Below, one piece after another: positions 1 through 64,000 of a DNA stretch of 64,000 nt. The stretch lies in NCBI GenBank assembly GCA_026874595.1, contig CM049306.1, positions 262,019 through 326,018 of the forward strand. Reading direction: 5' to 3'. Every line of letters begins with the position of its first letter. Within the stretch, counting starts at the first letter, position 1. The position numbers and the translations under genes are program-made. Under the pieces are notes generated by a model. That model worked only from the letters and a program-made list of their open reading frames with translations. It was not told the origin of the DNA and made no database searches. This DNA is from Sipunculus nudus. Taxonomy: Eukaryota; Annelida; Sipuncula; Golfingiida; Sipunculidae.

Positions 1-130
1 AACTCAAGCAAAGCTTCAAGGATATGGGTAACACAGACTTTATTTCAGATTTCCAAGGAGACTTTTCATGGACCTCCCATGAATGTTAAGTAAGAAGATT
101 CTCAATGGAATTCTAGAACCATCTTTGAAG

Positions 131-297
131 GTCTCAAAAATGATGAAACACTCCATGATGAATGTGGATGCAAAGACACTTGGTGATGAATGCATTAGTT
201 AGGGTTAGGGTTAGGGTTTAGGGTTATGTCTCAAAAATGATGAAACACTCCATGATGAATGTGGATGCATAGACACTTGGTGATGAATGCATTAGTT
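131..297 (+). repeat. 70-bp direct duplication flanking telomere-type repeat
   Basis: Bases 131-200 and 228-297 are the same 70-bp sequence with one visible difference (CAAAGAC versus CATAGAC). Between them is a 27-bp spacer made of telomere-like repeats. The near identity makes this a recent local duplication compared with the diverged repeat body around it. Confidence 0.9.
199..225 (+). repeat. Short interstitial telomere-type repeat (TTAGGG)
   Basis: Three TTAGGG units are followed by a TTTAGGG unit and a final TT. TTAGGG is the telomere repeat of molluscs and many other animals. With fewer than five units between duplicated arms this is an interstitial tract, not a chromosome end. Confidence 0.85.
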
Positions 298-524
298 GTT
301 CAGAAACTGGAGGTTTTGTATCAAATTTTTAATTATACTGAGGGGTATTTACAAGCCCTTTAGCTCAAAGGATATGGGTAACAGAGACCTAATTTTAGAT
401 TTCCAAGGAGATGTTTCATGGACCTCCCTGCATGTTAAATTAGAAGATTCTAGGTTAAATGGTTACGATTTGTACCCTGTTATCAGATGACTGCATCGTT
501 AAAGGTCTCAAAAATAGAGAAACA

Positions 525-1888
525 AGGGACCCATGGGTCATGGCGCTCAGCTGAAGTTTAAAAACTTTTAGCAAATGCAAAATATGCTTATTTCTACTGT
601 AATTGTTTTCTTATGTATAAGCATATGAAAACCATAAGGAAATGGCCTTCCTACTTGGTTAGTAAAGTTCTAAAAACATGATTGCAAAACTAATTCTCTG
701 ACAAGACTGCCATAAAAAACAGTAACTGTTTTGAGATACTGTGTTGCATATGAAATAATTATAATTGGACAGACAGGTGGACAGAAAGGACTGATACCTT
801 TATTTCACTTTCAGGGAAATAATGCTTTTAAGTTTATATTAAACCCTATTTTTTAGCATATCATTTTTTGGCATTAGTACTTTTTATCAGATTCATTTTT
901 TTTTTAATTTTACAATTTTTAAGAATTTGCAATTAAAAACCCCTGAAAATATAAGTTTGTTCAGAATTGTAAGTGGCATTGTTATCTATCAATAGTATGG
1001 CTCACATGATGTCAATTTTTTCATACACATATATTTTATAATAATTTTAAATCACAAAATGTTTAAACTGAATTTAAAAGAAAATTATTTTTATGCATTA
1101 ATATCGCTTAAATGAACATAATGCCACATTATGGCATCTTCAAGATTATTCCTTGAATCACTATTCAAAAAAGTATTGTACATTGGAGTTTTCAGTACAT
1201 GCTTAATTTTATTAACTAGAATAAAAGATGCAGTAAATTTGATAAAAAAAAATCCCCTGTTAAAATCAAATAAATTATACTAAATACTATCTCAGCTATA
1301 ATTTAATACTGAAATTAATATTCAATTTCACACCTTGTGAAAAGAATGCAAACTCTTTACTTATCTGAAGTAAGGAATTCCCCATCTTAAGAAATGTCAA
1401 CACTTTTTACAGCAATACACTACTTTGTGTAGAAATTAAATGTGCACTTTAATTATTGTAACCCACTGTGACAGAATACAAAATCCAAAATGTAACTAAA
1501 TTCTAAAATAAGAATGAATGAAATATAGAAAATTATAGCATTAATCTAGTTTATGCATCATTCTGGAAGGTGGGGGGGGGGGGGGAGGGGAGGGTGCAGG
1601 GCTTAGCAGTAGATAAGCCAAGCTGAGCCAAGGCAGCTGCCTGGAGTGGGTTACTTGACATAGGTGAGGGCTGCAGAACTGGCTGTAATGGCCAGTGTCT
1701 TAATGGTAACAACACTTGACATGATGTCTAATAACTTGAATAAAAGCTACTCTTTTTTTAATCAACTCCTTTGAATTTTCAGATTTTAAAAGAATAAATC
1801 TATATGTAAACATCCTGTGAAAATAAATCAACAGTGCACACAGAAAAAAAAGTGACCCACAAAGTTGGACAAAATTTAAGGTACTCAT
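525..1888 (+). mobile_element. Family 1b element, 3' truncated
   Basis: The copy starts with the family 1 head (CAAGGGACCCATGGGTCA, then GCTCAGCTGA). Its body matches 3035-3994 and 6541-6890, including ACTTGGTTAGTAAAGTTCT, a weak GGACAGACAGGTGGACAG tract and a G-rich stretch at 1572-1594. It stops abruptly at 1888, where a minus-strand family 1 end begins. No long open frame is present. The head resembles the left arm of the 3' hairpin, as expected for Helentron-like subterminal repeats. Confidence 0.7.
1572..1594 (+). repeat. G-rich tract, G-quadruplex potential
   Basis: A run of 14 G is followed by GGGG and GGG separated by single A residues. It lies inside a family 1 copy. Similar runs occur in other family 1 copies. 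Confidence 0.8.
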
Positions 1889-2426
1889 TAGCTGAGCTGA
1901 CTGTAATTCATCTGAGCTTTAGTCGTGGTCCTTTGTCCGTCGTCCATATCCGTCCGTTAACAGGGCACGTTTTAAAACCGTTGGACTTACAAATCCAAAA
2001 TTTTGCATTCCATTAGATGTCCCCAAAATCTCCTACCATACCGAAAATTGGGTCATTAGGACTTCCTTCCTTTGAGATATTAAGGAAAAACCTCCGTTTT
2101 CCATAAAAAAGCCATTGTTACGCTTCAAGGCGGCCTAATATCAAAACCACTGATCTGTTTTTAAAAATATTTAGGATTATTATACTTCCATGCATTTTCA
2201 ATGAACATACCAAAAATTAGGTCAATATTGGGTATTATTTTGAAGTTACTGGCCCAAATATAATGCAATTTTAAAAAATCAGGAAATATATTTAATCACC
2301 TAACATGAGACTTGCTGAAACTGGAGACTTTTTTCAGGAATATAACTTTATTTAATTAAGATTCAATTATTTACCCAACTTTAGATCTGAATTTTGCAAT
2401 TTTTTCAAGTTATTAGCATAAATAAA
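1889..2426 (-). mobile_element. Family 1 3' end in inverted orientation
   Basis: This stretch is the reverse complement of the 3' part of the copy ending at 7709. It begins with the family hairpin read backwards (TAGCTGAGCTGACTG, then TTTAGTCGTGGTCC), followed by the reverse of the CGTTTTAAAACG-type tail and the body. The hairpin has accumulated mismatches. Together with 6880-7709 it forms a widely spaced inverted repeat about 4.5 kb apart. Confidence 0.75.
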
Positions 2427-3034
2427 CAAGGAACCCATGGGTCACTGTGCTCAGCTGTTATATATGATAAAAAAATATGATTTAGAAATGAGGCATATGC
2501 TGGTTTTGTGTGGAAATAAATATAAGCTGTATTATGAGTTGTTGGTGTTTAGCTTATGTATGATTTTGATAGTATCTTTGGAGACAGGGAAGAGGATTGA
2601 TTTCATTTATTTTATTAACAAATGGAGTGCTATTGTCACACAGATTTTGACTTGGCCATTTAACTGATAAGCAGAACATATAATATAAGACTTTAACTAT
2701 TTATTAAAAATAATTACAAATTGTCCCAAATATAATTTTTATTAAAAATAATAAGAGAATCGTATGATTTTTAAAAATAAAATACAACTGAAATGATTAT
2801 TAAAATAATATCAAAGAATATATTCATGAATGCATTCATGAATACATTTTGAAAGTATTTGCACTGGTATTCATAAACTTTCATTTTTACCTGAATTCCT
2901 ATTCTTATGCAAGAAATTTTATAATGGAGTTCATATTCATATTCGTATTCAAATTCATTTGCAAAGTATTCGCACCATGACTGGTATTTATTCAGTTTTA
3001 GCCAAACATTGATGTTGAAAATTCAGAATATAAA
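2427..3034 (+). mobile_element. Family 1 head with unrecognised AT-rich body
   Basis: The segment starts CAAGGAACCCATGGGTCACT and then GTGCTCAGCTG, the family 1 head. After about 40 bp the body does not match other copies. Bases 2660-3000 are AT-rich with short direct repeats of ATTCATGAATGCATTCATG type. A 76-codon open frame at 2437-2667 begins inside the head and resembles nothing known to me, so I do not call it coding. Confidence 0.5.
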
Positions 3035-3994
3035 CATAGGACCCATGGGGCAGGGCACCCAGCTTAAGTTTGAAATTTTTGAAAATGCAAAATATGAAAA
3101 ATATTCTATTGTAATGTTTTTCATTTATAAAAGCATATGAGAAGCTAAGAGGAAAGGGGCCCTCCTACTTGGTTATAGTAAAGTTCTAAATACATGATTG
3201 CAAACAAATACTCTGACAAGACTGTCATGAAGAAAAACAGTAAAAGTTTTGAGATACTGTGATGCATATAAAAAATTTATAGATGGACAGGCAAGTGGAC
3301 AGAATGGACAAATACCTTTATTTCACTTTCAAGGGAATAATGCATTTAGGTTTATATATAAGCCTATTTTTTTAGCACACCCACTTTTTCCATTAATAGT
3401 TTTTATCTGATTCATTTTTTTTATTTATTTACAAGTGTTATAAATTTGTAATAAAAAAATTGAAAATATAAGTTAAAATATATATATCCATATTGTAGCT
3501 CATATTGTGTCATATTATGCATACACATATATTTTATTATTTTTTAATCAAATGATTAAACTGAATTTTAAAGAAAATAATGCAACAACATGGCATCTAC
3601 AAAATTATTCCTTGAATGCCTATTAAAAAGTTTTACACATTGGAGTTTTCAGTACATGCTTAATTTTATTCACTGAATTAAAATAAAAGATTCAGTAAAT
3701 TTGATAAAATAAAAACATCTTTTCAAAAAAAGTATACACACTGTTGGTTGAATGAGGGACAAACAATATCATTATGCTAATTACAATCTCAGCTATAATT
3801 AATTACTGGAATTAATAGTCAATTTCACACCTGGAGAAGTTTTACTCTTCTGAAGTGACGCATTACTTATCTGATGAACATCCACACTTTCATAGCAATA
3901 CATCACTTTGTGGACACAATTAAATGTGCACTTTAATCATTGTAACCCTAGTGGTACAATACAAAATCTAAAATTTAGCATAGCCAAGAATAAA
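3035..3994 (+). mobile_element. Family 1b element, 5' half
   Basis: The body is colinear with 525-1560: ACTTGGTTATAGTAAAGTTC, the GGACAGGCAAGTGGACAG tract and ATGCTTAATTTTATT recur in the same order. The element is split by a family 2 insertion at 3995 and resumes at 6541, as shown by comparison with the uninterrupted copy at about 1510-1560. Confidence 0.75.
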
Positions 3995-4374
3995 CTAGAT
4001 ATGTCAGAACGACACGAATGCCCCGGCCTGGGGCAAATTAGAAACATTTGTTAAATTTTGTAAAATTTTTTAAGGAGGTGTTGTATGGTCAAAAGTAGGT
4101 CAACAAGAGCAAAATGCAAACTTGATCTGTAACTGGTCATTATCAAGCAACACATCAAAAATCAGGCCAGTATCTGCAGGCATTGTGAAAAAAGTCCATA
4201 TATGTGCATTTTTCATAAAAATTTCTGTCTTTCATGAAATTTTCTATGTTCAGGATCTGTCATATGGTCAAAAATAGGTTAACTGGGACGAAACGTGAAC
4301 TTGATCTGTAAGTGGTCATTATGCGCCCACAGACCAAACATTAGGCCAGTATCTGTAAGCATTGCATTGCGAAA

Positions 4375-5723
4375 CTAGAATATTAGCAAAAGCTGATAAT
4401 CAGTTATAAATTTAAATTGGAGAGGTATGTACCATGTTTCATAACAATCCACCAAATGCTTCCTGAGAAATAAGCTCCTAAGTTTTTTTCTATACTAAGC
4501 TCTGTGACCTTGAAAAGTAGGTCAAGATCACCCATCTTTGAACTTGACCAAGATTTTGTAAATATAATGCAATAGCACTGAAGAAATGAAGTTCCTGTGT
4601 TGAATACCTTTGGAGATATCCTGCACAAAAGGCCAAAATTGAAAAATCCGATAAAATTTCATTAAACTAGATGTGTCAGAACGACACGAATGCCCCAGCC
4701 TGAGGCAAATTAGAAATATTTGTTAAATTTTGTAACATTTTTTTAAGTTTGGGAGGTGTCGTATGGTCAAAAATAGGTCAACAAGGGCAAAATGCAAACT
4801 CGATCTGTAACGGGTCAATATCAAGCAACACACCAAAAATCAGGCCAATATCTGCAGGCATGGTGAAAAAAAGTCTGTACATGTGCATTTTTCATAAAAA
4901 TTTCTGTCTTTCATGAAATTTTCTATGTTCAGGATCTCTGTCATATGGTAAAAAAATTGGTCAACTGGGATTAAACGCGAACTCGATCTGTAACTAGTCA
5001 TTATCTGCCCACACACCAAAAATCAGGCCAATATCTGCAGGCATTGCGAAAAAAAGTCTGTACATGTGTATTTGTCATGAAAATTTCTATTTTTCATGAA
5101 ATTTTCTAAGTTTAGGAGCCGTAAAACGGTCAAAAGTAGGTCAACGGGGACAAAACGCACACTCAATATGTAACTGGTCATTATCTGCCTGCATACCAAA
5201 AATTAGGCCAATATCTGGAGGCATTGCGAAAAAAAGTCTGTACAACTGTTTGATTTCGGAATGACAGAATGATGGAATGACGGAAGGACGGACATGGGTA
5301 AAACTATATGCCCCGGCCACTTTGTGGCGGGGGCATAAAAATCAGAAATTGCAGGTGGTGCCACCAAAATTGTGCAGCACGTATAGACCATCATTCCCAA
5401 TGATCATAGTAAGTTTTGTGAAAATCCACACAATGGTTCCTGGGGATAAGCTTCTGAGTGTTTTTCTATAATCAGCTCTAAAATGTAGAAAAATGGGTCA
5501 AGGTCACCCATCTTTGAACTTGACCGAGATTTTATCGATATACATCTTCACTGATGAAATAAAATTCCAACGGTGAATCCTTTTAGAGATATCCCACTCA
5601 CAAGGTAAAAGTTAACAGAAGCGGAACTGACGGACGGACAGACACCGGACAGACAGATGGACGAACAGACAGACGGACAGCTTGGGTGACGCCAAAAGCC
5701 CATCAGCCTATGAGCTGAGGGCT
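4375..5723 (+). mobile_element. Family 6 element nested in family 2
   Basis: The 5' end is CTAGAATATTAGCAAAAGC. The body has two related halves with GACCTTGAAAAGTAGGTC at about 4508 and GGGTCAAGGTCACCCATC at about 5493. The 3' end shows a GGACAGACAGATGGAC microsatellite and a hairpin at 5697-5723 (AGCCC-A-TCAGC, loop, GCTGA-GGGCT). The host resumes with an A-run, as expected if the insertion went into an A-A target. A complete family 2 copy sits inside it. Confidence 0.75.
4667..5337 (+). mobile_element. Family 2 element (inner), full length
   Basis: This 671-bp copy runs from CTAGATGTGTCAGAACGACA to its 3' hairpin and contains three 180-bp internal repeats. The hairpin, 5307-5337, is 31 nt: arm TATGCCCC, G-G mismatch, GCCAC, loop TTT, GTGGC, then GGGGCATA. 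AAA flanks both sides. It lies within the family 6 element, making the third level of nesting. Confidence 0.85.
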
Positions 5724-6540
5724 AAAAACGGCTGTACATGTACATTTGTCAAGAAAATTTATATTTTTCATGAAATTTTCTATGTTTAGGAGCAGTAAAA
5801 CATTCAAAAGTGGGTCAACCGGGACGAAAAGCGAACTCGATCTGTAACTGGTCATTATCTGCCCAAACATAAAAAATCAGGGCGGTATCTGCAGGCACTG
5901 CGGAAAAAAAGTCCGTATATATGCATTTGTTATGAAAATTTCTATTTTTCATGAAACTTTCTATGTTCAGGAGCAGTCAAACGGTCAAAAGTAGGTCAAG
6001 TAGGACAAAACGTTAACTCGATCTGTAACTGGTCAATATCTGCCAACACACCAAAAATCAGGCCAATATCTGCAGGCATTGCAAAAAAAGTCTGTACATG
6101 TGTATTTGTCATGAACATTTATATTTTTCATGAAATTTTATATGTTCAGGAGCTGTAAAACTGTCAAAAGTAGGTCAACTGGGACGAGTCGCAAACTCGG
6201 TCTGTAACTTGTCAATATCTGCCCACACACCAAAAATCAGGCCAATATCTGCAGGCACTGCGAAATAAAGTCTGTACATGTGTATTTGTCATGAAAATTT
6301 ATATTTTTCATGAAATTTTCTATGTTTAGGAGCCGTAAAACTGTCAAAAGTAGGTCAACCGGGACGAAACACGAACTCGATCTGTAAGAGGTCATTATCT
6401 GCCAACACACCAAAAATCAGGCCAATATCTGCAGGCATTGCGAAAAAATGTCCATACAACTGTTTTGAATGACGGAAGGACGGAAGGACAGACATGGGTA
6501 AAACTATGTGCCCCAGCCACTTTGTGGCGGGGGCATCATA

Positions 6541-7709
6541 AAATACAGGAAATTATAACATTCATCTAGTTTATGCACCAGCTGGGGGAGGGTGAGTGCA
6601 GGGCAGAGGGGAAGCCTGCTAGTAGTGGCCAAGCTGAGCCAAGCCAAGCTGCCTGGGGTGGGTTACATAATGCAAGTGAAGGCTGTACTACTAGGTGGGC
6701 TAGATGTAAACAACACTTGACATGGTGTATGAAAACGTGAATAAAAGCTACTCTTTTCAAACAATTCCTTTGAAATTAAAGATTTTAAAAGATTAAATCC
6801 TTATGTATATATGCTGTGAAAATTAAATCAACAGTGCTTACAGGGAAAAAATGTGTCACTACCAAATTTGGACAAAATTTAAGGTATTGATTTTTTATTT
6901 ATGCTGAATACTTGAAAAATTTGCAAAATTCAGATCTAATTTTGGGTAAACAATTGAATCTTGATTAACCCTTTACTGTTTACAAGCCACTAAAGAGCAC
7001 TCTAAATGGGCAACTATAATGCCATGATATGTATAGATTCATTCTGGACAAAAATATTGCATATTATTTCTAAGTTTCAATGATTTTCAATAATCTTCAG
7101 CAAACCCTCTTAGTGGGAACTGTTGAAAATTTGATAAAGATACAAAAAAAGCTTGAAAAGATATGGCTGTAAGTGTAAATATAAATAGTGTCAGAATTTG
7201 TGGGAAATCTAAAATAAATGTAAACAGTAAAGGGTTAAATAAAGTTATATTCCTGAAAAAAGTCTCCAGCTTCAGCAATTCTCATGTAAAGTGAGCAAAT
7301 ATATTTCCTGATTTTTAAAAAATTGCATTATATTTAGGCCCATAACTTTAAAATAATACCCAATTCTGACTTAATTTTGGGTATGTGCACAGAAAATGTA
7401 TGGAAGAATATGAATACTAAATATGATCAAAAACAGATCAGTGGTTTTGATAGTAGGCAGCCTTGAAGTGTAACAATGGCTTTTTTATGGAAAACGGAGG
7501 TTTTTCCTTAATATCTTGAAGGAACGAAGTCCTAATGACCCAATTTTCGATATGGTAGGAGATTTTGGGGACATCTAATGGTATGCAGAATTTTGGATTT
7601 GTAGGTCCAACGGTTTTAAAACGTGCCCTGTTAACTGACAGATGGCCGGATGGCTGGACGGACAAAGGACCACGACTATAGCTCAGATGACTTATAGTCA
7701 GCTGAGCTA
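6541..7709 (+). mobile_element. Family 1b element, 3' half with terminal hairpin
   Basis: The body resumes after the family 2 insertion (ATAGAAAATTATAGCATTAATC-like bases, then the G-rich and AAGCTGAGCCAAG stretch shared with 1590-1640). It ends in a GGACGGACAAAGGACCACGA tract and the 31-nt hairpin 7679-7709: TAGCTCAG, A-G mismatch, TGACT, loop TAT, AGTCA, CTGAGCTA, then AAAAA. A small minus-strand frame at 7438-7665 spans this tail and recurs in other copies; I treat it as non-coding. Confidence 0.8.
7679..7709 (+). other. Family 1 3' hairpin (31 nt)
   Basis: The order is an 8-bp stem (TAGCTCAG with CTGAGCTA), one A-G mismatch, a 5-bp stem (TGACT with AGTCA) and a TAT loop. The same hairpin occurs at 7974-8004, 8326-8356, 18735-18765, 19109-19139, 48580-48610 and 54586-54616. 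Confidence 0.9.
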
Positions 7710-8004
7710 AAAATGATCAATATCAGGTAAGTGGTTTTGTTATTAGGCAGTCTTGAAGTGAAACAATGAGTTTTAAATGGAAAATGGAGGTTTCTCCTTC
7801 ATATCTTGAAGGAACAAAGTCCTATTGACCCAGTTTTCCAAATGGTAGGAGATTTGGGGGATATCGAATATGGTATGCCTAATTTCAGATTCGTAGGTCC
7901 AACGGTTCCAAAATGTGCCAGTTTAATGGACAGGCAGACAGACGGACAGCCAACGGACAAAGGACCACGACTATAGCTCATATGACTTATAGTCAGCTGA
8001 GCTA
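7710..8004 (+). mobile_element. Second family 1 3' end in tandem
   Basis: About 290 bp repeat the terminal part of the preceding element: GTGGTTTTGTTATTAGGCAG, a GGCAGACAGACGGACAG tract and another hairpin at 7974-8004. No 5' head is present, so this is a serial 3' end and not a full copy. Confidence 0.8.
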
Positions 8005-8356
8005 AAAAACAGGTGGTGGCACCAGTCTGCAGGAACTAATGAAGCAATCCATGATGAATATGCATGCAAACAATCATTGTGATCAATGCGTCAGGGTCAA
8101 TGTTCAGAATCTGGAGCTTTTATTTTATTTTACAAATTATTAATTATTCTGGGGGTTATGTCTGAGCCCCATTGCTTGGAGGATATGTGTAACAGAAACC
8201 TTATTTCAGCTTTTCAAGGAGATTTTTCAATGACCTCCCAGGATGCTAGTTAGAAGATTCCAGGTCCAGCGGTTACAATTTGTGCCTAAACGGACAGGTG
8301 GACAAAGGACAGAGAGTGACCACTATAGCTCAGAAGACTTTCAATCAGCTGAGCTA
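8005..8356 (+). mobile_element. Third family 1 3' end, 1g body
   Basis: This copy has a different body, starting at GGTGGTGGCACCAGTCTGCA and running through GGATATGTGTAACAGAAACC, but ends in the same type of hairpin (8326-8356) after a GGACAGGTGGACAAAGGACA tract. Different bodies joined to one kind of 3' end suggest exchange of ends between sub-families. Confidence 0.75.
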
Positions 8357-8788
8357 AAAATAAGCAAAACCTGATAGAGTTTCTAGGATGACTAATTTTT
8401 TGCATAAATTTTGGTGCTGCTAGCTCTAGCCCTAATAGAGATAGTATGGGTTAATATATGGATGAAGGCACAGCATCGCATAAGCTCACAGGATTACTAA
8501 CAATACAACATCTGCAATGCACATAATTATAATTACACTACATCTCTTTATTATCAAACATAAATCAGTTTATATAAATTAATCATTATTATATGAGGCT
8601 CTCTCTCTCTCTCAATATGTATTTGCAATCAATTATTAATCATAAACTGGCTGTAGTTTATTATTATTGGACAAATAAAATATATAAAAAGTTGTTAAAT
8701 CAGAGAAGTCTGGAATCCATGATAATCTAATGAACTCTAGCTCTCTTTTGATGTGATCATCAAAAAAATTATAAGCATAAATACCGAA
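8357..8788 (+). repeat. Family 7-like tail and AT-rich spacer
   Basis: Bases 8360-8490 match the family 7 tail seen at 15100-15270 (GATGACTAATTTTTTGCATA, ATCGCATAAGCTCACAGG). The remaining 300 bp are AT-rich with a (CT)n tract at 8599-8612. Nothing gene-like is seen. Confidence 0.5.
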
Positions 8789-9907
8789 CAAGGGACCATG
8801 GGTCACATCGCTCAGCTGAATTTTGGAAAAATATTAGTAACTGCAAAATATTTTTATTTCTTTTGGTTTTTCATGTATATTATCATTAGAAAAGCTATGA
8901 GAAAATGGCCCTGCTAAAATGAAACTCTGTAAATTATAGAATAATTTACATGAGCTAAATCTTTTAGTGATGCACCAAGGCAGCAAATAGGCCTACAATA
9001 AGTGTTATATAAAAGTAACATTTCATAAACAAATAATGTGTGAAGGTTATTAAATTTTCAAAAGTTAAATATATGGCCATATGAGTTAAAAATTAATCCC
9101 ACAAAGTTTGACCAATATTCCTAATTTTAATACTAAGTTAACAGTGTTATTCACACCTAGGCCCCGCCAATTTTAGGAGGTATGAATGAAATGCTACAAA
9201 GTATTTATATCTTCTTAAATCTTGTCAGTAAGCACTTACATCAGATCCTAATATTTTATCACATTTGAATATTAGGATTAAATTCCTGAAATTTTTTTCT
9301 TTAAAAAAAATCAAAATTGTCCAAGTCTCATCAAAAAGAATTTATTAACATTAAAACTATAAGATTTATCTTGTTTATTAGTCCTGTGTATTGAAGGGGT
9401 GGGTGGGGGGAGGGGTTTCCATTGTTACTGCTTGTTGGGGACATCTAACATTATGCCAACAGCCTGGAGAGCATAGAGAGCTGCACTAAATGACCTACAG
9501 TCACCAACGTGGACTGCTTGACAATGTAAGGGAATACATTAAGAGCCTAAAAAAAAAATTCAATAACTAGCCTAATTTTGCAGCTTTTATTTTCAAATTT
9601 CAGATTTTACCAGATTAAATCCTTATGTGCACATGATGTGAAAATTAAATCAACAATACTTGCAGGAAAAAAACGTGCTGTGGCCAAGGTTGGGCAAAAT
9701 TTAAGGTACTAATTTTTATTTTTGCTAATATTTTAAAATATTTAAAAGATTTTGATCTAATTTTGGGTATAAAATTTAATTTTGATTTATTAAAGTTATA
9801 TTACAGGAAAAAAGTCCTTAGCTTTAACATGTTTTGTGTTAAGCGATCAAATATCTTTCCTGATTTTTTACAAAATGCATTATGTTTGAGCCCATAACTT
9901 TTTTAAA
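8789..9907 (+). mobile_element. Family 1c element, interrupted
   Basis: The head is CAAGGGACCATGGGTCACAT then CGCTCAGCTGAATTTTGG. The body is colinear with the intact copy at 17161-18765, including ATTCACACCTAGGCCCCGCC and the GGGTGGGTGGGGGGAGGGG G-rich tract near 9400. It is split at 9908 by a family 4 insertion. Confidence 0.75.
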
Positions 9908-11082
9908 CTAGAATACGGGTAGTCAACAAGCGACTACGTGTATCAGCCTAAATCAGAGTGGAACGGGTGAAGTGAGGCATGGATTGAGTTGCAAGGGGAA
10001 ATAGAGTGAAGTGTTGCATATCAGCATGGATGTCTGCAGCCAAATTGTGTATGTAGGTTGCGCCACCTACCACAAAATCCAGAAAGCCGTCCAAGTTGTA
10101 TACATATGCAAAATTTAAGGCAGATAAGTCAAACCACTACATGTATATGAGTGATTTTTGCCTTTGGCAGACAAACAGATGGACGCTGTGCAAAAATGGT
10201 TGCAGGTGGTGCCACCAGTTTTGCGTATGATAAAGAGCTATGTGAGAACTATACACATGCAACACTTTGGCCCAATCGGTCAAACGGTTCCCAAGATATG
10301 AGCTTGGGATATCTGCTGCATAAACTAGAATGTAGGTGGCGCCACCTGTCATAAAATCAAGAGAGCTGTCGGGGATGTATAAACCTGCAAAATTTTAGGC
10401 AGATATGTCAAACCACTGCCGAGATATGAGTGATTTTATCCCATGGCAGACAAATAGACGGGAGCTGTGCAAAAATGGCTGCAGGTGGCACCACCAGTTT
10501 TGCGTATGATAAAGAGCTATGTGAGATCTATACACATGCAAAATTTTGGCCCAATCGGTCAAACGGTTCCCGAGATATGAGCTTGGATGTCTGCAGCGTA
10601 AACATGAGTGTAGGTGGCGCCACCTGTCATAAAATCAGAAAAGCTATCCAGGATGTATACGCATGCCGAATTTCAGGTGAATTCGTCAAACCATTGCAGA
10701 GATATGAGTGATTTTAACCCAAGGCAGACGAACAGATGGACACTGTACAAACATGGTTGCAGGTGGCGCCACCATTTTTTGTGTATGTTATAAAGCTCTC
10801 TAGGGGCTACATTTGTGCAAAAAAATTTTCCTGATCGGTCAAACGGTTCCCGAGATATGTGGGTTTATGTGTGGAAACAGACGCACAAACGGACGCAGAG
10901 TGCAGAGGAAAGGTCAGAGGTCAAAACAAAATTGGGGCGCAGCAGTTCACATGTGACCCGAACATAATCCCGGGTTTCATAAAATTCCGCCCAGCGGTTA
11001 CGGAGGAGTTTTCCGGACACCTACGCGGCGGCGGCGGCGGGCTGAAAACATAGTATCTACAAAACTCTGTTTTGGCGGATAC
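9908..11082 (+). mobile_element. Family 4 element with 278-bp internal repeats
   Basis: The 5' end is CTAGAATACGGGTAGTCAAC. Inside are about 2.6 copies of a 278-bp repeat, each with two GGTGGNGCCACC palindromes; the perfect AGGTGGCGCCACCT occurs at 10334-10347 and 10612-10625. After GACGCACAAACGGACGCAG comes a GC-rich GGCGGCGGCGGC stretch and a 30-nt hairpin at 11053-11082 (GTATC, TA/GCG internal loop, CAAAAC, loop TCT, GTTTTG, GATAC). Open frames of 67 and 93 codons here follow the repeat and are not convincing. Confidence 0.75.
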
Positions 11083-11084
11083 AA

Positions 11085-11415
11085 TTACATAATGAAGACC
11101 TTATTTCTGGCATGTACATAGGAACTATATAGAGGAATATTTATGGTAAATATGAGAAAGACCCAGTTTTCAGCTTGGTAGGAGATCTTGGGGACATCTT
11201 ACATAATGCCAACAGCCTGGGGAGCATAGATATGTGCACTGAATGACCTACAGTCACCAAAGCTTGACAATGTAAGGGAATACAACAAGAGCCTCCAAAA
11301 AAAATTCAATAACTAGCCTAATTTTGCAGCTTTTATTTTCAAATTTCAGATTTTAACAGATTAAATCCTTATGTGTACATGCTGTGAAAATTAAATCCAC
11401 AGTACTTACAGGAAA
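11085..11415 (+). mobile_element. Family 1 body, rearranged
   Basis: After the family 4 insertion the host tail resumes (ATTTCTGGCATGTACATAGG) but is followed by a second copy of a body segment already present at about 9454-9545 (CAGCCTGGGGAGCATAGA, GACCTACAGTCACCAAAG). The order is therefore not that of a simple element and records a duplication or exchange. Confidence 0.55.
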
Positions 11416-12386
11416 CAAGGGACCCATGGGTCACTGTGCTCAGCTGAAGTTGACCTTAAAGGTAAAAATCTAAAATAATATCAAATGGAGATAAAGTGTA
11501 AGAGAAGAGGTAATAAAGGCCATGGTTGGTTTATATGATTGGTTTGTATTGGTGAGCAAGAAATTGTTGCAAATAATATTTTCTTGACCTTACCAGTTGT
11601 TTCCTAATGTTGAAATTGAAGCATGTGAGCAGTTTGTGAACAAATAATGAAATGATATTACCAAAATCATTAGTTGGCTTATTGATTAACTGTTGACATT
11701 TCAGTAGTTTATACATTTGTTCAACTGAACCTATTTTTTTGGTATAATATATATAATTTAATATATATGTATTTTTTTTTATGAAATGTATACAGTTGAA
11801 ATATAACTAATTAACAACATAAAACAGGGCAAACAAAACCTGATCTCAAATTCTGCTGAGACAGGAAAATAATGAACAAATGTTTGTATTAAATCCTCAT
11901 TTTTTTATCACATCAATTTTTTTTTAAATGTAAGTTTATAATTCTATACATTTCCAATATAACATATATATCTGAATATAAAAGTTGATTCATAATTCTC
12001 AATTGCATCATCATAAATCTCAATCTTGTCAGATAACACCACATCATGCATACAAATGTTTATTTATTTTTAACCGCAAAAATATATCTTTTAAATCTGC
12101 AAAACAATAAATATCTAAAAATAATACTTGATTTAGATTTCACAATTCTTAATTGTGTCTTTATTTATCCATAATGTGCTTCAAATTTTATAAATTTAAG
12201 CATACTGATGGGTTCAATTATATTTGTTAAAATCATTTAAAAGAAAATTGATTTCTTTAAACATGCTACTTTACACAACATTGCATCTTCTGGATTACAC
12301 CTTGAATTACTTTTTCAAGGAAGGTTTTTGCATATCGGAGTGGAAACAGCATTACAATTAAGGAGATACAGTGAAAACAATAACAA
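11416..12386 (+). mobile_element. Family 1a element, 5' part
   Basis: The head is CAAGGGACCCATGGGTCACT then GTGCTCAGCTGAAGTTGACC. The body is colinear with the copies at 46686 and 52725 (ACAGGGCAAACAAAACCTGA, then TCAGATAACACCACATCATG). A family 5 insertion follows AATAACAA; the uninterrupted copy reads AATAACAATTACTGCATAAC, so the empty target is known. The 61-codon minus-strand frame at 11531-11716 is conserved only because the repeats are young. Confidence 0.8.
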
Positions 12387-14388
12387 CTAGATGTGATCGG
12401 ACAATGGTCCTCAGAGGGCCCAGCGTTTCTGCAAGTGCTGGACTAGTTTACATGTGGGTGAAAAATTAAGTTAAATTTGAAAAAAAATGACAAACAGAAA
12501 GAGGTTTTTATCCATATGCATGAGGGAAAAATTCTACTGGATCAAATGATATTAAGGAAGATATGTCTGAAATAATGTGCAATAGAAAATCAATGAATGT
12601 AATCTGTTAGCCATATTTGATTTTGAGCCAGTTTGTAATTCAATAGGTCTGGAGCCCTCATAGGCACCAATGATCCCTGTGAAATTGGGAAAGCTGCAGT
12701 AAGTTGTTGCTGAGTTATCGTGCGCAAAAGAAAATCAGCGATTGGGCTGTTGTGGCCATATTGGAATTTCGACTAGACTGTAATTCAACAGGTCTGGATC
12801 CCTTATAAGTACCAATCATCCCTGTGAATTTGGGAAAGCTGCAGTATGTTGTTGTTGAGTTATCGCGCGCGAAAGAAAATCAGAGATTGGGCTGTGGCAG
12901 CCATATTGGAATTCTGAAAAGTCTGTAATTCAACAGGTCTGGATCCCTTATAAGTACCAATCATCCCTGTGAAATTGGGAAAGCTGCAGTAGGTTGTTGT
13001 TAAGTTATTGTGTGCGAAAGAAATCAGCCATCGGGCTGTGGTGGCCATGTTGGAATTCCAACAGGTCTGTAATTCAACAGGTCTGGATCCCTTATAGGTA
13101 CCAATTATCACTGTGAATTTGGGAAAGCTGCAGTATGTTGTTGTTGAGTTATCGCGCGCGAAAGAAAATCAGCGATTGGGCTGTGGCGGCCATATTGGAA
13201 TTCTGAAAAGTCTGTAATTCAATATGTCTGGAGCATGGGTACAAATCATCCCTGTGAATTTGGGAAAGCTGCAGTAAGTTGTTGCTGAGTTATCATGCGC
13301 AAAAGAAAATCAGCAACTGGGCTGTTGTGGCCATATTGGAATTTCGACTAGACTGTAATTCAACAGGTCTGGATCCCTTATAAGTACCAATCATCCCTGT
13401 GAATTTGGGAAAGCTGCAGTATGTTGTTGTTGAGTTATCGCGCGCGAAAGAAAATCAGAGATTGGGCTGTGGCAGCCATGTTGGAATTCTGAAAAGTCTG
13501 TAATTCAACAGGTCTGGATCCCTTATAAGTACCAATCATCCCTGTGAATTTGGGAAAGCTGCAGTATGTTGTTGTTGAGTTATTGCGCGCGAAAGAAAAT
13601 CAGCGCTTGGGCTGTGGCGGCCAAATTGGAATTCCCAAAAGTCTGTAATTCAATAGGTCCGGAGCATAGGTACAAATCATCCCTGTGAATTTGGGAAAGC
13701 TGCAGTATGTTGTTGTTGAGTTATCGTGCGCAAAAGAAAATCAGCAATTGGTCTGTTGTGGCCATATTGGAATTCCGACTAGACTGTAATTCCATAGATC
13801 TGGAGCCCTCACAGGTATAAATCAACCCTGTGAATTTGGGAAAGGTGCAGTATGTTGCTGTTGAGTTATAGCGCGTGAAAGAAAATCAGCAATTGGGCTA
13901 TGGCGGCCATATTGATATTCCGAAAAGCCTGTAATTCAATAGGTCTGGTGCCCTCATAGGTACAAATCATCCCTGTTAATTTGGGAAAGCTGCAGTATTT
14001 TGATGTTGAGTAATCGGGCACGAAAGATAATCAGCGATTGGGCTGTGGTGGCCATATTGGAATTCCGACAAGTCTGTAATTCGATAGGTCTGGAGCCCTC
14101 ATAGGTACCAATCAACCCTGTGAAGTTGGGAAAGCTGCAGTATGTTGTTGTTGAGTTAACACGCGCGAAAGAAAATCAGCATTTAGGCTGTGGCGGCCAT
14201 ATTGGAATTCTGACAAGTCTGAAATTTGATAGGTCTTGAGCCCTCATAGGTACCAATCATCCCTGTGAATTTGGGAAAGCTGCAGTATGTTGTTGTTGAG
14301 TTACCACGCGCGAAAGAAAGTGTCACTGACGAAAGGACGGACTGACATGGTGATCACTATTGGGCACCCGCTTGTCAAGCGGAGCCCT
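12387..14388 (+). mobile_element. Family 5 element with 145-bp tandem repeats
   Basis: The element starts CTAGATGTGATCGGACAATG and ends in a 26-nt hairpin at 14362-14387 (GGGC, then CCGCTT, loop GTC, AAGCGG, and GCCC), preceded by a GGACGGACTGACATGG tract. Flanks are AA on both sides; the related empty site at about 47650 has one AA between AATAAC and TTACTGC. This is either a 2-bp duplication or an A-A insertion as reported for Helentron-type elements. Its core is the 145-bp array. No protein is encoded. Confidence 0.8.
12640..14320 (+). repeat. 145-bp tandem array, 12 units
   Basis: GGGAAAGCTGCAGTA (or a close variant) recurs with its GCTGCAG at 12693, 12838, 12983, 13127, 13268, 13413, 13558, 13699, 13844, 13989, 14134 and 14279: spacing 145 bp, or 141 and 144 in three steps. 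Each unit has GAGTTATCGCGCGCGAAAG and GGCGGCCATATTGGAATTC with point variants. The shortened units lack part of the GGTCTGGATCCCTTATAAG stretch. Confidence 0.95.
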
Positions 14389-14390
14389 AA

Positions 14391-14460
14391 TTACTGCATA
14401 ACACTTGGTGGGTTGGGTTTTCAAAGATTTTCAAAGGTTATTTAGCTTTCCCCCCATAAA
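14391..14460 (+). mobile_element. Family 1a continuation, quickly lost
   Basis: TTACTGCATAACACTTGGTG resumes the family 1a host after the family 5 insertion. Similarity to the other copies fades within about 30 bp and a family 7 body follows. Confidence 0.6.
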
Positions 14461-15270
14461 ATTTAAGCTAATGCAGGTGGTGCCACAAAAAGCTCAATCC
14501 TACAACATTTGATATGAGACAGAGTTTTGCATAAAATTTGGGGATGCTAGCTCCCACCATTCCTGAGAAATTATGGTTTAATGTACTGAAGACCGATAAC
14601 CCTGGTACATGAGATTGATGCAGGTGGCACCACCAGTACCTCAAATTCAAATATGAGTCATGTGACCGACATCTGCATAAACTTTGGTAATGATAGCTCC
14701 AGCTTTTTCTGATATTGTAATTTTAGTACAGTGGGACCCCGCCTTGCGACCACCTCGCAATAACGACCACCCCACAATTACGACCACTATTTTTGGTCCC
14801 AAATACACGATACAGGTAACTTAGAGTTTCACAAATACGACCACCCCCAAATTACGACCACTTTGGTCAGTCCCCAAGGTGGTCGTAATTGTGGGGTTCC
14901 ACTGTATACTTTTTTGGCCAAAAGACTAAGTTCAGCTTCCTGTAACTTAGCTAAAATTCACTGGACTGGAACCATTCATACAAACTTGAGAGAGATGGTT
15001 TCAGAGATTATTTTTGTGAAATAGTGATCAATTTGGCTAGATAGTTTCGGAAAAGATGATTTTTAGCTTTTTCCTATCTATAAATCTATATCAATGCAGT
15101 TGACAAAAAAAAATAAGCAAAATCCATCAGAGCTGTTTAGATGACTAATTTTTTGCATAAAATTTAGTGATGCTAGCTCAAACCCTTTTTGAGATAGCAT
15201 GGGTTTAACGTACAGACAACAGACGACAGTGGAAGGACGATGCTGCACCATCGCATAAGCTTACAGGTTC
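14461..15270 (+). mobile_element. Family 7 element carrying a MITE
   Basis: Three related body segments (GGGGATGCTAGCTCCCACC near 14545, TGATAGCTCC near 14690, GTGATGCTAGCTCAAACC near 15165) precede an ACAGACAACAGACGACAG tract and a short hairpin at 15238-15253 (CGATG, loop, CATCG), ending CATAAGCTTACAGG. The MITE at 14729-14904 splits it. The same tail is found at 8360-8490. Confidence 0.6.
14729..14904. mobile_element. 176-bp pogo/Tc1-type MITE with TA duplication
   Basis: The ends are terminal inverted repeats: CAGTGGGACCCCGCCTTGCG at the left and, read inward from the right, CAGTGGAACCCCACAATTAC. A TA dinucleotide flanks each side (14727-14728 and 14905-14906), the target duplication of IS630/Tc1/mariner-type transposons, and CAGT ends are common in pogo-like members. 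Inside, the heptamer CGACCAC recurs five times. No transposase is present, so it depends on an unlinked enzyme. Confidence 0.9.
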
Positions 15271-15284
15271 GCTTAAAATTTGCC

Positions 15285-15490
15285 AGGTTCAAATTTTTGG
15301 CAAAATTTAAGATAACAATTTTACACTTTTGCTAATAACTTAAAAAATTTACAAAATCTTGACCTAATTTCTTGAATAAAATTAAATCTACATTAAATAT
15401 AGTTAAATGCTTGAAAAAGGCTCTCTAGCTTGAACAGTTACTATTTTAAGTAAGTAAATATCTTTCCCAATATTTGGACAAGGTACATGA
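15285..15490 (+). mobile_element. Family 1 body remnant
   Basis: GGCAAAATTTAAGATAAC and GCTAATAACTTAAAAAATTT match the mid-body of family 1 copies (for example about 48030-48130). Neither end is present. Confidence 0.55.
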
Positions 15491-16400
15491 TGTTCAAAGC
15501 TTCTGAGAAAGCTTACACAAGACAGATGGCAACTGCCAGACAACGCAACAGATCACAGGAGAGCTGTACAAAGGGGAATGGTAGTGTCACAGATGTTAAA
15601 TGAACTCCTGTACAATAGCTACTTCTTTTGTGATAAATACTGAAAAAAATGGTATACAAATATACAGAGATACAAAGCAATATGCAGATAAATGACACAC
15701 ACACTGAGAAAACCAGTACCATGTGAGTTTTTTCTTTAATAAAAATGAGACACAAAGTGCATCAATAAATCTTTTTAATGGTTAACCAGTGATGTCCATA
15801 AATGTTATCACTGATAAAGTTATCTTTATCTATGTTTGTGTATGTGGGTGTACTTACCTGGGTACTTTATATACAGGTATATATGTGTTGTATGTTTGTG
15901 TATGTGGGTGTATCAACCTGGGTACTTTATATATATATGTGTTGTAAATGACTGCATATAAAAAAAAATAATATTAAAAAAAATCTGATTTGTGAACAAA
16001 TGAAATCCATATAAGTTATGTGGTAGGATATATTTTATTCTAATAAGTGCTAACCATACCTTCAAGCTGACCATAATTAATTTTCAAAAGGGGATAAAAT
16101 AAGTAAATCTGAGATGCCAATGAAAGGCACTTTGAAACATTGTGTCTTGAGAGACACTACTTAAACTGAATTGTGAAGGTTTTGTCTTGACAAGGACTGC
16201 AGTTTTAGTGTTTAATGAGGGTATTATATTTTTACATATTATATTTCCTGTCTTTCGACCACTCTTTAGAAAGGGTGATATTATTTAAGAAACATGTGAT
16301 CTTACCTAATATCCCTTGCTGTGCCTGATGATGTGCCCGAATCACCCTAGAAAACTACAACAGATAATACACTTGTAAGTAAGAATTAAGCAACTAAATG
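15491..16400. other. No gene or known repeat recognised
   Basis: This stretch is AT-rich and apart from the local duplication at 15831-15946 shows no repeat shared with the rest of the window. An 80-codon minus-strand frame at 15513-15755 is rich in C, I and L and begins with a hydrophobic run; it has no homology that I recognise and no supporting splice context, so it is not called. Confidence 0.5.
15831..15946 (+). repeat. 60-bp tandem duplication
   Basis: TATGTTTGTGTATGTGGGTG followed by CCTGGGTACTTTATATA occurs twice, starting at 15831 and 15891, and ends in ATATGTGTTGTA both times. The copies differ at ACTTA/ATCAA and in the length of an AT run. Confidence 0.9.
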
Positions 16401-17160
16401 TCAAACTAGTGGCCCATGGGCCATGACGCTCAGCTGAATCCAAGGAACCTTGAACAATGGGTAACATGACTCCCAGAGTGCTCAAAATCATGCTACCATT
16501 TTTGGCCATGTAACTAATAAGAAGTTATAATCATGTTATTTTACACAGCTTGCGGAATATATGTCACAGTGACATTATTTCAGGTTTCCAAGAATTTTCT
16601 AAAGGAACCTCCAAGGATCTTAATCAGATTAGAAGTTTCTAGGTCAAACAGCTACTACTACCAGTAACCAATCATGCAAATGTGTCCTATAGGTTACTCA
16701 AATCATGTTTAAGGAGATTTGCCTAGGACCTCCTGGGATGTATAGTTAAAAGATTCTAGGTCTAACAGTTTCAGTGTGTGCCCTATGAACAGCCAGATTG
16801 CTTCATTTGAAGATCTCAAAAATAGAGAAAAATGCTTTAAAAATTGAAAAAAAAGGGAGGGCCACCAGTCTGCATGAACTGATGAAAGACTCCATGATCA
16901 ATATTCATGCAAGAAATCAAGCCATTGATGCATTAGTTATTCAGATACTAGAGCTTTTTTATCAAATACTTAATTATTATGGAAGGGGGGGGGTATTTAC
17001 AAGCCCCATAGCTTGGAAGATAGGGTAACAGAGACCTACTTTCAGGTTTTCAAGGAGATTTTTCATGGACCTCCCTGGATGTCAAGATTCTGGGTGCAAT
17101 GGTTACAATGTGCCCTAAAAACAGACAACCGCCTCTTTGAATGTCTCAAAATAGAGAAAA
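16401..17160 (+). mobile_element. Family 1g bodies, tandem
   Basis: A diverged head (CCCATGGGCCATGACGCTCAG) at about 16408 is followed by two copies of the 1g body. The second is the clearer one (CCACCAGTCTGCATGAACTG, GATAGGGTAACAGAGACCTA). The 3' hairpin is missing; the family 1c head begins directly at 17161. A 76-codon frame at 16798-17028 is embedded in the repeat. Confidence 0.6.
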
Positions 17161-18765
17161 CAAGGGACCCATGGGTCACATCGCTCAGCTGAATTTTGGA
17201 AAATATTAGTAACTGCAAAATATTTTTATTTCTTTTGGTTTTTCATGTTTATTATCATTAGAAAAGCTATAAGAAAATGGCCCTGCTAAAATTAAACTCT
17301 GTAAATTATAGAATAATGGACATGAGCTTAACCATTAAGTGATGCACCAAGGGAACAAATAGTGATATATAAAAGTAACATTTCATAAACAAATAATGTG
17401 TGAAGGTAATTAAGTTTTCAAAAGTTAAATATATGGCCATACGAGTTAAAAATTAATCCCACAAAGTTTGACCAATATTCCCAATTTTAATACTAAGTTA
17501 ACAGTGTTATTCACACCTAGGCCCCGCCAACTTTAAGAGGTATGAATGACATGCTACTAAGTATTTATATCTTCTTAAATCTTGTCAGTTAGCACTTACA
17601 TTAGATCCTACTATTTTATCACATTTGAATATTAGGATTAAATTCCTGAATTTTTTTTCTTTAAAAAACTCAAAATTGTCCAAGTCTCATCAAAAAGAAT
17701 TTATTTAACATTAAAATTATTAGATTCATCTTGTTTATTAGTCCTGTGTATTGAAGGGGTGGGTGGGGGGAGGGGTCTCTGTCTCCGTTTTAACTGCTCG
17801 TTGCGTAAAAAAAATAGTAAATTTTAAGATTCACTTAGTTCATAGTACAGGTCTGTCAACAGAATGGGGTTGGGGGGGGGGGGAGAGAAAAAGGCTCCCT
17901 GTGCTATGGTATTAACTGCAAACAGCCTGATCAAGCTCAACTCAGTGGAGAGAGGGCTTACCCTAGTGATGGGATTGCATAACATTATGCCACCATCCTG
18001 GGGAGCATAGAGAGCTGCACTGAATGACCTACAGTCACCAAAGTGGACTGCTTGAAAATGTAAGGGAAAACAACAAGAGCCTCCAAAAAGAATTAAATAA
18101 CTAGTCTAATTTTGCAGCCTTTGTTTTCATATTTCAGATTTTAACAGATTAAATCCTTATGTGTACATGCTGTGAAAATTAAATCCACAGTACTTACAGG
18201 AAAAAAACATGCCGTGCTCAATTTTGGACAAAATTTATGGTACCAATTTTATATTTTGCCAATATTCAAAATAATTTAACAGATTTTGATCTAATTTTGG
18301 GTATACAATTAAATTTTGATTAATTAAAGTTGTATTACTGAAAAAAGGCCCTACCTTTAACACTTTTGGTCTTAAGTGACCAAAAATCTTTCCTGATTTT
18401 TTTACAAAGTGCATTATGTTTGGGCCCATAACTTTTTTATATTAAATAATACTGACTTAATTTCTGGTATGTACATAGGAACTATAAAGAGGAATATTTC
18501 ATTGGTAAATATGAAGAAAACCAGATGAGTGGTTTTGATATTAGGCAGTCCTGAAGTGTGAAAATAGATTTCTTATAAAAAATTGAGGTTTTTCCTTAAT
18601 ATCTCGAAGGAACGAAGTCCTATTTACCAAATTTTTGGCACTGTAGGAGATTTTTCGTAGGTCTAATGGTGTCCAAATGTACCAGTCTTACAGACAGACA
18701 TCTGGACGGACAGACGGACAATGGACCACGACTATAGCTTAGATGACTTATAGTCAGCTGAGCTA
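17161..18765 (+). mobile_element. Family 1c element, apparently complete
   Basis: About 1.6 kb from the head (CAAGGGACCCATGGGTCACA) to the 31-nt hairpin at 18735-18765. Features in order: AT-rich body, ATTCACACCTAGGCCCCGCC, two G-rich tracts (about 17760 and 17872-17883), TTTGCAGCCTTTGTTTTCA, the CATTATGTTTGGGCCCATAA segment, the GGACGGACAGACGGACAATG tract, hairpin, AAAA. It is the best reference for the interrupted copy at 8789. Confidence 0.8.
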
Positions 18766-18789
18766 AAAATGTATAAAATTTGAAAAAAA

Positions 18790-19139
18790 AACAAGGTGGA
18801 CCCACCAGTCTGCAGGAAATGATGAAACTCTCCATGATGAATATGCATGCAAAAAATCATGATGATCAATGCATAAGTTGTTCAGATACTGGAGCTTTTG
18901 AATAAAATGTTTAATAATTCTTAGCAGTACTTCTGAGCCCCATAGCTTGGGAGGATATGGGTAACAGAGACCTTATTTCAGGTTTAACAGGAGATTTTTC
19001 ATGGACTCTCTAGATGTCAAGTTAGAAGATTCCAGGTCCAGCGGTAACGATTTGTGCCTGGTTAATGGATAGACAGACGGACAGACACCAGACAAATGGT
19101 GATCGCTACAGCTCAGAAGACTTTCAGTCAGCTGAGCTA
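18790..19139 (+). mobile_element. Family 1g copy with hairpin
   Basis: The 1g body (CCACCAGTCTGCAGGAAATG through GGATATGGGTAACAGAGACC) ends with an AGACAGACGGACAGACACCA tract and the hairpin at 19109-19139, which has CAGCTCAG and AAGACTTTCAGTCA variants. It follows the 1c copy directly, giving another run of serial 3' ends. Confidence 0.75.
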
Positions 19140-19603
19140 AAAAGGACAGACTGGTAGACAAACAAAGCTGATAACATATGAAGTTTCAATTATTTCTTAA
19201 CTTTTTGATTATATCAAATTGTTTTAAAGTTTGACATCTGCAATATTACACAACAGTATACATAATTTCCTTTCAAATTTCTGGCTTTTATAGCTTCAAT
19301 CCATACACATACAGCATATGAAAGTTATTTCAACAAAGCTTAAGGGAAAAATTTTATAATTAATATATATTTAATGATAACGGAGAGATGATTGACAGAC
19401 AGTGCTGATCACTTTTTGTTTCATTCTCTTGAGCCAAGAATATGTTTCAACTAGATCTTAATTTTTGTCTAATCCAATTATTTTTCAAATTAAACAAATA
19501 TTTACACACTTGCAATAAAAACTAATGTCCCAGTGCACAGGTGCAAAGGAATCAATGGGGGGGGGGGGAAGAATGGTGGGATTTACAACACTTCTGCATA
19601 TAC
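19140..19603. other. Unrecognised AT-rich spacer
   Basis: Nothing gene-like or shared with other parts of the window is visible except a 12-G run at 19557-19568. Confidence 0.4.
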
Positions 19604-20206
19604 AAACAGGGCAAACAAAGCCTGATCTGCAATTCTGCTGAGGCAGGAAAATAATGAACAAATGACTGTATTATATCCTCATTTTTTTATCACATCAATT
19701 TTTTTTATTTTAAATATATTTTTCTATACATTTCCATTATAACATAAATATCTGAATATAAAAGTTGATTCATAATTCTAAATTGCATCATCATAAATCT
19801 CAATTATGTCAGATAACACCACATCATGCATACAAATGAATTTATTTTTTTACCACAAAAATATATATTTTACATTTGCAAAACAATAAATATGTAAAAA
19901 TAATATTTGATCAGATTTCACAATTCTAAATTGTGCCTTTATAATTATCCATAATTTGCTTCTTATTTTATAAATTAATGCACACAGATTGGTTTAATTA
20001 TATTTTAATTTGTAAATTACATTTAAAAGAAAATTAATTTCTTTAAAAATGCTACATTAACACCACAGGGCATCTTCTGGATTACTCCTTTAATTACTTT
20101 TTCAAGTAAGTTTTGTATATTAGAGTGGAAACATCATTACAATCAAGGAACAATTACTGCATAACACTTGGTGGGGAGGGTTGTGGTGGGGGGGGGGGGG
20201 GGGGTT
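19604..20206 (+). mobile_element. Family 1a internal fragment
   Basis: AAACAGGGCAAACAAAGCCT through TACTGCATAACACTTGGTGG matches the middle of the copies at 11416, 46686 and 52725. It ends in a 17-G run (about 20188-20204) at the position where those copies also have G-runs. Head and hairpin are absent. Confidence 0.75.
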
Positions 20207-20479
20207 AGATTTCTTCCATATTGGGCAGGTAAGCCATGTGTGAAAGATGGAAAGTTTGGGATGAAAAGTTTGAGCAATATGCGCAAAATCGAAGGGCTGG
20301 GATGAAAAGCTTGGCTTAAAATGCAGCCATAATCTTTTTAAATGAGTGGGTCATGTGAATTTGACATTTGACCTAATGACCAAAAATCGTAAAGTTTCTT
20401 GCTTTAGTGGTGGCCCATATATAAATCACGTTTGAAATCCATATATCAATCCAACCTGAAGTTATTATCAGGAAACAAA
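20207..20479. other. Unrecognised spacer
   Basis: This is AT-rich DNA with no shared repeat or gene signal. Overlapping minus-strand frames of 77 and 98 codons start in the next repeat and are not supported. Confidence 0.4.
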
Positions 20480-22184
20480 CAAGATGACCAGAGGTCACGC
20501 GCTTGCCGGAAATGGAAATAATACAGACAGATAGACAGAGAGTGCATGTAGAAACAGTCATATGAATGAGCAACATTCTGGGGGCAGCAGAAACGAATAA
20601 TACATTTATGTATGCATGCTGACCTTGAATAGCTGCATACCTTTCTAGTGTAAAAGGGACCAAGTTCAAACATTTCCATGAAATCCCGTTAATCTCTTGA
20701 CAAGAAGCAGTGAGAAGTTTTCAGATTTGTCATGTCAAGCTGGCCAAATGTTATGAAATGCCGAAAACTAGACCTGTGTAGCTGTAAAAGTCGCTGAGTT
20801 ATTAGCATTTCTGTGAAATCTCATTTTTTATCGTTTGACGAGATATGGTGCGAGATTTGGCCAGTCTTGCAGGTTTGTCATGTCAAGCCGTCCAAATGTT
20901 AATAAATGCCAAAAACTAGACCTGTCTAGCCGTGAAAGTCGCCGACTTATATGCATTTCTGTGAAATCTCGTTTTTCCACATTTGACCAGATATAGTGCG
21001 AGATTTGGCCAGTCTCGCAGTTTTACTATGTCAAGTTGGCCAAATGTTACCAAATGCCGAAAACTAGACCTGAGTAGCTGTAAAAGTCGCCTAGTTATAA
21101 GCATTTCCATGATATCTCGTTTTTTCTCGCTTGACGAGATATAGTGCGAGATTTGGCCTGATTTCTTTTCTGGCATGTCAAGCTGGTCATAGGTTATGAA
21201 ATGCCGAAAACTAGACCTGTGTAGCTGTAAAAGTCGCCGAGTTATAAGCATTTCTGTGAAATCTCGTTTTTCTCGTTTGACGATAAACCGAGCGAAATTT
21301 GACGAGACTTGCAATTGAATGACTTAGAACCAAGGGGAAGCAGCCTTATGCAAAAAACTTGACCCTTGAAACATAAATATTAACCGAGATAGAAGCCAAA
21401 AACTGCATATTTTCAGATCGTCAAGTTTAACCCAAAAATTTGGTAACCATGGTAATGGCAGCACAAAGCTACATGTTCAGAGGAATAAGCCAATGTTCCT
21501 AGTTTAAGATACGACAATAAAAATTATGCCATGTTTAAAATTATTTTAGATATTGCAGAAAAATGATATGTTACAGTGTTTCAGGTACCACGCCCCCTGG
21601 TGGCTATTTCCAATAAAATGAAAAATTGATTTCGAGATATTTATAAATAACACAAAATATATCAATTTTTTTAAAGCCATTGTTAAAAAAATGCAACCTG
21701 TAGGTCATATTTAATGAAATCTCGAAGACTCTCGTTTGACGAGAAATGGTGCGAGATTTGGCCAGACTTTCAGTTTTATCATGTCAAGCTGCCTATAAGG
21801 TACATAATGACCAAAACCAGACGTCTGTAGCTTAAAAATTGACAAAGATAGAAAATGTAGCATGACTGTTTTCAAATTATCAAGTTTTAACCCAAAAATG
21901 CGTAACCATGGTAATGGCAGATTTGAGTGAGGTACCCATCATATTAAAGGCCATGGAATGACGAATAAAACAAGCTATGGTTTAAGTGGCTACGACCATT
22001 TGTTACAAAGTTATGGAGCAAAAACTGTATTGCATACTTTCCATGACCTTGACCTTCACCATGATGCGATGTCGACCAAAAACAATAGGGTTCCAGGACT
22101 TTGGGTTGTCAATCATCCCTGTAAGTTTCAAGTCGATTGCTGCAAAACTGTGGCCAGGAGAGTAGGGACAATCAGACAAACAAA
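20480..22184 (+). mobile_element. Family 3, old and decayed
   Basis: It starts at a decayed family 3 head (AAGATGACCAGAGGTCACGC, then GCTTGCCGGAAATGG) and runs through a 148-bp tandem region into a diverged copy of the macrosatellite unit: GGTAACCATGGTAATGG at about 21447, CGCCCCCTGGTGGC at 21591-21604, TGACCTTGACCTTCACCATG at about 22047, ending in CAGACAAACAAA. The CTCF-like core is unchanged although the sequence around it has diverged. Confidence 0.75.
20702..21300 (+). repeat. 148-bp tandem repeats, four units
   Basis: CTCGTTTGACGAGAT and GCGAGATTTGGCC recur; the GCGAG phrase is at 20850, 20998 and 21146, with a variant at 21292. Each unit has AAAACTAGACCTG and GTAGCTGTAAAAGTCGC. The TCTCG-TTTGA-CGAGA inverted repeat is shared with the macrosatellite. 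A 132-codon minus frame (20916-21314) exists only because the period is close to a multiple of three. Confidence 0.85.
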
Positions 22185-22440
22185 CTAGACGACCTGAGGT
22201 CGAACGCTTGCCGGAAGTTACCGGAAATAAGAGAGCGAAATAGATGGACAGATACTAGGCAGACAGACAGGAAACATTTGGATCTGATCAGATGAAAAAC
22301 CTCTATCATGGGGAAAACAGTAGCACGTATGAATAAGGTCTTGCTGATTTTCAAAAGTCAAAGAGGAGTAGACAGAGAGACAGACAGAGAGACAGACAGA
22401 CAGACGGATAGAGAGACATTAATAGTGTTATAATTAGTAG
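22185..22440 (+). mobile_element. Family 3 head, truncated, with CAGA tract
   Basis: CTAGACGACCTGAGGTCGAA then CGCTTGCCGGAAG is a diverged family 3 head that directly follows a CAGACAAACAAA tail. It is followed by two microsatellite stretches, the longer at about 22369-22418 (GACAGAGAGACAGACAGAC). Confidence 0.65.
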
Positions 22441-23432
22441 CCATCCTATACAGGATAATCCATTTTTGGACAGAAATAAAAATAATGGAAGTCCAACTGA
22501 ATCCTTGGCAGTTCTCCTATTCTTGAGTGCTGGAAATAAGAAAAGGACTGAAAAAGAAACTTGAAGAGTTGAACGTCCAGAATGCCGAAATGCAAGCGAA
22601 GCCGCGTTCGTGTTAGACAGAGACCCGACCTCTGGGTAAGGGAGACGTGACCTTTCATTCCTGGACAAGCTAGGTGCCTATCTAGACCATCCTTTAAGGT
22701 CTCGGCTTAAATTAGGGCTTTCCTTGAAGAAAAAAGGTTAGCCGGTCAGCCTGCGTCCGGGAATTATAATATTCCAAGAAGTCCTGCCCATCACGGATTA
22801 ACTGTAATGTCCCCTTGGTGTAAGTTATCTGTAATGTGAAATTTAATATATGTTAAAAAATTGGAATCTTTGGTTAAAAAAGGAAAGCGGTGATTTTTAA
22901 GGAGTCTGAAATGGTAAGTAATAAGATAAAAAATTGTGAGTCCCTAGTTCCGTGGTGGGTTTGGACTTGATATATAAAAATATATTCTGGCATCCGAAAG
23001 GGGTGCTGTCAAATTTTTTGGCGCCTGCCGCACGTTTGTGAATGAAACGGTACACTTGACACGGGCGCGATGGAAATTTAAGAGGAAAGGTAGTAATCCC
23101 AAGCCGTAGTTGAGTTGTTTTGACCCCAGAGTTTGCAGTCCTAGCTGAAATAGGCATGGGACGGGCTCTTTTTTAAACCCGGAACGCGAGAAGAGGCTGG
23201 AGATCGAATGAAGGATTGGGCCATTTTTTTATCCGAAAAACCTGGGAATTGACAATTAAAAAAAATGACAGGGACCTTCTTAGCCCGTTCCAGCTCAGGG
23301 AACGGTCATTAGAATATTGTCGGGAATCCATATTATCCTACCTGTGGGCTGGGACGGTCCAGAAAACCGCAATTATACGGGTATCCATAAAATTGTATGT
23401 CAATTTTTGTCATTAATAAATACATATACATC
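22441..23432. other. Least repetitive stretch, no gene called
   Basis: I find no similarity to other parts of this window here. Base composition is more mixed than in the neighbours (for example CCGGTCAGCCTGCGTCCGGG near 22742). Frames of 105 and 70 codons overlap on the minus strand at 22351-22668 in different frames, the longer one extending into the CAGA tract, and an 86-codon frame lies at 22897-23157. None has recognisable domains. An exon or a decayed foreign element cannot be excluded. Confidence 0.4.
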
Positions 23433-23840
23433 TATAACGCGGACAGCTGGAGAATTCGCGGAGAATTCATCATGATGATATTATTAAATGTGAGCAAAGG
23501 TACAATTTATGTTTTGTATCATATTTCCTTAAGAACCTGTAAATTTGATATCCTGCATGGTTTTGTTACGGTTTGCACAGTAAACTGTTGAAAAAATATA
23601 TAGTGTTTAGCGTTTTCGTCTGATGTAAGATCGGTAGTCAATGTTAGCTGGTGATCCAGATTGGTGTTAGTGGCAGTCCCACATTGTTTGCGCTGGTTAT
23701 TATTTCGGTAATTTAACAGTGAATAAATGTCTTTAGAGTAATATAGTGGTAGATTTTAAATGTTTTAATGTGTAATTAAAAGTATCATTGCATATAAAAT
23801 CTCTCCGTGAATTCTCCGGGAATTCCCCGCGTTTTCATAT
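23433..23840. mobile_element. Candidate inverted-repeat element
   Basis: The left edge has TATAACGCGG...GGAGAATTCGCGGAGA (23433-23464). The right edge (23801-23840) read in reverse gives ATGAAAACGCGG...GGAGAATTCACGGAGA. The arms share AACGCGG and GGAGAATTC-CGGAGA with a short length difference. Inside is AT-rich DNA with no long frame. No clear target duplication is seen, so it may instead be a chance or old palindrome. Confidence 0.45.
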
Positions 23841-24435
23841 AAACGCATTTACCAGCCGTATGAAAGTTTTTGTCCGCTTTCATAATGTTTGCCGTGCCCC
23901 GGACACAAATTTAAGACGAGATGGACTAAACCCCGCCCCTGTAGGATTGTTTGGACTCTGAAGAAACGAACCCTCGCAGGAAATGCGGTGGGACGGGCTC
24001 TTTCTTATTCGATGAACGCTCGAAAAGAGTGGTGAATGATTGAAAAAATAGGGTCATTTTCACTGTCATCTTGAATACCAGAATAAATATTTTTTTAAAA
24101 TTCACAGAGACTTGCTCATCCAATAACAGCAGAAAAAATGTTCATTCAAATGTTGTTTTAGTGTCCATTGTACCCTCGCCCACCGCCGGGATCCAAAGAG
24201 AAGCCTGGATTTTACTGACAAAACACAGCCACCACCCCCCCCCCAAAAAAAACCAAAACTTTTATTAATTTTATTTTCATTTTTTATTGCTGGATGAAGT
24301 TGAATATCATAGTTTATTTATAAAGAAATAAGATGCAATTCATTGGATGAAAAGAGATTTTATTAAATATATTGATACATGTTTATAACAGTTTGATATT
24401 TGATTTTTTTTAATTTATAGACAGACAATTTGTTA
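23841..24435. other. Unrecognised, with C-run
   Basis: No repeat partner is found in the window. A C-run at about 24235-24244 is followed by an A-run. Two 65-codon frames overlap on opposite strands near 23926-24268 and are not supported. Confidence 0.4.
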
Positions 24436-26450
24436 CCTCAAATCTGTACTCATGGTCCAACATGCATGTTTTTGGTGTCCTCAGGGCCATTTTAGGGTGT
24501 ATATTCATGATAACAAGATAATATTACCTTGTTCCCACCAGCAAACATTTCAAGCCCCCAGAAAGCTGATTTCAGCTGAGGGCAGTAATATGGCTTATTA
24601 TACACAGGCAAATAGTGTTTTGGACCACCTCATCTGCACCATACTCATCACACATACCTGGATTGGCTATCATTGCAATCCACTTACACCCACTGGCTGG
24701 AATCTCAAAGCATTTGGTTCAAATCCCTCAGAAAAAAAAATTAGGGCCAGTTTGAATTTCCAAATCTGGACACAGAGGACATAGTGATATACAGGGAAAA
24801 TCCATTTTTTTACCTCAAATCTGTAATGATGGTCCCACAAACATGGTTTAGGTGTCATTAGGCCCAATTCAGGGTGTATATACAGGGAAATAAGATAATA
24901 TTACCCTGCTGACACAAAAAAACATTTCAAGCCCCCAGAAACCTGATTTCAGGCCAGTTTATGCTTATACACAGTCAAATAGGTTCTTGCCCCCCTAATC
25001 TCCACAAAACTCAACACACACACCTGGTTTGGGTATCATTGCAATCCATTTACACCCACTGGCTGGTATCTCAAAGCATTTGGCTCAACTCCCTCAGAAA
25101 AAAAATTAGGACCAGTTTGAATTTCCAAATCTGGACACAGTGAACATAGTGATATACAGAGAAAATCCATTTTTTTACCTCAAATCTGTACTGATGGTCC
25201 CACAAACCTGGTTTTGGTGTCATTAGGCCAAGTTTAGGGTGTATATACAGGGAAACAAGATAATATTACCCAGTTCCCACAAACAAAAATTTCATGCCCC
25301 CAGAAACCTGATTTCAGGCCAGTTTATGCTTATACACAGTCAAATAGGTTCTGGCCCCCCTCATCTCCACAAAACTCAACACACACTCCTGGTTTGGGTA
25401 TCATTGCAATCCATTTACACCCACTGGCTGGCATCACCAAGCATTTGGCTCAACTCCCTCAGAAAAAAAATTAGGGCCAGTTTGAATTCCCAAATCTGGA
25501 CACAGTGAACATAGTGATATACAGGGAAAATCCATTTTTTTTTTACCTCAAATCTGTAATGATGGTCCCTAAAACATGGTTCAGGTGTCATTAGGCCCAA
25601 TTCAAGGTGTATATACAGGGAAACACGATAATATTACCCTGTTGACACAAACAAGAATTTCAAGCCCCCAGAAACCTGATTTCAGGCCAGTTTATGCTTA
25701 TACACAGTCAGATAGGTTCTGGCCCCCCTCATCTCCACAAAACTCAACACACACACCTGGTTTGGGTATCATTGCAATCCATTTACACCCACTGGCTGGT
25801 ATCTCAAAGCATTTGGCTCAACTCCCTCAGAAAAAAAATTAGGACCAGTTTGAATTTCCAAATCTGGACACAGTGAACATAGTGATATACAGAGAAAATC
25901 CATTTTTTTACCTCAAATCTGTACTGATGGTCCCACAAACCTGGTTTTGGTGTCATTGCAATCCATTTACACCCACTGGCTGGTATCTCAAAGCATTTGG
26001 CTCAACTCCATCAGAAAAAAAATTAGGACCAGTTTGAATTTCCAAATCTGGACACAGTGAACATAGTGATATACAGATAAAATCCATTTTTCCCCCTCAA
26101 ATCTGTACTGATGGTCCCACAAACCTGGTTTTGGTGTCATTAGGCCCAGTTTAGGGTGTATATAGAGGGAAACAAGAAAATATTACCCTGTTCCCACAAA
26201 CAAAAATTTCATGCCCACAGAAACCTGATTTCAGGCCAGTTTATGCTTATACACAGTCAAATAGGTTTTGGCCCCCTTCATCTCCACCAGACTCTTCACA
26301 AACACCTGGCTTGGGTTTCATTGCAATCCATTCACACCCACTGGCTGGCATCTCCAAGCATATAGCTCAACTTCTTCAGAAAAAAATATAGACCACTTTA
26401 AAGTTTATCAAATCTGGTCATAGTGGTTTATGCAGAAATCAATTGTTCTG
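24436..26450 (+). repeat. 366-bp tandem array
   Basis: CCTCAAATCTGTA starts units at 24436, 24813, 25178, 25546, 25911 and 26095. Lengths are 377, 365, 368, 365 and 184 bp, plus a diverged last unit fading near 26450. Each unit has GGTGTATATACAGGGAAA, GAAACCTGATTTCAGGCCAG, CCCACTGGCTGG and CAAATCTGGACACAG. Frames of 60-110 codons recur once per unit but change length and frame between units, so they are by-products of the repeat. Confidence 0.95.
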
Positions 26451-26840
26451 ATCTCAAATATGAAATAGTGGTCATAGAACATTAGTTGGTTCTTGTATGA
26501 TTTTATTCAATTTACAATCAATATGCAGGAAAACCTGGCATTTTATTTTACTTCAATACACCAACAATAAACAATCTAAGGACAAGTGAACAGGCTACCA
26601 TACATATCTTAGGGAAAGGAAAACAGCAAAGGTTGTTTACATTGAGGACACATGGCAACCAGGTGGTAGGCGCTGGTCTGTGAAGCTTACGAAGCAGCAA
26701 TCAAAGGAAGACGATAACAACACAATAGAAGTCTTCTTCATGGGCCATCGCACACCCATAGAACACGGCTCCAACTGTCAAGTGTAATGCCCCTGCCGAC
26801 ATTTACTATCACATACTGCCGCCACTTATGGTCACGGCAA
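26451..26840. other. Unrecognised spacer
   Basis: This stretch is of mixed composition (GGACACATGGCAACCAGGTG near 26645; CTGCCGCCACTTATGGTCAC near 26817) with no long frame and no partner in the window except a faint resemblance of its last 40 bp to the GC-rich part of the macrosatellite unit. Confidence 0.4.
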
Positions 26841-28341
26841 TAGGATGTACTTTTTTATTTGAAGAATAAAACGATCCCAGATTTGACGAAACTTACAATA
26901 TAAACACATAATGTGACCGAGAGTGTTAGACGCTATCGAATGCTGAAAACTAAAGGTCTTCAGCATTAAAATAACAGAATTATAGGCGTATCTTTGAATG
27001 GTCCCATGTTCTCGTTTGACAAGAAATGATGCGAGATATGACGAGATATTCAATTTTGTCACTTCAAACTAGTCAAGTGAATCTTGAACAATAGAAAAAT
27101 AAAATCTCTGGCATTAAAATGACAGAGATATAGACATTTGTTCGAATTCTCGAATATTCTCGTTTGGCGGGAGATGGTACGAGATGTGGCGAGATATAAG
27201 TTATTATCTTGTTAAGCTCCCAAAACGCAACAAAATGCTGAAAACTGCTCCTCTTTAGCCGAAAAGGTGACCAAGTTATATGCATTTCTGTGAAATCTCG
27301 TAATTTCTCGTTTGACGGAAAACAGAGCGAGATTCTACGAGACTTGCAATTAACTGCATTAGTGGCTAGGGAATGCTACCTCATGCAGAAAACTAGACAC
27401 TTGTAGTATAAATATTAACAGAGATAGAAGCAAAAAACTTATTATTTTCAGATTGCCAAGTTTTACCCCAAAATTTGGTTACCATGGTAACAGCAGCGCA
27501 AAGCTACATGTACGCAGGAATAAGCCGACGATCCTAGTTTCAGATAAGACAGTAAACATTGTGCCACGTTTAATATTTTTTTTGGTATTGCAGAAAAATG
27601 GTAAGTTGCAGTGTTTCCAGTACCACGCCCCCTGGTGGCTAGTTTCAAAAAATGAAAAAACAAGTTCGAGATAATACAGAAAAACAGAAAATATGTCACT
27701 TTTAGAACCTTAGCTGTAAAACTGCCACCTCTAAATCGTTTTTAATGAAATCTCGAAAAGTCTCCTTTGACGACAAATGGCACGAGATATTGCGAGACTT
27801 CCGTTAATTTTCCATAGAGCATATTAAATGCTACACAATGCAAAAAACTAGACCTCTCTAACTTAAAAAATGAAAAATTTTGAGTGAAATTTTCGAATTT
27901 TCTGATTTTCCCCCAAAAATACGTTACGATGGTAACAATCGACCAGAAAAATTTGCTAGCACTTGGAAAGCTAACATAAAGAGGAATAAAATGAGCTACA
28001 GATTATGCGGCTACGATTATTATTGACAAAGATATGAAGAAAGTAAAAATGTTAGGTTTTTTGGTGACCCTGACCTTGACCTTTGACCGATCATGACCAA
28101 AAACAATAGGCTCCGAGGAGAACCAATCTTACACTTAATGTATAAGTTTCAGAGCGATTGCTTAAAAACTGTGGCCTGTAGCGCGTGTACATACAGACAA
28201 ACAAACAGACAGACAAACAAACAAACAAACATACGCGGGTGACCAACATGCTTGCGAAAATCGAAGATTTCCGGCAAGCAACAAACAGACATCCGCGACT
28301 GACCAACCAGCTTGCGAAAATCGAAGATTTCCGGCAAGCAA
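26841..28341 (+). mobile_element. Diverged family 3 copy bordering the macrosatellite
   Basis: Several short repeats with CTCGTTTGACAAGA-like palindromes (26.8-27.3 kb) lead into a diverged unit: GTTACCATGGTAAC at 27478-27491, CGCCCCCTGGTGGC at 27626-27639, TGACCTTGACCTTTGACC at about 28067, then CAAA/CAGA repeats and two GCTTGC hairpins (28250-28279 and about 28310-28339). It probably represents an older unit from which the array to the right was amplified. Confidence 0.75.
28250..28279 (+). other. Family 3 3' hairpin (30 nt)
   Basis: Arms GCTTGC and GCAAGC enclose GAAAATC, a GAA loop and GATTTCC, with one bulged G. The 14-nt right arm ATTTCCGGCAAGC is the reverse complement of GCTTGCCGGAAAT in the family 3 head, giving a subterminal inverted repeat. 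One or two copies, within a 61-bp subrepeat, end each macrosatellite unit. Confidence 0.9.
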
Positions 28342-28382
28342 TAAAGTTGTGACTGTGCCTCCAACATGTATGATCATAGATG

Positions 28383-28480
28383 GGGCCCGGAGAGGCCGTC
28401 ACGCACCGCTGCACACGCCGGCCGCCCACCGTAAGGACCCTGCCGCCACTTGCGGCGACTGCACGTGACTTCGTGGTTTG
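28383..28480 (+). other. CpG-dense segment of the macrosatellite unit (example)
   Basis: GGGGCCCGGAGAGGCCGTCA and GACCCTGCCGCCACTTGCGG mark a GC-rich pocket of roughly 100 bp, repeated in all thirteen units but absent from the family 3 units right of 45128. It contains GCCGC-CACTT-GCGGC and, in most units, an ACGGCACGTGTC E-box-like hexamer. Confidence 0.75.
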
Positions 28481-28800
28481 GTGAAACACGGCGCGAGATT
28501 TGACGAGACTGACAATGCGACCCCTGAATGTGACTGCGAGTGTCAGCCGCTATCCGGCGCTGCAAGCCATGTGTCTGTAGCGTGAAAAATGACAGAATTA
28601 TAGGCATTTCTTTGAATGGTCACGTGTTCTCGTTTCACGAGAAACGGCGCGAGATATGACGAGACTTGCGATTGAATGGCTTAGAACTAGAGGGATGCTG
28701 TCTAACGCCGAAAACCAGACCTTTCTATCGCAAATATCAACAGAGATAGAAGCTGGAAAACTCCGAATTTTCAGATTGTCAAGTTTTACCCCGAAATTTG

Positions 28801-28814
28801 GTAACCATGGTAAC
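28801..28814. promoter_or_regulatory. RFX X-box-like palindrome, one per unit
   Basis: GTAACCATGGTAAC fits the X-box pattern recognised by RFX factors (GTNRCC, 0-3 nt, RGYAAC). In the macrosatellite it starts at 28801, 30142, 31411, 32680, 34011, 35273, 36535, 37865, 39127, 40457, 41727, 42996 and 44326, always 148 bp before the CTCF-like core. Perfect palindromes GTTACCATGGTAAC (27478) and CGTAACCATGGTTACG (46254) occur in related units. Binding is inferred only. Confidence 0.5.
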
Positions 28815-28948
28815 GGCAGCACAAAGCAACATGTGCGAAGGGATAAGCCAATGTTCCTAGTTTTAGATACGACCAAAAAAATGGTGTCACGTTTAATATT
28901 TTTTGAGATATTGCAGAAAAATGATATGTTACAGTGTTTCATGTACCA

Positions 28949-28962
28949 CGCCCCCTGGTGGC
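28949..28962 (-). promoter_or_regulatory. CTCF-like core motif, macrosatellite set
   Basis: The minus strand reads GCCACCAGGGGGCG, matching the vertebrate CTCF core consensus (CCACCAGGGGGCGC) for 13 bases, after which it has T in place of C. The same core starts at 28949, 30290, 31559, 32828, 34159 (one base changed), 35421, 36683, 38013, 39275, 40605, 41875, 43144 and 44474, and in older copies at 21591 and 27626. All are on the minus strand. CTCF is present in bilaterians; occupancy here is not shown. Confidence 0.55.
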
Positions 28963-29397
28963 TATTTCCAAAAAATGAAAAATTGATTTCGAGATATTTC
29001 TAAACAACACAAAATATGTCATTTTCAAAGTCATAGTTTAAAAAATGCGACCTGTAAGCCATATTTAATGAAATCTCGAAAATTCTCGTTTGACGAGAAA
29101 TGGTGCGAGATTTTACGAGACTTTTACTTGTATGATAAAAAGCTTATTTAGTACTATATGATGCAAAAAACTAGAACTCTCTAGCTTTAAAAATGACAAA
29201 GTTAGAAAAATTAGGCCTTTTATTTTCGAAAATCATGAGATTTCCCCCAAAATGTGTAACCATAGAAACAGCAGATTTCAGCAACATATACATCAGAAGA
29301 AAGGCCTTGGAATGCCGATTTAAATGAGCCATGTTTGAAGTGGCTATGACAAATAGTAATGGAGATATGAAGAAAAGAGCACTTTAGGAACTTTTGA

Positions 29398-29422
29398 TGA
29401 CCTTGACCTTGACCTTTGACCT
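29398..29422 (-). promoter_or_regulatory. AGGTCA half-site run, one per unit
   Basis: Read on the minus strand the TGACCTT run is AGGTCA, A, AGGTCA, AGGTCA, AGGTCA: one DR1 followed by two DR0 pairs, and it includes TCAAGGTCA, the extended half-site of ERR and NR5A-type nuclear receptors. It occurs in every macrosatellite unit and usually twice in each unit right of 45128. Such runs are frequent in bivalve repeats, so function is uncertain. Confidence 0.4.
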
Positions 29423-29682
29423 ATATTGCCCCAAAACAATAGGCTTCTTGCATTTTTGATTCTACACAAACTGTGAAAGTTTGAAAGCGATGGGATGAAA
29501 ATTGCGACCTGTAGAGACTGGACAGACAAACAAACAAACAAACAAACAGACAAACAGACATCCGCGACTGACCAACCAGCTTGCGAAAATCGAAGATTTC
29601 CGGCAAGCAACAAACAAACAGACAAACAGACATCCGCGACTGACCAACCAGCTTGCGAAAATCGAAGATTTCCGGCAAGCAA

Positions 29683-30951
29683 TAAAGTCTGGACTGTGCC
29701 TCCAACATGTATGATCATAGATGGGGCCCGGAGAGGCCGTCACGCACCGCTGCACACGCCGGCCGCCCACCGTAGGGACCCTGCCGCCACTTGCGGCGAC
29801 GGCACGTGTCTTCGTGGTTTGGCGAAAAACGGCGCGAGATTTGACGAGACTAACAATGTGACCCCTGAATGTGACTGCGAGTGTCAGCCGCTATCCAGCG
29901 CTGCAAACCATGTGTCTGTAGCGTGAAAAATGACATAATTATAGGCATTTCTTTGAATGGTCACGTGTTCTCGTTTCACGAGAAACGGTGCGAGATATGA
30001 CGAGACTTGCGATTGAATGACTAAGAACTAGAGGGATGCTGTCTAACGCCAAACACCAGACCTTTCTATCGCAAATATCAACAGAGAGAGAAGCTGGAAA
30101 ACTCCGAATTTTCAGATTGTCAAGTTTTACCCCAAAATTTGGTAACCATGGTAACGGCAGCACAAAGCAACATGTGCGAAGGGATAAGCCAATGTTCCTA
30201 GTTTCAGATACGACCCAAAAAATGGTGCCTCGTTTAATATTTTTTGAGATATTGCAGAAAAATGATATGTTACAGTGTTTCATGTACCACGCCCCCTGGT
30301 GGCTATTTCCAAAAAATGAAAAATTGGTTTCGAGATATTTCTAAATAACACAAAATATGTCATTTTCAAAGTCATAGTTTAAAAAATGCGACCTGTAAGC
30401 CATATTTAATGAAATCTCGAAAATTCTCGTTTGACGAGAAATGGTGCGAGATTTTACGAGACTTTCACTTGTATAATTAAAAGCTTATTTAGTACTATCT
30501 GATGCAAAAAACTAGAACTCTCTAGCTTTAAAAATGACAAAGTTAGAAAAATTAGGCCTTTTATTTTCGAAAATCATGAGTTTCCCCCCAAAATGTGTAA
30601 CCATAGAAACAGCAGATTTCAGCAACATATATATCAGAAGAAAGGCCTTGGAATGCCGATTAAAATGAGCCCTGTTTGAAGTGGCTATGACAAATAGTAA
30701 TGGAGATATGAAGAAAAGAGCACTTTAGGAACTTTTGATGACCTTGACCTTGACCTTTGACCTATATTGCCCAAAAACAATAGGCTTCTTGCATTTTTGA
30801 TTTTACACAAACTGTGAAAGTTTGAAAGCGATGGGATCAAAATTGTGACCTGTAGAGACTGGACAGACAAACAAACAAACAAACAAACAGACAAACAGAC
30901 ATCCGCGACTGACCAACCAGCTTGCGAAAATCGAAGATTTCCGGCAAGCAA
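29683..30951 (+). repeat. Macrosatellite unit 2 (type A, 1269 bp)
   Basis: Type A, one terminal hairpin. CTCF-like core 30290-30303; X-box-like site 30142-30155. Confidence 0.95.
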
Positions 30952-32220
30952 TAAAGTCTGGACTGTGCCTCCAACATGTATGATCATAGATGGGGCCCGG
31001 AGAGGCCGTCACGCACCGCTGCACACGCCGGCCGCCCACCGTAGGGACCCTGCCGCCACTTGCGGCGACGGCACGTGTCTTCGTGGTTTGGCGAAAAACG
31101 GCGCGAGATTTGACGAGACTAACAATGTGACCCCTGAATGTGACTGCGAGTGTCAGCCGCTATCCAGCGCTGCAAACCATGTGTCTGTAGCGTGAAAAAT
31201 GACATAATTATAGGCATTTCTTTGAATGGTCACGTGTTCTCGTTTCACGAGAAACGGTGCGAGATATGACGAGACTTGCGATTGAATGACTAAGAACTAG
31301 AGGGATGCTGTCTAACGCCAAACACCAGACCTTTCTATCGCAAATATCAACAGAGAGAGAAGCTGGAAAACTCCGAATTTTCAGATTGTCAAGTTTTACC
31401 CCAAAATTTGGTAACCATGGTAACGGCAGCACAAAGCAACATGTGCGAAGGGATAAGCCAATGTTCCTAGTTTCAGATACGACCCAAAAAATGGTGCCTC
31501 GTTTAATATTTTTTGAGATATTGCAGAAAAATGATATGTTACAGTGTTTCATGTACCACGCCCCCTGGTGGCTATTTCCAAAAAATGAAAAATTGGTTTC
31601 GAGATATTTCTAAATAACACAAAATATGTCATTTTCAAAGTCATAGTTTAAAAAATGCGACCTGTAAGCCATATTTAATGAAATCTCGAAAATTCTCGTT
31701 TGACGAGAAATGGTGCGAGATTTTACGAGACTTTCACTTGTATAATTAAAAGCTTATTTAGTACTATCTGATGCAAAAAACTAGAACTCTCTAGCTTTAA
31801 AAATGACAAAGTTAGAAAAATTAGGCCTTTTATTTTCGAAAATCATGAGTTTCCCCCCAAAATGTGTAACCATAGAAACAGCAGATTTCAGCAACATATA
31901 TATCAGAAGAAAGGCCTTGGAATGCCGATTAAAATGAGCCCTGTTTGAAGTGGCTATGACAAATAGTAATGGAGATATGAAGAAAAGAGCACTTTAGGAA
32001 CTTTTGATGACCTTGACCTTGACCTTTGACCTATATTGCCCAAAAACAATAGGCTTCTTGCATTTTTGATTTTACACAAACTGTGAAAGTTTGAAAGCGA
32101 TGGGATCAAAATTGTGACCTGTAGAGACTGGACAGACAAACAAACAAACAAACAAACAGACAAACAGACATCCGCGACTGACCAACCAGCTTGCGAAAAT
32201 CGAAGATTTCCGGCAAGCAA
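30952..32220 (+). repeat. Macrosatellite unit 3 (type A, 1269 bp)
   Basis: Almost identical to unit 2. CTCF-like core 31559-31572; X-box-like site 31411-31424. One terminal hairpin. Confidence 0.95.
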
Positions 32221-33550
32221 TAAAGTCTGGACTGTGCCTCCAACATGTATGATCATAGATGGGGCCCGGAGAGGCCGTCACGCACCGCTGCACATGCCGG
32301 CCGCCCACCGTAGGGACCCTGCCGCCACTTGCGGCGACGGCACGTGTCTTCGTGGTTTGGCGAAAAACGGCGCGAGATTTGACGAGACTAACAATGTGAC
32401 CCCTGAATGTGACTGCGAGTGTCAGCCGCTATCCAGCGCTGCAAACCATGTGTCTGTAGCGTGAAAAATGACATAATTATAGGCATTTCTTTGAATGGTC
32501 ACGTGTTCTCGTTTCACGAGAAACGGTGCGAGATATGACGAGACTTGCGATTGAATGACTAAGAACTAGAGGGATGCTGTCTAACGCCAAACACCAGACC
32601 TTTCTATCGCAAATATCAACAGAGAGAGAAGCTGGAAAACTCCGAATTTTCAGATTGTCAAGTTTTACCCCAAAATTTGGTAACCATGGTAACGGCAGCA
32701 CAAAGCAACATGTGCGAAGGGATAAGCCAATGTTCCTAGTTTCAGATACGACCCAAAAAATGGTGCCTCGTTTAATATTTTTTGAGATATTGCAGAAAAA
32801 TGATATGTTACAGTGTTTCATGTACCACGCCCCCTGGTGGCTATTTCCAAAAAATGAAAAATTGGTTTCGAGATATTTCTAAATAACACAAAATATGTCA
32901 TTTTCAAAGTCATAGTTTAAAAAATGCGACCTGTAAGCCATATTTAATGAAATCTCAAAAAATTCTCGTTTGACGAGAAATGGTGCGAGATTTTACGAGA
33001 CTTTCACTTGTATAATTAAAAGCTTATTTAGTACTATCTGATGCAAAAAACTAGAACTCTCTAGCTTTAAAAATGACAAAGTTAGAAAAATTAGGCCTTT
33101 TATTTTCGAAAATCATGAGTTTCCCCCCAAAATGTGTAACCATAGAAACAGCAGATTTCAGCAACATATATATCAGAAGAAAGGCCTTGGAATGCCGATT
33201 AAAATGAGCCCTGTTTGAAGTGGCTATGACAAATAGTAATGGAGATATGAAGAAAAGAGCACTTTAGGAACTTTTGATGACCTTGACCTTGACCTTTGAC
33301 CTATATTGCCCAAAAACAATAGGCTTCTTGCATTTTTGATTTTACACAAACTGTGAAAGTTTGAAAGCGATGGGATCAAAATTGTGACCTGTAGAGACTG
33401 GACAGACAAACAAACAAACAAACAAACAGACAAACAGACATCCGCGACTGACCAACCAGCTTGCGAAAATCGAAGATTTCCGGCAAGCAACAAACAGACA
33501 TCCGCGACTGACCAACCAGCTTGCGAAAATCGAAGATTTCCGGCAAGCAA
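32221..33550 (+). repeat. Macrosatellite unit 4 (type A, 1330 bp)
   Basis: Type A with two terminal hairpin subrepeats and a private CACATGCC and TCTCAAAAAATTC. CTCF-like core 32828-32841; X-box-like site 32680-32693. Confidence 0.95.
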
Positions 33551-34812
33551 TAAAGTTGTGACTGTGCCTCCAACATGTCTGATCATAGATGGGGCCCGGA
33601 GAGGCCGTCACGCACCGCTGCACACGCCGGCCGCCCACCGTAAGGACCCTGCCGCCACTTGCGGCGACGGCACGTGTCTTCGTGGTTTGGCGAAAGACGG
33701 CGCGAGATTTGACGAGACTAACAATGCGACCCCTGAATGTGACTGCGAGTGTCAGCCGCTATCCGGCGCTGCAGGCCATGTGTCTGTAGCGTAAAAAATG
33801 ACAGAATTATAGGCATTTCTTTGAATGGTCACGTGTTCTCGTTTCACGAGAAACGGCGCGAGATATGACGAGACTTGCGATTGAATGGCTTAGAACTAGA
33901 GGGATGCTGTCTAACGCCAAAAAACCCGACCTTTCTATCGCAAATAGCAACAGAGATAGAAGCTGGGAAACTCCGAATTTTCAGATTGTCAAGTTTTACC
34001 CCAAAATTTGGTAACCATGGTAACGGCAGCACAAAGCAACATGTGCGAAGGGCTAAGCCAATGTTCCTAGTTTCAGATACGACCAAAGAAATGGTGTCAC
34101 GTTTAATATTTTTTGAGATATTGCAGAAAAATGATATGTTACAGTGTTTCATGTACCACGCCCCCTGGTGCCTATTTCCAAAAAATGAAAAATTGGTTTC
34201 GAGATATTTCTAAATAACACAAAATATGTCATTTTCAAAGTCATAGTTTAAAAAATGCGACCTGTAAGCCATATTTAATGAGATCTCGAATATTCTCGTT
34301 TGACGAGAAATGGTGCGAGATTTTACGAGACTTTCACTTGTATAATAAAAAGCTTATTTAGTACTATCTGATGCAAAAAACTAGAACTCTCTAGCTTTAA
34401 AAATGACAAAGTTAGAAAAATTAGGCCTTTTATTTTCGAAAATCATGAGTTTTCCCCCAAAATGTGTAACCATAGAAACAGCAGATTTCAGCAACATATA
34501 TATCAGAAGAAGGGCCTTGGAATGCCGATTAAAATGAGCCATGTTTGAAGTGGCTATGACAAATAGTAATGGAGATATAAAGAAAAGAGCACTTTAGGAA
34601 CTTTTGATGACCTTGACCTTGACCTTTGACCTATATTGCCCAAAAACAATAGGCTTCTTGCATTTTTGATTTTACACAAACTGTGAAAGTTTGAAAGCGA
34701 TGGGATCAAAATTGCGACCTGTAGAGACTGGACAGACAAACAAACAAACAGACAAACAGACATCCGCGACTGACCAACCAGCTTGCGAAAATCGAAGATT
34801 TCCGGCAAGCAA
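33551..34812 (+). repeat. Macrosatellite unit 5 (type B, 1262 bp)
   Basis: First type B unit. Its CTCF-like core at 34159-34172 reads CGCCCCCTGGTGCC, the only one of the thirteen with a changed base. X-box-like site 34011-34024. One terminal hairpin. Confidence 0.95.
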
Positions 34813-36074
34813 TAAAGTTGTGACTGTGCCTCCAACATGTCTGATCATAGATGGGGCCCGGAGAGGCCGTCACGCACCGCTGCACACGCCGGCCGCCCAC
34901 CGTAAGGACCCTGCCGCCACTTGCGGCGACGGCACGTGTCTTCGTGGTTTGGCGAAAGACGGCGCGAGATTTGACGAGACTAACAATGCGACCCCTGAAT
35001 GTGACTGCGAGTGTCAGCCGCTATCCGGCGCTGCAGGCCATATGTCTGTAGCGTAAAAAATGACAGAATTATAGGCATTTCTTTGAATGGTCACGTGTTC
35101 TCGTTTCACGAGAAACGGCGCGAGATATGACGAGACTTGCGATTGAATGGCTTAGAACTAGAGGGATGCTGTCTAACGCCAAAAAACCCGACCTTTCTAT
35201 CGCAAATAGCAACAGAGATAGAAGCTGGGAAACTCCGAATTTTCAGATTGTCAAGTTTTACCCCAAAATTTGGTAACCATGGTAACGGCAGCACAAAGCA
35301 ACATGTGCGGAGGGCTAAGCCAATGTTCCTAGTTTCAGATACGACCAAAGAAATGGTGTCACGTTTAATATTTTTTGAGATATTGCAGAAAAATGATATG
35401 TTACAGTGTTTCATGTACCACGCCCCCTGGTGGCTATTTCCAAAAAATGAAAAATTGGTTTCGAGATATTTCTAAATAACACAAAATATGTCATTTTCAA
35501 AGTCATAGTTTAAAAAATGCGACCTGTAAGCCATATTTAATGAGATCTCGAATATTCTCGTTTGACGAGAAATGGTGCGAGATTTTACGAGACTTTCACT
35601 TGTATAATAAAAAGCTTATTTAGTACTATCTGATGCAAATAACTAGAACTCTCTAGCTTTAAAAATGACAAAGTTAGAAAAATTAGGCCTTTTATTTTCG
35701 AAAATCATGAGTTTTCCCCCAAAATGTGTAACCATAGAAACAGCAGATTTCAGCAACATATATATCAGAAGAAGGGCCTTGGAATGCCGATTAAAATGAG
35801 CCATGTTTGAAGTGGCTATGACAAATAGTAATGGAGATATAAAGAAAAGAGCACTTTAGGAACTTTTGATGACCTTGACCTTGACCTTTGACCTATATTG
35901 CCCAAAAACAATAGGCTTCTTGCATTTTTGATTTTACACAAACTGTGAAAGTTTGAAAGCGATGGGATCAAAATTGCGACCTGTAGAGACTGGACAGACA
36001 AACAAACAAACAGACAAACAGACATCCGCGACTGACCAACCAGCTTGCGAAAATCGAAGATTTCCGGCAAGCAA
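34813..36074 (+). repeat. Macrosatellite unit 6 (type B, 1262 bp)
   Basis: CTCF-like core 35421-35434; X-box-like site 35273-35286. Carries GCGGAGGGCTAAG where unit 5 has GCGAAGGGCTAAG. One terminal hairpin. Confidence 0.95.
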
Positions 36075-37404
36075 TAAAGTTGTGACTGTGCCTCCAACAT
36101 GTCTGATCATAGATGGGGCCCGGAGAGGCCGTCACGCACCGCTGCACACGCCGGCCGCCCACCGTAAGGACCCTGCCGCCACTTGCGGCGACGGCACGTG
36201 TCTTCGTGGTTTGGCGAAAGACGGCGCGAGATTTGACGAGACTAACAATGCGACCCCTGAATGTGACTGCGAGTGTCAGCCGCTATCCGGCGCTGCAGGC
36301 CATGTGTCTGTAGCGTAAAAAATGACAGAATTATAGGCATTTCTTTGAATGGTCACGTGTTCTCGTTTCACGAGAAACGGCGCGAGATATGACGAGACTT
36401 GCGATTGAATGGCTTAGAACTAGAGGGATGCTGTCTAACGCCAAAAAACCCGACCTTTCTATCGCAAATAGCAACAGAGATAGAAGCTGGGAAACTCCGA
36501 ATTTTCAGATTGTCAAGTTTTACCCCAAAATTTGGTAACCATGGTAACGGCAGCACAAAGCAACATGTGCGGAGGGCTAAGCCAATGTTCCTAGTTTCAG
36601 ATACGACCAAAGAAATGGTGTCACGTTTAATATTTTTTGAGATATTGCAGAAAAATGATATGTTACAGTGTTTCATGTACCACGCCCCCTGGTGGCTATT
36701 TCCAAAAAATGAAAAATTGGTTTCGAGATATTTCTAAATAACACAAAATATGTCATTTTCAAAGTCATAGTTTAAAAAATGCGACCTGTAAGCCATATTT
36801 AATGAGATCTCGAATATTCTCGTTTGACGAGAAATGGTGCGAGATTTTACGAGACTTTCACTTGTATAATAAAAAGCTTATTTAGTACTATCTGATGCAA
36901 AAAACTAGAACTCTCTAGCTTTAAAAATGACAAAGTTAGAAAAATTAGGCCTTTTATTTTCGAAAATCATGAGTTTTCCCCCAAAATGTGTAACCATAGA
37001 AACAGCAGATTTCAGCAACATATATATCAGAAGAAGGGCCTTGGAATGCCGATTAAAATGAGCCATGTTTGAAGTGGCTATGACAAATAGTAATGGAGAT
37101 ATGAAGAAAAGAGCACTTTAGGAACTTTTGATGACCTTGACCTTGACCTTTGACCTATATTGCCCAAAAACAATAGGCTTCTTGCATTTTTGATTTTACA
37201 CAAACTGTGAAAGTTTGAAAGCGATGGGATCAAAATTGTGACCTGTAGAGACTGGACAGACAAACAAACAAACAAACAAACAGACAAACAGACATCCGCG
37301 ACTGACCAACCAGCTTGCGAAAATCGAAGATTTCCGGCAAGCAACAAACAGACATCCGCGACTGACCAACCAGCTTGCGAAAATCGAAGATTTCCGGCAA
37401 GCAA
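36075..37404 (+). repeat. Macrosatellite unit 7 (type B, 1330 bp)
   Basis: CTCF-like core 36683-36696; X-box-like site 36535-36548. Two terminal hairpins. Confidence 0.95.
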
Positions 37405-38666
37405 TAAAGTTGTGACTGTGCCTCCAACATGTCTGATCATAGATGGGGCCCGGAGAGGCCGTCACGCACCGCTGCACACGCCGGCCGCCCACCGTAAGGA
37501 CCCTGCCGCCACTTGCGGCGACGGCACGTGTCTTCGTGGTTTGGCGAAAGACGGCGCGAGATTTGACGAGACTAACAATGCGACCCCTGAATGTGACTGC
37601 GAGTGTCAGCCGCTATCCGGCACTGCAGGCCATGTGTCTGTAGCGTAAAAAATGACAGAATTATAGGCATTTCTTTGAATGGTCACGTGTTCTCGTTTCA
37701 CGAGAAACGGCGCGAGATATGACGAGACTTGTGATTGAATGGCTTAGAACTAGAGGGATGCTGTCTAACGCCAAAAAACCCGACCTTTCTATCGCAAATA
37801 GCAACAGAGATAGAAGCTGGGAAACTCCGAATTTTCAGATTGTCAAGTTTTACCCCAAAATTTGGTAACCATGGTAACGGCAGCACAAAGCAACATGTGC
37901 GGAGGGCTAAGCCAATGTTCCTAGTTTCAGATACGACCAAAGAAATGGTGTCACGTTTAATATTTTTTGAGATATTGCAGAAAAATGATATGTTACAGTG
38001 TTTCATGTACCACGCCCCCTGGTGGCTATTTCCAAAAAATGAAAAATTGGTTTCGAGATATTTCTAAATAACACAAAATATGTCATTTTCAAAGTCATAG
38101 TTTAAAAAATGCGACCTGTAAGCCATATTTAATGAGATCTCGAATATTCTCGTTTGACGAGAAATGGTGCGAGATTTTACGAGACTTTCACTTGTATAAT
38201 AAAAAGCTTATTTAGTACTATCTGATGCAAAAAACTAGAACTCTCTAGCTTTAAAAATGACAAAGTTAGAAAAATTAGGCCTTTTATTTTCGAAAATCAT
38301 GAGTTTTCCCCCAAAATGTGTAACCATAGAAACAGCAGATTTCAGCAACATATATATCAGAAGAAGGGCCTTGGAATGCCGATTAAAATGAGCCATGTTT
38401 GAAGTGGCTATGACAAATAGTAATGGAGATATAAAGAAAAGAGCACTTTAGGAACTTTTGATGACCTTGACCTTGACCTTTGACCTATATTGCCCAAAAA
38501 CAATAGGCTTCTTGCATTTTTGATTTTACACAAACTGTGAAAGTTTGAAAGCGATGGGATCAAAATTGCGACCTGTAGAGACTGGACAGACAAACAAACA
38601 AACAGACAAACAGACATCCGCGACTGACCAACCAGCTTGCGAAAATCGAAGATTTCCGGCAAGCAA
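37405..38666 (+). repeat. Macrosatellite unit 8 (type B, 1262 bp)
   Basis: CTCF-like core 38013-38026; X-box-like site 37865-37878. Shares the rare CCGGCACTGCAGG variant only with unit 10. One terminal hairpin. Confidence 0.95.
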
Positions 38667-39996
38667 TAAAGTTGTGACTGTGCCTCCAACATGTCTGATC
38701 ATAGATGGGGCCCGGAGAGGCCGTCACGCACCGCTGCACACGCCGGCCGCCCACAGTAAGGACCCTGCCGCCACTTGCGGCGACGGCACGTGTCTTCGTG
38801 GTTTGGCGAAAGACGGCGCGAGATTTGACGAGACTAACAATGCGACCCCTGAATGTGACTGCGAGTGTCAGCCGCTATCCGGCGCTGCAGGCCATGTGTC
38901 TGTAGCGTAAAAAATGACAGAATTATAGGCATTTCTTTGAATGGTCACGTGTTCTCGTTTCACGAGAAACGGCGCGAGATATGACGAGACTTGCGATTGA
39001 ATGGCTTAGAACTAGAGGGATGCTGTCTAACGCCAAAAAACCCGACCTTTCTATCGCAAATAGCAACAGAGATAGAAGCTGGGAAACTCCGAATTTTCAG
39101 ATTGTCAAGTTTTACCCCAAAATTTGGTAACCATGGTAACGGCAGCACAAAGCAACATGTGCGGAGGGCTAAGCCAATGTTCCTAGTTTCAGATACGACC
39201 AAAGAAATGGTGTCACGTTTAATATTTTTTGAGATATTGCAGAAAAATGATATGTTACAGTGTTTCATGTACCACGCCCCCTGGTGGCTATTTCCAAAAA
39301 ATGAAAAATTGGTTTCGAGATATTTCTAAATAACACAAAATATGTCATTTTCAAAGTCATAGTTTAAAAAATGCGACCTGTAAGCCATATTTAATGAGAT
39401 CTCGAATATTCTCGTTTGACGAGAAATGGTGCGAGATTTTACGAGACTTTCACTTGTATAATAAAAAGCTTATTTAGTACTATCTGATGCAAAAAACTAG
39501 AACTCTCTAGCTTTAAAAATGACAAAGTTAGAAAAATTAGGCCTTTTATTTTCGAAAATCATGAGTTTTCCCCCAAAATGTGTAACCATAGAAACAGCAG
39601 ATTTCAGCAACATATATATCAGAAGAAGGGCCTTGGAATGCCGATTAAAATGAGCCATGTTTGAAGTGGCTATGACAAATAGTAATGGAGATATGAAGAA
39701 AAGAGCACTTTAGGAACTTTTGATGACCTTGACCTTGACCTTTGACCTATATTGCCCAAAAACAATAGGCTTCTTGCATTTTTGATTTTACACAAACTGT
39801 GAAAGTTTGAAAGCGATGGGATCAAAATTGTGACCTGTAGAGACTGGACAGACAAACAAACAAACAAACAAACAGACAAACAGACATCCGCGACTGACCA
39901 ACCAGCTTGCGAAAATCGAAGATTTCCGGCAAGCAACAAACAGACATCCGCGACTGACCAACCAGCTTGCGAAAATCGAAGATTTCCGGCAAGCAA
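38667..39996 (+). repeat. Macrosatellite unit 9 (type B, 1330 bp)
   Basis: CTCF-like core 39275-39288; X-box-like site 39127-39140. Private CCCACAGTAAGG. Two terminal hairpins. Confidence 0.95.
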
Positions 39997-41266
39997 TAAA
40001 GTTGTGACTGTGCCTCCAACATGTCTGATCATAGATGGGGCCCGGAGAGGCCGTCACGCACCGCTGCACACGCCGGCCGCCCACCGTAAGGACCCTGCCG
40101 CCACTTGCGGCGACGGCACGTGTCTTCGTGGTTTGGCGAAAGACGGCGCGAGATTTGACGAGACTAACAATGCGACCCCTGAATGTGACTGCGAGTGTCA
40201 GCCGCTATCCGGCACTGCAGGCCATGTGTCTGTAGCGTAAAAAATGACAGAATTATAGGCATTTCTTTGAATGGTCACGTGTTCTCGTTTCACGAGAAAC
40301 GGCGCGAGATATGACGAGACTTGCGATTGAATGGCTTAGAACTAGAGGGATGCTGTCTAACGCCAAAAAACCCGACCTTTCTATCGCAAATAGCAACAGA
40401 GATAGAAGCTGGGAAACTCCGAATTTTCAGATTGTCAAGTTTTACCCCAAAATTTGGTAACCATGGTAACGGCAGCACAAAGCAACATGTGCGGAGGGCT
40501 AAGCCAATGTTCCTAGTTTCAGATACGACCAAAGAAATGGTGTCACGTTTAATATTTTTTGAGATATTGCAGAAAAATGATATGTTACAGTGTTTCATGT
40601 ACCACGCCCCCTGGTGGCTATTTCCAAAAAATGAAAAATTGGTTTCGAGATATTTCTAAATAACACAAAATATGTCATTTTCAAAGTCATAGTTTAAAAA
40701 ATGCGACCTGTAAGCCATATTTAATGAGATCTCGAATATTCTCGTTTGACGAGAAATGGTGCGAGATTTTACGAGACTTTCACTTGTATAATAAAAAGCT
40801 TATTTAGTACTATCTGATGCAAAAAACTAGAACTCTCTAGCTTTAAAAATGACAAAGTTAGAAAAATTAGGCCTTTTATTTTCGAAAATCATGAGTTTTC
40901 CCCCAAAATGTGTAACCATAGAAACAGCAGATTTCAGCAACATATATATCAGAAGAAGGGCCTTGGAATGCCGATTAAAATGAGCCATGTTTGAAGTGGC
41001 TATGACAAATAGTAATGGAGATATAAAGAAAAGAGCACTTTAGGAACTTTTGATGACCTTGACCTTGACCTTTGACCTATATTGCCCAAAAACAATAGGC
41101 TTCTTGCATTTTTGATTTTACACAAACTGTGAAAGTTTGAAAGCGATGGGATCAAAATTGTGACCTGTAGAGACTGGACAGACAAACAAACAAACAAACA
41201 AACAGACAAACAGACATCCGCGACTGACCAACCAGCTTGCGAAAATCGAAGATTTCCGGCAAGCAA
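39997..41266 (+). repeat. Macrosatellite unit 10 (type B, 1270 bp)
   Basis: CTCF-like core 40605-40618; X-box-like site 40457-40470. Shares CCGGCACTGCAGG with unit 8. One hairpin with a longer CAAA tract. Confidence 0.95.
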
Positions 41267-42536
41267 TAAAGTTGTGACTGTGCCTCCAACATGTCTGATC
41301 ATAGATGGGGCCCGGAGAGGCCGTCACGCACCGCTGCACACGCCGGCCGCCCACCGTAAGGACCCTGCCGCCACTTGCGGCGACGGCACGTGTCTTCGTG
41401 GTTTGGCGAAAGACGGCGCGAGATTTGACGAGACTAACAATGCGACCCCTGAATGTGACTGCGAGTGTCAGCCGCTATCCGGCGCTGCAGGCCATGTGTC
41501 TGTAGCGTAAAAAATGACAGAATTATAGGCATTTCTTTGAATGGTCACGTGTTCTCGTTTCACGAGAAACGGCGCGAGATATGACGAGACTTGCGATTGA
41601 ATGGCTTAGAACTAGAGGGATGCTGTCTAACGCCAAAAAACCCGACCTTTCTATCGCAAATAGCAACAGAGATAGAAGCTGGGAAACTCCGAATTTTCAG
41701 ATTGTCAAGTTTTACCCCAAAATTTGGTAACCATGGTAACGGCAGCACAAAGCAACATGTGCGGAGGGCTAAGCCAATGTTCCTAGTTTCAGATACGACC
41801 AAAGAAATGGTGTCACGTTTAATATTTTTTGAGATATTGCAGAAAAATGATATGTTACAGTGTTTCATGTACCACGCCCCCTGGTGGCTATTTCCAAAAA
41901 ATGAAAAATTGGTTTCGAGATATTTCTAAATAACACAAAATATGTCATTTTCAAAGTCATAGTTTAAAAAATGCGACCTGTAAGCCATATTTAATGAGAT
42001 CTCGAATATTCTCGTTTGACGAGAAATGGTGCGAGATTTTACGAGACTTTCACTTGTATAATAAAAAGCTTATTTAGTACTATCTGATGCAAAAAACTAG
42101 AACTCTCTAGCTTTAAAAATGACAAAGTTAGAAAAATTAGGCCTTTTATTTTCGAAAATCATGAGTTTTCCCCCAAAATGTGTAACCATAGAAACAGCAG
42201 ATTTCAGCAACATATATATCAGAAGAAGGGCCTTGGAATGCCGATTAAAATGAGCCATGTTTGAAGTGGCTATGACAAATAGTAATGGAGATATGAAGAA
42301 AAGAGCACTTTAGGAACTTTTGATGACCTTGACCTTGATCTTTGACCTTTATTGCCCAAAAACAATAGGCTTCTTGCATTTTTGATTTTACACAAACTGT
42401 GAAAGTTTGAAAGCGATGGGATCAAAATTGTGACCTGTAGAGACTGGACAGACAAACAAACAAACAAACAAACAGACAAACAGACATCCGCGACTGACCA
42501 ACCAGCTTGCGAAAATCGAAGATTTCCGGCAAGCAA
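41267..42536 (+). repeat. Macrosatellite unit 11 (type B, 1270 bp)
   Basis: CTCF-like core 41875-41888; X-box-like site 41727-41740. The TGACCTT run is altered (TTGATCTTTGACCTTTATT). One hairpin. Confidence 0.95.
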
Positions 42537-43865
42537 TAAAGTCTGGACTGTGCCTCCAACATGTATGATCATAGATGGGGCCCGGAGAGGCCGTCACGCA
42601 CCGCTGCACACGCCGGCCGCCCACCGTAGGGACCCTGCCGCCACTTGCGGCGACGGCACGTGTCTTCGTGGTTTGGCGAAAAACGGCGCGAGATTTGACG
42701 AGACTAACAATGTGACCCCTGAATGTGACTGCGAGTGTCAGCCGCTATCCAGCGCTGCAAACCATGTGTCTGTAGCGTGAAAAATGACATAATTATAGGC
42801 ATTTCTTTGAATGGTCACGTGTTCTCGTTTCACGAGAAACGGTGCGAGATATGACGAGACTTGCGATTGAATGACTAAGAACTAGAGGGATGCTGTCTAA
42901 CGCCAAACACCAGACCTTTCTATCGCAAATATCAACAGAGAGAGAAGCTGGAAAACTCCGAATTTTCAGATTGTCAAGTTTTACCCCAAAATTTGGTAAC
43001 CATGGTAACGGCAGCACAAAGCAACATGTGCGAAGGGATAAGCCAATGTTCCTAGTTTCAGATACGACCCAAAAAATGGTGCCTCGTTTAATATTTTTTG
43101 AGATATTGCAGAAAAATGATATGTTACAGTGTTTCATGTACCACGCCCCCTGGTGGCTATTTCCAAAAAATGAAAAATTGGTTTCGAGATATTTCTAAAT
43201 AACACAAAATATGTCATTTTCAAAGTCATAGTTTAAAAAATGCGACCTGTAAGCCATATTTAATGAAATCTCGAAAATTCTCGTTTGACGAGAAATGGTG
43301 CGAGATTTTACGAGACTTTCACTTGTATAATTAAAAGCTTATTTAGTACTATCTGATGCAAAAAACTAGAACTCTCTAGCTTTAAAAATGACAAAGTTAG
43401 AAAAATTAGGCCTTTTATTTTCGAAAATCATGAGTTTCCCCCCAAAATGTGTAACCATAGAAACAGCAGATTTCAGCAACATATATATCAGAAGAAAGGC
43501 CTTGGAATGCCGATTAAAATGAGCCCTGTTTGAAGTGGCTATGACAAATAGTAATGGAGATATGAAGAAAAGAGCACTTTAGGAACTTTTGATGACCTTG
43601 ACCTTGACCTTTGACCTATATTGCCCAAAAACAATAGGCTTCTTGCATTTTTGATTTTACACAAACTGTGAAAGTTTGAAAGCGATGGGATCAAAATTGT
43701 GACCTGTAGAGACTGGACAGACAAACAAACAAACAAACAAACAGACAAACAGACATCCGCGACTGACCAACCAGCTTGCGAAAATCGAAGATTTCCGGCA
43801 AGCAACAAACAGACATCCGCGACTGACCAACCAGCTTGCGAAAATCGAAGATTTCCGGCAAGCAA
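42537..43865 (+). repeat. Macrosatellite unit 12 (type A, 1329 bp)
   Basis: An isolated type A unit between type B units. CTCF-like core 43144-43157; X-box-like site 42996-43009. Two hairpins, as in unit 4. Confidence 0.95.
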
Positions 43866-45127
43866 TAAAGTTGTGACTGTGCCTCCAACATGTCTGATCA
43901 TAGATGGGGCCCGGAGAGGCCGTCACGCACCGCTGCACACGCCGGCCGCCCACCGTAAGGACCCTGCCGCCACTTGCGGCGACGGCACGTGTCTTCGTGG
44001 TTTGGCGAAAGACGGCGCGAGATTTGACGAGACTAACAATGCGACCCCTGAATGTGACTGCGAGTGTCAGCCGCTATCCGGCGCTGCAGGCCATGTGTCT
44101 GTAGCGTAAAAAATGACAGAATTATAGGCATTTCTTTGAATGGTCACGTGTTCTCGTTTCACGAGAAACGGCGCGAGATATGACGAGACTTGCGATTGAA
44201 TGGCTTAGAACTAGAGGGATGCTGTCTAACGCCAAAAAACCCGACCTTTCTATCGCAAATAGCAACAGAGATAGAAGCTGGGAAACTCCGAATTTTCAGA
44301 TTGTCAAGTTTTACCCCAAAATTTGGTAACCATGGTAACGGCAGCACAAAGCAACATGTGCGAAGGGCTAAGCCAATGTTCCTAGTTTCAGATACGACCA
44401 AAGAAATGGTGTCACGTTTAATATTTTTTGAGATATTGCAGAAAAATGATATGTTACAGTGTTTCATGTACCACGCCCCCTGGTGGCTATTTCCAAAAAA
44501 TGAAAAATTGGTTTCGAGATATTTCTAAATAACACAAAATATGTCATTTTCAAAGTCATAGTTTAAAAAATGCGACCTGTAAGCCATATTTAATGAGATC
44601 TCGAATATTCTCGTTTGACGAGAAATGGTGCGAGATTTTACGAGACTTTCACTTGTATAATAAAAAGCTTATTTAGTACTATCTGATGCAAAAAACTAGA
44701 ACTCTCTAGCTTTAAAAATGACAAAGTTAGAAAAATTAGGCCTTTTATTTTCGAAAATCATGAGTTTTCCCCCAAAATGTGTAACCATAGAAACAGCAGA
44801 TTTCAGCAACATATATATCAGAAGAAGGGCCTTGGAATGCCGATTAAAATGAGCCATGTTTGAAGTGGCTATGACAAATAGTAATGGAGATATAAAGAAA
44901 AGAGCACTTTAGGAACTTTTGATGACCTTGACCTTGACCTTTGACCTATATTGCCCAAAAACAATAGGCTTCTTGCATTTTTGATTTTACACAAACTGTG
45001 AAAGTTTGAAAGCGATGGGATCAAAATTGCGACCTGTAGAGACTGGACAGACAAACAAACAAACAGACAAACAGACATCCGCGACTGACCAACCAGCTTG
45101 CGAAAATCGAAGATTTCCGGCAAGCAA
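43866..45127 (+). repeat. Macrosatellite unit 13 (type B, 1262 bp)
   Basis: Last unit. CTCF-like core 44474-44487; X-box-like site 44326-44339. Shares GCGAAGGGCTAAG with unit 5. Its hairpin (45096-45125) and AA directly precede the family 3 head at 45128. Confidence 0.95.
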
Positions 45128-46553
45128 CTAGATGACCTGAGGTCACGCGCTTGCCGGAAATGATGTAAAGTTAGTCAGATGAACGAGCAGTGTCAAAGTG
45201 AAAGAAAATAATCCATAGTTTGTGAAGAAAGAACCAATATTAACAAAGTTCTAAAGAAAATAAGATTTTGATATATTTTGATCACCTTGACCTTGACCTT
45301 TGACGTATTGAATAATAAACATAGGACTTCCAGATATCATCACAATATATGACAAGTGTTATTTACAAAATGATTCCTGCAAAACTGTGGCCAGCAGAAT
45401 GCTACATGTGAGACGCAAGAACCAGGAAGCAGGCGAAATTGAGGACAACTGACAAACAGACAAACATACTGCCAAACTGGCTCAAGATTGAGAACAGATG
45501 ACTTAATCATGTTATGAAGAAACCTCAGAGGAAGATAATAAGCTATAGTTTATGTAAATGAGGTTAATAGTTTTGGAGATATGGCCAAAAAAATATGTTG
45601 TGCAAGTTTGAGTGCACCGCCCCCTAGCGGCCAGTTCTGGAAAATGATGAATGGGCTTCGAGATATTAGTGTAAGACATAAGATGTAATAGTTTTAAAAG
45701 GATTCTTTCAAAACTGTGGCCTGTAGAATGCTATATGTGAGACGCAAGAACAGGTGAGCAAGCAAATTTGAGGACAACTGAGAAACAGACGGACACAGAG
45801 ACAAAGTGACTAAAGATTGAGACCAAATGAATACACCAGGTTTTTGGTAAGACCGAGCGGAAGAAAATAAGCTATAGTTTATGTAATTGTGGCTTACAGT
45901 TTAGGAGATATGGCCAAAACATGGTATGTTTGGGAGGTTTGCATACAGCGCCCCCTAGCGGCCGCATTCAGAAAATGGAAAATTATTTTCGAGATAATAG
46001 TGTAGGACTTACGATATGTCAGTTTCAAAATGATTCCAGCAAAACTGTGGCCTCCAGGGCAAGACTACTGAAATATCGAAATATTTCGTTTGACGAGATA
46101 TTATACGAGATATCGCGAGATTTATAAAACAAACTTGCAGAACTTGTTGAATGCTACCTGAAGCAAAAAACTAGGCCTCTCTATCTGTAAAACTGCCAAA
46201 GTTAGAAAAATAAGGCCCCTTATTTTCGAATATCATGATTTTTCCCAAAAATTCGTAACCATGGTTACGGCAAATTTGAGTCAGCTATACACCAGATGAC
46301 TGGCCTTGGAATGACGTTTAAAATGAGCTATGTTTGAAGAAGATACGACTAATAGTGACAAAGATATGAAGAAAAAACCGTTTTGAGAAGTTTTGATGAC
46401 CTTGACCTTGACCTTTGACCTATATTGCCCCAAAACAATAGCCCTCCAGGACTTTTGCTTGTCTACTAGCTGTATAAGTTTAAAAGCAATTGCTGCAAAA
46501 TTGTGGCCTGTAGAGAGTACACAGACAGACAGACAGACAAACAAACAGACAAA
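45128..46553 (+). repeat. Array unit a (1426 bp, two 330-bp monomers)
   Basis: CTCF-like cores at 45618-45631 and 45949-45962 (spacing 331). Perfect 16-nt palindrome CGTAACCATGGTTACG at 46254-46269. The head abuts the last macrosatellite hairpin. Confidence 0.9.
45618..45631 (-). promoter_or_regulatory. CTCF-like core motif, 330-bp monomer set
   Basis: The minus strand reads GCCGCTAGGGGGCG, fitting the CTCF consensus except for G in place of A at one position; where the flank is CAGCGCC (for example 45949, 49629, 56338) the match extends through GGGGGCGCTG. Starts: 45618, 45949, 48967, 49298, 49629, 50716, 51044, 51994, 52363, 52693, 55676, 56007, 56338, 57426, 58402, 58732, 59063, 60117, 60447, 60777, 61866, 62197, 62528, 62858. 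All have the same strand, and adjacent cores within a run are 328-331 bp apart. Binding is inferred. Confidence 0.5.
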
Positions 46554-46685
46554 CTAGATGACCTGAGGTCAAGCGCTTGCCGGAAATGACGTAAAGTTAG
46601 TCAGATGAACGAGAAATGTCAAAGTGAAATTAATCCCTAGTTTGTAAAGATAGGATCAATATTAACAAAGTTCTGAAGAAAAAAA

Positions 46686-48610
46686 CAAGGGACCTATGGG
46701 TCACTGTGCTCAGCTGACGTTAACCTTGAAGGTAAAAATCTAAAATAATATCTAATGGAGATAAAGTGTAAGAGGAAGAGGTAATAAAGGCCATGGTTGG
46801 TTTATATGATTGGTTTGTATTGATGAGCAAGAAATTGTTGCAAAAAATATTTTGTGACCTGACCATGTGTTTCCTAATGTTGAAACTAAAGCATGTGGGC
46901 AGTTTGTGAACAAATGATCTGTACTATTACCATGATCATTAATTGGTTTTTCGATTAACTGTTGACATTTCAGTAGTTTACACATTTGTTCAATTGAATC
47001 TATTTTTTTGTATAATCTATATTATTAAATATATATGTATTTTTTTTATGAAATGTATACAGTTGAAATATAGCTAATTAACAACATAAAACAGGGCAAA
47101 CAAAGCCTGATCTCAAATTCTGCTGAGGCAGGAAAATAATGAACAAATGTTTGTATTAAATCCTGATTTTTTTATCACATCAATTATTTTCTAATTTAAG
47201 TTTATATTTCTATACATTTCCAATTTAACATATATATCTGAATATAAAAGTTGATTCATAATTCTCAGTTGCATAATCATAAATCTCAATCTTGTCAGAT
47301 AACACCACATCATGCATACAAATGTTTATTTATTTTTTACCACAAAAATATATCTTTTAAATCTGCAAAACAATAAATATCTAAAAATAACACTTGATTT
47401 AGATTTCACAATTTTTAATTGTGTCTTTATTTATCCATAATGTGCTTCATATTTTATAATAATTTAAGCATACTGATGGGTTCATTTATATTTGTTAAAA
47501 TCATTTAAAAGAAAACTGATTTCTTTAAAAATGCTACATTACACAACATTGCATCTTCTGGATTACACATTAAATTACTTTTTCAAGGAAAGTTTTTGCA
47601 TATCGGAGTGGAAACAGCATTACAATTAAGGAGATACAGTGAAAACAATAACAATTACTGCATAACACTTGGTGGGTTGGGTTTGCGCGGGGGGAGGGGG
47701 GGGGGGGGGAGTGATGATTTGATGATTGGGGTGGTAATATCAGATATGAGAATAACTGTACACCTGTCACAGCAGGGGATCTCCCCCAGTGACTGTAACA
47801 AATCAGAAACCCTGGCATAGCTGACTTCCAGTGACCTGGAGTGGGACCCTGCATCTGTAATCAAAGCAAGTGACTACAGAAAAAAAAAATCAATAACTAG
47901 CTTAATTTTCAAGCTTTTATTTTCAAATTTCAGATTTAGACAAACTAAATATTTATGTTTACATGCTGTGAAAATTAAATCAATGGTGCTTACAAGAAAA
48001 AAACGTGCCATGGTCAAAGTTGGGCAAAATTTAAGGTACTGATTTTTTTTTTTATGCTAATAACTTAAAAAATTTACAGAATTCAGATCTTATTTTGGGT
48101 AAACAATTGAATCTTAATTAAACATAGTTATATACTTGAGAAAATAGACTCTAGTTTCAAAATTTTTCATGTTAAGTGAGTTATTATTTTTCCTGATTTT
48201 TTACAAAGTCCATTATGTTTGGGCCCATAACTTAAAGAATTTAAATTTTACAGACTTAATTTCTGGCATGTACATAGGAACTATATAGAGGAATATTTAT
48301 GGTAAATATGAAGAAAAACAGATGAGTGGTTTTGATATTAGGCAGTCCTGAAGTGTGAAAATAGGATTTTAATAAAAAATTGAGGTTTTTCCTTAATTTT
48401 CTCAAAGGAAGGAAGTCGCAAAGACCCAGTTTTCGGCTTGGTAGGAGATCTTGGGGACATCTAACATTATGCTGAATTTTGGATTCCTAGGTCTTACGGT
48501 TTCAAAACGTGCCACATCTATGGACGGACGGACGGACGGACGGACAGACGGACGGACGACGGACAATGGACCACGACTATAGCTCAGATGACTTATAGTC
48601 AGCTGAGCTA
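46686..48610 (+). mobile_element. Family 1a element, full length (1925 bp)
   Basis: It runs from CAAGGGACCTATGGGTCACT to the 31-nt hairpin 48580-48610, preceded by a (GGAC)n tract at about 48520-48560. Body order: AT-rich first part with ACAGGGCAAACAAAGCCTGA, G-run at about 47690-47710, CACCTGTCACAGCAGGGGAT, family 1 mid-body, tail, hairpin. No transposase frame. Nearly identical to the copy at 52725, so both are recent. Confidence 0.9.
47689..47710 (+). repeat. G-run in family 1a
   Basis: GGGGGGAGG-type runs precede a TGATGATTTGATGATTGGGG stretch. The sister copy has a shorter run at about 53731-53743 and lacks part of the following bases, so this site is unstable in length. Confidence 0.8.
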
Positions 48611-50222
48611 AAAATTGATATGTTTTGATCATCTTGACCTTGAACTTTGACTAATTTGAATAATAAACATAGGCCTTCCAGATATCGTTACGAAATATGA
48701 CAAGTGTAAGTTACAAAGCGATTCCTGCAAAATTGTGGCCAGTAGAATGGTTTATGTGAGACGCAAGAACCAGGAAGCAGGCGAAATTAGGACAACTGAA
48801 AAACAGACAAACATACTGAAAAACTAACCCAAGATTGAGACCAGATGACTTAATAATATTACAGAGAAACCTCAGAGGAAGAAAATAAGCTATAGTTTAT
48901 GTAATTGAGGTTTATAGTTTTGGAGATATTGGCAAAAAATGATATGTTGTGGAAATTTAAGTGCACCGCCCCCTAGCAGCCATATCTGGAAAATGAAAAA
49001 TCCGTTTCGAGATATTAGTGTAAGACATAAGATGTAATAGTTTTAAAAGGATTCTTTCAAAACTGTGGCCTGTAGAATGATATATGTGAGACGCAAGAAC
49101 CGGTGAGCAAGCGAATTTGAGGACAACTGAGAAACAGACGGACACACAGACAAAGTGACTCAAGATTGAGACCAAATGAATACACCAGGTTTTTGGAAAG
49201 ACCCAGAGGAAGAAAATAAGCTATAGTTTATGTAAATGAGGTTTGTAGTTTTGGAGATATGGCAAAAAAAAGATATGTTGTGCAAGTTTGAGTGCACCGC
49301 CCCCTAGCGGCCAATTCTGGAAAATGAAAAATCCGTTTCGAGATATTAGTGTAAGACATAAGATGTAATAGTTTTAAAAGGATTCTTTCAAAACTGTGAC
49401 CTGTAGAATGCTATATGTGAGACGCAAGAACTGGCAAAGAAGTGGATTTGAGGACAACTGAGAAACAGACGGACACACAGACAAAGTGACTCAAGATTAA
49501 GACCAAATGAATACACCAGATTTTTGGAAAGACCCAGAGGAAGAAAATAAGCTATAGTTTATATAATTGAGGCTTACAGTTTTGGAGATATGGCCAAAAC
49601 ATGGTATGTTAGGGAGGTTTGCATACAGCGCCCCCTAGCGGCCGCATTCAGAAAATGGAAAAACGATTTCGAGATAATAGTGTAGGACTTATGATATGTC
49701 AGTTTCAAAAAGATTCCAGCAAAACTGTGGCCTCCAGGGCAATATTACTGAAATCTCGAAATATCTGGTTTGACGAGATATTATACGAGATATCGCCAGA
49801 CTTATAAAACAATCTTGCAGTACTTGTTGAATGCTACCTGATGCAAAAAACTAGACCTCTCTAGCTGTAAAACTGCCAAAGTTAGAAAAATAAGGCCCCT
49901 AATTTCAGAATATCATGACTTTTTCCCCAAAATGCATAACCATGGTTACGGCAAATTTGAAAGAGCTACACACCAGAAGAAAGGCCTGGGAATGACGTTT
50001 AAAATGAGCTATGTTTGAAGAAGATACGACTAACAGTTACAAAGATATGAAGAAAAAACCGTTTTGAGAAGTTTTGATGACCTTGACCTTGACCTTGGAC
50101 CTATGTCGCCCAATAACAATAGGCCTCGAGGACTTTTGCTTGTCTATCAGCTGTGTAAGTTTAAAAGCAATTGCTGCAAAATTGTGGCCTGTAGAGAGTA
50201 CACAGACAGACAAACAAACAGA

Positions 50223-51616
50223 CTAGATGACCTGAGGTCACGCGCTTGCCGGAAATGATGTAAAGTGAGTCAGATGAACGAGCAGTGTCAAAGTGAAAGA
50301 AAATAATCCATAGTTTGTGAAGAAAGAACCAATATTAACAAAGTTCTAAAGTAAATAAGATTTTGATATATTTTGATCACCTTGACCTTGACCTCTGACT
50401 TATTTAAATAATAAACATAGGACTTCCAGATATCATCACGATATATGACAAGTGTAATTTACAAAACGATTCCTGGAAAACTGTGGCCGGTAGAATGCTA
50501 CATGTGAGATGCAAGAACCAGGAAGCAGGCGAAATTGAGGACAACTGAAAAACAGACAAACATACTGACAAACTGACCCAAGATTGAGACCAGTTGACTT
50601 AATCATGTGATGGAGAAACCTCAGAGGCAGATAATAAGCTATAGTTTATGTAAATGAGGTTAATAGTTTTGGAGATATGGCCAAAAAATGATATGTTGTG
50701 GAAGTTTGAATGCACCGCCCCCTAGCGGCGAATTCTGGAAAATGAAAAATCCGTTTCGAGATATAAGTGTAAGACATAAGATGTAATAGTTTTAAAAAGA
50801 TTCTTTCAAAACTGTGGCCTGTAGAATGCTATATGTGAGACGCAAGAACCGGCAAGCAAGCGGATTTGAGGACAACTGAGAAACAGACACACAGACAAAG
50901 TGACACAAGATTGAGACCAGATGACTAAACGAGTTCATGAAGAAGACTTAGAGGAAAAAAATTAAACTATAGTTTTTGTAATTGAGGCTTATAATTTTGA
51001 ACATATTGCCAAAACAAGATATGTTGGAGAGATTTGCACCCAGCGCCCCCTAGCGGCAGAATTCAAAAAATGAAAAATTGATTTCGAGATAATACTGTAG
51101 GACTTACGATATGTCAGTTTCAAAAATATTCCTGCAAAACTGTGGCCTCCAGGGCAAGATTACTGAAATCTCGAAATATCTCGTTTGACGAGATATTATA
51201 CGAGATATTACGAGACTCTTAATAGAATCTTGTAGTACTAGGTGAATGCTACCTGAAGCAAAAAACTAGACCTCTGTAGCTATAAAACTGACAAATTTAG
51301 AAAAATATCAGCACTTTTCCCCAAAAATGCGTTACCATGGTTACCGCAAATTGAGTCAGCTACACACCAGAAGACAGGCCTTGGAATGACAATTAAAATG
51401 AGCTACTGTTGAAGTAGATACGACCAATATTAACACAGATATGAACAAAAAACCCTTTTGTATACTTTTGATGACCTTGACCTTGACATTTGACCTATAA
51501 TGCCCAAAAACAATAGGCCTCCAGGACTTTTGCTTGTCTACCAGCTGTATAAGTTTGAAAGCAATTGCTGGAAAATTGTGGCCTGTAGAGAGTACACAGA
51601 CAGACAGACAGACAAA
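50223..51616 (+). repeat. Array unit c (1394 bp, two monomers)
   Basis: CTCF-like cores at 50716-50729 and 51044-51057. X-box-like palindrome variant GTTACCATGGTTAC at 51331-51344. Confidence 0.9.
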
Positions 51617-54600
51617 CTAGATGACCTGAGGTCACGCGCTTGCCGGAAATGATGTAAAGTTGACCTTGACCTCTGACTTATTTGAATAATAAACATAGGA
51701 CTTCCAGATATCATCATGATATATGACAAGTGTAATTTACAAAACGATTACTGGAAAACTGTGGCCAGTAGAATGCTACATGTGAGACGCAAGAACCAGG
51801 AAGCAGGCGAAATTGAGGACAACTGAAAAACAGACAAACATACTGACAAACTGACCCAAGATTGTGAACAGATGACTTAATCATGTTATGAAGAAACCTC
51901 AGAGGAAGATAATAAGCTACAGTTTATGTAAATGAGGTTTAAAGTTTTGGAGATATGGCCAAAAAATGATATGTTGTGCAAGTTTGAGTGCACTGCCCCC
52001 TAGCGGCCAATTCTGGAAAATGAAAAATCTGTTTCGAGATATTAGTGTAAGACATAAGATGTAATAGTTTTAAAAGGATTCTTTCAAAACTGTGGCCTGT
52101 AGAATGCTATATGTGAGACGCAAGAACCGGCAAGCAAGCGGATTTGAGGACAACTGAGAAACAGACACACAGACAAAGTGACACAAGATTGAGACCAGAT
52201 GACTAAACGAGTTCATGAAGAAGACTTAGAGGAAAAAAATTAAACTATAGTTTTTGTAATTGAGGCTTATAATTTTGAACATAAGCTATAGTTTATGTAA
52301 ATGAGGTTTATAGTTTTGGAGATATGGCCAAAAAATTATATGTTGTGCAAGTTTGAGTGCACCGCCCCCTAGCGGCCAATTCTGGAAAATGAAAAATCGG
52401 TTTCGAGATATTAGTGTAAGACATAAGATGTAATAGTTTTAAAAGGATTCTTTCAAAACTGTGACCTGCAGAAGCTATATGTGAGACGCCAGAACCGGTA
52501 AGCAGGCGAATTTGATGAAAACTGAGAAACAGACGGACACACTGACAAAGTGACTCAAGATTGAGTCAAAATGACTCCACCAGGATTTAGAAAAGACTCA
52601 GACGAAGAAAATAAGCTATAGTTTATGTAATTGAGGCTCACAGTTTTGGAGATATGGCCAAAACATGATATGTTGGGGAGGTTTGCATACAGCGCCACCT
52701 AGCGGCTGCATTCAAAAACTGGAACAAGGGACCTATGGGTCACTGTGCTCAGCTGATGTTAACCTTGAAGGTAAAAATCTAAAATAATATCTAATGGAGA
52801 TAAAGTGTAAGAGGAAGATTTAATAAAGGCCATGGTTGGTATATATGATTGGTTTGTATTGATGAGCAAGAAATTGTTGCAAAAAATATTTTGTGACCTG
52901 ACCATGTGTTTCCTGATGTTGAAACTAAAGCATGTGAGCAGTTTGTGAACAAATGATCTGTACTATTACCATGATCATTAGTTGGTTTTTCGATTAACTG
53001 TTGACATTTCAGTAGTTTACACATTTGTTCAATTGAATCTATTTTTTTGTATAATATATATTATTGAATATATATGTATTTTTTTTTTATGAAATGTATA
53101 CAGTTGAAATATAGCTAATTAACAACATAAAACAGGGCAAACAATGCCTGATCTCAAATTCTGCTGAGGCAGGAAAATAATGAACAAATGTTTGTATTAA
53201 ATCCTGATTTTTTATCACATCAATTATTTTCTAATTTAAGTTCATATTTCTATACTTTTCCAATTTAACATATATATCTGAATATAAAAGTTGATTCATA
53301 ATTCTCAATTGCATCATCATAAATCTCAATGTTGTCAGATAACACCACATCATGCATACAAATGTTTATTCATTTTTTACCACAAAAATATATCTTTTAA
53401 ATTTGCAAAACAATAAATATCTCAAAATAATACTTGATTTAGATTTCACAATTTTTAATTGTGTCTTTATTTATCTGAAATGTGCTTCATATTTTATAAT
53501 AATTTAAGCATACTGATGGGTTCCTTTATATTTGTTAAAATCATTTAAAAGAAAATTGATTTCTTTAAAAATGCTACATTACACAACATTGCATCTTCTG
53601 GATTACACCTTGAATTATTTTTTTCAAGGAAAGTTTTTGCATATCAGAGTAGAAACAGCATTACAATTAAGGAGATACAGTGAAAACAATAACAATTACT
53701 GCATAACACTTGGTGGGTTGGGTTTGCGGGGAGGGGGGGGGGGGAATGGGGTGGTGATATGAGAATAACTGTACACCTGTCACAGCAGGGGATCTCCCCC
53801 AGTGACTGTAACTAATCAGAAACCCTGGCATAGCCGACTTCCAGTGACCTGGAGTGGGACCCTGCATCTGTAATCAAAGCAAGTGACTACAGAAAAAAAA
53901 ATCAATAACTAGCTTAATTTTCAAGCTTTTATTTTCAAATTTCAGATTTAGACAAACTAAATATTTATGTTTACATGCTGTGAAAATTAAATCAATGGTG
54001 CTCACAGGGAAAAAACGTGCCATGGTCAAAGTTGGGCAAAATTTAAGGTACTGATTTTTTTTTTATGCTAATAACTAAAAAAATTTACAAAATTCAGATC
54101 TAATTTTGGGTAAACAATTGAATCTTAATTAAACATAGTTATATACTTGAAAAAATAGACTCTAGTTTCAAAATTTTTCATGTTAAGTGATTTATTATTT
54201 TTCCTGATTTTTTACAAAGTCCATTATGTTTGGGCCTATAACTTAAAGAATTTACACTTTACAGACTTAATTTCTGGCATGTACATAGGAACTATATAGA
54301 GGAATATTTATGGTAAATATGAGGAAAAACAGATGAGTGGTTTTGATATTAGGCAGTCCTGAAGTGTGAAAATAGGATTTTAATAAAAAATTGAGGTTTT
54401 TCCTTAATTTCTCAAAGGAACGAAGTCGCAAAGACCCAGTTTTCGGCTTGGTAGGAGATCTTGGGGACATCTAACATTATGCTGAATTTTGGATTCCTAG
54501 TTCTTACGGTTTCAAAACGTGCCACATCTACGGACGGACGGACGGACGGACAGACGGACGGACGACGGACAATGGACCACGACTATAGCTCAGATGACTT

Positions 54601-55190
54601 ATAGTCAGCTGAGCTAAAAATTGTTTGGAGATAATAGTGTAGGACTTACGATATGTCAGTTTCAAAAAGATTCCTGCAAAACTGTGACCTCCAGGGCAAG
54701 ATTACTGAAATCTCGAAATATTTTGTTTGACGAGATATTATACGAGATATCGCGAGACCTTAATAAAATCTTGCAGTACTTGTTAAATGCTACCTGATGC
54801 AAAAAACTAGACCTCTCTAGCTGTAAAACTGCCAAAGTTAGAAAAATAAGGCCCCTTATTTTCGAATATTATGAGTTTTCCCAAAAAATTCGTAACCATG
54901 GTTACGGCAAATTTGAGTCAGCTACACACCAGATGACTGGCCTTGGAATGACGTTTAAAATGAGCTATGTTTGAAGAAGATACGACTAATAGTGACAAAG
55001 ATATGAAGAAAAAAGCGTTTTGAGAAATTTTGATGACCTTGACCTTGACCTTTGACCTGTATTGCCCAAAAACAATAGGCCCCGAGGACTTTTGCTTGTC
55101 TACCAGCTGTATAAGTTTAAAGACAATTACTGCAAAATTGTGGCCTGTAGAGAGTACACAGACAGACAAACAAACAAACAAACAAACAGA
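51617..55190 (+). repeat. Array unit d (three monomers) with family 1a insertion
   Basis: The head lacks about 117 bp present in other units (GATGTAAAGTT joined directly to GACCTTGACCTCTGAC). Cores at 51994 (TGCCCCC variant), 52363 and 52693 (CGCCACC variant). The 369-bp spacing between the first two marks a hybrid monomer joined near 52280. Confidence 0.9.
52725..54616 (+). mobile_element. Family 1a element, full length (1892 bp)
   Basis: Same structure as the copy at 46686, with hairpin 54586-54616. The empty site is visible in unit h near 60801-60821: AAAAACTGGAAAAATTGTTT. The filled site reads CTGGAA, then CAAGGG at the element start, and GCTAAAAATTG at its end, so it entered an A-run with at most a 2-bp AA duplication. 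Confidence 0.9.
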
Positions 55191-56932
55191 CTAGATGACC
55201 TGAGGTCACGCGCTTGCCGGAAATGATGTAAAGTTAGTCAGATGAACGAGCAGTGTCAAAGTAAAAGAAAATAATCCATAGTTTGTGAAGAAAGAACCAA
55301 TATTAACTAAGTTCTTAAGAAAATAAGATTGTGATATATTTTGATCACCTTGACCTTGACCTTTGACTTATTTGAATAATAAACATAGGACTTCCAGATA
55401 TCATCACGATATATGACAAGTGTAATTTACAAAACGATTCCTGCAAAACTGTGGCCAGTAGAATGCTACATGTGAGACGCAAGAACCAGGAAGCAGGCGA
55501 AATTGAGGACAACTGACAAACAGACAAACATACTGACCCAAGATTGAGAACAGATGACTTAATCATGTTATGAAGAAACCTAAGAGGAAGATAATAAGCT
55601 ATAGTTTATGTAAATGAGTTTAATAGTTTTGGAGATATGGCCAAAAAATGATATGTTGTGCAAGTTTGAGTGCACCGCCACCTGGCGGCCAATTCTGGAA
55701 AATGAAAAATCGGTTTTGAGATATTAGTGTAAGACATAAGATGTAATAGTTTTAAAAGGATTCTTTCAAAACTGTGGCCTGTAGAATGCTATATGTAAGA
55801 CGCAAGAACAGGTGAGCAAGCAAATTTGAGGACAACTGAGAAACAGACGGACACAGAGACAAAGTGACTAAAGATTGAGACCAAATGAATACACCAGGTT
55901 TTTGGTAAGACCGAGCGGAAGAAAATAAGCTATAGTTTATGTAAATGAGGTTTGTAGTTTTGGAGATATGGCAAAAAAAAGATATGTTGTGCAAGTTTGA
56001 GTGCACCGCCCCCTAGCGGCCAATTCTGAAAAATGAAAAAAACGTTTCGAGATATTAGTGTAAGACATAAGATGTAATAGTTTTAAAAGGATTCTTTCAA
56101 AACTGTGACCTGTAGAATGCTATATGTGAGACGCAAGAACTGGCAAAGAAGTGGATTTGAGGACAACTGAGAAACAGACGGACACACAGACAAAGTGACT
56201 CAAGATTAAGACCAAATGAATACACCAGATTTTTGGAAAGACCCAGAGGAAGAAAATAAGCTATAGTTTATATAATTGAGGCTTACAGTTTTGGAGATAT
56301 GGCCAAAACATGGTATGTTAGGGAGGTTTGCATACAGCGCCCCCTAGCGGCCGCATTCAGAAAATGGAAAAACGATTTCGAGATAATAGTGTAGGACTTA
56401 TGATATGTCAGTTTCAAAAAAGATTCCAGCAAAACTGTGGCCTCCAGGGCAAGATTACTGAAATCTCGAAATATCTGGTTTGACGAGATATTATACGAGA
56501 TATCGCCAGACTTATAAAACAATCTTGCAGTACTTGTTGAATGCTACCTGATGCAAAAAACTAGACCTCTCTAGCTGTAAAACTGCCAAAGTTAGAAAAA
56601 TAAGGCCCCTTATTTCAGAATATCATGACTTTTTCCCCAAAATGCGTAACCATGGTTACAGCAAATTTGAAAGAGCTACACACCAGAAGAAAGGCCTGGG
56701 AATGACGTTTAAAATGAGCTATGTTTGAAGAAGATACGACTAACAGTTACAAAGATATGAAGAAAAAACCGTTTTGAGAAGTTTTGATGACCTTGACCTT
56801 GACCTTGGACCTATGTCGCCCAATAACAATAGGCCTCGAGGACTTTTGCTTGTCTATCAGCTGTGTAAGTTTAAAAGCAATTGCTGCAAAATTGTGGCCT
56901 GTAGAGAGTACACAAACAGACAAACAAACAGA
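55191..56932 (+). repeat. Array unit e (1742 bp, three monomers)
   Basis: Cores at 55676 (CGCCACCTGGCGGC), 56007 and 56338. Confidence 0.9.
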
Positions 56933-57909
56933 CTAGATGACCTGAGGTCACGCGCTTGCCGGAAATGATGTAAAGTGAGTCAGATGAACGAGCAGTGTCA
57001 AAGTGAAAGAAAATAATCCATAGTTTGTGAAGAAAGAACCAATATTAACAAAGTTCTAAAGTAAATAAGATTTTGATATATTTTGATCACCTTGACCTTG
57101 ACCTCTGACTTATTTGAATAATAAACATAGGACTTCCAGATATCATCATGATATATGACAAGTGTAATTTACAAAACGATTACTGGAAAACTGTGGCCAG
57201 TAGAATGCTACATGTGAGACGCAAGAACCAGGAAGCAGGCGAAATTGAGGACAACTGAAAAACAGACAAACATACTGACAAACTGACCCAAGATTGAGAC
57301 CAGTTGACCTAATCATGTGATGGAGAATTCTCAGAGGCAGATAATAAGCTATAGTTTATGTAAATGAGGTTTATAGTTTTGGAGATATGGCCAAAAAATG
57401 ATATGTTGTGGAAGTTTGAATGCACCGCCCCCTAGCGGCCTCCAGGGCAAGATTACTGAAATCTCGAAATATCTCTTTTGACGAGATATTATACGAGATA
57501 TTACGAGACTCTTAATAGAATCTTGTAGTACTAGGTGAATGCTACCTGAAGCAAAAAACTAGACCTCTGTAGCTATAAAACTGACAAATTTAGAAAAATA
57601 TCAGCACTTTTCCCCAAAAATGCGTTACCATGGTTACCGCCAATTGAGTCAGCTACACACCAGAAGACAGGCCTTGGAATGACAATTAAAATGAGCTACT
57701 GTTGAAGTAGATACGACCAATATTAACACAGATATGAACAAAAAACCCTTTTGTATACTTTTGATGACCTTGACCTTGACATTTGACCTATAATGCCCAA
57801 AAACAATAGGCCTCCAGGACTTTTGCTTGTCTACCAGCTGTATAAGTTTGAAAGCAATTGCTGGAAAATTGTGGCCTGTAGAGAGTACACAGACAGACAG
57901 ACAGACAAA
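56933..57909 (+). repeat. Array unit f (977 bp, one monomer)
   Basis: Shortest unit. It matches unit c but lacks 417 bp: the core at 57426-57439 is joined directly to CTCCAGGGCAAGATTACTG. Confidence 0.9.
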
Positions 57910-59623
57910 CTAGATGACCTGAGGTCACGCGCTTGCCGGAAATGATGTAAAGTTAGTCAGATGAACGAGCAGTGTCAAAGTGAAAGAAAATAATCCATAG
58001 TTTGTGAAGAAAGAACCAATATTAATAAAGTTCTAAAGAAAATAAGATTTTGATATATTTTGCTCTTCTTGACTTTGACCTTTGACTTATTTGAATAATA
58101 AACATAGGACTTCCAGATATCATCACGATATATGACAAGTGTAATTTACAAAACGATTCCTGCAAAACTGTGGCCAGTAGAATGCTACATGTGAGACGCA
58201 AGAACCAGGAAGCAGGCGAAATTGAGGACAACTGACAAACAGACAACATACTGACAAACTGACCCAAGATTGTGAACAGATGACTTAATCATGTTATGAA
58301 GAAACCTCAGAGGAAGATAATAAGCTATAGTTTATGTAAATGAGGTTTAAAGTTTTGGAGATATGACCAAAAAATGATATGTTGTGCAAGTTTGAGTGCA
58401 CTGCCCCCTAGCGGCCAATTCTGGAAAATGAAAAATCCGTTTCGAGATATTAGTGTAAGACATAAGATGTAATAGTTTTAAAAGGATTCTTTCAAAACTG
58501 TGGCCTGTAGAATGCTATATGTGAGACGCAAGAACCGGCAAGCAAGCGAATTTGAGGACAACTGAGAAACAGATGGACACACAGACAAAGTGACTCAAGA
58601 TTGAGACCATATGAATACAACAGGTTTTGGAAAGACCTAGAGGAAGAAAATAAGCTATAGTTTATGTAAATGAGGTTTATAGTTTTGGAGATATGGCCAA
58701 AAAATGATATGTTGTGCAAGTTTGAGTGCACTGCCCCCTAGCGGCCAGTTCTGGAAAAAGAAAATTCGTTTCGAGATATTAGTGTAAGACATAAGATGTA
58801 ATAGTTTTAAAAGAATTCTTTCAAAACTGTGGCCTGTAGAATGCTATATGTGAGACGCAAGAACTGGCAAGCAAGCTGATTTGAGGACAACTGAGAAACA
58901 GATGGACACACAGACAAAGTGACACAAGATTGAGACCAGATGACTAAACGAGTTCATGAAGAAGACTAAGAGGAAAAAAAATAAACTATAGTTTTTGTCA
59001 TTGAGGCTGATAATTTTGGAGATATTGCCAAAACATGTTATGTTGGAGAGGTTTGCATCAAGCGCCCCCTAGCGGCCGAATTCAAAAAATGAAAAAATGA
59101 TTTCGAGATAATAGTGTAGGACTTACGATATGTCAGTTTTAAAAAGATTCCTGCAAAACTTTGGCCTCCAGGGCAAGATTACTGAAATCTCAAAAAATCT
59201 CGTTTTACAAGATATTATACGAGATATTGCGAGACTCTTAATATAATCTAGGTGAATGCTACCTGAAGCAAAAAACTAGACATTTGTAGCTTTAAAACTG
59301 ACATATTTAGAAAAATATCAGCACTTTTCCCCAAAAATTCGTAACCATGGTTACGGGAAATTTGAGTTAGCTACACACCAGCTGACTGGCCTTGGAATGA
59401 CGTTTAAAATGAGCTATGTTTGAAGAAGATACGACTAAAAGTGACAAAGATATCAAGAAAAAACCGTTTTGAGAAGTTTTGATGACCTTGACCTTGAAGT
59501 TTGACCTGTATTGCCTAAAAACAATAGGCCTCGAGGACTTTTGCTTGTCTACCAGCTGTATAAGTTTAAAGACAATAGCTGCAAAATTGTGGCCTGTAGA
59601 GAGTACACAGACAAACAAACAAA
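57910..59623 (+). repeat. Array unit g (1714 bp, three monomers)
   Basis: Cores at 58402 and 58732 (both TGCCCCC variants) and 59063. Confidence 0.9.
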
Positions 59624-61381
59624 CTAGATGACCTGAGGTCACGCGCTTGCCGGAAATGATGTAAAGTTAGTCAGATGAACGAGCAGTGTCAAAGTGAAAG
59701 AAAATAATCCATAGTTTGTGAAGAAAGAACCAATATTAATAAAGTTCTAAAGAAAATAAGAATTTGATATATTTTTGATCACCTTGACCTTGACCTTTGA
59801 CTTATTTGAATAATAAACATAGGACTTCCAGATATCATCACGATATATGACAAGTGTAATTTACAAAACGATTCCTGCAAAACTGTGGCCAGTAGAATGC
59901 TACATGTGAGACGCAAGAACCAGGAAGCAGGCGAAATTTAGGACAACTGACAAACAGACAACATACTGACAAACTGACCCAAGATTGTGAACAGATGACT
60001 TAATCATGTTATGAAGAATCCTCAGAGGAAGATAATAAGCTATAGTTTATGTAAATGAGGTTTATAGTTTTGGAGAAATGACCAAAAAATGGTATGTTGT
60101 GCAAGTTTGAGTGCACCGCCCCCTAGCGGCCAATTCTGGAAAATGAAAAATCCGTTTCGAGATATTAGTGTAAGACATAAGATGTCATAGTTTTAAAAGG
60201 ATTCTTTCAAAACTGTGGCCTGTAGAATGCTATATGTGAGACGCAAGAACCGGGAGGCAAGCGGATTTGAGGACAGCTGAGGAACAGACGGACACACAGA
60301 CAAAGTGACTCAAGATTGAGACCAAATGAATACACCAGGTTTTTGAAAGACCAAGAGGAAGAACATAAGCTATAGTTTATGTAAATGAGGTTTATAGTTT
60401 TGGAGATATGGCCAAAAAATTATATGTTGTGCAAGTTTGAGTGCACCGCCCCCTAGCAGCCAATTCTGGAAAATGAAAAATCGGTTTCGAGATATTAGTG
60501 TAAGACATAAGACGTAATAGTTTTAAAAGGATTCTTTCAAAACTGTGACCTGTAGAAGCTATATGTGAGACGCCAGAACCGGTAAGCAGGCGAATATGAT
60601 GAAAACTGAGAAACAGACGGACACACTGACAAAGTGACTCAAGATTGAGTCAAAATGACTCCACCAGGATTTAGAAAAGACTCAGACGAAGAAATTAAGC
60701 TATAGTTTATGTAATTGAGGCTCACAGTTTTGGAGATATGGCCAAAACATGATATGTTGGGGAGGTTTGCATACAGCGCCACCTAGCGGCTGCATTCAAA
60801 AACTGGAAAAATTGTTTGGAGATAATAGTGTAGGACTTACGATATGTCAGTTTCAAAAAGATTCCTGCAAAACTGTGACCTCCAGGGCAAGATTACTGAA
60901 ATCTCGAAATATCTCGTTTGACGAGATATTATACGAGATATCGCGAGACCTTAATAAAATCTTGCAGTACTTGTTAAATGCTACCTGATGCAAAAAACTA
61001 GACCTCTCTAGCTGTAAAACTGCCAAAGTTAGAAAAATAAGGCCCCTTATTTTCGAATATCATGAGTTTTCCCAAAAAATTCGTAACCATGGTTACGGCA
61101 AATTTGAGTCAGCTACACACCAGATGACTGGCCTTGGAATGACGTTTAAAATGAGCTATGTTTGAAGAAGATACGACTAATAGTGACAAAGATATGAAGA
61201 AAAAAGCGTTTTGAGAAATTTTGATGACCTTGACCTTGACCTTTGACCTGTATTGCCTAAAAACAATAGGCCCCGAGGACTTTTGCTTGTCTACCAGCTG
61301 TATAAGTTTAAAGACAATTACTGCAAAATTGTGGCCTGTAGAGAGTACACAGACAGACAAACAAACAATCAAACAAACAGA
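59624..61381 (+). repeat. Array unit h (1758 bp, three monomers)
   Basis: Cores at 60117, 60447 (GCAGC variant) and 60777 (CGCCACC variant). Holds the empty counterpart of the 52725 insertion. Confidence 0.9.
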
Positions 61382-63429
61382 CTAGATGACCTGAGGTCAT
61401 GCGCTTGCCGGAAATGATGTAAAGTTAGTCAGATGAACGAGCAGTGTCAAAGTAAAAGAAAATAATCCATAGTTTGTGAAGAAAGAACCAATATTAACTA
61501 AGTTCTTAAGAAAATAAGATTGTGATATATTTTGATCACCTTGACCTTGACCTTTGACTTATTTGAATAATAAACATAGGACTTCCAGATATCATCACGA
61601 TATATGACAAGTGTAATTTACAAAACGATTCCTGCAAAACTGTGGCCAGTAGAATGCTACATGTGAGACGCAAGAACCAGGAAGCAGGCGAATTGAGGAA
61701 AACTGACAAACAGACAAACATACTGACCCAAGATTGAGAACAGATGACTTAATCATGTTATGAAGAAACCTAAGAGGAAGATAATAAGCTATAGTTTATG
61801 TAAATGAGTTTAATAGTTTTGGAGATATGGCCAAAAAATGATATGTTGTGCAAGTTTGAGTGCACCGCCACCTGGCGGCCAATTCTGGAAAATGAAAAAT
61901 CCGTTTCGAGATATTAGTGTAAAACATAAGATGTAATAGTTTTAAAAGGATTCTTTCAAAACTGTGGCCTGTAGAATGCTATATGTAAGACGCAAGAACC
62001 GGCAAGCAAGCGGATTTCAGGACAACTGAGAAACAGACGGACACACAGACAAAGTGACTCAAGATTGAGACCAAATGAATACACCAGGTTTTTGGAAAGA
62101 CCCAGAGGAAGAAAATAAGCCATAGTTTATGTAAATGATGTTTATAGTTTTGGAGATATGGCCAAAAAATGATATGTTCTGCAAGTTTGAGTGCACCGCC
62201 CCCTAGCGGCCAATTCTGGAAAATGAAAAATCCGTTTCGAGATATTAGTGTTAGACATAAGATGTAATAGTTTTAAAAGGATTCTTTCAAAACTGTGGCC
62301 TGTAGAATGCTATATGTGAGACGCAAGAACCGGCAAGCAAGCGGATTTGAGGACAACTGAGAAACAGACGGACACACAGACAAAGTGACTCAAGATTGAG
62401 ACCAAATGAATACACGAGGTTTTTTGAAAGACCCAGAGGAAGAAAATAAGCTATAGTTTATGTAAATTAGGTTTATAGTTTTGGAGATATGGCCAAAAAA
62501 TGATATGTTGTGCAAGTTTGAGTGCACCGCCCCCTAGCGGCCAATTCTGGAAAATGAAAAATCAGTTTCGAGATAATAGTGTAAGACATAAGATGTAATA
62601 GTTTGAAAAGGATTCTTTCAAAACTGTGGCCTGTAGAACGCTATATGTGAGACGCAAGAACCGGCAAGCAAGCGGATTTGAGGACAACTGAGAAACAGAC
62701 GGACACACTGACAAAGTGACTCAAGATTGAGTCGAAATGACAACTCCAGGATTCAGAAAGACTCAGAGGATGAAAATAAGCTATAGTTTATGTAATTGAG
62801 GCTCACAGTTTTGGAGATATTGCCAAAACATGATATGTTGGAGAGGTTTGCACCCAGCGCCCCCTAGCGGCCGAATTAAAAAAATGAAAAATTGATTTTG
62901 AGATAATAGTGTAGGACTTACGATATGTCAGTTTCAAAAAGATTCCTGCAAAACTGTAACCTCCAGGGCAAGATTACTGAAATCTCGAAATATCTCGTTT
63001 GACGAGATATTATACGAGATATCGCGAGACTTTTAATAAAATCTTGCAGTACTTGTAAAATGCTACCTGATGCAAAAAACTAGACCTCTCTAGCTTTAAA
63101 AATGACAAAGTTAGAAAAATAAGACCCCAGATTTTCGAATATCATGATTTTTTCCCAAAAATTCGTAACCATGGTAACGGCCAATTTAAAACGCTACACA
63201 CCAGAAGAACGGCCTGGGAATGACCTTTAAAATGAGCTATGTTTGAAGAAGATATCCCTAAAATTAACAAAGATATGAAGAAAAAACCGTTTTGTATACT
63301 TTTGATGACCTTGACCTTGACCTTTGACCTATATTGCCCAAAAACAATAGGACTCCAGGACTTTTGCTTTTCTACCAGCTGTATAAGTTTGAAAGCAATT
63401 GCTGGAAAATTGTGGCCTGTAGAGAGTAC

Positions 63430-63464
<35 letters not shown>

Positions 63465-63526
63465 AACAGACATCCGCGACTGACCAACCTGCTTGCAGAA
63501 ATCGAAGATTTCCGGCAAGCAACAAA
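61382..63526 (+). repeat. Array unit i (2145 bp, four monomers)
   Basis: Longest unit. Cores at 61866 (CGCCACCTGGCGGC), 62197, 62528 and 62858. Its tail carries a macrosatellite-type hairpin subrepeat (hairpin 63491-63520) before the next head. Confidence 0.9.
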
Positions 63527-64000
63527 CTAGATGACCTGAGGTCACGCGCTTGCCGGAAATGATGTAAGGTTAGTCAGATGAACGAGCAGTGTCAAAGTGA
63601 AAGAAAATAATCCATAGTTTGTGTAGAAAGAACCAATATTAACAAAGTTCTAAAGAAAATAAGATTTTGATATATTTTGATCACCTTGACCTTGACCTTT
63701 GACTTATTGAATAATAAACATAGGACTTCCAGATATCATCAGGATATATGACAAGTGTAATTTACAAAACGATTCCTGCAAAACTGTGGCCAGTAGAATG
63801 CTACATGTGAGACGCAAGAACCAGGAAGCAGGCGAAATTGAGGACAACTGACAAACAGACAACATACTGACAAACTGACCCAAGATTGTGAACAGATGAC
63901 TTAATCATGTTATGAAGAAACCTCAGAGGATGATAATAAGCTATAGTTTATGTAAATGAGGTTAATAGTTTTGGAGATATGGCCAAAAAATGATATGTTG
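63527..64000 (+). repeat. Array unit j, cut by window end
   Basis: Head and first TGACCTT run, ending in GATATGTTG just before the expected first CTCF-like core. Confidence 0.9.

Follow-up and report, generated by a model that had tools for sequence, protein, structure and literature searches.

CTCF-like sites in two blocks of related repeats

The window, the whole 64-kb stretch that was analyzed, contains a 13-unit tandem array followed by a second block of related repeats. A sequence-only reading of this DNA had proposed 13 units that each carry a CTCF core, 12 of them intact and all facing the same way, and exact word counts together with blastn bore this out. When one unit was compared with the window, 13 full-length matches (96.5 to 100% identity) spanned positions 28,339 to 45,125 in the minus-strand orientation. 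The units were 1,262 to 1,271 bp long, with some then carrying a 60- to 72-bp duplicate of a terminal hairpin, and successive sites were spaced 1,262 to 1,341 bp apart. On the plus strand, CGCCCCCTGGTGGC was present once in every unit, exactly in 12 of the 13 and with a single mismatch in unit 5 (copy at 34,159). Two further exact copies, at 21,591 and 27,626, lay outside the range covered by that reading. Sites were scored with a CTCF matrix whose counts we take to be those of JASPAR MA0139.1.

28339..45125, minus strand, tandem array of 13 HINE-type units with one CTCF-like site each (blastn and site spacing)
21588..21606, minus strand, CTCF-like site, 22.0 bits, next to a 148-bp repeat array; the unit that holds it is diverged (77% identical)
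27623..27641, minus strand, CTCF-like site, 22.0 bits, directly ahead of the main array; the unit that holds it is diverged (74% identical)
28946..28964, minus strand, CTCF-like site of unit 1, 22.0 bits (matrix, as for all units below)
30287..30305, minus strand, CTCF-like site of unit 2, 22.0 bits
31556..31574, minus strand, CTCF-like site of unit 3, 22.0 bits
32825..32843, minus strand, CTCF-like site of unit 4, 22.0 bits
34156..34174, minus strand, CTCF-like site of unit 5, one core mismatch, 16.9 bits
35418..35436, minus strand, CTCF-like site of unit 6, 22.0 bits
36680..36698, minus strand, CTCF-like site of unit 7, 22.0 bits
38010..38028, minus strand, CTCF-like site of unit 8, 22.0 bits
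39272..39290, minus strand, CTCF-like site of unit 9, 22.0 bits
40602..40620, minus strand, CTCF-like site of unit 10, 22.0 bits
41872..41890, minus strand, CTCF-like site of unit 11, 22.0 bits
43141..43159, minus strand, CTCF-like site of unit 12, 22.0 bits
44471..44489, minus strand, CTCF-like site of unit 13, 22.0 bits
29404..44946, plus strand, direct repeat TGACCTTGACCTTTGACC in 12 of the 13 units (starts 29404, 30745, 32014, 33284, 34614, 35876, 37138, 38468, 39730, 41060, 43599, 44929)
45127..64000, minus strand, second block: related elements with 1 to 4 central repeats of ~330 bp and 24 CTCF-like sites
45615, 45946, 48964, 49295, 49626, 50713, 51041, 51991, 52360, 52690, 55673, 56004, minus strand, second-block site starts
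56335, 57423, 58399, 58729, 59060, 60114, 60444, 60774, 61863, 62194, 62525, 62855, minus strand, second-block site starts, continued
46682..48611, no strand assigned, AT-rich stretch interrupting one second-family element (read by eye)

The proposed identity of the site with the CTCF consensus stood up to scoring, since matrix scores exceeded those of dinucleotide-preserving shuffles. With up to 3 mismatches allowed, CGCCCCCTGGTGGC had 41 matches in the window, compared with a mean of 0.88 and a maximum of 3 in 100 dinucleotide-preserving shuffles. The 22.0 bits of the intact array sites was never attained in 4,000 dinucleotide-keeping shuffles of a 1,270-bp unit (top shuffle, 21.8), and a 331-bp unit of the second block reached 26.3 bits against a top shuffle of 20.8 (n = 4,000). 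At a threshold of ≥16 bits, the window held 39 sites, split between the ~1.27-kb family (15) and the ~330-bp family (24), and all 39 lay on the minus strand; by first-order Markov simulation, 0.03 such sites per 64 kb would be expected by chance. Site versions among these repeats include TAGCCACCAGGGGGCGTGG and TGGCCGCTAGGGGGCGGTG. The direct repeat TGACCTTGACCTTTGACC resembles nuclear-receptor sites. Rfam and tRNA scans of the 64-kb window returned no matches. Elsewhere in the genome, three haemerythrin matches fell on contigs C118 and C128, and the frames adjacent to those on C118 look bacterial; a scan for the molluscan haemocyanin domain gave no match, but its controls gave none either, which makes it uninformative.

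The sequence-only reading had overlooked the second block (45 to 64 kb, 24 sites) and the homology of the two families, which share ~73% identity across the site. Second-block sites have the core CGCCCCCTAGCGGC or variants of it and score 16.6 to 26.3 bits, most of them above the sites of the ~1.27-kb family. The anchor and site words of this block run on just beyond the window end, and the neighboring sites that flank the AT-rich stretch are separated by a gap of 3,018 bp. By eye, the ends of that stretch resemble those of an inverted-repeat insertion (CAGCTGA...TCAGCTGAG).

HINE-type termini and spread through the genome

Judged by their termini, the units look like non-autonomous Helentrons of the HINE type.

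28250..45125, minus strand, terminal hairpins (subTIR plus complementary inverted repeat, type GCTTGCGAAAATCGAAGATTTCCGGCAAGC; pattern match, 20 matches)
28250, 28310, 29579, 29651, 30920, 32189, 33459, 33519, 34781, 36043, minus strand, hairpin starts
37313, 37373, 38635, 39905, 39965, 41235, 42505, 43774, 43834, 45096, minus strand, hairpin starts, continued
45127..63561, minus strand, opposite (3') termini of second-family elements (45127, 46553, 50222, 51616, 55190, 56932, 57909, 59623, 63526)
20479..20515, minus strand, HINE-like element terminus, palindrome ATGACCAGAGGTCA then GCTTGCCGGAAAT (sequence inspection)

The hairpins comprise a 5' subTIR with a complementary inverted repeat within 1 to 12 bp, and a tetranucleotide microsatellite, ACAG/ACAA (GTCT/GTTT on the minus strand), adjoins them. 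Central satellite-like tandem repeats are present as the 331-bp and 148-bp arrays, and the 3' subTIR ATTTCCGGCAAGC is followed by a TGACC...GGTCA palindrome at nine places in the window and at 20479, the last being possibly the left edge of the whole tandem or nested block. All 20 hairpins in the window matched the plus-strand pattern and 0 the reversed one, those at 28250 and 28310 preceding the 13-unit array; likewise, the nine 3' termini shared a single orientation, with 0 reversed. One extra hairpin was seen near 63,490. Among 10 isolated loci elsewhere, the hairpin and the other terminus were each found in 9, and the outer limit of homology coincided with the hairpin in 8 of 10 and with the other terminus in 4 of 10. 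The 16-base element end occurred 6,122 times in the genome (1.43 Gb), versus 0 times when reversed.

The genome also has at least 143 matches to Helitron_like_N, and no convincing autonomous partner with matching ends was found among the matches listed in three Helitron neighborhoods. HINE repeats begin 3.7 to 3.8 kb downstream of two Helitron frames; since the DNA between frame and repeats is non-homologous in the two cases, we judged this proximity to be coincidence.

Genome-wide, the core word CCRCYAGRGGGC occurred 16,860 times, compared with 407 times for its reversed form and 299 times for the word with AG swapped to GA. Among the matches listed and their printed flanks, 17 of 20 dispersed exact sites belonged to the family of the window. 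Unit-spaced tandem copies were found on chromosomes C3, C4, and C5 as well as C1, with a related array on C10, which excludes a DXZ4-like macrosatellite confined to a single locus. Rather, the array belongs to the numerous tandem piles formed by a HINE-like family whose copies occur on many chromosomes. When family members were picked without regard to the motif, a site of ≥16 bits was present in 25 of 32 chosen from one flank and in 14 of 16 chosen from the opposite flank (pooled, 39 of 48, with 9 of 48 below this score); one of these anchor samples comprised length variants and did not contain the window units. The copies retaining the site include some with only ~68 to 75% identity to the units of the window. 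In the first 100 genome sites listed, 6 of 6 clusters of at least 3 were unidirectional (the cluster of the window included); at C1:19.42-19.48 Mb, two minus-strand copies lie amid plus-strand ones.

The motif was also enriched outside the repeats. Of 20 sites that were mostly isolated, 16 did not resemble three reference stretches taken from the repeats, and at flank positions that had not been used for finding them, 14 independent isolated sites fit the CTCF matrix with a mean of 0.05, compared with a mean of -3.54 (standard deviation, 1.01) for local shuffles, 1 of 10,000 of which did as well.

The CTCF orthologue and explanations for the sites

The genome encodes a CTCF orthologue. The sequence-only reading depended on conserved DNA-contact residues, and fingers 3 to 5 are identical to those of human CTCF at -1, 2, 3, and 6 (the human contact letters are visible in the alignment). 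Three of 8 contacts are kept in fingers 6 (QNSA versus human QGTM) and 7 (RTDI versus RSDV), and fingers 1, 2, 8, 9, and 11 each keep just 1 to 2 of 4. The orthologue also has a YDF motif, with SVYDF aligning to human CTCF (PDB chain 7w1m_H), and this is likely the cohesin-binding motif.

These observations are best explained, with a probability that we put at roughly two in three, by a HINE lineage that carries and amplifies genuine CTCF-type sites. The element would be a non-autonomous Helentron, that is, a rolling-circle transposon, piled head to tail, and its lineage would long have possessed a CTCF-type site within its repeated central part. Tandem copying, whether by rolling-circle replication or by unequal exchange, would have produced arrays in which every site points in the same direction, and dispersal would have placed thousands of element copies across the genome. 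Binding of these sites by the host CTCF is most likely, given its canonical core fingers for DNA contact and its probable cohesin-binding motif. Were CTCF also to halt cohesin as it does in vertebrates, the minus-strand array would form a strong loop anchor of the right-hand kind, directed toward lower coordinates and so toward the contig start. Weighing against this explanation are the differing contacts in fingers 6 and 7 and in fingers 1, 2, 8, 9, and 11, the 9 of 48 family copies with lower scores, the mixed orientation on C1, the lack of a matching autonomous partner in three neighborhoods, and the constraint tests given below.

That the repeats are an ordinary satellite in which homogenization amplified a chance CTCF-like word is very improbable: the high identity of the units would fit, and single-unit shuffles did come within 0.2 bits of the observed score, but the homologous second family has a differing, mostly higher-scoring CTCF-type core, and the site is present in diverged copies elsewhere. 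It is somewhat less improbable, though still quite unlikely, that the motif is unrelated to CTCF, resembling its site by chance and being required for a protein of the element itself, for a different zinc-finger protein, or for a hairpin. C2H2 genes are numerous in this genome (321 matches to a finger query), and, by eye, some site versions could form a short stem (CCGC...GCGG or CCAC...GTGG). Column-by-column conservation does not follow the CTCF matrix either, the site faring no better than other stretches: its rank among 444 registers was 42, 26, and 9 (25, 29, and 40 rows, respectively). The bias toward harmless substitutions was modest in the least redundant set (fractions of null draws that did as well: 0.040, 0.008, and 0 of 20,000), and other parts of the element, such as AGTTTCAAAAGGATT, are equally conserved. 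Tests for constraint on the site were weak or negative. A conserved hairpin was rejected, as some diverged copies, such as CAGCGCCCTCTGGTGGCTT, drop the stem and retain CTCF-allowed letters (by eye), and the enrichment outside repeats of the same word with CTCF-like flanks also argues against a motif unrelated to CTCF.

Two further readings presuppose that CTCF binds. The sites could be a selfish motif, with CTCF binding opening chromatin or insulating the element for its own replication at no gain to the host. Their position in the repeated center of a mobile-looking element, their retention in most copies, and their absence from a minority of old copies are consistent with this possibility, for which our support is tentative, although common descent also predicts retention in young copies. 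Somewhat more doubtful is that the CTCF-bound arrays are in use as one-way loop anchors or insulators with a role in shaping chromosomes, much like DXZ4 but on many of them. The co-orientation of the window sites and of the genomic clusters and the retained YDF motif favor such use, as does the CpG observed/expected ratio of the 13-unit array (1.02, compared with 0.40 over the window's initial 20.7 kb), which fits unmethylated DNA. High CpG equally fits recent homogenization, however, and the second block reaches just 0.59; the mixed cluster on C1 and the constraint tests also count against use. As for the one-directional CTCF platform that had been proposed, the common direction of all 39 window sites was upheld, but shared direction alone is no evidence of a loop anchor because head-to-tail amplification yields it automatically. 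In echinoderms, CTCF motifs at domain boundaries are reported to lack any orientation pattern (PMC13317027), so a platform of this kind should not be taken for granted in an invertebrate. The boldest extension, that a rolling-circle transposon supplies most CTCF sites of this genome and, through head-to-tail copying, has rewired the folding map by setting up one-way loop anchors on many chromosomes, appears unlikely.

Comparison with known systems

HINEs such as Cg_HINE of the Pacific oyster (PMC7492417) and DINE-1 (PMC4067079) are described as non-autonomous Helentrons with satellite-like central repeats. Common to their descriptions and to the elements here are a 5' subterminal repeat whose complementary inverted repeat lies a few bases off, an adjoining tetranucleotide microsatellite, central tandem repeats, and a 3' subterminal repeat with a palindrome after it. 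Tandem copies that lack the 3' end are found here and are also reported for tandem Helitrons (PMC7492417). If our favored reading is correct, the elements would represent a DNA-transposon route for dispersing CTCF sites. Within the collection of papers searched, none joins CTCF and Helentrons, and we know of no CTCF site in HINEs.

The arrays bear on the question of directional CTCF anchoring outside vertebrates. CTCF-like motifs are also reported at domain boundaries and loop anchors of another invertebrate group, the cephalopods, where the accounts present them as found through enrichment at Hi-C features, without a tie to a tandem mobile element (PMC9023564, PMC12407938). A 2023 review describes direct evidence for invertebrate domain formation by either mechanism as lacking (PMC10658181). 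Natural arrays that occur on several chromosomes, with a dozen or more nearly identical CTCF-type sites all pointing one way, would make a strong test system: arrays without Hi-C stripes or boundaries would render directional anchoring unlikely in this lineage, whereas arrays that do make them would imply that it predates vertebrates or arose twice.

Mammalian SINEs are likewise mobile elements reported to spread CTCF sites, but they are retrotransposons of mammals with binding established by ChIP-seq (PMC3368268), whereas the sites here are predicted ones in a rolling-circle-type DNA element of a non-vertebrate. The ISX/ISXR helitrons of Drosophila miranda likewise disperse binding sites for a chromatin complex; in their case it is the MSL dosage-compensation complex that is bound, the sites number 77 on the neo-X, and they have been experimentally proven (PMC4384637). 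Like DXZ4, with its tandem kilobase units that bind CTCF, the array here has one co-oriented CTCF-like site per unit. DXZ4 is described as confined to the X chromosome, where its binding by CTCF is proven and its contacts depend on orientation (PMC3491370, PMC3218863, PMC5899087); unlike it, the arrays here are many, lie on several chromosomes, and are built of a mobile-looking element.

CTCF-like sites in two related repeat families

The sequence-only reading had described a macrosatellite with one co-oriented site in every unit that resembles those of the genome-folding protein CTCF, and our analysis bore out this observation. Each of 13 tandem units has one copy of a 14-base word, which is intact in 12 of them. 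The word lies on the plus strand in 13/13 units, which places the CTCF motif on the minus strand. The window begins about 0.3 Mb into contig C1 and contains the following features.

10051-10787: 279-bp satellite including AGGTGGCGCCACCT, a partly CTCF-like word; best matrix site 14.9 bits, plus strand, at 10475
12630-14319 and 24429-25957: satellites with 145/431-bp and 365-bp periods
20,479: element 3' terminus, leftward of the first array
28,339-45,125: first array, 13 units 96.5 to 100% identical to the reference unit; CTCF motif on the minus strand
29404-44946, plus strand: nuclear-receptor-like direct repeat TGACCTTGACCTTTGACC in 12/13 first-array units, also found in the second block (17 exact copies in the window, plus strand throughout)
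45,127: element 3' terminus, directly right of the first array
45,127 to window end: second block, built of ~330-bp repeats
46682-48611: AT-rich 1.9-kb stretch with inverted ends, interrupting one element; similar ends adjoin two repeat copies elsewhere in the genome (L108 and L051)

The likeness to CTCF also exceeded both controls. Scored against a CTCF matrix of JASPAR counts, the intact first-array sites reached 22.0 bits. With a cut-off of 16 bits, the whole window held 39 sites, each on the minus strand, where first-order Markov simulation gave 0.03 per 64 kb. When a single 1,270-bp unit was shuffled 4,000 times with its dinucleotides preserved, 22.0 bits was never reached; given that the best shuffle scored 21.8, the match of one unit taken alone is suggestive rather than overwhelming.

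The second block, which the sequence-only reading overlooked, holds 24 CTCF-like sites with the core CGCCCCCTAGCGGC or close variants (16.6 to 26.3 bits), 22 of which score at least 23.0 bits and thus exceed those of the first array. The two families are homologous, with ~73% identity over 160 bp spanning the site and longer alignments covering ~650 bp. Because this homology extends across the site, the site probably predates either array. The CpG observed/expected ratio was 1.02 in the first array, compared with 0.59 across most of the second block and 0.40 over the window's leftmost 20.7 kb; the value of the first array, and only there, fits unmethylated or recently homogenised DNA.

Element termini and retention of the site

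In isolated copies elsewhere, a hairpin, GCTTGCCGAAATC-n-GATTTCCGGCAAGC, recurs at one side and ACTAGATGACCAGAGGTCACGCGCTTGCCGGAAAT at the other, each in 9/10 loci. Homology stopped at the hairpin in 8/10 loci and at the ACTAGATGACCAGAGGTCACGCGCTTGCCGGAAAT terminus in 4/10, some loci exceeding the fetched stretch. Genome-wide, the 16-base end of the hairpin has 6,122 occurrences, versus 0 for its reversed control. Read on the minus strand, the element has a 5' subterminal repeat, its complementary copy a few bases off, a GTCT/GTTT microsatellite, central tandem repeats, an inverted subterminal repeat, and a palindrome, the same layout as that described for oyster HINEs, which are non-autonomous Helentrons, i.e., rolling-circle DNA transposons (PMC7492417). 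The window hairpins sit in the first-array units, in agreement with this layout, and the 3' terminus is absent inside the 13-unit array, as PMC7492417 describes for tandem Helitrons. Helitron_like_N had at least 143 genome matches, some in frames of >2,200 aa; an autonomous partner with the same ends was not found in the three Helitron neighbourhoods examined.

We sampled family copies with two motif-blind anchors. With the downstream anchor (859 places in all), 40 of 100 listed places were fetched. Of these, 8 were dropped, seven for lack of similarity and one because it broke off ahead of the site; 25 of the 32 remaining family members had a site scoring 16 bits or more. With the upstream anchor (4,065 places in all), 20 of 100 listed places were taken, all of them outside the window; 16 were kept and 4 dropped, with membership judged by eye, and 14 of the 16 carried a CTCF-like site. 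These 48 copies are non-independent, 25 remaining at 85% identity. Deep copies carry site variants such as AAGCCACCAGAGGGCGCTG and TGACCGCCAGGGGGCGCTG. Column conservation of the site failed to follow the CTCF matrix (rank 42, 26, and 9 of 444 registers with 25, 29, and 40 rows), harmless substitutions were only modestly in excess (equalled by fractions of 0.040, 0.008, and 0 of 20,000 null draws), and other stretches of the element were equally conserved. The site is retained by the family as a lineage, with part of the individual copies decaying.

CTCF-type sites and the CTCF orthologue in the genome

The core word CCRCYAGRGGGC occurs 16,860 times in the genome, versus 407 for its reversal and 299 with AG swapped. 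The swapped control also surfaced an array at C1:96749315-96752026 in which CCACTGAGGGGC-type words are spaced by multiples of 90 bp; it accounts for 19 of the places listed for that control. Of the CCRCYAGRGGGC places, 73 of the first 100 listed lie in clusters of three or more, and most of those listed sit in clusters of the repeat. Twenty places were fetched, a sample biased to isolated sites (19 of the 27 unclustered and one from a cluster of four), and 16 were dissimilar to three repeat reference stretches (blastn E 1e-3); two pairs among these were alike, leaving 14 independent. In these 14, the seven positions unused in the search fit the CTCF matrix (as good in 1/10,000 local shuffles and in 0/5,000 with random positions), and 12 have a purine at position 16. 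This flank fit suggests that CTCF-type sites with the familiar specificity are also present in other DNA of this animal.

One clear CTCF orthologue was found, on contig C11, with 56% identity to the human finger region (next match, 41%) and human CTCF as its best PDB alignment (E 1.5e-113). Conservation of the contact residues varies among the fingers: fingers 3, 4, and 5 are identical to human at positions -1, 2, 3, and 6, whereas finger 6 keeps 1/4 contact positions and finger 7 keeps 2/4. A tyrosine-aspartate-phenylalanine motif, presumably cohesin-binding, lies 40 residues ahead of finger 1 and aligns to its human counterpart. C2H2 zinc-finger genes are numerous in the genome, where the CTCF finger query matched 321 times; many of those listed are on C16, C7, and C9, mainly C16. 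Separately, small contigs C118 and C128 bear haemerythrin-like domains; neighbouring C118 frames have a bacterial look, which points to contaminant or symbiont sequence in the assembly.

Proposed origin and known systems

The likeliest origin is that a CTCF site was gained by a HINE lineage, which then amplified it, and tandem copying of the element would yield unidirectional arrays. Uniform direction held for all 39 window sites and within each of the 6 clusters (counting the window's own) that had at least three members in the first 100 places listed, but not at C1:19.42-19.48 Mb, where two minus-strand copies lie among plus-strand ones. Judging from site and protein sequence, CTCF binding to the repeat-borne sites is probable, and the arrays may serve as loop anchors. 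If the vertebrate rule applied, we infer that the minus-strand sites would anchor loops toward lower coordinates; this rule may fail in invertebrates, as echinoderm CTCF motifs are described as having no orientation pattern at domain boundaries (PMC13317027).

In the paper collection that was searched, none mentions CTCF together with Helentron. Among the matches listed for CTCF, Helitrons, tandem repeats, and bivalves, no title was on this subject, and the sole CTCF mention was in an oyster methylome paper (PMC4378273). The spread of CTCF sites by transposable elements is already known in mammals (PMC3368268), as is that of sites for a chromatin complex by a helitron in Drosophila miranda (PMC4384637), and CTCF-like motifs have been reported at squid domain boundaries (PMC9023564) and cephalopod loop anchors (PMC12407938).
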